36,595 bases of DNA, taken from Bacteroidota bacterium (lineage in GTDB: Bacteria; Bacteroidota; Bacteroidia; Bacteroidales; UBA7960). Shown piece after piece: positions 1 through 36,595 of this stretch (positions within the stretch are counted from its first letter, which is position 1; each line of letters opens with the position of its first letter). Under the pieces are notes generated by a model. It ran no database searches. It was not told the DNA's origin and worked only from the letters and a program-made list of their open reading frames with translations. Both the position numbers and the translations under genes were made by a program. The stretch is taken from assembly GCA_018335675.1 (NCBI GenBank), contig JAGXRQ010000037.1, positions 1 through 36,595 of the forward strand, read 5' to 3'.

Positions 1-58
1 CAGCACAATCTAACTTGGATTTGGAAATATCAATTCCAATTACGTACTTTTGTTCCAT
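1..58 (-). CDS. IS110-family transposase, N-terminus only (cut by window edge)
   Basis: Read on the minus strand from the ATG at 56-58, this gives MEQKYVIGIDISKSKLDCA and then runs off the window. The GIDISKxKLD start is the hallmark of IS110/IS1111-family transposases, where the Asp of GID is the first acidic residue of the RuvC-like DEDD domain. In the known family the enzyme acts with a structured non-coding RNA encoded next to the gene. Only 19 residues are visible, so subgroup and intactness cannot be judged. The family call rests on this motif and on the structured non-coding DNA just upstream. Confidence 0.72.
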   Translation of the reverse strand, partial: MEQKYVIGIDISKSKLDCA

Positions 59-230
59 AATATTGTTTTTAAATCCACAAAGAGAGTTTTATCCAAGTCC
101 TTGATAATAGGTCTCTAACCTAAATTTCTATCTTGATCTAGCTCTCAAAGAAACAGGGTTCTTAATCTTTGCATAGGTCTGAATTCCTTTGGCGCAAACT
201 GATTCACCCTGTTTCTTTGTGGATTGATTA
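59..230 (-). ncRNA. Structured non-coding end of IS110 element; candidate bridge RNA
   Basis: This stretch lies directly upstream of the IS110-like start codon, has no plausible ORF and is rich in dyads. A perfect 14-bp inverted repeat pairs 146-159 with 206-219, with a 46-nt loop holding a smaller TTTGC/GCAAA stem (168-172 with 194-198). Smaller stems are 108-112 with 118-122, and 89-96 with 101-107 carrying one bulge. A perfect 12-bp repeat pairs 72-83 with 214-225 and competes with the large stem. TAATTTTG on the minus strand at 238-245 resembles a Bacteroidota -7 box and would start an RNA near 230, giving about 170 nt before the ATG. IS110 elements of one subgroup encode bridge RNAs of similar size here; assigning this one is inference. 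Confidence 0.33.
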
Positions 231-281
231 ATAAGTTCAAAATTACTATGTAAAACTTATTAGAAATTCCTTTTTGCAAAC

Positions 282-597
282 TAAAGGAGCACAAAGGTTA
301 CACAAAGTTCACTAAGGCTATTAAATCACTCATTTTTCTTTGTGTCCTTAGTGCGTTCTTAGTGTACTTAGTGGTTTATTTTTTCTTTCAACACAAAGAG
401 CACGAAGTATTTCACAAAGTTCACTAAGATTATTAAATCAAGCATTTTTATATATGGCCTTAGTGTACTTAGTGGTTTGATTTTTTCTTTTACCACAAAG
501 AGCACGAAGTATTTCACAAAGTTCACAAAGATTATTAAATCAAGCATTTTTATATATGGCCTTAGTGTACTTAGTGGTTTGATTTTTCACCACGAAG
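282..597. repeat. Three-unit dyad-rich tandem repeat, period 102 bp
   Basis: A roughly 102-bp unit occurs about three times. The best-conserved copies begin at 392 and 494 with CACAAAGAGCACGAAGT; a more diverged copy starts near 282. Each unit runs from (A)CCACAAAG through TTCACTAAG to CTTAGTGTACTTAGTGGT, so its ends are inverted and each unit could fold as a hairpin. The last unit ends three bases before the stop codon of the GxxExxY gene at 600. The left edge abuts the non-coding end of the IS110 element, which suggests insertion in or beside the array. Confidence 0.8.
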
Positions 598-599
598 AA

Positions 600-959
600 T
601 TATAATATTCCATTTTTTATAAGTGGAACATTAAAATTTATTAGAAGTCCTAATTTGCATCCGGAAAGCTTTAAATAAGTTAGTAATTGAGCTAGGTGCA
701 AGTCATTCAATGCATCAACAGCTTTGATTTCAATAATGAACTTTTTATTTATAATAATATCAACCCGATAACCTGCATCTAGCTTTACATCCTCGTAAAC
801 CAATGGCAATGGTTTTTGCTTTTCAATTTTTAAATCTGACTTACATAATTCATAATACAAACACTCTTCATATGCGCTTTCTAAAAGTCCTGGACCTAGG
901 TTTTGGTGTACTTTAAAAGCGGCATCAATTACAATTTTTGAAATATCGTTTTCATTTAT
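600..959 (-). CDS. GxxExxY protein (PDDEXK-like), no ATG start; possibly decaying
   Basis: The open frame from about 1004 down to 600 encodes a small protein with the family motif GPGLLESAYEECLYYE and a nuclease-like core in which YRVDIIINKK is followed by EIKAVD, fitting the D-(x)n-ExK pattern of PDDEXK folds. Alignment to the second copy at 16853 puts the expected start at 957-959, but the codon is ATA, not ATG. The first conventional alternative is a TTG at 858-860, which would remove the signature motif. The C-terminus (NGIL) is also a few residues shorter than in the other copy. Function is unknown for the family. The gene sits between the 102-bp repeats and another repeat fragment at 1065. 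It may use a rare start or be losing function. Confidence 0.6.
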   Translation of the reverse strand: MNENDISKIVIDAAFKVHQNLGPGLLESAYEECLYYELCKSDLKIEKQKPLPLVYEDVKLDAGYRVDIIINKKFIIEIKAVDALNDLHLAQLLTYLKLSGCKLGLLINFNVPLIKNGIL

Positions 960-1064
960 AGCAAATATATTTATTATATTTCGACAAATATAATAAAAAC
1001 AATATACTAATAGGCTAAATAAAAAGTTATAAAATTATGCGTCAATGGGGTTTTCATTTTCTTT

Positions 1065-1104
1065 ACCACAAAGAGCACGAAGGCTTACACAAAGTTCACT
1101 AAGG
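1065..1104. repeat. Isolated fragment of the 102-bp repeat family
   Basis: ACCACAAAGAGCACGAAGG followed by TTACACAAAGTTCACTAAGG matches the left half of the units at 392 and 494. The GxxExxY gene at 600-959 is therefore bracketed by this repeat family on both sides. The rest of 960-1151 is AT-rich with no gene that I can see. Confidence 0.7.
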
Positions 1105-1151
1105 AAAACAAAATTCATGAGAAAAAACAATAAATCCCCTAACTTTATATC

Positions 1152-1754
1152 ATGAAAATCATTCAATCTGATATCTCTGTGGCTATTCTTGCGGGGGGCA
1201 AAAATTCCCGCATGAAAGGCGATAATAAAGCCCTTCTCAAAGTTGATGGCATTTCAATTATTGACAGGCAGATTGAGGTTTTGTCTGAAATATTTGGTGA
1301 AATTTTTATTGTAGGTAAAGACTTTAAACATGGACGCAACCTTAGAGTAGTTGAGGATATTTTCCCCGAAAAGGGACCATTGTCAGGAATTCATACGGCA
1401 CTTTCTTATTCAAACACTGAACTTGTTTTTGTGGTTTCATGCGATATGCCATTTTTGTGTGGGGATTTTATAAAAGAATTAGTTTTTGAAGCGACTGAAT
1501 ATCAGTATGATGCCATTGTTCCAAAACATAAATCCGGGATAGAACCCCTTCATGCAATTTACCGAAAATCTATTGTAAACATTGCTGAAGCCACTCTCAA
1601 GCAAGAAGATATCAGAATCAGAAACATGTTTGATGACATAAAAATTAAATATTTTGATGTAAATTTACACTACAATACCGAAATGATCTTTTTCAACATA
1701 AACAATCCTCAAGACCTCGAAAAAGCACAGCATTATGCAAAAGGAATTAAATAA
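1152..1754 (+). CDS. mobA: Molybdenum cofactor guanylyltransferase MobA
   Basis: Attaches GMP from GTP to molybdopterin to make the guanine-dinucleotide cofactor of DMSO-reductase-family enzymes. The 200-residue protein has the nucleotidyltransferase N-terminus LAGGKNSRMKGDNKALL, then EKGPLSGI, and the VSCDMPFL metal/nucleotide segment near residue 97, all typical of MobA. The length matches the family. It overlaps the next gene by 20 bp and so is almost certainly co-transcribed with the formate dehydrogenase, which uses bis-MGD. The xanthine-dehydrogenase-type enzyme elsewhere in the window belongs to a different family and would not be expected to need this step. No strong Shine-Dalgarno sequence is seen, as is usual in Bacteroidota. 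Confidence 0.9.
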   Translation: MKIIQSDISVAILAGGKNSRMKGDNKALLKVDGISIIDRQIEVLSEIFGEIFIVGKDFKHGRNLRVVEDIFPEKGPLSGIHTALSYSNTELVFVVSCDMPFLCGDFIKELVFEATEYQYDAIVPKHKSGIEPLHAIYRKSIVNIAEATLKQEDIRIRNMFDDIKIKYFDVNLHYNTEMIFFNINNPQDLEKAQHYAKGIK

Positions 1755-2205
1755 AGAACAAATTATCAGCATTTTACAAAAATACTCACCAACAAAGGAT
1801 AATATCTTAAAATGCTTACATGAGCTGCAAGACGCTCATCCACAGAATTATATAAGCAAAGTAATTCTTGAAGAAACAGCAAAACACTTTAAATTAACCA
1901 AAGGGCAAATTTTTGGCATAGTGTCTTACTACAGTATGTTTAGTCTTAAACCTCGTGGCAGATATTTGGTAAGGCTTTGCAAATCACCTGTTTGCAATAT
2001 GCTTGGAGCTAAAAGCGTTACTGAATATTTTGATTCGAAATTCAATCTAAAACCCGGAGAAACTACTACTGATGGTATGTTTACCCTCGAGCTAGCGGAA
2101 TGCTTGGGCAGATGCGGCAAAGGACCTTCTATGATGATAAATCGTGAAGTTGTAACTGAACTAGATTCCAAGAAAATTGACGAGATTATAAATACAAAAA
2201 AGTAA
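1735..2205 (+). CDS. NuoE-like 2Fe-2S subunit of formate dehydrogenase
   Basis: A 156-residue thioredoxin-fold [2Fe-2S] protein of the NuoE/HndA/FdsG family that passes electrons between the NADH/FMN subunit and the catalytic subunit. Ligands are visible as CKSPVC and, about 40 residues later, CLGRCGKGP. The helical N-terminal half (KYSPTKDNILKCL, then SYYSMFSLKP) is typical. Its start lies inside the end of mobA and it is 29 bp from the NuoF-like gene, so the four genes form one transcription unit. The subunit is also used in NADP hydrogenases and bifurcating enzymes; context assigns it to formate dehydrogenase. Confidence 0.88.
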   Translation: MQKELNKEQIISILQKYSPTKDNILKCLHELQDAHPQNYISKVILEETAKHFKLTKGQIFGIVSYYSMFSLKPRGRYLVRLCKSPVCNMLGAKSVTEYFDSKFNLKPGETTTDGMFTLELAECLGRCGKGPSMMINREVVTELDSKKIDEIINTKK

Positions 2206-2234
2206 TCACATTAACCATTGAATATCTGCAACTT

Positions 2235-3467
2235 ATGTATAACAGCTTTCCCAAAATATCACTTCAAAGATTTGGCAAAATTAATCCTCAATCTATTGAA
2301 GATTACTCTGCAAACGGCGGCTTTGTAGGCTTAAAAAAGGCATTATCGCTGTCTCCTGAAAGTATTATTGATTCTATTGAAAAGTCAGGACTTAAAGGTC
2401 GTGGCGGGGCAGGATTCCCTGTCGGACTGAAGCAAAAATACACTTCAGGGTCATCTGCGGAAAATAATATCAGGTTTGTTGTTTGTAATGCAGACGAAGG
2501 TGAGCCGGGCACTTTCAAAGACAGAATGATAATGGAAACCGACCCATTCTTGCTGATCGAGGGCATGATTATCTCTGCTTATACTATTCAGGCTACAAAG
2601 GGTTTTGTTTATATAAGAGGAGAATACTATGCATCAATTGAAAATATAAAAAATGCAATAAAAATATGTTACGAGAAAGGCTTTCTTGGGCAAAATATTT
2701 GTGGTTCAGGCTATTCTTTTGAACTTGATATTGCTCTTGGAGCCGGTTCATATCTATGCGGAGAGGAACTTACCCTTCTGGAATCTCTTGAAGGCAAAAG
2801 AGGATATCCAAGAATAAAACCTCCTTTTCCGGCAGAAAAAGGGCTTTGGGGATTGCCCACTCTTGTCAATAATGTTGAAACTTTCTCGCATATTCCTTTC
2901 ATTGTTGAAAAAGGTCATGAGGAATATTCTAAGATTGGAACAGAAGGCTCTAAAGGAACTAAATTGTTTTGCGTAAGCGGAAATGTTACAAATACCGGAG
3001 TTTACGAACTTCCAATGGGAATTACTCTTAAGGAGCTTATTTTTGATATTGCAGGTGGTATGAAAGAAGGATTTGAATTTAAAGGAGCTCTTCTTGGTGG
3101 TGCTGCGGGTACATTTATTGACAGCTCGTTTCTTGATGTGCCATTAGCATACGAAACTCTTAAAGAAAAAGGCGCTACACTTGGATCTGGCGCAGTAATC
3201 ATCATAGATGATAAAACAAATTTAAAGGAAATGATGATTTCCATATTATCATTTTTTAAACATGAATCTTGCGGAAAATGTGTTCCTTGCAGAATAGGCA
3301 CAACTTTACTTTATGAGAGAATCAAAAAGCCTCAGCTTAATGAAAACGACTTTTTGTGGATGCAAACTCAGGCATCATATATGGTAAAAAACTCTCTCTG
3401 TCCATTGGGACAAAGTCCTGATCTTCCGATAAAAACAGTTGTAAAATTCTTTAAAAACGATTTATAA
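2235..3467 (+). CDS. NuoF-like NAD(H)/FMN subunit of formate dehydrogenase
   Basis: A 410-residue flavoprotein subunit that exchanges electrons with NAD(H). It has the glycine-rich NADH/FMN segment GLKGRGGAGFPVGLK, the CNADEGEPGTFKDR flavin segment, GAGSYLCGEELTLLESLEG, and a C-terminal [4Fe-4S] site ESCGKCVPCRIGT with a fourth Cys in NSLCPLG. It is a minimal form: there is no N-terminal thioredoxin domain and no C-terminal ferredoxin domain, unlike HndC/HydB-type subunits. The stop overlaps the start of the catalytic gene (TAATG), implying translational coupling. Whether the enzyme also bifurcates to ferredoxin cannot be decided from sequence. Confidence 0.9.
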   Translation: MYNSFPKISLQRFGKINPQSIEDYSANGGFVGLKKALSLSPESIIDSIEKSGLKGRGGAGFPVGLKQKYTSGSSAENNIRFVVCNADEGEPGTFKDRMIMETDPFLLIEGMIISAYTIQATKGFVYIRGEYYASIENIKNAIKICYEKGFLGQNICGSGYSFELDIALGAGSYLCGEELTLLESLEGKRGYPRIKPPFPAEKGLWGLPTLVNNVETFSHIPFIVEKGHEEYSKIGTEGSKGTKLFCVSGNVTNTGVYELPMGITLKELIFDIAGGMKEGFEFKGALLGGAAGTFIDSSFLDVPLAYETLKEKGATLGSGAVIIIDDKTNLKEMMISILSFFKHESCGKCVPCRIGTTLLYERIKKPQLNENDFLWMQTQASYMVKNSLCPLGQSPDLPIKTVVKFFKNDL

Positions 3468-6190
3468 TGTCGAAAATAATTGAAATTCAAATAGATAGCA
3501 AAGTCGTTAAGGCGGCAGAAGGCTCAAACCTATTGCAAGTTGCCAGAGATAACGGATTTGATATTCCCGGATTATGTTATCATAAAAAACTTACCCCAAC
3601 AGGTGCCTGCCGCTTGTGTGTTGTTAAAATCGATAATACTCCTGGGCTGATTATGTCTTGCACAGTGCCGGTAAAAGAAGGTATGAAAATTACGGCCTTT
3701 GACGAAGAGCTGGAACAAAACCGCAGACATACTCTTTCATATTTGCTTGCAGAACATAATGAAGAATTTGACGACTCTTATGAAGATGAAATTCGACCAT
3801 TAATTAAACGATATAATCTTGAGAAACCTGAAAACAGACCACTTAAACCTATATGGCAAGGGATTCCGAGAGTAGTAGATAATACTTCTCCCGTTCTCAC
3901 ATACGATTCTTCAAAATGTATAAGGTGTTTTCGTTGTATAAAGGCCTGTGATGAAATTCAGGGTAAAGGTGTTCTGAGTTTTGCCGACAGAGGAATTTCA
4001 AAGTATATTGTTGCGGGATTTGGTGAATGGTTTAATTCTGAATGTGATGGATGTGGAGAGTGTATTCAACTTTGTCCGACCGGAGCAATTGTTGAAAAAC
4101 CATTCCGAGAGTCGTTGAAAATCAGCGAAATAGACAGTAAAGTAATTACAACTTGCCCGTATTGCGGTGTTGGTTGCCAAACTGAAATATTTGTAAAAAA
4201 TGACACTATTGTTAGAGTTGACGGTGTTGACGATGTTTCTCCTAATGATGGCAGATTATGTGTAAAAGGTCGTTTTGGCTATCAATACGCAAACAGCAAA
4301 AAAAGACTTACTCACCCAATGATAAAAAGAAACGGGGTGTTTGAAAAAGTCAGTTGGGATGAGGCGCTGGATTTTGTTTCAAGCAAATTTTCTGAAATTA
4401 AGCAGAAGTACGGCAGCAAATCTTTGGCAGGCTATAGTTCCGCAAAATGCAGCAATGAAGAGAATTACATTTTCCAAAAATTCATTAGAATAGCCTTTGG
4501 AAATAATAATGTTGATTATTGCACCCGCCTTTGCCATGCATCTACTGTTACAGCAATGTTGAAATCATTTGGCGACGGAGCAGGAAGTAACTCAATTGAA
4601 GACTTTGAAACCACTGATTGCCTGCTGGTTACAGGCAATAATATTATAGATACACATCCTATTACAGCCACTTATGTAAAAAGAGGCAAAGCCGCAGGAC
4701 AAAAGATTATTGTTATTGATCCCAAATGGACACCTCTCGTTAAGTATGCTGATGTGTGGTTGCAGCCCAAATTAGCTACCGATGTGGCTCTTCTCAACGG
4801 TTTGATAAACATTATAATTGAGAATGGCTGGATTGATAAAAACTTTATTGAAAACCGGGTTGAAGGAGGAATGCAAGCGTTTGAAAGCCTTAAAGAGCTG
4901 GCTTCCAAATATACTCCTGAAAAGACTGAAGAGATTACAGGAGTTTCTAAGGAAAAGCTATACGAGGCAGCAAAAATATATGCAACAGCCAAAACTGCAA
5001 TGATTGCAACCGGTATGGGTATGAGTCAGCAGACTGTTGGAACTAACAATGTGTTTTCTCTAATCAATATGTGCCTGATTACCGGACAGATAGGGAAGGA
5101 GCTTTGCGGTTTAAATCCCCCACGAGGACAAAACAATGTACAGGGAGCCACAGACGTAGGTGCCAGTCCGGTGAATTATCCCGGATATATTCCTGTTACA
5201 AACGAAGATAACAGAAAGAAAGTTGCTGAGATTTGGAAAGTGCCATTTGAAAGCCTCGACCCAAAACCCGGGCTTACTACTATTGAAATTATGAATGCTG
5301 CTTATGATGGAGAAATAAAAGCTATGTATATAATGGGCGAAAATCCTGTTGTTACTGACCCCGACAGACATCATACGGTTGAGGCAATAAAAAAACTTGA
5401 TTTTCTGGTAGTTCAGGATATTTTTGAAACAGAAACTACCGAATTTGCGGATGTCATTTTGCCTGCTGCTTCTCTGTATGAAAAGGATGGCACGGTTGTA
5501 AATTCTGACAGAAGAGTGCTTCGCCTCAGAAAGGCAATAAGCGCTCCCGGTGAAGCCCGCCAGGATTGGCAAATTTGTGTTGACATTGCTGAGAGAATGG
5601 GCTTTAAAATAGGTAGTTATAATTCTCCTGAAGATATTTTTGCAGAATTAGCAAAAGCAGCTCCGATTTTTGGTGGAATAACTTTTGCCAGAATTGAAAA
5701 ACATGGAATTCAATGGCCATGTTATGATGAAAACCATCCCGGAACATCAACTTTGTTTTTAGAAAAATTCAATACAGAATCAGGCAAAGCCAAAATCTTC
5801 CCCGTTGATTATAAAGAACAAAGCGAAACGCCAAATACAAATTATCCATTAGTGATGAATTCCGGAAGGCTGTTATATCAGTATCATTCTGCCACAATGT
5901 CGAGAAAAAGTAAAGTCCTAAATGCCTACGCAAATGAGGCTTATATAATAATCAATCCCGAAGATGCAGTAAAGCTTGGACTCAAAGACGGTGATAAGGT
6001 AAAAGTAACATCCCCACGAGGCAGTCTCGAAACAACAGCAAAAGTAAGCGATGAGGTTTTGAAAGGAGAAACTTTTATGCCCTGGCATTTTAATGAAGCC
6101 CCGGTAAACGCACTGACCCGCAACGAGATAGACCCAATGTCGAAGATAGGGCCGTTTAAGTATTCGGTTGTGAGGGTGGAGAGGGTTTAA
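3467..6190 (+). CDS. fdhA: Formate dehydrogenase catalytic subunit, Cys-type, multi-FeS
   Basis: A 907-residue molybdo- or tungsto-enzyme that interconverts formate and CO2. In order: an N-terminal [2Fe-2S] ferredoxin domain (C37, C48, C51, C65); a degenerate NuoG-type His-Cys segment near 97-110; two [4Fe-4S] motifs (C151/154/157/161 and C193/196/199/203); the catalytic-domain [4Fe-4S] site CPYCGVGC at 230-237 with C265; and the metal ligand C356 followed by H357 in TRLCH. Later RGQNNVQGATDVG and the C-terminal molydopterin-binding domain are typical. The ligand is Cys, not selenocysteine. With the NuoE/NuoF-like partners it should be a soluble NAD-linked enzyme. The His97 motif keeps its spacing but has lost all three cysteines. 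Confidence 0.93.
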   Translation: MSKIIEIQIDSKVVKAAEGSNLLQVARDNGFDIPGLCYHKKLTPTGACRLCVVKIDNTPGLIMSCTVPVKEGMKITAFDEELEQNRRHTLSYLLAEHNEEFDDSYEDEIRPLIKRYNLEKPENRPLKPIWQGIPRVVDNTSPVLTYDSSKCIRCFRCIKACDEIQGKGVLSFADRGISKYIVAGFGEWFNSECDGCGECIQLCPTGAIVEKPFRESLKISEIDSKVITTCPYCGVGCQTEIFVKNDTIVRVDGVDDVSPNDGRLCVKGRFGYQYANSKKRLTHPMIKRNGVFEKVSWDEALDFVSSKFSEIKQKYGSKSLAGYSSAKCSNEENYIFQKFIRIAFGNNNVDYCTRLCHASTVTAMLKSFGDGAGSNSIEDFETTDCLLVTGNNIIDTHPITATYVKRGKAAGQKIIVIDPKWTPLVKYADVWLQPKLATDVALLNGLINIIIENGWIDKNFIENRVEGGMQAFESLKELASKYTPEKTEEITGVSKEKLYEAAKIYATAKTAMIATGMGMSQQTVGTNNVFSLINMCLITGQIGKELCGLNPPRGQNNVQGATDVGASPVNYPGYIPVTNEDNRKKVAEIWKVPFESLDPKPGLTTIEIMNAAYDGEIKAMYIMGENPVVTDPDRHHTVEAIKKLDFLVVQDIFETETTEFADVILPAASLYEKDGTVVNSDRRVLRLRKAISAPGEARQDWQICVDIAERMGFKIGSYNSPEDIFAELAKAAPIFGGITFARIEKHGIQWPCYDENHPGTSTLFLEKFNTESGKAKIFPVDYKEQSETPNTNYPLVMNSGRLLYQYHSATMSRKSKVLNAYANEAYIIINPEDAVKLGLKDGDKVKVTSPRGSLETTAKVSDEVLKGETFMPWHFNEAPVNALTRNEIDPMSKIGPFKYSVVRVERV

Positions 6191-6226
6191 TGCTCCTTTA
6201 CCCGGAAGCTTTGTTCCGCTATCGCG

Positions 6227-6290
6227 GAAGCTGGAAGTTCTTCACGCTAGAACTGGAAGCTTCCGAAGGAACTTCCAGCTTCGGGTTTAT
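6227..6290 (+). terminator. Dyad-rich terminator-like repeat after formate dehydrogenase
   Basis: Just past the fdhA stop lie two alternative hairpins. A perfect 14-bp repeat pairs 6227-6240 with 6269-6282 (GAAGCTGGAAGTTC and its complement). A tighter stem pairs 6253-6264 with 6268-6278 with one bulge and a GAA loop. The DNA then reads CGGGTTTATTTTTATTT. It fits a factor-independent terminator, but the same sequence family recurs at 7262-7301, so it is also part of a repeat. A frame opening at 6190 across it is not a credible gene. Confidence 0.55.
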
Positions 6291-6292
6291 TT

Positions 6293-7159
6293 TTATTTGG
6301 GAATCCTATCCAAAATCAGCATTGTATCATACTCCAGTTTCGAGAAAGCAAACCATTTCTTACCAAGATCCTTTAATGAAGCACCAAAATGATAAACTTC
6401 ATCATCTATAATTAAAAAACGATCATGACTTCTATCAAATTTATTAATCGAAATATTAGCATATTGCTTTTGCACTTTAGACATATCAAGGTTAAGAGAA
6501 TTTTTTGTAAAAATCTTAACTTTAACAATCTCTTTGGCTTTTGTGAATAATTCAAGGATTGATTCATCCAAGTAATTATCAATTAAAATTATTTCACGTT
6601 GAGCCTTTCTAATAAGTTTAGACACGAACAAATATGCATCAAACACTTGACCATCAAAGAAAATGCCTTGTGGAGGTTCTGTTAGTTTTAACGCCCCAAA
6701 AATTTCTTCAAAGTTTTTGTCTGTTTTAATTTGATATTCAATTTGTTTTCTTTCAAGTTTGTCCAATCTATATAAAACATCTTTGTTCTTAAGAAGAAAA
6801 TTACGCATAGCGACAAAAGCGCGCATAATCTTAACATTAACCTCCACTGCTTTATTGCTTCTCAACACAGAAGAAAGCATGGCTACACCTTGCTCTGTGA
6901 AAGCAAAAGGCAATTGATAAGAAAATTTCAAATTATAGAGGTGGTCACAATTTGTGACCACCTCCTCTTTTTACTTTTTTGAAATTCGAAACATAAAATC
7001 ATCAGGGAAGCGCTCAATATTTCTTTTAACGGCTTGATTTAATTTTTTAGTTTCAACAGCATAAAGTTCTGCTAAATCAAAATCAAGCATTACCTGAACA
7101 CCTCTTATTTCGTAGATTCTGTTTTTGATGTTTTGAATTGGCAATTCATGTTGAGTCAT
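6293..7159 (-). pseudogene. ORF6N-domain protein with PLD-like C-terminus, broken by a stop
   Basis: The ATG at 7157-7159 starts an ORF6N (KilA-N/Bro-like) DNA-binding domain: [19 protein letters not shown], then [13 protein letters not shown]. The frame hits TAA at 6971-6973 and continues in the same frame with KEEVVTNCDHLYNLKFS, the conserved AFTEQGVAMLSSVL and MRAFVAMR segments, and a C-terminal part with SHDRFLIID and GASLKDLGKKWFAFSK, which resembles phospholipase-D-like tails in this family. One nonsense codon thus splits an otherwise well-kept gene. A downstream GTG at 6961 could start a fragment lacking the N-terminal domain. The gene is bracketed by related dyad repeats (6226 and 7262), consistent with a mobile accessory cassette. 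Function is unknown. Confidence 0.8.
6938..6964. repeat. Perfect 13-bp-arm palindrome inside the ORF6N gene
   Basis: GAGGTGGTCACAA at 6938-6950 and its exact complement at 6952-6964 are separated by one base. On the coding (minus) strand the palindrome begins six bases after the in-frame TAA. It encodes conserved family residues (VVTNCDHL), so coding constraint explains part of it. Confidence 0.85.
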
Positions 7160-7261
7160 AAATATTTGCATTATGTTATATATGGCTATTATATATCGAC
7201 AAATATAACATAATATATGTTTATACACGTTAAGCCATTGCAAATATATTTTCCGTTCCTT

Positions 7262-7301
7262 CATCCGGAAGTTTCCAGTTCCTTCGGAAGCTGGAAATTC
7301 C
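7262..7301. repeat. Dyad repeat related to that at 6226, upstream of ORF6N gene
   Basis: GGAAGCTGGAAATTC at 7286-7300 matches GGAAGCTGGAAGTTC at 6226-6240 in 14 of 15 positions, in the same orientation. Within this block TTTCCAG (7272-7278) pairs with CTGGAAA (7291-7297). The two blocks flank the broken ORF6N gene like boundary repeats. The block ends at the stop codon of the YjbR gene and could also act as its terminator. Confidence 0.65.
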
Positions 7302-7646
7302 TTACATCCCCGCCCTCAATTTTTTCGGTAAGCCCTCAACAACCAAATCATAAGAATCTTTTATCCATTCTTTTATTTGCTTATCAGTGAGGCGGCCGCT
7401 AGTTTTGATGCTGTTCCAATGTTTTTTGTTCATATGATAACCGGGAGTTACTTCATCAAATTGCTCTCTTAGCATTATTGCTTTTTCAGGGTCACATTTT
7501 ACATTTATATAATCAAAAGCATCAATATCAGCGAGGCAAAACATTTTTCCCATTACATAAAAAACCAAAGTGGTTTCATCAAAAGGCAGCTTTTCTTCAA
7601 CGTTTTTGAAAGAAAGGCAATAGTCGCGGAATTCTTCGATGTTCAT
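7302..7646 (-). CDS. MmcQ/YjbR family protein
   Basis: A 114-residue protein matching the YjbR/MmcQ family throughout: an N-terminal helix with the [18 protein letters not shown] pattern, [34 protein letters not shown] and a C-terminal helix ending in LVVEGLPKK. Members are small double-wing proteins with a cytidine-deaminase-like fold. They are often called DNA-binding but have no firm biochemical role. The start lies 2 bp from the amidase stop, so it is the last gene of the catabolic transcript. The position may be incidental, since the family occurs widely as a single gene. Confidence 0.85.
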
Positions 7647-7648
7647 GG

Positions 7649-8944
7649 TCAGATTTTATAGGTAGAACAAAACTTTATTAATTTCTCATCCTCTCCCCAA
7701 GCTCCTGCAACTTGTATTCCAATCGGTAGTCCGGAGTTTATTTTATCCCCCGGAATTGTGAGTGTCGGAACTCCCATAAATGTCCATGGCAGATTCATTA
7801 ACGGACTGCCTGTCGATTCTAATCCTTTTGGGGCAGTGTCTATTGCAGATGGACTTATCCAAAGGTCAATTCCTTCAGATTCTGATATTTGTCGGAAAGT
7901 ATTTTTAACACGATTCTGCAAGTCAAACGCCTCAGAAATAGCTGTTTGTGAAATACTTTGACCTTCTGCAATTAACTTTTTGGAATGTTCGCTGAAAAGA
8001 TTTCCATATTCATTGAATCTGTCTTGGTGAACAAGTGCAAACTCTGAGGCAACAATATTTCTATGTGCTTTATTTATCATATCAATATTCTCGAAAACAT
8101 CAATTTCCAACACAGAAAAGCCTCGCATTCTAAAATCCTTAGTTTTATTATAAAACCAATCGATAACTTCATTTGTACACTGTTGAATGAATTCGCCTAT
8201 TGGAATTCCAATAACCGGTTTTTGATTAATTACTTCGGGCACTTCGGACCAATTTTCAACAAGCAAACTTGCTACAAGTTCAACACATTCAATATCTTGA
8301 GTAAAAAAGCCAACATGATCGGCGGTTGGAGAAAACGGAACAACTCCCTTAGTTGAAATTCTTCCTGAAGTAGGTTTAAAAGCACACACTCCACAATAAG
8401 ATGCAGGTCGAGAAAGAGATCCAATTGTTTGAGTACCAAGAGCCAAAGGGGCAATTCCTGCAGACACTGCAGCAGCAGAACCGCTGCTTGAGCCTCCGGG
8501 AGTATGCTCAGTATTGTGTGGGTTTCTTGTTGGTCCGGGCTGAAAGTAAGCAAACTCTGTTGTTACTGTTTTTCCTAGAATTAAAGCTCCGGCATTTTTA
8601 AATTTCGTTACAACTTCTGATTCTTTATCTTCAAAAGAGGATGCAGGAAGTTTTGACCCTGCATGAGTTTCAAATCCGTCAACTACAAAAATATCTTTAA
8701 CACCAATCGGAATTCCGAACAATGGTGGGCGGTTATTTGGGTCAGGATATTTGGCTAGTAATTCTTTTGCAGATTGTAGCAGGCGGTTTCTTCTGTCGGG
8801 CTCGGGTAAAAGAGAATGAATTCGGGGTTCAACATCTTCTATCCTATCACATAATTCATTAATAAACTGTTCCAAAGGAAGTTCATTTGTCCGCAGTCTA
8901 TGGGCAATTTCAAAAAGAGGCAGATTATGAATGTATTTTCCCAT
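7649..8944 (-). CDS. Amidase signature family hydrolase
   Basis: A 431-residue amidase-signature enzyme hydrolysing a C-N amide bond. The Ser-cisSer-Lys triad is visible: K83 in GIPIGVKDI, S152 in GGSSSG and nucleophile S176 in GTQTIGSLSRPAS. Substitution of the usual TGGS by TIGS and of the following Arg position is mild. It is not GatA: the gene is shorter than typical GatA and no gatB/gatC are adjacent. It lies 12 bp downstream of the CoA-transferase and ends 2 bp before yjbR, so it belongs to the catabolic cluster. A likely role is release of ammonia from an amide, ureido or carbamoyl intermediate. The substrate cannot be read from sequence. Confidence 0.88.
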   Translation of the reverse strand: MGKYIHNLPLFEIAHRLRTNELPLEQFINELCDRIEDVEPRIHSLLPEPDRRNRLLQSAKELLAKYPDPNNRPPLFGIPIGVKDIFVVDGFETHAGSKLPASSFEDKESEVVTKFKNAGALILGKTVTTEFAYFQPGPTRNPHNTEHTPGGSSSGSAAAVSAGIAPLALGTQTIGSLSRPASYCGVCAFKPTSGRISTKGVVPFSPTADHVGFFTQDIECVELVASLLVENWSEVPEVINQKPVIGIPIGEFIQQCTNEVIDWFYNKTKDFRMRGFSVLEIDVFENIDMINKAHRNIVASEFALVHQDRFNEYGNLFSEHSKKLIAEGQSISQTAISEAFDLQNRVKNTFRQISESEGIDLWISPSAIDTAPKGLESTGSPLMNLPWTFMGVPTLTIPGDKINSGLPIGIQVAGAWGEDEKLIKFCSTYKI

Positions 8945-8956
8945 TAGACATGATTT

Positions 8957-10144
8957 TTACAATACTCCACTTTCTTTAAGCTCATTAACTTCATCTTCAG
9001 ATAAGCCAAGAAAATTTGACAGCACTTCGAAATTATGTTCTCCGATTTCAGGAGCTGCATTTCTTGTTGTTCTTTCATCTAATAAGCTCATTTTTATCGG
9101 ATTACCCGCAATTTTTATTGTGCCTGCTTTTTTATCCTCAACCTCAACAATCATATTTCTGGCATTAATCTGAGGTTCGGAAAACAGCTTTTCAATAGTA
9201 TTAATCGGGCCGCAAGGTACGCCGGCATTGTCAATAATTTCAACCCATTCAGCGGCTGTTTTTGTTGCAAAAGTACTGTCAAGTTCTTTAACCAGATTTG
9301 TAAGATTTTGGGTTCGCAAATCATTTGTTATAAAATGATCATTAATTAAAAGATCCTTTCTGTCAATAACTTCACACAACTTTTTCCATAAGGAATCATT
9401 TCCGGCAGCAACAACAAAATAGCTGTCGCTTGCTTTAAATGCCTGAAATGGCGCAATAGTAGGATGTCGGTTTCCCAATGGCTGAGGAGATTTGCCTTCA
9501 ACCTGATAACGAGTTATAGCATTTTCCAAAATAGAAACCTGACAATCAAGCATGGCAACATCAACTTTTTGCCCTAAGCCGGTATTGTTGCGATGCTGCA
9601 AAGCTGCCAGAATTCCGATTGCAGAATATAAAGATGCAGTAATATCTCCCAACGACATTCCCACCCGAGTAGGTGGGGTTTCTGGCCAACCTGTAATGCT
9701 CATTATACCACCCATAGCCTGAGCCAGAATATCGTAAGAAGCTTTTTGAGAACTAGGACCCGAATGGCCGTATCCCGAGGATGCAGCGTAAATTAACTTA
9801 GAATTTAACTGATTAAGAGTTTCATAGCCCAATCCGAGTTTTTCCATAGTTCCGGGTCGGAAATTTTCAATTACGATATCAAAATGTTTAATCAATTCTT
9901 TAAAAATCTCTTTGCCTTTTTCCGTTTTAAGATTAATGGATATGCTTTTTTTCTCCCTGTTAATGCTCAGAAAATAAAGACTTTGGCCATTCTTAAACGG
10001 TCCGAAACATCTGGCATCATCACCTGTCCCTGGTACTTCAACCTTTATCACTTCCGCTCCTAAGTCGCTAAGAATCATGGTACAAAATGGTCCTGCCAAA
10101 ACTCTGGTCAGGTCTAGTATTTTAATTTTTTCAAGAGGTTTCAT
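8957..10144 (-). CDS. CaiB/BaiF family CoA-transferase
   Basis: A 395-residue class III CoA-transferase that moves CoA between carboxylic acids through an aspartyl-CoA intermediate. Family landmarks are LDLTRVLAGPFCTMILSDLG, the VIKVE segment, ENFRPGTMEKLGLGY, and catalytic D167 in GMSLGDITA. Length fits formyl-CoA, succinyl-CoA:mesaconate and carnitine-type members. No dedicated CoA ligase or decarboxylase partner sits beside it, so oxalyl-CoA metabolism is not specifically supported. In this cluster it most simply activates the acid left after nitrogen removal. Upstream 10145-10492 is a 348-bp gap holding a palindromic repeat, so it may have its own promoter; TAAATTTG on the minus strand at 10251-10258 is a weak candidate. 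Confidence 0.9.
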   Translation of the reverse strand: MKPLEKIKILDLTRVLAGPFCTMILSDLGAEVIKVEVPGTGDDARCFGPFKNGQSLYFLSINREKKSISINLKTEKGKEIFKELIKHFDIVIENFRPGTMEKLGLGYETLNQLNSKLIYAASSGYGHSGPSSQKASYDILAQAMGGIMSITGWPETPPTRVGMSLGDITASLYSAIGILAALQHRNNTGLGQKVDVAMLDCQVSILENAITRYQVEGKSPQPLGNRHPTIAPFQAFKASDSYFVVAAGNDSLWKKLCEVIDRKDLLINDHFITNDLRTQNLTNLVKELDSTFATKTAAEWVEIIDNAGVPCGPINTIEKLFSEPQINARNMIVEVEDKKAGTIKIAGNPIKMSLLDERTTRNAAPEIGEHNFEVLSNFLGLSEDEVNELKESGVL

Positions 10145-10204
10145 CCGTAAATATTTGATTTATACTGTTTAATGCTTTAGGTTTGATATAATAGGTGTTT
10201 CCTT

Positions 10205-10434
10205 ATTTAATGCGCTATGGAAAAAAGTTCCACGCAAAATACGCAAAATTCAAATTTAAAATTTAAAAGTGCGCAAAGATTCAGCTTAAACCTATTTTAT
10301 TAATCTAAACTTTATGTCAAACATCAAAACCCTGCTCTTCCCAATTAAAAACCACAACATTTAATATTTACTTTAACTGCCTTTGCGGTTTTTGTGTATT
10401 TAATTTTGCGGTTTTTGCGAGAAACTTTTAATGC
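10205..10434. repeat. MITE-like palindromic repeat in the 348-bp gap
   Basis: Inverted arms at 10224-10250 and 10402-10428 match at 23 of 27 positions around two CGCAAAA motifs. TTTAATGC occurs just outside both arms (10206-10213 and 10427-10434), though it also occurs at 10168, so target duplication is only suggestive. No coding potential is seen. The layout resembles the repeats around the two GxxExxY genes, but with a different motif and no gene inside. The rest of 10145-10492 is AT-rich and featureless. Confidence 0.6.
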
Positions 10435-10492
10435 TCATTTTGTTATGTTTAACATGATATGAATAACAGTTTCCAACATTTCTGTTTCCTGT

Positions 10493-12838
10493 TTATTCTT
10501 TTTCCTTTTTTAATATTTCCAAACAGATTTTCTCCGCTGTAATCGGCATTGTTTTAATTCTGATACCCAGTGCATTATCAATTGCATTGGCAATCATGGG
10601 TGCAACCGGAATCATTGTGTGTTCGCCCATACCTCTGGCACCAAACGGCCCATCAGGTTGTGCAACCTCGATAATTATAGGTATAATTTCATCCGGCACA
10701 TCCAGTGCTGTTGGTATTTTATAATCAGTAAAGTTTGGGTTCAGCATTTTGCCTCTATGGTCAAACTTCATATCCTCGTAAAGAACGGTAGAAATCCCTT
10801 GCATTATACCACCAACAATTTGACCATCAACCAGGCTGGGATTCAAAGCTTTGCCACAATCTACAGCTTCCACAATCTTTTTCACCTTCACTTTTCCGGT
10901 TTGCTTGTCAATTTCAATAATTGCGGCGGCAGCTCCAACAGTGTAATGAACGTTCGGATGTCCGCCCTGGCTGGTTTCCGGATTTGCATTTGTAGAAGTA
11001 TATTCAGGCATAAACGAGCCTCTGCCAATTATAGGGCCGCCTTTAAAAGTGCCATCTTCCATCTGAATTCCGTTTATTACAAAATCCCTTAAAGCCAACT
11101 CAAAACTTGGATCAGACTTGCACTTAACCTTTTCATCTTCAAGATATAACATATCCTTAGGAAGGAAATTTGTTCTTGCAATAAGGTCAAAAATCTGATC
11201 TCTTGCATCGATTGCGGCTTTTTTAACAGCATTTCCGCAGCCCCACGTAATGTGAGATGCTACTGTTTGCCATTCGTAAGGATTACGGTCAGTATCAGGG
11301 TTTTCTGTTCGAATTTTTGAAGTAGGAACAGATAATATTTCGGCAGCAATTTGCGCCATAACGGTTAAAAATCCTTGTCCAAGATCCATTCCGGAAACAA
11401 GCAGATTTATACTTGCATCTTCATTCATTTTCAAGAAACAAGATGAAGAAGCATTTGGAGGCATGGCTGGAGCTTTCCAGAATAGAGAAAATCCTTTACC
11501 AATAGCAATATCCGGATTAGAAGATTTAAGTTTTTCGCTCCATTTAATTTCTTTCTCAACGGCATCAATTGCCTGAAGCAAACCATTAGGATTCATGTGA
11601 GCTCCGTAGGCAGTAAGGTCACCTTCTTTAATTGCATTGCGTCGGCGAATTTCGATAGGATCAATACCAAGATGTTTTGCAATACGATCCATGTGAGATT
11701 CTAAACCGAAAAGAAACTCAGAATAACCGAAACCGCGATAAGGACCTCCGGGGGGAAGGTTTGTATAAATGCAATATGAGTCAATAGAAGCATTTTCAAC
11801 TTTATATGGTCCGATTGCAGAAAGTCCAACAGCATTAACAACATTAGCGCCATATTCTACATAAGCACCCGCATCCCAGAAAAGCTCATGGTGCAGCGCA
11901 GTAATGCGGCCGTCTTTTTTCACACCGATTTTCAGCTTTGCAACAACGCCCAATCTTTGGTAAGTGTTATAAAATTCTCTTTCACGGTTCCACAAAACTT
12001 TCACCGGATGTCCTTGTACTTTCATGGCTACGGCAGCAGCAATAATTTCCATTGTAACACCGGCTTTAGAGCCGAATCCGCCACCAACATGAGGAGCAAT
12101 TACTCTTACGTCGTTATGCTTTAAACCTAAAGGCGCCAAAGCATTTGCAAACAAATTACGCTGAGTATGAGGTGATTGTGAAGAAGCCCAAACAGTAAGT
12201 CGGCCTGAATGATCATATTTTGCAACGGCTGCGTGGTATTCTATCGCGCAATGAGAGTAGCGTGGAACTTCATAAGTATCTTCCAATACATAATCAGCAT
12301 CTTTAAATCCTTGATCTACATTCCCTTTGCGTATTTTTCTATGATGAGCGATATTTGATTTTGGCTTTGGGAAAAACCATGGCACATGCTCATAATTTTC
12401 CAAATCAGGGTGAATCAAATCTGCGTTTTTCTTAACAGCATCGATCGGACTAAGCACTTTGGGAAGAGGTGCATAGCTGACTTTCACCAGTTTAGCAGCT
12501 TTTTTTGCAGCCTGAGGCGTGCGAGCCACAACTGCGGCTATTTGTTCTCCAAAAAACCTGACTCTATCCTGTGCAAAAATGAATCGATCTTTCATATAAA
12601 GACCAAAATTGTAAGGAAAGTCTTTGCCCGTTACAACCGCCAAAACTTCCGGAACTTTCTCAGCTTCAGAAGTATCTATGCTTAAAATCATTGCGTGAGC
12701 GTGAGGCCCTTCAACAATTTCAGCATAAAGCAAGTCGGGACCAAATTCCAAATCGTCTGTGTAAAGAGCTGCTCCGGAAACCTTTTCTTTTCCATCAACC
12801 CTTATAGCTGATTTCCCAATAAATTTATATTCTTCCAT
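10493..12838 (-). CDS. Molybdenum hydroxylase large subunit, xanthine dehydrogenase type
   Basis: A 781-residue molybdopterin-binding subunit that hydroxylates a carbon of an N-heterocycle or aldehyde using water. It begins with the conserved GKSAIRVDGKEKVSGAALYTDD. Active-site landmarks follow: QSPH, GGGFGSKAG, GGPYRGFGYSE, GMDLGQG, and the catalytic Glu at E739 in GARGMGEH. The absence of the AYRCSF loop argues against aerobic CO dehydrogenase. It is 3 bp downstream of the 2Fe-2S subunit gene, giving the order FAD, FeS, Mo. Substrates in this family include purines, nicotinate, pyrimidines and aldehydes; annotation as xanthine dehydrogenase would be a family label only. It ends the first half of the catabolic cluster. 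Confidence 0.92.
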   Translation of the reverse strand: MEEYKFIGKSAIRVDGKEKVSGAALYTDDLEFGPDLLYAEIVEGPHAHAMILSIDTSEAEKVPEVLAVVTGKDFPYNFGLYMKDRFIFAQDRVRFFGEQIAAVVARTPQAAKKAAKLVKVSYAPLPKVLSPIDAVKKNADLIHPDLENYEHVPWFFPKPKSNIAHHRKIRKGNVDQGFKDADYVLEDTYEVPRYSHCAIEYHAAVAKYDHSGRLTVWASSQSPHTQRNLFANALAPLGLKHNDVRVIAPHVGGGFGSKAGVTMEIIAAAVAMKVQGHPVKVLWNREREFYNTYQRLGVVAKLKIGVKKDGRITALHHELFWDAGAYVEYGANVVNAVGLSAIGPYKVENASIDSYCIYTNLPPGGPYRGFGYSEFLFGLESHMDRIAKHLGIDPIEIRRRNAIKEGDLTAYGAHMNPNGLLQAIDAVEKEIKWSEKLKSSNPDIAIGKGFSLFWKAPAMPPNASSSCFLKMNEDASINLLVSGMDLGQGFLTVMAQIAAEILSVPTSKIRTENPDTDRNPYEWQTVASHITWGCGNAVKKAAIDARDQIFDLIARTNFLPKDMLYLEDEKVKCKSDPSFELALRDFVINGIQMEDGTFKGGPIIGRGSFMPEYTSTNANPETSQGGHPNVHYTVGAAAAIIEIDKQTGKVKVKKIVEAVDCGKALNPSLVDGQIVGGIMQGISTVLYEDMKFDHRGKMLNPNFTDYKIPTALDVPDEIIPIIIEVAQPDGPFGARGMGEHTMIPVAPMIANAIDNALGIRIKTMPITAEKICLEILKKEKE

Positions 12839-12841
12839 GAT

Positions 12842-13300
12842 TTAATGCTTTTTAGTTACTTCCAAAACAGCGTCAATTACAGGTTTATATCCGGTACAGC
12901 GACACAAATTTCCTGCGATAGACTCCTTAATTTCATGCTCTGATGGATGAGGATTTTTCTTAATCAGTTCAGTAACAGAAAGAATCATTCCGGGTGCGCA
13001 ATACCCACATTGGTATGCATTCCTTTCATTGAGAGCAGTCTGTAATGGGGTTAATCCATCTTTGGATATTCCTTCCAGAGTAAGAATGTCCTGACCATCA
13101 ACTTCGATGGCAAAAATCAGACAGCTTCTTACCGTTTTACCATTTAAGATGACGGTACATGCTCCGCAATCTCCGCTATCGCAGCCGCATTTCGGACTTT
13201 TTACACCCATTTTATCACGAAGCACTTCAAGTAGTCCTTCATTTGGTGCAACATATATATAACGCAATTCTCCGTTTAGAGTAAATGAAATCTTTTTCAT
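12842..13300 (-). CDS. Molybdenum hydroxylase [2Fe-2S] subunit
   Basis: A 152-residue electron-transfer subunit with both expected clusters. The plant-type ferredoxin site is C40, C45, C48 and C60 (GCDSGDCGACTV), and the C-terminal helical-domain site is C98, C101, C133 and C135 (QCGYCAPGM and NLCRCTGY). Length and motif order are standard for CoxS/XdhC-type small subunits. It carries electrons from the molybdenum centre to FAD. Gaps are 4 bp to the FAD subunit gene upstream and 3 bp to the large subunit downstream. Confidence 0.95.
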   Translation of the reverse strand: MKKISFTLNGELRYIYVAPNEGLLEVLRDKMGVKSPKCGCDSGDCGACTVILNGKTVRSCLIFAIEVDGQDILTLEGISKDGLTPLQTALNERNAYQCGYCAPGMILSVTELIKKNPHPSEHEIKESIAGNLCRCTGYKPVIDAVLEVTKKH

Positions 13301-13304
13301 ATCA

Positions 13305-14186
13305 TTACTTTTTAGTAATTAGTTTTGGCTTTTTTAATCTTTCAACTGCTGTGTTAATAGCTCTTTCAAACATCACCTTTGTCATGTGCATTCTATACTC
13401 TTTAGTTGCTCTGACATCCGTTATAGGAGCTATAATCTTACTAATCATCTCTTTAGCATCAGCAATAGATTGAGAATTAATGCCTTTTTCCTTAATAAAT
13501 GCTTCCAGCTTTGGTGAGCGTTTTGGAATTGGTCCCACAGAACCAAAGGCCACATTACACTTTCCGTCAGAAAACAGCAACACTCCAACATTTGCCTGCG
13601 ACAAATCTTCGCCTGAGTACCGCATCATTTTTTGATATGCACCGGCATATTTCAGTTTTGGGATTGGAATAGAAACGTGAGTAACCAATTCCTTTTCTCC
13701 GATTGCAGTTTTTCTGTTATCAACAAACCATTTTTGCACAGTCACATCACGCTGACCGTCAACGCTTAAGCAGTGAATAGTTGCGTCATGAACCAACAAT
13801 GGAGCTGCACTATCCATACATGCAACTGCCGAGCAGATATTTCCAACCATTGTAGCACGATTTCTAACACCATTGGAGGCAACCAAACCGGCAGCTTCAT
13901 ACAAGATGTATGCATTATCCTGAACAGCTTTGGATTCAAGGATTTCATTAAAAGTAACCAGAGCACCAATGTGCAATCTATCATCAATAATTTCAATCTT
14001 TCTTAAAGAATCAATGCCTTTAATGTCGATTAAAACTTCAGGAACTCTAAATCCTTGTTTTACTTCATTAGCCAGGTCGGTACCTCCGGCTAATACTCTG
14101 GCATTTTTACCATGCTTGCCAAGCAGTTGAATTGCCTCTTCAAGAGTCAAAGGCTTTTCATAGCCAAATTCATAGGGGATAGCCAT
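13305..14186 (-). CDS. Molybdenum hydroxylase FAD-binding subunit
   Basis: A 293-residue CoxM-type flavoprotein that passes electrons from the iron-sulfur centres to the final acceptor. FAD-binding segments are visible as VLAGGTDLANEVKQG near residue 31 and RNRATMVGNICSAV near 105. The C-terminal CO-dehydrogenase-flavoprotein domain has the usual length. No extra iron-sulfur cluster insertion is obvious, unlike the 4-hydroxybenzoyl-CoA reductase FAD subunit. It starts 27 bp after the cyclase gene. The acceptor could be NAD or a ferredoxin/flavodoxin. Confidence 0.92.
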   Translation of the reverse strand: MAIPYEFGYEKPLTLEEAIQLLGKHGKNARVLAGGTDLANEVKQGFRVPEVLIDIKGIDSLRKIEIIDDRLHIGALVTFNEILESKAVQDNAYILYEAAGLVASNGVRNRATMVGNICSAVACMDSAAPLLVHDATIHCLSVDGQRDVTVQKWFVDNRKTAIGEKELVTHVSIPIPKLKYAGAYQKMMRYSGEDLSQANVGVLLFSDGKCNVAFGSVGPIPKRSPKLEAFIKEKGINSQSIADAKEMISKIIAPITDVRATKEYRMHMTKVMFERAINTAVERLKKPKLITKK

Positions 14187-14213
14187 AAAAAAATATTTTA
14201 AGTGATAGCCAAA

Positions 14214-15026
14214 TTAAGCGTCAATTGCAATTACTCTGCACATTGCTGATTCCATTTCAATTCCTTTTATAGGGAACAAACCAATCCAAACGCGCTTGTT
14301 GTTTACTTTATTAATGTCGCCACCAATATTTTCTGCATGAACCAATCCTTTTGGGAATAGTTTAAGATGCATAACCTGATAATATTCTTCAGGAGGAAAC
14401 AATTCGTCCCATTTTTTGCCATATTTTGCAACAATTTTGGCTTCTGCCTCCTTGAATCTTTTTGGATGCCAGTCGCGAATAATTGTATTCATAGGATGAT
14501 CAGCACTACCGCAGTCAACTCCAATCCATTTTATTTCCATATCAAGTGCCCACTTATGAAATTCGGGGCTTGGTCCGGGGTGATTTACAAAATATCTTAC
14601 TTCATCGCTTTCCGGCTGATCCCACGCATACCTATGATAACCGGTATTGATAATAAGGATATCGCCTTTTTTAACTTCAACTTTTTTCATAATCATCTCA
14701 GGAGAGTAAAGGCTATAATCTTCAACCTCATCAGAAATATCAACAACAACTCCCGGTCCATACCAAAAATCCAGTGGTGTATTTCCAATAGAGCGACCGC
14801 TGGAGTGGAAATGGATTTCGCCATCTATGTGAGTTCCAACATGATGGCTTGTAGTCATAATCTGACCGTTAGCTCCTTGTCCCATATGAGCGCCGGCAAT
14901 ACGCTTGAAATATTGTAATTGCAAAGGCATATAACTAGGCCATGGTGGAGTATGAATGCTTAAAGGTTGAGTTAAATCATAAATTTTTGCTTCACTCATC
15001 ATTTTAAAAAGATCTTCTTTTGTCAT
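14214..15026 (-). CDS. Cyclase-family metal-dependent hydrolase (KynB/isatin hydrolase type)
   Basis: A 270-residue member of the family named for polyketide cyclases, whose characterised members include kynurenine formamidase and isatin hydrolase. The metal-binding signature HxGTHxD is present (H62, H66, D68), followed by H72/H74. These enzymes use Mn or Zn to hydrolyse an amide, formamide or lactam. Located between allG and the molybdenum hydroxylase, it is the best candidate for opening a hydroxylated heterocycle. There are no tryptophan-degradation neighbours, so kynurenine formamidase itself is unlikely. The upstream gap to allG is 38 bp, consistent with one transcript. Confidence 0.85.
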   Translation of the reverse strand: MTKEDLFKMMSEAKIYDLTQPLSIHTPPWPSYMPLQLQYFKRIAGAHMGQGANGQIMTTSHHVGTHIDGEIHFHSSGRSIGNTPLDFWYGPGVVVDISDEVEDYSLYSPEMIMKKVEVKKGDILIINTGYHRYAWDQPESDEVRYFVNHPGPSPEFHKWALDMEIKWIGVDCGSADHPMNTIIRDWHPKRFKEAEAKIVAKYGKKWDELFPPEEYYQVMHLKLFPKGLVHAENIGGDINKVNNKRVWIGLFPIKGIEMESAMCRVIAIDA

Positions 15027-15064
15027 AACGATAATGTTTTAGTTTATAGAATTGATATATGTTT

Positions 15065-16468
15065 TTAAATAATTTCTTTACCTAATCCTTCAAAGGCTTT
15101 TCTAAACGGCTCCATTGGCGCGCTTAAAACGCCTGCTCCAACTTGTCCAACGCCGGGATTTTTATGTGCAACACCGGTGTCAATAAATGGAGTAATGTTT
15201 TTTTCAATAACTTTTCTAACGTCAATTCCTGTGGGTGTGCCTCTGAAATTGAGGTAAGGAATCTGATAAACATTGTTTTCACCTGCTGTAATTTCGTACA
15301 TATCCAAAGTATATTGCACGGCATCATTAGCGGTGCCACCAACAAACTGGACAATAGCCGGTGCAGAGGCAATTGCAAATCCGCCCAGTCCTAATGTTTC
15401 AGTAATTGAGCTATCACCAATATCAGGATTTGCATCATCTTTTGTATATCCCGGAAAAAACAGTGCATCAGGCAAAAGAGCTTTGTCAACGAACCATTTG
15501 TTTCCTGTTCCGGCTAGCTGTACTCCGAAATCAGTTCCATTCCTTGCCATAACAATTGCAATGCTGCTAAAAGGTATATTTCGGGCAGCATCTAAACAAC
15601 ATTTTGCAGCCGGCATAGATAAATTAAGGAAAAAATGATCGTTGCCATTAATGAAATTCAATACACTGATAGCATCCTCTTTTTTGTTTGCAGTTTCGAC
15701 AATCGCCGGAGCCAAAGCCCTGTATAGCAGAGAATTGCCTGCTCTGTTGCGATTATGTACTTCATCTCCCATGTGAAGTGCCTGAGCGATAAGGTTTTTA
15801 AGATCGATTTTTCCAAGTTTTTCTACCGCAGATTTGAGGATGGGATACATTACTTTTTCCATCCATTTAAGTCTTTCAATAACATCAGCACTAAAAGCAC
15901 CATAACGTAAAACTTTTCCAAGGCCTTCGTTTTGTGTGCAAAAAGCCAGATTGCCGTTGGTTTCATTTTTTACTATAAATACCGGCATGGAGGCAGAAAT
16001 AATTCCTGCCATTGGTCCAACAGAAGAATGCTCATGGCAAGGGGCGTATTCAATTTTCCCTGACGCGGCAAGCTTTTCAGATTCTTCCGGTGTATTTGCC
16101 AGTCCTTCATAAATCAGAGCACCGATGATTGCTCCTCTGGTAGGGCCGCACATTCTGTCCCATGTAATTGGCGGTCCTGAATGTAAGATAAGATTCTTTT
16201 TCATGCCCGGAATTACGTTTATGGCAATTTCTAATCCTATAAGAGCGGGTTTGCCGTTTAAGATAATTTCCAGCGCTTTTTTGTTTGCTTCATCAATTTT
16301 TTGTTTGTTGGCGGCAATAGCTGAAGCAGATTTGGAATTAACATCAACGGGGGGCTTCCATTTTACCTGAACGGCCTCAGCTCCAACCTGATCAAGATTA
16401 TCTTTGAATGAGGATAATCCGGTGTTGATTACTCTTAGTTTTTTATTTAAAAGGGTGTTTATAGACAT
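15065..16468 (-). CDS. allG: AllG-like protein (DUF1116, YlbE family)
   Basis: A 467-residue DUF1116 protein. In Escherichia coli the relative YlbE/AllG is reported to act with FdrA and AllH as an oxamate carbamoyltransferase in allantoin breakdown, producing carbamoyl phosphate. Family landmarks include HSGPPITWDRMCGP followed by GAIIGALIYEG, a CHEHSSVGPMAG segment, HMGDEVHNRN, and a glycine-rich stretch near ETLGLGGFAIA. All three partners are in this window, supporting the assignment, but no carbamate kinase is. It is separated from fdrA by about 1 kb holding a GxxExxY gene and its repeats. The true carbamoyl donor may differ from oxalurate. Confidence 0.85.
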   Translation of the reverse strand: MSINTLLNKKLRVINTGLSSFKDNLDQVGAEAVQVKWKPPVDVNSKSASAIAANKQKIDEANKKALEIILNGKPALIGLEIAINVIPGMKKNLILHSGPPITWDRMCGPTRGAIIGALIYEGLANTPEESEKLAASGKIEYAPCHEHSSVGPMAGIISASMPVFIVKNETNGNLAFCTQNEGLGKVLRYGAFSADVIERLKWMEKVMYPILKSAVEKLGKIDLKNLIAQALHMGDEVHNRNRAGNSLLYRALAPAIVETANKKEDAISVLNFINGNDHFFLNLSMPAAKCCLDAARNIPFSSIAIVMARNGTDFGVQLAGTGNKWFVDKALLPDALFFPGYTKDDANPDIGDSSITETLGLGGFAIASAPAIVQFVGGTANDAVQYTLDMYEITAGENNVYQIPYLNFRGTPTGIDVRKVIEKNITPFIDTGVAHKNPGVGQVGAGVLSAPMEPFRKAFEGLGKEII

Positions 16469-16510
16469 AATGTATTTTTATAGAATGAATCTTTTAAGAA
16501 CTTTTTTTGG

Positions 16511-16850
16511 TTACACAGTGTTTCGCAATGTTTTCACAGTGTTACACAGTGTAAAAATGTATAAATCTACACTGTGATACTCTGTGATTACACTGTGCGA
16601 CTCTGTATAATTTTTATTTTTATTTATAAAAGAACTTTTTTGGTTACACAGTGTTTCACAATGTTTTCACAGTGTTTCACAGTGTAAAAAAGCACTATCC
16701 ACTCTGTGAAACTCTGTGCCTACTCTGTGTAACTCTGTGTAATTTTTGTTTTTATTTATAAAAGACCTTTTTTTTGTTACACAGTGTAAAAATGCACAAA
16801 TCTAAACTGTGATAATCTGTGCTTACACTGTGCGACACTGTGTAATTTTT
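16511..16850. repeat. 133-bp-period dyad repeats, downstream block of GxxExxY cassette
   Basis: Copies starting with TTACACAGTG lie at 16511, 16644 and 16777, exactly 133 bp apart. Each unit begins TTACACAG and ends CTGTGTAA (or a close variant), with many internal CACAGTGT and ACTCTGTG words, so each can fold into a long hairpin. The third copy is a shortened form missing part of its first half. The block ends at the GxxExxY stop codon. It fills most of the 384-bp gap between allG and that gene. Confidence 0.85.
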
Positions 16851-16852
16851 TT

Positions 16853-17224
16853 TTATAAAATGAACCTTTTTATTCCGTCTCTGAGGCTTTTTACATTGAA
16901 ATTAAATAGTAGCCCGATTTTTTTGTCACTAAATTTTAAATATGTTAATACTTGAGCAAAATGGACGTCACAAAAGGAATCAACAGTTTTTAGTTCAACA
17001 ATTACCTTATCTTCTACGAGTAAATCTATTCTATAACCACAGTTTAAACTGACTTCTTCATAAACGACCGGAACTGGTTTTTCTTCTTCTACTTTGAGGC
17101 CTTTCTTTTTCAATTCATAAGATAGGCAGGCCTTGTATGCAGATTCTAGTAGTCCCGGGCCGAGTGCTGTATGAACTTTATAGGCTGAATCAATGATTTC
17201 TTTTGTTATATCATTAATATCCAT
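16853..17224 (-). CDS. GxxExxY protein (PDDEXK-like nuclease fold)
   Basis: A 123-residue protein of the GxxExxY family. The signature GPGLLESAYKACLSYEL sits near residues 22-38, and a PDDEXK-like core follows: YRIDLLVEDKVIVELKTVD with Asp and the E-L-K pair, then VHFAQVLTYLKF. The family has no established function; the fold suggests nucleic-acid cleavage. It has an ATG start, unlike its relative at 600. It interrupts the fdrA-allG spacing and is flanked on both sides by 133-bp-period repeats, so it looks like an insertion into a pre-existing operon and not a working part of the pathway. Confidence 0.88.
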   Translation of the reverse strand: MDINDITKEIIDSAYKVHTALGPGLLESAYKACLSYELKKKGLKVEEEKPVPVVYEEVSLNCGYRIDLLVEDKVIVELKTVDSFCDVHFAQVLTYLKFSDKKIGLLFNFNVKSLRDGIKRFIL

Positions 17225-17257
17225 GTTTTCTGTTTTTTGTTTTATTGTTTTTTTTTG

Positions 17258-17460
17258 TTACACAGTGTTGCACAATGGTTTCACAGTGTTACGCAGTGTA
17301 AAAATGCACATATCTACTCTGTGAAACTCTGTGCCTACTCTGTGTAACTCTGTGAAATTTTTATTTTTATTTATGATAGAACTTTTTTAGTTACACAGTG
17401 TAAAAATGCACAAATCCACACTGTGAAACTCTGTGCTTACACTGTGCGACTCTGTGTAAT
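17258..17460. repeat. 133-bp-period dyad repeats, upstream block of GxxExxY cassette
   Basis: TTACACAGTG occurs at 17258 and 17391, again 133 bp apart, with the same internal words as the block at 16511. The first unit is full length and the second is the shortened form, mirroring the downstream block (full, full, short). The GxxExxY gene lies between the two blocks. Confidence 0.85.
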
Positions 17461-17495
17461 TTTTTTAATAATTATAAAAGAACTTTAAAAAACAC

Positions 17496-19037
17496 TTATT
17501 TATTTACAATTTTACTCACCAGCTTTGCTGCGGCTACATTAGACGGCATTACTATTACGCCTGCACTTTCGAGTTGTTTAATTACTTCTTTCCTGTTTTG
17601 AGGATCTCCGTCGGTGCCGGTTACCGAACAAATAAATAACAAGTTCGGAGCCGTTTTTGTTGCATTTTTAATAACAGGCACAAGTTCCGCCGCCGGCGAA
17701 ATATGAGAACCGTATCCCAAAACAACATCAAACAGAATTATAGCAACCTCATTATCAGCAGCTTCCTCAGCAATCCTTTTATTTCTAAGAGAAAAATCAA
17801 TCATAGGGTGAGGCCTGCCGGAAGTAAACTCATCATCACCCAAATCAAGAATTGTGTGCTCCTTACTTTTCCACAGATTATCCAGTTTAAAATCCTCATT
17901 CAGAGGAGTATTGCTGTACACAAACCCGATAGTATCCTTAAGTATTAGCTGAGCTTCATCGCATAAGGTTCCACCGCTGAATAATCCGCGTACATATTTT
18001 CCCCTAATCTTTTTTGAGAGCTTTTCCGCAAGATTCGCAGTCTCTTTTTCCCTATTATCAAGCATTTCCTTCGCATGATCTATGTTTTTACCTTTAGAAA
18101 TGCTTACAGCGATTAATGCAGCTTCTTCAAGATTTGCGGCCGGGATTGCTCCTGCTTTAGCTATCACATCTGGATTTCCACCAATAAAAATACCCACAAC
18201 AGGCTTTTTTATGTTTTTTATCTCAGCAGCAATTTTATCAAGAACCTCAGGATGAGGCGGTTTGCTTATCAAAACAATGCAATTTGTCTCTTCATCATTG
18301 TTAAGAGCCCTTAGTGCTTCTATAAACATTATACCACCAATTTCTTTCTTCACATCCCTGCCACCTGTACCAATGGCCTGAGAAATTCCTGCTCCATTGT
18401 TTGAAATGATAGAACTAACTTCCTGTAAACCTGTTCCCGATGCTGCAACAATACCGATGTCGCCTTTATTTACAACATTTGCAAAAGCTAGCGGAACACC
18501 ATTAATGATGGCAGTTCCACAATCCGGACCCATCAGTAAAAGCCCTTTTTCTTTGGCGATTTTTTTCAAATCCAGCTCATCTTCAATACTCACATTATCA
18601 GAAAAAATCATCACATGAAGGTTTTTATCAAGAGCCTTTTTTGCTTCTTTTGCAGCGTATTTTCCGGCAATAGAAATCAGACAAAGGTTAGCTTCCGGAA
18701 GTTGCTCAACAGCTTGGTCAAGACTGTGCAATACAGAGGCAGTGTTATTCTCCTGTTTTTTAAGAAGTTCTTTAAGAATGTCAGAAACTTTGCTAATTGC
18801 CTCATCTGCAACAGTTTCGGTATTTGCTTTTATGCTGATTAAAAGATCAGTATCATTAAGCGCCTCAAATTCAGGGATTAACAAACCTGCTGAATTCAGT
18901 ATTGCTTTATTCTCATTTGTACCCATAACCACGGAAGAGTCGATTACGCCCTCAATTTCATTGAGTTTTTTAGATACAATCATCAGGGTAACTGAGTCGT
19001 AATAAGCTCCTTTTTTGGCAATTCCTTTTATAATCAT
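17496..19037 (-). CDS. fdrA: FdrA-like protein (oxamate carbamoyltransferase-like subunit)
   Basis: A 513-residue protein with the succinyl-CoA-synthetase-like architecture of FdrA. The N-terminal part carries a nucleotide-binding-like region, and a middle segment has MGPDCGTAIINGVPLAFAN and ASGTGLQEVSSIISNNGAG followed by GTGGRDVKKEIGG. The C-terminal ligase-like domain has LFSGGTLCDEAQ and DLGDDEFTSGRPHPMID. In E. coli FdrA, with AllG and AllH, is linked to phosphorolysis of oxalurate to oxamate and carbamoyl phosphate. The gene overlaps allH by 4 bp (ATGA), so they are translationally coupled. Because the fold also handles acyl-CoA and acyl-phosphate chemistry, another carbamoyl or acyl substrate is possible. 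Confidence 0.9.
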   Translation of the reverse strand: MIIKGIAKKGAYYDSVTLMIVSKKLNEIEGVIDSSVVMGTNENKAILNSAGLLIPEFEALNDTDLLISIKANTETVADEAISKVSDILKELLKKQENNTASVLHSLDQAVEQLPEANLCLISIAGKYAAKEAKKALDKNLHVMIFSDNVSIEDELDLKKIAKEKGLLLMGPDCGTAIINGVPLAFANVVNKGDIGIVAASGTGLQEVSSIISNNGAGISQAIGTGGRDVKKEIGGIMFIEALRALNNDEETNCIVLISKPPHPEVLDKIAAEIKNIKKPVVGIFIGGNPDVIAKAGAIPAANLEEAALIAVSISKGKNIDHAKEMLDNREKETANLAEKLSKKIRGKYVRGLFSGGTLCDEAQLILKDTIGFVYSNTPLNEDFKLDNLWKSKEHTILDLGDDEFTSGRPHPMIDFSLRNKRIAEEAADNEVAIILFDVVLGYGSHISPAAELVPVIKNATKTAPNLLFICSVTGTDGDPQNRKEVIKQLESAGVIVMPSNVAAAKLVSKIVNK

Positions 19038-19852
19038 ATTCCAATTTTGTTTTGAACAGAAAAAATGTATCCGGATAGCAAATCGGCTCCGGAAGTTGCA
19101 CCCATTGAAAAAAGTTCATTCAAATTATCAGAGACTAATTTCGATTGGGATGCTAAATATACGAAATTTTTGAGCAAATAAAAACAGTTTCCGTTTTTCG
19201 CATTAAGCAAAAATGAGTTAGAAAGAGGGTTTTTTCCAATAGAAGCATTGTAGATTTTGTTTCTTAAATTGGCTAAAGGTTTTTGGTGTTTGAATTCGTT
19301 AAAGTGCAAGCCATAAAGCATACCTGCAATAAAATCATCTCCTGATGGTGTAAGACCTTTGCCGGTTCCCTTGAGCATTTTAACACCCTCCACAATTTCT
19401 CCAAATTTAATTATTTCAGATGCGTTCAATGAGTTCTTCATAAAATGCGAATCAAATCCGCTTTTAAAAAAGCTTTGTTTTTCAGCAAGCAAAACAAACA
19501 ACATACTTTCCGGAGCAAACAATTCATTGTATTCATTAGGAATAATTTGAAGATTAATTTCAAGCGTCAGAATATCAAGTGCGGAATAATCCACCTTGGA
19601 ATCGTAAAATTCTGTTTGAGGAAGAATGTTTACATCATTAAGAAATACAGAATTTTCGGAAATCAGGACATTGGTATATTGTGCAATATTCTCATTATCA
19701 ATATAAATAGAATTGGCAGAGATGTTTTTTTTAAGATTTGTGATAAAGATAAGTTCACTATTTGCATTAATAAAATTGCAAACGTTTTTGAATGTAGAAT
19801 GAATAATAAATGCGCCTTGAGGCAATAAATCGCCAAGAATGATTTTTTCCAT
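19034..19852 (-). CDS. allH: AllH-like protein (DUF2877, YlbF family)
   Basis: A 272-residue DUF2877 protein, the third member of the FdrA-AllG-AllH set. The family signature KGLTPSGDDFIAGMLYG is present near residue 163, and the C-terminal GATSGADLLSGY segment is typical. I chose the ATG at 19850-19852; a TTG three codons upstream also opens the frame but would lie inside a promoter-like box at 19859-19866. It is the first gene of the catabolic cluster, 101 bp after oadB, and overlaps fdrA by 4 bp. The molecular role of this subunit within the carbamoyltransferase is not clear from sequence. Confidence 0.85.
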   Translation of the reverse strand: MEKIILGDLLPQGAFIIHSTFKNVCNFINANSELIFITNLKKNISANSIYIDNENIAQYTNVLISENSVFLNDVNILPQTEFYDSKVDYSALDILTLEINLQIIPNEYNELFAPESMLFVLLAEKQSFFKSGFDSHFMKNSLNASEIIKFGEIVEGVKMLKGTGKGLTPSGDDFIAGMLYGLHFNEFKHQKPLANLRNKIYNASIGKNPLSNSFLLNAKNGNCFYLLKNFVYLASQSKLVSDNLNELFSMGATSGADLLSGYIFSVQNKIGI

Positions 19853-19858
19853 AAAACA

Positions 19859-19886
19859 CAAATGTAGTGATTATTGGAAATACAAA
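19859..19886 (-). promoter_or_regulatory. Possible promoter for allH-fdrA, near-leaderless
   Basis: TACATTTG on the minus strand (19859-19866) fits the Bacteroidota -7 consensus TAnnTTTG. TTTG at 19883-19886 lies 16 bases upstream and could be a -33 element, though the spacing is short. Transcription would begin almost at the ATG at 19852. Confidence 0.33.
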
Positions 19887-19953
19887 TAAAGCTGAAAGGA
19901 GTAATTCAGTTATTGGATAAGGTGAAAAAAGAGCGGTCCTGTTTTAACCCTCC

Positions 19954-21120
19954 CTACGTCAAAAAGCTCAACAGAATACCTGCTGCAATTGCGCTTCCGA
20001 TTACCCCTGATACGTTTGCTGCCATTGCATGCATAAGCAGGTGATTTGTTTTGTCGTACTCAAGTCCAATATGTTGCGAAACTCTTGCGCTATCAGGGAC
20101 GGCAGAAACTCCGGCATTGCCGATTAGTGGGTTTACTTTATTTTCTGATGAGCTAAAAAGGTTCATAACTTTTGCAAATAGTACACCGCTGAAAGTAGCA
20201 ATAACAAAAGATCCGGCTCCAAGAGCAAAAATTAACATAGATTCTTTTGTAAGAAATACAGTTGCTTGTGTAGAAGCTCCAACCGTAAGTCCAAGGAAAA
20301 TAGTAATAATGTCAATTAGCGATGTTCTGGCGGTTTCGGCAAGTCTGTTTGTGACGCCACTTTCTTTTAGCAAGTTGCCAAAAAATAGCATTCCAAGCAA
20401 AGGCAGTGCAGTTGGCATAATGAAAGTTGTAAGTAGAATACCAACGATAGGGAAAATAATTTTTTCCTGCTTTGGGACAGCTCGTGGAGGTTTCATTCTT
20501 ATTAGGCGTTCTTTTTTTGTTGTAAGAAGCCTCATAATTGGGGGTTGAATTACAGGCACAAGCGCCATGTATGAATAGGCCGCAATAGCTATTGGTCCGA
20601 TAAACTCGGGTGCAAGTTTTGATGAAAGGAATATTGCAGTAGGGCCATCTGCACCACCGATAATAGCGATAGCACCTGCTTGTTCGGGCAGAAATCCGAG
20701 CAGCAAAGCAAAAGAGTAAGCAGCAAAAATTCCAAACTGAGCAGCAGCGCCAAGAAAAACGAGTTTAGGTTTAGACAGCAATGAAGAAAAGTCTGTCATT
20801 GCGCCAATTCCGAGAAAAATTATTGGAGGGTATAGGCCCTTTTGAACCCCAAAATACAATTGATTTAAAACACTTCCTTCTTCATAAATCCCGATTTGTA
20901 AGCCGGCATTTTCAGCAAAAGGAATATTACCCATAATAATTCCAAATCCAATTGGTATAAGGAGAAGAGGTTCATAATGCTTAGTTATAGCGAGGTAGAT
21001 AAAAAACAATCCAACGCAAATCATTATTATATGTCCCCACGTTACATTTGCAAAGGCTGTATAGCCGATAAACTCTCCAATTTGCTGAATTATAAACTGA
21101 AACAAACCAACATTTTCCAT
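19954..21120 (-). CDS. Sodium-pumping decarboxylase beta subunit (OadB/GcdB/MmdB)
   Basis: A 388-residue polytopic membrane protein that couples decarboxylation of carboxybiotin to sodium export. The conserved intramembrane segments are both present: GGADGPTAIFLSSKLAP with the essential Asp, and NPLIGNAGVSAVPDSARVSQ with a second conserved polar stretch. Length and the many hydrophobic segments match the family. It is the last gene of a five-gene operon, 1 bp after the biotin carrier. The presence of methylmalonyl-CoA epimerase at the head suggests methylmalonyl-CoA as substrate, not oxaloacetate or glutaconyl-CoA. Confidence 0.93.
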   Translation of the reverse strand: MENVGLFQFIIQQIGEFIGYTAFANVTWGHIIMICVGLFFIYLAITKHYEPLLLIPIGFGIIMGNIPFAENAGLQIGIYEEGSVLNQLYFGVQKGLYPPIIFLGIGAMTDFSSLLSKPKLVFLGAAAQFGIFAAYSFALLLGFLPEQAGAIAIIGGADGPTAIFLSSKLAPEFIGPIAIAAYSYMALVPVIQPPIMRLLTTKKERLIRMKPPRAVPKQEKIIFPIVGILLTTFIMPTALPLLGMLFFGNLLKESGVTNRLAETARTSLIDIITIFLGLTVGASTQATVFLTKESMLIFALGAGSFVIATFSGVLFAKVMNLFSSSENKVNPLIGNAGVSAVPDSARVSQHIGLEYDKTNHLLMHAMAANVSGVIGSAIAAGILLSFLT

Positions 21121-21121
21121 A

Positions 21122-21565
21122 TTAATCTCCTATTTCAGTAAGAATATCACCTTCCATAACTGTTTGCCCCGGACGCACTTTCACTGCAATTATTTTTCCT
21201 TCTCTGTCAGACTCAATAGAGTTTTCCATTTTCATGGCTTCTAGCACCATCAATTTTTGTCCAACTTTTACAATATCTCCAGGATGAACCAATATTTCAA
21301 GAATTGTAGCAGGAAGCGGAGACTTCACTAAACCTGTACCAGCTTTTGTCTGAGCTTTTGTTCCGGTAGATTCGGATGGAGTAGAATCAGTTGCAGGAAC
21401 AGCCTTTTCCCTAACAAGCTTAGGAGTTTTTACAGGCTGAATAGCTTTTTCTACTTCAACTTTATATTCCGACCCATTTATTTCTAAATCAATAGTATTA
21501 TCTTCTATTGATTTGATAGTCACGTCGTAAGCATTTCCGTGTATAGTAAACTTATAATTTTTCAT
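21122..21565 (-). CDS. Biotin carboxyl carrier subunit
   Basis: A 147-residue carrier with a C-terminal biotinyl domain. The biotinylation motif EAMKMENSI puts biotin on K112. A linker of about 40 residues rich in Ala, Pro, Thr and Lys precedes the domain, a typical swinging arm between the carboxyltransferase and the membrane beta subunit. The N-terminal 40 residues resemble the beta-strand region found in these operon-encoded carriers. It is 7 bp after the OadG-like gene. Confidence 0.93.
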   Translation of the reverse strand: MKNYKFTIHGNAYDVTIKSIEDNTIDLEINGSEYKVEVEKAIQPVKTPKLVREKAVPATDSTPSESTGTKAQTKAGTGLVKSPLPATILEILVHPGDIVKVGQKLMVLEAMKMENSIESDREGKIIAVKVRPGQTVMEGDILTEIGD

Positions 21566-21572
21566 CTGATAT

Positions 21573-22031
21573 TTATTTGGGCATATTTCTTAATCCATAT
21601 ATTTTCGAACTCCAGGGTGAGTATGTTCTGGATACTTTTTTTATTGTGAGAATAGTATCTTCATAATCATGTAGTTCGGATCTGTATAAATAAATTGCGG
21701 CAGCAATAGCAGCATTTATTTCGCCTGATATTTCTTCAACTTTAACTTGCTTTGTTTCTTCTGCTGCAGTAGATTCTGAGAGAGTGACTTTTACTTTTTT
21801 GAATGAGAAAAAAGACTTTAACTTATCTCTAAAAGCCTGTCTGAACAAAATGGGAGTATTGTTGAATACGATAAAAAGCATAACAAGAGCGAAGAAAACA
21901 ATACTCATCCCCAACACGGCCATAAGCAATCCATAAGGGTCATTTTCAGTAAAAACGCAAAGGTCGTCAGCCACTTCAGTACTATGAACCAACAAAGAAT
22001 CCGTCGTTATTATGTTTAATGAATCTGTCAT
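21573..22031 (-). CDS. OadG-family (gamma-like) subunit
   Basis: A 152-residue protein with one clear membrane span near residues 34-57 (LLMAVLGMSIVFFALVMLFI) and a basic, then acidic, cytoplasmic tail. This arrangement is typical of OadG/MmdD-type small subunits, which hold the decarboxylase complex together at the membrane. The C-terminal half has a helix with INAAIAAAIYLYRSE, common in Bacteroidota members. Weak sequence conservation makes the family call partly contextual: it lies between the carboxyltransferase and biotin carrier genes with 10-bp and 7-bp gaps. Confidence 0.82.
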   Translation of the reverse strand: MTDSLNIITTDSLLVHSTEVADDLCVFTENDPYGLLMAVLGMSIVFFALVMLFIVFNNTPILFRQAFRDKLKSFFSFKKVKVTLSESTAAEETKQVKVEEISGEINAAIAAAIYLYRSELHDYEDTILTIKKVSRTYSPWSSKIYGLRNMPK

Positions 22032-22041
22032 TTATGTAATG

Positions 22042-23598
22042 TTATAATGGGATATTTGAATGTTTTTTTGGCGGATTCACATCTTTTTTTGTTGCCAACG
22101 ATTGTAAAGCCCTAATAATTCTGAATCTTGTGTTTCTAGGCTCAATAACATCGTCTATATATCCGTATTTTGCTGCTACATAAGGAGTTGCAAATTTCTC
22201 GATATACTCCTGCTCATGTTTTGAAATAAACTGGGCTCTATCTTCTGCAGACATTTCGCTCAGATCTTTGCTATTTAAAACTTCAATAGCCCCTTTTGGT
22301 CCCATAACTGCAATTTCGGCCATCGGCCATGCATAATTTATGTCACCGCGAAGGTGTTTTGAGCTCATAACGCAGTATGCTCCACCATAAGCTTTTCTTA
22401 GGATAACAGTAATTTTTGGTACGGTTGCTTCACCATAGGCAAAAAGCAATTTAGCACCGTGGATGATTATTCCACCATATTCTTGGGTTGTTCCCGGTAA
22501 GAATCCCGGAACATCAACAAGAGTTACAATTGGGATATTAAAAGCGTCGCAAAATCTAACGAATCTTGCTGCCTTACGAGAAGCGGCAATATCTAACACA
22601 CCAGCGAGATAATTTGGCTGATTAGCAACAATACCTACAGAAATTCCATTAAAGCGGGCATATCCGGTTATTATATTTGCAGCATAATTTCTCTGAACTT
22701 CCAAAAATTCACCATCATCAACTATAGCTTCAATCACATCCTTAACATTGTATGGTTTGTTTGGGTTTTCGGGAATTATTTCGTTAAGAGAATCCTCAAG
22801 TCTGTCTATAGGGTCGGTGCAATTTACCAAAGGTGGTTCTTCCAGATTGTTTTGAGGTAGATAGCTTAATAGTTTACGAATTAACAAAATACCTTCTTGT
22901 TCATCTTCAGCTAAAAAATGAGATACTCCCGATTTTGTTCCATGCACAACACCACCCCCAAGCTCTTGTTCAGTAACATCTTCTCCTGTAACAGTTTTCA
23001 CAACTTTTGGGCCTGTTACAAACATATAGCTGTTTTCTTTTGTCATTATAGTAAAATCGGTAAGCGCAGGAGAATAAACTGCTCCACCGGCGCATGGTCC
23101 GAATATTGCACTAATTTGAGGTACAACGCCTGAAGCCATAATGTTGAGCTGAAAAATCTCAGCATAACCTGCAAGACTGTTAACTCCTTCCTGAATTCTT
23201 GCACCACCGCTGTCGTTTAGGCTTACCAGCGGGGCGCCCATTTTCATTGCCTTGTCCATTATTTTGCAGATTTTTTCTGCATATGCAAGAGACAAAGAGC
23301 CACCAAAAACGGTAAAATCCTGAGCAAAAACATAAACCAGCCTACCGTCAATTGTGCCATATCCGGTAATAACACCATCAGAGTAATATTTCTTCTCTTC
23401 GAGTCCAAAATCCGTGCATCTATGCGTTACAAACATATCAAACTCCTCAAAGCTGCCTTCATCAAGCAGTAAGTCGATGCGTTCGCGGGCAGTCAATTTG
23501 CCTCTTTTATGCTGAGAGTCGATTCGCTTTTGGCCACCACCAAGTTTGGCCAATTCACGTTTTTCCAACAACTCTTTAATCTTATCTACAAAGCTCAT
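22042..23598 (-). CDS. mmdA: Acyl-CoA carboxyltransferase subunit (methylmalonyl-CoA decarboxylase alpha)
   Basis: A 518-residue carboxyltransferase of the propionyl-CoA carboxylase beta / MmdA family, moving the carboxyl group of methylmalonyl-CoA to biotin. Both crotonase-like halves are present: the N-terminal half has [17 protein letters not shown] and the oxyanion-hole segment [16 protein letters not shown], and the C-terminal half has [17 protein letters not shown] and [13 protein letters not shown]. Length fits the family (about 510). Its neighbours OadG, biotin carrier and OadB make the sodium-pumping decarboxylase the favoured assembly over an ATP-dependent carboxylase, as no biotin carboxylase gene is present. 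The start is 76 bp after the epimerase gene. Confidence 0.92.
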
Positions 23599-23599
23599 A

Positions 23600-23640
23600 A
23601 TATAGGTATTAGGTGTTAGGTATCGGGTATCAGGTTAGGA
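23600..23640. repeat. Short degenerate tandem repeat between mce and mmdA
   Basis: The 76-bp gap holds a run of words such as AGGTATTAGGTGTTAGG and TATCGGGTATCAGGTTAGG, a degenerate direct repeat of 7-10 bases. No gene or clear hairpin is seen. It may be neutral slippage DNA inside an operon. Confidence 0.6.
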
Positions 23641-23674
23641 TTTTTACCGTTATCTTTTTCTCTGACAATTATTT

Positions 23675-24082
23675 TTAATCCTTTTTCTCGCAAAGTTCGG
23701 TTAGTACACCACCTGTTGACTTTGGGTGAAGGAAGGCAATGTCAAGTCCTTCGGCGCCTTTACGTGGCTTGGTGTCAATTAACTTTATGCCTTTCTCTTC
23801 CATAATTGCAAGAGCGTTTTCAATTCCTTCAACTGCATAAGCAATATGATGAACGCCTTCGCCTTTTTTTTCTATAAACTTTCCAATTGGGCCTTCAGGG
23901 TCGGTTGACTCAAGAAGTTCAATTTTTGTTTGTCCAATCATAAAGAAAGCTGTTTTTACTTTCTGATCTTTCACTTCCTCAACTGCGTAGCATTTTAAGC
24001 CTAGGACTTCTTCGTAAAATTTGATTGATTCCTGTATGTTATTTACAGCAATACCAATGTGTTCTATGTGTTTGAGTTTCAT
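23675..24082 (-). CDS. mce: Methylmalonyl-CoA epimerase
   Basis: A 135-residue protein of the vicinal-oxygen-chelate fold that interconverts the R and S forms of methylmalonyl-CoA. The paired beta-alpha-beta modules are clear (HIEHIGIAVNNIQESIKFYE and GVHHIAYAVEGIENALAIME). Expected metal ligands are a His in HIGIAV, a His in GVHHIAY and the Glu of GVLTELCE. I chose the ATG at 24080-24082, since an upstream TTG at 24112 would add ten residues and falls in a promoter-like box. It heads the decarboxylase operon and feeds the S isomer to MmdA. Confidence 0.92.
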   Translation of the reverse strand: MKLKHIEHIGIAVNNIQESIKFYEEVLGLKCYAVEEVKDQKVKTAFFMIGQTKIELLESTDPEGPIGKFIEKKGEGVHHIAYAVEGIENALAIMEEKGIKLIDTKPRKGAEGLDIAFLHPKSTGGVLTELCEKKD

Positions 24083-24109
24083 CTTGAAAGGGGGGTTTAA
24101 AATTTTGCG

Positions 24110-24117
24110 CAAATATA
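24110..24117 (-). promoter_or_regulatory. Bacteroidota-type -7 box upstream of mce
   Basis: TATATTTG on the minus strand exactly matches TAnnTTTG and would give a leader of about 20 nt before the epimerase ATG. TTG triplets at 24132-24134 and 24144-24146 are 14 and 26 bases away, neither at ideal spacing, so the -33 element is weak. The remaining divergent gap 24118-24395 is AT-rich; I saw no second clear promoter for the stress-protein gene in it. Confidence 0.5.
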
Positions 24118-24395
24118 GGGTTTTTTATATGCAATAAAAACAGCAACATATTTAAAATTTGTTATTTCGTAATTTGATGAAAATTATTTGCAATCTTTTG
24201 CATTGAAGACGTTATATAAACCTTAGGCTTAAATCTTTAAGAAAAAAAATTTTGCTTATAAAAATTGACACAAACTGCATATTAACAAAAAATCATTACT
24301 TTTATAACCTGAGATTACTTTAGTGAGTGTTTTTAAGTTTTTCAATCAACATATTTTTCTTATAATCAATATTTTCCACCAAAAATCACATATTT

Positions 24396-25253
24396 ATGAA
24401 AAACATACTGGTAGCAATTGACTTTTCTGATTGTTCATTAAATGCGCTTCATTATGCTGCAATGATTGCGGATAAGATAGGTGCAAATCTTTCCCTTTTA
24501 CATGTATGCAAGCCTTTTTCAAAAAGCCTGTATTATCCTGACACGAAAAATCAGGAAAAGAAAGAATCAGAAAACAAGCTAAAAGACCTTGCTGAAAAAT
24601 ATCAAAAGAGTATTAAAGGAACAGTAACAACAGCTGTGCGTGAAGGTAAGGTTTACAAAGAAATTGTTAATCAGGCTAAGTATAACGATTCATATCTGAT
24701 AGTTGTCGGAGCTCATGGTATTTCAGGTTTTGAAGAGTTTTTCCTTGGGTCTAATGCATATAAAGTTGTAACAACTGCTCCATGCCCTACCTTAACTATT
24801 ACCGACGATTTTAAAGCAGATAAGTTTGAAAGGATAATGCTACCAATAGACAGCAGTATTGAAAGTCGCCAAAAAACGATGTTTACTGCTGAAATTGCTG
24901 AGGTTTTAGGAGCTAAAATAAATGTGATAGGTGTTTTTAACACAAAAGATTCTACTGTACAAAACCGTATCAAACAATATTGCAATCAGGTAGTGAATTA
25001 TCTTGGTAAGAAAAACATTAATAATACACTTGAGTTTTCGGAAGAGAACAATATTTCTGATGCTGCCTTAAAGTATGCAGAAAAAGTTAAGCCTCAGATA
25101 ATTGCAATTATGTCGGAAGCAGATCCATTATCTCTAAACATGATTTTGGGCTCCAATGCTCAGAAGATGGTACATCAATCTAAATACCCGGTTTTGTGTA
25201 TGCATCCTAAAAAGGAATACAATTATCCGGTGGATTTCAGTGGTACTGTTTAA
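24396..25253 (+). CDS. Universal stress protein, two tandem UspA domains
   Basis: A 285-residue cytoplasmic protein with two UspA domains (about 1-140 and 145-275). The first has the complete ATP-binding pattern GxxGxxxxxxxxxGS (GAHGISGFEEFFLGSNA). The second has a reduced form (LSLNMILGSNA) lacking the first glycines, so it may not bind nucleotide. Tandem UspA proteins are common in Bacteroidota and are linked to starvation and redox stress. It is transcribed divergently from the decarboxylase operon and converges on the dikinase gene with only 3 bp between the stop codons. Confidence 0.92.
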   Translation: MKNILVAIDFSDCSLNALHYAAMIADKIGANLSLLHVCKPFSKSLYYPDTKNQEKKESENKLKDLAEKYQKSIKGTVTTAVREGKVYKEIVNQAKYNDSYLIVVGAHGISGFEEFFLGSNAYKVVTTAPCPTLTITDDFKADKFERIMLPIDSSIESRQKTMFTAEIAEVLGAKINVIGVFNTKDSTVQNRIKQYCNQVVNYLGKKNINNTLEFSEENNISDAALKYAEKVKPQIIAIMSEADPLSLNMILGSNAQKMVHQSKYPVLCMHPKKEYNYPVDFSGTV

Positions 25254-25256
25254 AGA

Positions 25257-27794
25257 TTAAAACACTTTCACTGTGCCTGTGTGACCGTCAATTTCAATAA
25301 TGCTGTTGTTTTTAATGATGGTTGTTGCTTTGTTAACACCAAGCACAGCCGGTATGCCGTATTCACGTGATACGACAGCTCCATGCGATAGCATTCCGCC
25401 TGTTTCTGTCACTAAACCGCCAATTCTTGCAAAATAAGGAGTCCATGCAGGATCTGTAAACTTTGTTACCAGTATTTCGCCTTCTGCAAGGTTGTTTGCC
25501 TCGAAAATTGTGTTTATAACTTTTGCCTTGCCTTTGTATATTCCCGGAGATCCGCTTATGCCTGTAAGTTCATCTTTTGAGGATGCTTTAAAAATCTTTC
25601 TGGTTTTTTTGCCACTCTTCTTCCAGATTTCGTTAGGCTTGTTAAAATTGGCAAAGCTTTTATGAAATTGTTTGTTTTTTTCTATTAGGATTTGGTAATG
25701 TTTTGAATCTGGACCACTTGCAAGTTTGAAAACCTCATCGAACTTTAAAAAGAAAATATCATCTCTACTAGAGATTAAACCCTGTTCAAGCATTTTATCT
25801 GCAAGCTTGATAAGACAAAAACGTATGTAGTAATACATTTTTGTTGAATAATCTCGCATTTCTTCTCTCCACCACAGTAGATGTCTGTGAATCTTCAGGT
25901 TTTTCTGTAAAGATTTGCTTTTTACCCTGGCTTTCTCATTCAAATATACCTCAAACTGCTTTTGATTAGACAATCTGAGATCTTCTGTCTCTGGTGTTTT
26001 AACAAAGTCTATCAAAATATTAAAAGCTTGCATAGGGTCTTCGTCCCAATTAGGAACATTAATTTCAAGCTCCCTAATACTATGAAATCTGTGCTTGTTG
26101 ATAAGTGATTTCAACTCGTTTGAAAAAGGGAAGATCTCACCTGATTTGAAATAGTCAAATAGTTTTTCGGTCGAAATATTCGAGTAAAAATCGCAGGCAT
26201 TTCTATCTCCTATAATACTTCTGCTTAGCTCCCAAAGGTCAATTGTTGGTTTCAGATGAGCGAGATTTTTAAGTCCGCATATAAGTTTTATGTACTCAAT
26301 TTTGTTATCCTTGTTTTTCTTGTTGTATTTGTCAACTGCTTCCTGGCAAAATGTTGCTGCATTGGAATTGTCATAAATTGTGAAGAAATATCCACCCTCA
26401 AGCATTAAGTAATGTTTTTCAATTAGGGTTTTTGCAAAATCAGCTAAATCTTCTAATTGAAGTTGATTAAAATCCAGTGAATCAATTTTGGAGAAAACTT
26501 CCTTTGCATTCTCAATTGCTTGCTTGCATTTCTTTGATCTTCTTGCAATTGAAAGTTTTGTTGAAATTAAAATTCTAATTCCGTTTAAAATGCTTACGGG
26601 GGTAACTTTTGTGACATGCCCGTTTCCGTCATAATCAGGCTCAATTCCTAAGCTTAAGTCGAAGTTTCTTTCAATAAACCCAGGAATTTTTTTAACGCAT
26701 TCCTTTGCTGCCTGCATATTCCAATATGAATATCCAAACCACCAGTTGAACCATTTTATATTTTTTCTTCGGCTTGGTGCTCCTATAGTTTTAAAGTATT
26801 CAGGCATAGTATTTTCAAAAATGTATTCATACAATGAATACATCAATGGCGTGGCTATGGAAGAAGAGATTCCACCATCTTTGAGGTCGGCATTTGTCCA
26901 TTCAAAATCAACGTCAAAATGAATAGATGTGAGGGGTCTTGCCTGAACTATAAAAAAAGTTCCATTATTATATGCCCATTCAATATCAAGTGGTTCGCCA
27001 TAATACTGTTGTATGTCTAAACAAACGGATGATAATGTCCTGATTTGATCATCTTCAATCAGTTTTGAATCTGTATTTACAACCGCAGAGGCATTGTTTA
27101 TTTTCCTAATTTCATAAGTGTACCAATTATATGCGTAGCTCTCAGGGTTTACAATTCCTTGAACAAGATTTTCACCTAAACCTGCAACAACTTCAACAAC
27201 CATTTCCTTGTCGTTTCCTGTAAGTGGGTTGGCTGTGAAAACAACTCCCGATTTTTCTGAATCTATTTGCCCTTGAATTACAACATTCATTTCTATGTCT
27301 TTGGACAAAATTTGATTGTTATTGCAGTAAGCCAAAACTTTGTCGCTAAATTGAGACGACCAGCATTTTAAAACTGCTTTGCTCAGCTCAACGGGGTTGT
27401 CGATGTTGAGATAAGATTCAAACTGCCCTGCAAATGAATATGTAATGCCATCTTCTATACTGCCTGAACTTCTAACAGCTACTTTATTGAATCCCTTTTT
27501 CTTAACTTCCTCAAAAAACGCAACTATTTCATTTTCAATGTGCTTTGGAATGTCAGCTTTTTCAATAGCCTCTATAATTTTATTAATTTGCTCACTGTTT
27601 TGATAATCAGACAGATTATTTATTTTTTCTTTTAATTCAGTATTTGAATTTAAAAAGTCTTTGTAAGCAGAATAATTTATTATCCCTCCGAAAGGAACAT
27701 TAAATCCTGCTTTGTAAAGCTGAGCTAAGCGAAAAGCTTTTCCTCCTGTTCCTGTCGGAAAATTATTGTCTTCGAAGGTTATTGTATATTTCAT
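25257..27794 (-). CDS. PEP-synthase/rifampin-phosphotransferase-like dikinase A
   Basis: An 845-residue enzyme with the three-part order of rifampin phosphotransferase. The N-terminal ATP-grasp domain (about 1-300) has GTGGKAFRLAQL, AVRSSGSIEDG, SFAGQFESYLNI, SGVVFTANP and DIEWAYNNGTFFIVQARP. A helical middle region of about 430 residues (300-740) has no recognisable motif. The C-terminal swivelling domain carries the phosphohistidine H804 in GGMLSHGAVVSREYGIPAV. The PEP/pyruvate-binding barrel of true PEP synthase is absent, so it probably transfers the ATP beta-phosphate to another acceptor. It is the last gene of a four-gene operon, 66 bp after the CarS-like gene. Confidence 0.87.
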   Translation of the reverse strand: MKYTITFEDNNFPTGTGGKAFRLAQLYKAGFNVPFGGIINYSAYKDFLNSNTELKEKINNLSDYQNSEQINKIIEAIEKADIPKHIENEIVAFFEEVKKKGFNKVAVRSSGSIEDGITYSFAGQFESYLNIDNPVELSKAVLKCWSSQFSDKVLAYCNNNQILSKDIEMNVVIQGQIDSEKSGVVFTANPLTGNDKEMVVEVVAGLGENLVQGIVNPESYAYNWYTYEIRKINNASAVVNTDSKLIEDDQIRTLSSVCLDIQQYYGEPLDIEWAYNNGTFFIVQARPLTSIHFDVDFEWTNADLKDGGISSSIATPLMYSLYEYIFENTMPEYFKTIGAPSRRKNIKWFNWWFGYSYWNMQAAKECVKKIPGFIERNFDLSLGIEPDYDGNGHVTKVTPVSILNGIRILISTKLSIARRSKKCKQAIENAKEVFSKIDSLDFNQLQLEDLADFAKTLIEKHYLMLEGGYFFTIYDNSNAATFCQEAVDKYNKKNKDNKIEYIKLICGLKNLAHLKPTIDLWELSRSIIGDRNACDFYSNISTEKLFDYFKSGEIFPFSNELKSLINKHRFHSIRELEINVPNWDEDPMQAFNILIDFVKTPETEDLRLSNQKQFEVYLNEKARVKSKSLQKNLKIHRHLLWWREEMRDYSTKMYYYIRFCLIKLADKMLEQGLISSRDDIFFLKFDEVFKLASGPDSKHYQILIEKNKQFHKSFANFNKPNEIWKKSGKKTRKIFKASSKDELTGISGSPGIYKGKAKVINTIFEANNLAEGEILVTKFTDPAWTPYFARIGGLVTETGGMLSHGAVVSREYGIPAVLGVNKATTIIKNNSIIEIDGHTGTVKVF

Positions 27795-27860
27795 CCGTGT
27801 TTGTGTTTAACGAATCATGCTCGTTTCATAGCAATAATTTATATTTTCAAAGTTTGATAT

Positions 27861-28421
27861 TTAAAGTGGATTTTTACGTAATCCTATTGAATAAAGCAAA
27901 ACATTAAAGAACATGTGTAAAGCTAAATAGAAAAAAGTACCTGCAATGAAAAACATTATATTCATATCTGAAAACGCCCAAAGAGCTAGCATACAACCAA
28001 TGGGTGAATCAGCTTGATCAATCATTACGTTGTAGTACTTTCCCGGCTTCCCTTCTTCTATTCCACTTATCCGTTTTGCAAAGCTATTTGGCAATTCTGC
28101 AATTACATAGCCTAATCCGTATGCTATCCCAATAACCAACGGAGAGAATGTCTCAAAATTAATAATATTGAGAGAATATATTGACTCATAATTCTTTGTT
28201 AGCCAGTATAATAAATATGTAGAAGGCACAGAGAGAATAACCATTGCCAGCAACCCTCTGAATGTTTTACTGTTGCCAAAAATTCTTTTGTTGCCAATTT
28301 TTTTATAAAAATCCAGTGGATAATTCAGTATGCTAAACCAATTATACTTAACCACAACCATATGCAAAATGGCGGATATTGTAGGAGGAATTGCAAATAC
28401 AAGGAGTTTTAATATCAGCAT
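27861..28421 (-). CDS. CDP-archaeol-synthase-like (CarS family) membrane protein
   Basis: A 186-residue membrane protein with about five hydrophobic segments. It keeps the CarS family landmarks in order: a KTFRG motif at 52-56 after NKRIFGN, a NSFAKR basic motif at 112-117, and DQADSPIG at 135-142, matching the K-T-x-R-G, KSF.KR and DQxD...G patterns. Archaeal CarS transfers CMP from CTP to an unsaturated ether-lipid phosphate, and bacterial CdsA does the same with phosphatidic acid. Bacterial CarS-like proteins lack proven substrates. Its place between an RND exporter and an ATP-dependent phosphotransferase suggests cytidylyl activation of a lipid or isoprenoid phosphate. Gaps are 24 and 66 bp. 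Confidence 0.82.
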   Translation of the reverse strand: MLILKLLVFAIPPTISAILHMVVVKYNWFSILNYPLDFYKKIGNKRIFGNSKTFRGLLAMVILSVPSTYLLYWLTKNYESIYSLNIINFETFSPLVIGIAYGLGYVIAELPNSFAKRISGIEEGKPGKYYNVMIDQADSPIGCMLALWAFSDMNIMFFIAGTFFYLALHMFFNVLLYSIGLRKNPL

Positions 28422-28445
28422 ATTACAAATTTTTAAACTGTATAA

Positions 28446-30686
28446 TTATTTAAGTTTACCTAATAGCAATGGAAATAACCAAATATTTCCCAGCAAAGAG
28501 CCTGTAACTGCTATTGCGCATAATATTCCAAAGTATGATAATCCGGTAATGCTGCTTGAAGCTATTATAGCAAAACCCGCAAATAAAGCAATAGATGTAG
28601 ATATCATTGCAGATGCAGTACGGTCAAGGCTTATATCTGCCGCAACTTTGGCGGAAGCTCCTTTTTTTCTTTCTTTTTGATATGCATACATAAGGTGTAT
28701 TGAATCGTCGAATGCAACGCCAAGAATTATGCAAGTAATTACAGCAGTACTCTGGTCTACAGCAATCCCAAACATCCACATTACTATAAGAATCAATGCT
28801 ATTGGGAACAAGTTTGGCAAAAGTGAGAGAAGCGCTAGTTTGAAGCTCTTGAAACACAGCACTATAAGCGCAAGAATTAAGAAGAAGGCTATTAAAAATG
28901 TACGAATCTGACCCCAAATAATATGGTTATTCATTTCAACATACATAGGTAGATAACCTCTTGGCGATAAAGTTATACCTTCGGAATTAGTAAATACTTC
29001 ATTAAAAGCAGCAAATATTTTTTCAAGAATAATTTCATAATCGGCTGAGGATGCAATTTTGGTAGTTGCGCTAATTCTAAGCTCGGTAAAGTCTTCATTA
29101 TCATATTTTTGAAATTTATCTGTTCGATTTTGAAGATAAATTTGCAGCAGCCTCTCCGCAACAACCACATTATTCGGAAAATAATGATTATCAGATTTAT
29201 ATAATGCAGAATTTAAATATCCAAGTATATCAGCAGTAGAAAATAGGTTGGCAAAATACCCTGTTTCATTCAGCTTTGTTTTAAAATCTATAACTTTTTG
29301 AATATCGTAAAGATTGAAAGCTGAATCCTTTATAAGCAGAATTTCAACCGGCAAAAAGGGGCCAACATTTTCTTCTATTATAAAATTGTCATTAAGAACT
29401 GTTGAGTTTTTTTCAAGGTAATCGAAGGGATAAGTTTCGGTTCGCATTTTAGTGATTGAAAACAAGGCAATTACAATAGTCAGAGGGAATATTATCATAA
29501 CTAATTTGGGTTGTTTTATATTCACTTTTGAAAAGAATCCTGTAATAAGATTTGTTTTTGACGCTAGTTGAATACTTTGATAATTGAGTTTTTCCTTTTT
29601 TGGCGGAAACAATAAAAAAGCAACGGCAGTAACAACAAATGAGCAAATAAATACTAGTGCAACTCCTATCGCTGCCAAGATTCCTGTTTGTTTTATTACT
29701 TCAATTGAAGAAGCATAAAGGGAGATAAATCCCGCCATAGTTGTTGTAGCCGTAAACAGGCAGGGAACAAATACATATTTTAATGCTTTCTTTAATGATT
29801 CCTCGACAGAAGCGGAGGAAGAGACAAATTCCCGATGGCAAATATTTACTATATGAATTGAAGTTGCTGTGCCGGTTATTAATAGGAGTGTTGGAATTAC
29901 AACAGTAATCATATTAAATGCACCATCAAAATAAGTGAAAGCTGCAAATAGCCATATTACAGGAATCAAAACCGACAACACAGAAATTACAACATATCTC
30001 CATTTTCTAAGAAACACAAAGAGTAGAACTATAACGGCCAATATGCTTAAAATTGAAACTTTCGCACTTTCCTTTGCTGTTGTGTTGTTCAATGCTTCAT
30101 TTATAATAGGGATTCCGCCATAATGGGCCTGATAGAAATACTTATTAACAATTTCCTTGATTTCTGTAACATATTCAGGATTAGATAATTCGCCTTCTAC
30201 TGCTCTAAGCATAGCATAAACCATAAATCCTTTTTCATACTTATCGAAAAACAAGGATTTATAATGGGGGTAGGAGTTAATTCTGTTTTTGAAAATATTA
30301 ATTTGATGCTCTGATTGAGGAACAGAAGGGAGTAATGCAGATATTCTTGGACCAAGGGAAGTTGCTGCAATAAAGGGCGCTGACGCCGGTGAAAAAACAC
30401 TGTGCACAAAATCGAGAGAATCAATTTCGCTGCTCATCAGCATCATTTTTTCCACAACTTTTATATCAAATGCATCAACACTTCTTACATAAATTGCAAC
30501 AATCTCATCATTTGAATATCTTTTTCTGAAATCAGTATAATTTTCAAACACTTCATCATCTTGAACAAACCAAATATCAAGCGAATTATCTATTCTAATT
30601 CCATCTTTAAGAAGATAAAAACTTCCCAAAACAGATAAGATAATTATTATGCCAATTGCTTTATGGTATTTTGTTAATATTTTCAT
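28446..30686 (-). CDS. RND/MMPL-family transporter
   Basis: A 746-residue inner-membrane permease with the two-fold RND plan: a membrane span near residues 11-26, a periplasmic domain, a block of five or six spans, then a second periplasmic domain and span block. The corresponding motifs differ between halves. The second has GVAFDDSIHLMYAYQ, with the acidic pair expected for the proton relay; the first has GTATSIHIVNI with no Asp. This resembles MMPL/HpnN-type lipid exporters more than drug efflux pumps, and no adaptor or TolC-like gene is adjacent. It sits 30 bp after dikinase B and 24 bp before the CarS-like gene, so export of a lipid product is plausible. Confidence 0.9.
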   Translation of the reverse strand: MKILTKYHKAIGIIIILSVLGSFYLLKDGIRIDNSLDIWFVQDDEVFENYTDFRKRYSNDEIVAIYVRSVDAFDIKVVEKMMLMSSEIDSLDFVHSVFSPASAPFIAATSLGPRISALLPSVPQSEHQINIFKNRINSYPHYKSLFFDKYEKGFMVYAMLRAVEGELSNPEYVTEIKEIVNKYFYQAHYGGIPIINEALNNTTAKESAKVSILSILAVIVLLFVFLRKWRYVVISVLSVLIPVIWLFAAFTYFDGAFNMITVVIPTLLLITGTATSIHIVNICHREFVSSSASVEESLKKALKYVFVPCLFTATTTMAGFISLYASSIEVIKQTGILAAIGVALVFICSFVVTAVAFLLFPPKKEKLNYQSIQLASKTNLITGFFSKVNIKQPKLVMIIFPLTIVIALFSITKMRTETYPFDYLEKNSTVLNDNFIIEENVGPFLPVEILLIKDSAFNLYDIQKVIDFKTKLNETGYFANLFSTADILGYLNSALYKSDNHYFPNNVVVAERLLQIYLQNRTDKFQKYDNEDFTELRISATTKIASSADYEIILEKIFAAFNEVFTNSEGITLSPRGYLPMYVEMNNHIIWGQIRTFLIAFFLILALIVLCFKSFKLALLSLLPNLFPIALILIVMWMFGIAVDQSTAVITCIILGVAFDDSIHLMYAYQKERKKGASAKVAADISLDRTASAMISTSIALFAGFAIIASSSITGLSYFGILCAIAVTGSLLGNIWLFPLLLGKLK

Positions 30687-30716
30687 AATCAGTTTGTTGA
30701 CATTGTATTTTCTGCT

Positions 30717-33296
30717 TTATTTTTCAATTCTAATATAACCCGTAGAGCCATCCATAAAAACAACATCGCCAGTATGTATTAAAGTTGTGGCTTTCTCGGC
30801 GCCCACTATTGTAGGAATTCCTAATTCACGACCAACAATTGCCGTATGTGATAATAATGATCCTTTCTCGCTGATTAAACCTGCAGCTTTCGACATTAGA
30901 AAAATCCAACCAGGGTCAGTTATTTTAGTAACCAAAATTGAATCGTGCACATTAAGGGTTAAGTCAGGTTCATCAACAACTATAGCTTTTGCAAGCACAG
31001 TTCCCTTGCTTACGGCTATGCCTTTAAGTTCATTTTCTAGTGTAGAATCAATAACGATTTCTTCGTTATATGGAGGATGTTCCGCTTGATAAATGATTCT
31101 ATCCGGCAAAGTAATCTTCTCATATATATCGTATTCTTTCTTGCGATTATCAATTAATGATTCGAGATTTGAAGTGTCATTGTGTAGGCAGAAGTTTTTA
31201 ACGTGCTCAATATCAAGATAATAAATGTCGACTTTTTGTAAAATCACACCAGCTTTTTGCATTTCAACGCCTATGTATGCATACAATTCTTTCACCGATC
31301 CGTATGCTCGTGTGCGACAAAACCTCATGTTTTCTCTGTTTCTTATAGTGTTTCGAGCTAATTTAAGAATGTAATTATAATATAGCTTTTGCAAAGAATA
31401 TCGATTAAGCTTTTTATTTGTAAGCATTTCTGCCCTCTGTCTAATTTTTTGCTGATTCTGTTTTATCTCTTCTTTAGAAATTCTTGAATTTAAATGGCTC
31501 TTTATCAATTCAATAACCTTTTCAGGATTATTTCTGAATGATGCTGTTTCTAATTTAAGTTCTGATGTGGTTCTGTCACCATATTGCTCTGAATATTTAT
31601 AAATATCTTCAAGAAGATTATTATCAGCGTTGGTTTTTAGTTTTGAATAAATTGATAATGAATCATTTGTGTTGAATACTTCCGATAAATGAGAATTATT
31701 CTTCACCTTATCAACCATTTCAAGCAAAGTGAGTAGGGGTTTTTCAGACTCTACATCGGAAATACCGCAAAGAAGGTCGTTTGCTATATTCTCATCATCT
31801 TCGAATCCTAGTGATTTAATAATTTTTTTTAGCTTGCCATAACTTCTGAAAGCAATTAGATCGTTTATTAATGTTGGATACCAATTATCAAACAAGGAAG
31901 CTGAGACATCTTCAATAAACGTAAAAACCTCTTTTGGCTTTTTTTCTCTATAATTATATGACGATAATTTGTTGTAATCTTTTGAAAATGAGTAGAAAAA
32001 CTTCTTACTCCATTTGTTATGGTATAATACAAGTTTTGCTAACCTGATTTTTGATTTTACTTTTTGAATGCTAGAAACTTTAATTGGTTGAAAGCTTCCC
32101 TGCTTAAGTCCAAGGCTGGTTTCCCAATTTTGCATACTTTTTTTCCCGGGAATAACCAAAGAAAGAGTTTTATACCAATTGTCTAAGCGGTAATATACTC
32201 TGCCGGCAACGCCAGCTATAAGGTTAGAAAGCACATCTTCCATATTTGGAAAATTGTTGATGTTTACACCAACAGCATTCACGGTTCCTTTAAAAACGTG
32301 ATAGTAATTATTTTTTGCAAAACTTATACTAAGAGGAAGTGTTATGCCCGGATACGATTCGGAAATATTTGTATTGTCGAGTATCTTTAAATTATCCTGA
32401 TATATAGTTGTAATCGGACGAGCTTGTAGAAAATAGACTTGGCCTTCAGCATCAATAGAAAATTCTATATCTAGGGGTTTATGAAAGCTTTTTTCTGCAT
32501 TAAGTGCTCTTTCGGAAAGAAATACTATTTGCTCTCTCGATAAGCATGGTTTATTGGCTTTTTCTATTTCAATTGAAGCTTCACTTAAATTATTTATAAC
32601 TTTAGGGTTGTAAATAAAAGCAGTGTTTTTGATAGCTATTTTCTGATAAATATTTGAACTTTGCCTGTCGAAATAAAATAAATCAGCATTTACCTTACCT
32701 CCTACAATGCCTTCTCCGGCTCCGTATGCTGCGGAAATTATAAGATTATTCAGGTTGCCGCCTGTATCCATAGTAAAAACAACTCCAGAAACAGTGGCGT
32801 TTATCATTTTCTGAATAATAACCGACATTTTTTGGGGAATAATCTTACCATAAGTAAGAAACATATACATTAGAGCATTTGGATTCCATTGAGAGGCAAA
32901 GCATTTTTTTATTCTATCTTCAAGCGCATCAGGAGAAACATACAAAAATGATGAATACTGTCCTGCAAAAGAATACTCAGCAGAATCTTCTGCTTTTGCT
33001 GATGAGCGAACAGCCATAAGGCTACTTGAAAACGTTGAAATGCATTTGGTTTTTATTTCATCAATTACGTCTTCTGGAATTTTAATACTCTCAATGTGTT
33101 TCTGAGCTTTAGTGTAAAACTCATTTAAAACCCTGGCATCTGAAGATAAAGAAACCGATGATTTTTCAAATTCATCGGTTTGAAATATTTTATTAAGAAA
33201 ATCGTGCGAAAGCACAAAAAATTCAGGAACGTTATAATTTAGTTCCTTTAGAAAATATAAACCGGAAGATTTTCCTCCTGAGTGATTTTTTCCCAT
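30717..33296 (-). CDS. PEP-synthase/rifampin-phosphotransferase-like dikinase B
   Basis: An 859-residue paralogue of dikinase A with the same domain order. ATP-grasp motifs are GGKSSGLYFLKEL at the N-terminus, AVRSSAKAEDS, SFAGQYSSFLYV, SGVVFTMDT and DIEFSIDAEGQVYFLQARP. A helical middle of about 440 residues is highly diverged from A. The swivelling domain carries H817 in GSLLSHTAIVGRELGIPT. The PEP-binding barrel is again missing. The N-terminus starts right at the GGK loop, slightly shorter than A. It is the first gene of the four-gene operon. Two paralogues with different middle domains suggest two acceptors or two successive phosphorylations. True PEP synthase and pyruvate phosphate dikinase are excluded by architecture. 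Confidence 0.87.
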   Translation of the reverse strand: MGKNHSGGKSSGLYFLKELNYNVPEFFVLSHDFLNKIFQTDEFEKSSVSLSSDARVLNEFYTKAQKHIESIKIPEDVIDEIKTKCISTFSSSLMAVRSSAKAEDSAEYSFAGQYSSFLYVSPDALEDRIKKCFASQWNPNALMYMFLTYGKIIPQKMSVIIQKMINATVSGVVFTMDTGGNLNNLIISAAYGAGEGIVGGKVNADLFYFDRQSSNIYQKIAIKNTAFIYNPKVINNLSEASIEIEKANKPCLSREQIVFLSERALNAEKSFHKPLDIEFSIDAEGQVYFLQARPITTIYQDNLKILDNTNISESYPGITLPLSISFAKNNYYHVFKGTVNAVGVNINNFPNMEDVLSNLIAGVAGRVYYRLDNWYKTLSLVIPGKKSMQNWETSLGLKQGSFQPIKVSSIQKVKSKIRLAKLVLYHNKWSKKFFYSFSKDYNKLSSYNYREKKPKEVFTFIEDVSASLFDNWYPTLINDLIAFRSYGKLKKIIKSLGFEDDENIANDLLCGISDVESEKPLLTLLEMVDKVKNNSHLSEVFNTNDSLSIYSKLKTNADNNLLEDIYKYSEQYGDRTTSELKLETASFRNNPEKVIELIKSHLNSRISKEEIKQNQQKIRQRAEMLTNKKLNRYSLQKLYYNYILKLARNTIRNRENMRFCRTRAYGSVKELYAYIGVEMQKAGVILQKVDIYYLDIEHVKNFCLHNDTSNLESLIDNRKKEYDIYEKITLPDRIIYQAEHPPYNEEIVIDSTLENELKGIAVSKGTVLAKAIVVDEPDLTLNVHDSILVTKITDPGWIFLMSKAAGLISEKGSLLSHTAIVGRELGIPTIVGAEKATTLIHTGDVVFMDGSTGYIRIEK

Positions 33297-33336
33297 GCTT
33301 ATTTATTGATGTTGGTATTCTATCATCAACAGTGGT

Positions 33337-33344
33337 CAAATTTA
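33337..33344 (-). promoter_or_regulatory. Possible -7 box for the dikinase-RND operon
   Basis: TAAATTTG on the minus strand fits TAnnTTTG and would give a leader of about 35 nt before the dikinase B ATG. No TTG is seen at the usual -33 distance, so support is partial. Confidence 0.35.
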
Positions 33345-33390
33345 CTGCTTTTTATTTAAAAATGACATAGGGCGATTATTAATGGAAACA

Positions 33391-33469
33391 CAAAAAAAGA
33401 GACTGCGATAAAGCGAATCTATTTAATTTCAGCATATTTAGAAATTATCAGCGCTTTAAAGCAGTCTCT
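33391..33469 (-). terminator. Factor-independent terminator of the M16 peptidase gene
   Basis: AGAGACTGC at 33398-33406 pairs perfectly with 33461-33469, then TAAAGCG at 33409-33415 pairs with 33452-33458 across a 2x2 internal loop. The loop is 36 nt. Read on the minus strand the stem is followed by seven T residues (33392-33398). It lies about 20 bp past the peptidase stop and separates that gene from the dikinase operon. Confidence 0.82.
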
Positions 33470-33489
33470 CCGGGTGAATTTATTATTTA

Positions 33490-36399
33490 TTAAAAACCAA
33501 AAATTTCTTCCAATGTCAGGAATTGAATTTTCCCAAATTTTTCGAGAACTTCTAAATTAAGTTCATCTTTTTTACCTAACACAAGAACATTAAATTCATT
33601 TCCTTTAACATATTTATTTTGAAACTCCTGAAGAGTTTTGAAGTCCATTCCCGGAACAGTTTCAAACAATTCTTTTCTTATATCTGTTTCATAACCCATT
33701 TTTTGGGCGTTAATATAATTGAACAGAATGCTTGCGCGAGAAATTCTTTGAGTTCTAATTCTTTCAGTAATTGCCTCTTTAGCAGCAGAGAAGCTTGATT
33801 CAGAAACCGGCATATTAATCATTAGGTCGTTCATTGCACTTAATGCATCATATAGTTTATCGTTTTGAGTCCCTATGAATGAATAAATTACGTGACTATT
33901 TTCAACGCGACTTGGATTTGTAAAACTTGCAAAAGCAGAATAAGCCAACCCTTTAGCCTCTCTAAGTTCTTGAAAAACAATAGACGACATTCCACCGCCA
34001 AAATATTCATTAAATACGTTTATTTGAGTATTTAGATGTCTTTGGAAAGGTGCAGCTTTAGAGAATAGAAGCAAATCCACTTGTTTCATATCATAATCAA
34101 CAACAAAAACTGTTCTTCCCTCACGGTCAATCACATCATAAAACTTTTCTTCCGGCAATTGCAAAAACTTTTTAGGCACTTTATGATGCTTTGCAAGAGT
34201 TTTTGAAAGAGCTTTTGGCTCTCTTACGCCATAATATAAAACTTTATGCTCGTATGAAGTAAGTTTGCGAAGTCTTGAAATTAGCTGATCACTTGTCACT
34301 TTCATCAATTCTTCATTTGATATCTGACGTAGTAATGGGCTGTTTTCTCCATACAAACCATAGTTGTACAGGGCGTTCCAGAATATAGACCTCTTATCAA
34401 GTTTGCTGTTTTCTCTTGATCTAATAATGTCTCTTTTTAGATTTTCCAAAGCTTCTTCATTGGGTTCGCAATTTGCCAAAAGGTGCTCAAAAAGGATAAG
34501 GCTTTTATCGAAATTCTCCTCAAGTCCACTAAGGAATACAAAAGAGCGATCGTCTCCGGAGTTTACATTGAAGTTGCTGCCAAGTTTATAAAATTCCTGA
34601 TTTATAGCAGCTGGAGTATATTTGTTTGTACCAAGATACTCAAGATAGCTAATTGCTAAGCTAAGAAGAGGATCGTGGTTGTTGCCCATTTCCAATACAT
34701 AATACAATGTAAACAGACTGTTTTCATCGTTATTCTGGTAAAGCATCGGAATGTTTTTTCCTACTTTATGATGGTTTATGTCTTTTTTGTAGTCAATAAA
34801 AACAGGTTCAATTTTTTCGGCTTTCATGCCAGCAATTGTTTTAAAGAAATCGCTTTCTACATCACGATTTATTACAACTGGCGTAATTTGAGGTTTTTCA
34901 ATTTTTAGAATATTTTCATCCTTGCCTTTTCTTTTATAAACAACAACATAGTTGTCGCCATAATACTTGTTTGCAAAATCAATAATATCTTGTTTTGTGA
35001 TTTTTTCCAGCCTTTCAAATCTTTTTACATAATCAGCCCAATCAGTTTGTTTTACAAAGCTGTTTACCATAGCATTGTTTCTTCCATTGTTGCTCTGCAA
35101 TCCTCTTAATTCTCTGATTTTCAAATTGTTTATTGCCGCTGGTAAAAGCCAATCTTCAAAGTTCCCTTTTTTAAGATTTTCAATTTCTGCCAACAACAAA
35201 TCTCTTACTTCTTCTAGCGATTGTCCTTGTTTTGGACTACCTGAAAACATGTGAGCAGCATACTGGTTTTTATTGTAAATCCACGAACCTGAACCAAGAG
35301 TTTTCTGAGCCTGGTTAATATTTAGGTCGATAAGGCCTGCTCTTTGATTAGACAGAATCATATTTACTATGCTAAGAATTTCATTTTCTTGAGTGCCTAC
35401 ACCCGAAAATTTAAATCCAAACATAACGTTTTCGGCTTGTGGACCAAAAACTTCTTTTTCAGTTAAGGTAACCTCCGGCTGAGCAGGGAAGTTATAGTCC
35501 TGTAAAGGTCTTGGTTGCATTTTCCCGAAATACTTATCAATAAGAACAATAAGCTGGTCGGGGTCGAAATCACCTGACATTACAATTGCCATATTATTGG
35601 GTACATATCTTGCGTTAAAATAGTTGCGAATAGCAATGATAGACGGATTTTTAAGATGCTCCTGAGACCCTAATACAGTTTGAGTGCCATAAGGGTGATT
35701 AGGGTAAAGAGCCAGCATTAGTGTTTCCATTTGCTTTCTTCCGTCGTTGTCGAGGCTTATGTTTTTTTCCTCATAAACAGTTTCCAACTCAGTGTGAAAC
35801 AATCTAAATACAGGATTGCTAAATCTTTCCGATTCAATCATTAGCCATCTTTCAAGCTGATTTGAAGGAACATCGTTTATATAAACAGTTTCGTCTAAGC
35901 TTGTGTAAGCGTTGGTTCCTCTTGCGCCTAAAATGGACAGCATTCTGTCATATTCATTAGGGATAGCATATTTTGATGCTTCATAAGAAACAGCATCAAT
36001 AATTTTATAAAGCTCTGCTCTTTCTTTGGCATCTGTAAGTTTACTGTGAACCTCATAAAGGCTATCTATTTTATCCAAATAAACTTTTTCTTTCTCCCAA
36101 TTCAACGATCCATACTTGCTTGTTCCTTTAAACATTAGATGCTCTAAATAATGTGAAAGGCCTGTGTTTTCGGCGGGGTCGTTCATTCCACCTGATCTTA
36201 CTGCAATAGCAGTTTGTATTCTTGGCTCGTTTTTATATACTGATAAATAAACTTTTAAGCCGTTTTCAAGAGTGTAAATTCTGGCATTTAGTGGGTCGTT
36301 TTCTACACTTTCGAAAGTGTATTTTTTTTGAGAATAAGCAAGCTGTGGAATTATAAGAATTGCCAGCAACAAGCTAAGAAATTTGATAGTTTTGTTCAT
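33490..36399 (-). CDS. Exported M16-family zinc metallopeptidase, two-module
   Basis: A 969-residue peptidase with an N-terminal signal peptide (basic MNKTIK, hydrophobic core to about residue 20, AYSQ near the cut). The inverted zinc motif HxxEH is present as H83-Y-L-E86-H87, followed about 120 residues later by the third-ligand region ELETVYEEKN. An extra helical insertion lies between (about 100-160). Two further modules follow, the last with RHLNTQINVFNEYFGGGMSS and LREAKGLAYSAFA, the typical catalytically inactive half. Such pitrilysin-like proteins in Bacteroidota are usually periplasmic or lipid-anchored oligopeptidases. It is a single-gene unit with its own terminator. Confidence 0.93.
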   Translation of the reverse strand: MNKTIKFLSLLLAILIIPQLAYSQKKYTFESVENDPLNARIYTLENGLKVYLSVYKNEPRIQTAIAVRSGGMNDPAENTGLSHYLEHLMFKGTSKYGSLNWEKEKVYLDKIDSLYEVHSKLTDAKERAELYKIIDAVSYEASKYAIPNEYDRMLSILGARGTNAYTSLDETVYINDVPSNQLERWLMIESERFSNPVFRLFHTELETVYEEKNISLDNDGRKQMETLMLALYPNHPYGTQTVLGSQEHLKNPSIIAIRNYFNARYVPNNMAIVMSGDFDPDQLIVLIDKYFGKMQPRPLQDYNFPAQPEVTLTEKEVFGPQAENVMFGFKFSGVGTQENEILSIVNMILSNQRAGLIDLNINQAQKTLGSGSWIYNKNQYAAHMFSGSPKQGQSLEEVRDLLLAEIENLKKGNFEDWLLPAAINNLKIRELRGLQSNNGRNNAMVNSFVKQTDWADYVKRFERLEKITKQDIIDFANKYYGDNYVVVYKRKGKDENILKIEKPQITPVVINRDVESDFFKTIAGMKAEKIEPVFIDYKKDINHHKVGKNIPMLYQNNDENSLFTLYYVLEMGNNHDPLLSLAISYLEYLGTNKYTPAAINQEFYKLGSNFNVNSGDDRSFVFLSGLEENFDKSLILFEHLLANCEPNEEALENLKRDIIRSRENSKLDKRSIFWNALYNYGLYGENSPLLRQISNEELMKVTSDQLISRLRKLTSYEHKVLYYGVREPKALSKTLAKHHKVPKKFLQLPEEKFYDVIDREGRTVFVVDYDMKQVDLLLFSKAAPFQRHLNTQINVFNEYFGGGMSSIVFQELREAKGLAYSAFASFTNPSRVENSHVIYSFIGTQNDKLYDALSAMNDLMINMPVSESSFSAAKEAITERIRTQRISRASILFNYINAQKMGYETDIRKELFETVPGMDFKTLQEFQNKYVKGNEFNVLVLGKKDELNLEVLEKFGKIQFLTLEEIFGF

Positions 36400-36468
36400 T
36401 TCTGATAGTTTTGTTTAGTTAATTATTATATGATGAATTTTATTAATGACTAAATTCAAGTAATTAAT

Positions 36469-36590
36469 GCAACTTTTTACGAGGATATAAAGTAAATAAT
36501 ATTTTTCAAGACAAAGGAGAAAGAAATTATCTTTCCCCTTGTCCTGATGGATAAAGTTTAAATTGGCTTTCCTCGTCAAAAAAAAGTTGC
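36469..36590. repeat. Nested palindrome at the window edge
   Basis: Outer arms at 36469-36485 (GCAACTTTTT-ACGAGGA) and 36570-36590 (TCCTCGT, then A-rich, then AAGTTGC) are inverted copies differing by a few As. Inside, 36510-36524 pairs with 36530-36543 over 14 bp with one bulge and one mismatch and a 5-nt loop. The inner stem is not followed by a T-run on either strand, so it is not a simple terminator. It may be a small repeat element or part of the leader of the next gene beyond the window. Confidence 0.6.
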
Positions 36591-36595
36591 AAAAT

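Follow-up and report, generated by a model that had tools for sequence, protein, structure and literature searches.

RPH-type dikinases and a CarS-like gene in a Bacteroidota bacterium: candidate parts of a second phospholipid pathway

Why would a Bacteroidota bacterium keep two phosphohistidine dikinases, a relative of the archaeal lipid enzyme CarS and an MMPL-type permease in one compact group of genes? The window, by which we mean the whole stretch of 36,595 nucleotides that was analysed (contig JAGXRQ010000037.1), carries these four genes on its minus strand. An earlier note on this DNA had read them as a route by which an alcohol is phosphorylated and cytidylylated and the product is moved to the cell surface.

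The four-gene unit and its enzymes

The features of the unit and its border are:

25257..27794, minus strand: D1, RPH-type dikinase and proposed lipid-alcohol kinase (845 aa; Pfam, RPH alignment, catalytic residues, distribution)
27861..28421, minus strand: CarS-like putative CTP:lipid-phosphate cytidylyltransferase (186 aa; Pfam, ApCarS 5guf profile match, alignment)
28446..30686, minus strand: MMPL/HAE3-type RND permease (746 aa; PF03176 7.9e-15; TIGR00921 171 bits)
30717..33296, minus strand: D2, with which the unit opens; RPH-type dikinase with ATP-grasp, acceptor and C-terminal phosphohistidine domain (859 aa; Pfam, NF004881 604 bits, RPH alignment)
33396..33472, minus strand: strong hairpin of the terminator type with a run of T, between the M16 peptidase gene and D2 (sequence and fold: -31 kcal/mol, z -6.1)

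The gene order is D2, MMPL, CarS-like, D1 with gaps of 30, 24 and 66 bp, and the four co-oriented open reading frames with gaps of 24-66 bp lie where the earlier note had placed them. The M16 peptidase gene is found upstream of D2, with 193 bp between the two and the hairpin within this interval, while downstream of the unit a Usp gene is convergent. Because of this hairpin on the one side and the convergent gene on the other, the four genes look like a separate transcription unit. A search against Rfam gave no matches and a promoter scan stayed at chance level (50 vs. 50.8). Elsewhere in the window, inspection by eye revealed putative NAD-dependent formate dehydrogenase subunits adjoining a MobA-like gene (1735-6190), followed by amidase, CoA-transferase, molybdenum hydroxylase (three subunits), cyclase and FdrA/DUF1116-like genes (7649-19861), the latter group possibly serving the breakdown of a purine or related heterocycle.

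Above the Pfam cut-offs the two dikinases showed only two domains, PPDK_N (2e-62 and 4e-62) together with the PEP-utilizers mobile domain (5e-24 and 1e-24), and the PEP-binding barrel (PF02896), by which a PEP synthase or PPDK would be recognised, was absent from both in the Pfam search. This agrees with the earlier description of two ATP-grasp/phosphohistidine enzymes lacking that barrel. The likeness in domain order to rifampin phosphotransferase (RPH) was confirmed as well: the solved structures closest to both proteins are RPHs, and the RPH layout of three domains is present in D1 and D2 according to Pfam, NCBIfam and the RPH alignments. Mutagenesis of RPH-Lm demonstrated that Lys22, Arg117, Arg666-Glu667 of the acceptor domain and His825 matter (PMC4844700), and the equivalents of all these residues are retained in D1, in D2 and in 23 of the 23 dikinases compared. 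Since the catalytic residues are retained, a phosphotransfer of the RPH kind is supported, in which phosphate passes from ATP via a His to a hydroxyl group on a separate acceptor. With NCBIfam equivalog scores of 328 (D1) and 273 bits (D2) against a cut-off of 999, the two are predicted to work like RPH, yet are not members of that family. The NCBIfam models for PigC and RedH (prodigiosin ligase) score the dikinases about as high as the RPH model does; RPH-like folds carry out ligations as well, and such chemistry may be possible for D1 and D2. AlphaFold models from two-row alignments (pLDDT 44 for D1, 38 for D2) were of too low a quality to be used in fold searches. In a phylogenetic analysis, D1 and D2 form distinct clades (SH-aLRT 100 and 99) and the carriers are grouped alike in both, the window with the Bacteroidales genome G763 and the Fluviicola-type genomes together.

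The CarS-like protein matches PF01864 (1.7e-11, 44.9 bits vs. a cut-off of 22), and a profile search found the solved ApCarS structure 5guf (E 4.9e-6). The KTFRG and DQADS motifs named in the earlier note are indeed present, in columns that are strongly conserved across ten relatives; the motifs of the protein are FGxxKTxRG, ELPNSxxKR and DQxDS. Against the NCBIfam equivalog for CDP-2,3-bis-geranylgeranylglycerol synthase the protein reached 63.3 bits, the cut-off being 148. On these matches and motifs the protein is a member of the CarS family, but the archaeal function is not assignable to it from the score. True relatives are found in 7 of 393 Bacteroidales and, among 199 relatives of a Fluviicola MAG, in 8 genomes, while none was found in 58 near relatives, same genus included. 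Weak PF01864 matches in many Bacteroidota, like the weakest hits of the search in the 393 Bacteroidales, were mostly frames of 270-330 aa that fit CdsA, and these were set aside. One CarS relative stands in a row with a patatin-like gene (by eye) and a CDP-alcohol phosphatidyltransferase, without dikinases (L004:159-2250).

Related loci in other genomes

CarS, D1 and D2 occur together in seven genomes, the window's and six others (three Bacteroidales, three Fluviicola-type). The earlier note had tied its pathway to a recurrence of all four genes; CarS, D1 and D2 do recur together, whereas the MMPL gene does not. Since the set is conserved in distant genomes, the grouping of CarS, D1 and D2 is not a matter of chance. 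In all six other genomes the cluster also includes genes for a prenyltransferase of the UbiA family and for a CDP-alcohol phosphatidyltransferase. The Bacteroidales genome G712 comprises a single co-directional, mostly overlapping operon, PSD-CarS-PssA-D1-GNAT-UbiA-D2, in which PssA (108.6 bits, cut-off 107) and PSD (162.2 bits, cut-off 111.75) both exceed curated cut-offs. G763 and G696, likewise Bacteroidales, carry ICMT, CarS, D1, D2, UbiA and the phosphatidyltransferase. The Fluviicola-type loci (L003, L039, L040) combine a CDP-alcohol phosphatidyltransferase, an ICMT-family methyltransferase, an aminotransferase-reductase fusion, CarS, D1, D2 and UbiA; the fusion joins a class III aminotransferase to an acyl-reductase-like region, its best NCBIfam match being PigE of prodigiosin synthesis (L003:3484-6345). 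A literature search found no published description of this cluster.

In the window's own genome, contig C22 holds a GNAT-like gene, UbiA (NF010118, 227 bits) and a PS decarboxylase (318 bits) side by side, and contig C80 encodes a PssA-like CDP-alcohol phosphatidyltransferase, the sole enzyme of this type that was found in the genome. The GNAT label stands for a weak NCBIfam match and weak matches to solved acetyltransferases. Because UbiA, PSD and the GNAT-like gene sit on C22, the pathway appears to be split over two loci in this genome, a draft with 2.69% contamination in which the two halves lie on different contigs.

The UbiA-like gene follows CarS: it is present in 11 of 15 CarS-bearing against 2 of 46 CarS-less genomes (Fisher P 2e-7) and, within Bacteroidales, in 4 of 7 compared with 0 of 36 (P 3e-4), P-values that are optimistic because the fifteen CarS-bearing genomes are related rather than independent and some had been used to build the UbiA profile. 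The gene is present in each of the seven genomes that carry both CarS and D1. Motif 1 (D-x3-D) is retained, with the equivalents of D66-x3-D70 invariant, and the profile matches the solved DGGGP synthase 6m31 (2e-7). Motif 3, the second Asp motif required by DGGGP synthase, is lost, with RK(I/L/V)K or R in its place; owing to this loss, prenyl transfer itself is uncertain.

D2 and UbiA are adjacent, often overlapping, in 18 loci, and one cluster holds both in L105; a single UbiA locus without an adjacent D2 was seen (L077). The same pair, accompanied by the GNAT-like gene, is at the heart of another type of cluster, which lacks CarS and D1. Many such loci encode a homologue of class I HMG-CoA reductase, a DUF3419 protein (BtaA-type), a membrane protein of 224 aa, a GNAT-like protein and an AMP-ligase. 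The HMGR-like protein retains the catalytic Glu, Lys, Asp and His, with GDASGQNM for GDAMGMNM and GDKKSNYQ for TDKKPAAIN; as these substrate-side motifs differ, it may reduce another acyl-CoA. This arrangement of HMGR-like, UbiA-like, D2 and DUF3419 genes with those for the 224-aa membrane protein, the GNAT-like protein and the AMP-ligase is conserved in Bacteroidota (L079:7021-18660, L080:4115-13668, L081, L082, L076, L126, L128-L131). D1 occurs beside CarS only and is absent from the CarS-less D2 clusters; among 296 Bacteroidota no other close relative of it was detected, while D2 has relatives in 8 further genomes of the same set. Thus D1 and D2 are not interchangeable, and it is D2 that accompanies UbiA, CarS-less clusters included. 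Related loci lacking D1 have other kinases, namely DAGK/YegS in L078 and an APH-HMGR fusion beside CarS in L045. Fusions of this kind adjoining CarS were observed at L045:7368-9722, L107:10189-12537 and L108:4124-6172, the APH domain being identified by Pfam in the first and by similarity in the other two.

The proposed pathway and its alternatives

We consider it probable that the window holds half of the genes, from a locus that has been split, for a second phospholipid pathway independent of CdsA. The UbiA-family enzyme, D2 and the GNAT-like protein would build a lipid alcohol, to which D1 would pass a phosphate from ATP via its phosphohistidine, giving lipid-phosphate, AMP and Pi. The CarS-like enzyme would then use CTP to form a CDP-lipid, a CDP-alcohol phosphatidyltransferase (PssA-type in the G712 operon, PssA-like in the window's genome) would attach the head group, and the PS decarboxylase beside UbiA would yield an ethanolamine lipid. 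The joint conservation of CarS, D1 and D2, the G712 operon, the UbiA counts and the other kinases of related loci speak for this pathway; the lost Asp motif of UbiA, the ligations by RPH-like folds, the position of the two halves on different contigs of a draft genome and the relatedness of the CarS-bearing genomes speak against it. For CarS, PssA and PSD the chemistry is that of their families, whereas gene content, motifs, residues, linkage and co-occurrence were observed directly. The phosphotransfer chemistry of D1 is supported by its conserved residues, and phosphorylation of a lipid alcohol followed by cytidylylation is well supported as a pair of predicted steps by the retained RPH residues and CarS motifs and by the restriction of D1 to CarS loci; this part of the earlier reading stands. 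From there we infer the substrate of D1, the identity of the lipid, the step of D2, the feeding of CarS by D1 and the branch point. At that point the alcohol made by D2, UbiA and the GNAT-like protein might either be decorated without phosphate (BtaA type) or be phosphorylated by D1 and handed to CarS. More tentatively, and with a little less than an even chance of being right, Bacteroidota might possess an undescribed membrane-lipid pathway in which a UbiA-family enzyme and an RPH-type dikinase supply an alcohol to two branches, one leading through D1, CarS, PssA and PSD to a phospholipid, the other, with the HMGR-like and DUF3419/BtaA proteins, to a lipid of the homoserine/betaine type that is free of phosphorus. 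In that case phosphohistidine dikinases would act as lipid kinases.

The most serious rival is an archaeal-type isoprenoid ether phospholipid, an option already raised by the earlier note. PcrB would make geranylgeranylglyceryl phosphate, UbiA would add the second chain, CarS, PssA and PSD would lead to archaetidyl-ethanolamine, and the dikinases would salvage the alcohol. That note had stated that no prenyl-glycerol synthase is present in this DNA, but PcrB (GGGP-synthase family) and UbiA-family genes are located on other contigs of the window's genome, and PcrB is present in 7 of 7 genomes with CarS and D1. Furthermore, GGGP synthase activity is known for the PcrB of Bacteroidetes, and an archaeal-type lipid pathway, though without CarS, is carried by FCB bacteria (PMC7852524); the UbiA match to 6m31 points the same way. 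However, PcrB is common in controls as well (most of the 46 CarS-less genomes), several genomes that have the UbiA-D2 core lack it (e.g., G601, G328, G336, G265, G316), and UbiA carries RKxK for its second Asp motif. For these reasons we regard the ether lipid as possible but unlikely and do not favour it; moreover, DGGGP is already a phosphate, so a kinase would be unnecessary.

The two dikinases beside a UbiA-family enzyme might instead suggest salvage of polyprenol or phytol, with D1 and D2 phosphorylating a prenol twice, UbiA taking the prenyl diphosphate and the CarS-like protein acting as a CTP-dependent kinase like dolichol kinase. The membrane protein of 224 aa in the CarS-less clusters resembles dolichol/phytol kinases by eye, but profile searches gave no confirmation of this. 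The complete operon places CarS with PssA and PSD, and the profile search finds CarS 5guf and no kinase; this reading is therefore very improbable. Even less credit is given to a ligation, in a secondary metabolite or aminolipid, of an amine or aldehyde to a partner in the manner of PigC/TamQ. While the PigC and RedH scores and the PigE-like fusion of the Fluviicola cluster would fit, this fusion is missing from the other D1/CarS loci, and the constant partners are phospholipid head-group genes. Least probable of all is export of an activated lipid by the MMPL protein as the main purpose. The permease recognised by the earlier note does lie inside the unit, separated by 24-30 bp, and its PF03176 match bears out the assignment. 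Export is not supported, however, because the other CarS and D2 loci examined contain no MMPL homologue, and the proposed transfer to the cell surface thus has no comparative backing. The gene appears to be a local addition outside the conserved CarS/D1/D2 set with an unproven role in the pathway, where it may move the lipid. What is found in the relatives instead are a phosphatidyltransferase and a PS-decarboxylase step, which point to a membrane phospholipid and not to export.

Comparison with known systems

Judging by the literature searched, neither lipid kinases of the phosphohistidine type nor a bacterial CarS-dependent phospholipid route have been described before, so that both would be novel, and the proposed pathway would bear on the question of the lipid divide, CarS having been the gene missing in FCB bacteria.

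With the archaeal CarS pathway (DGGGP synthase, CarS, archaetidylserine synthase, archaetidylserine decarboxylase) the Bacteroidota set has the UbiA, CarS, CDP-alcohol phosphatidyltransferase and PSD-type families in common, yet its UbiA lacks the second Asp motif and two dikinases and a GNAT-like protein are added. RPHs (e.g., 5hv2/5fbs) resemble D1 and D2 in the three-domain layout and the catalytic Lys, Arg, Arg-Glu and His, whereas D1 and D2 score far under the RPH equivalog cut-offs and are surrounded by lipid genes. The archaeal-like lipid genes of Ca. Cloacimonetes (PMC7852524) likewise place PcrB and UbiA in FCB bacteria, but without CarS; the Bacteroidota set, by contrast, includes CarS, is not linked to PcrB and has the dikinases at its centre. 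Finally, the bacterial CdsA-PssA-Psd route has its head-group steps in the same order as the proposed pathway, in which, in contrast, CarS would replace CdsA and a dedicated kinase would feed CarS.
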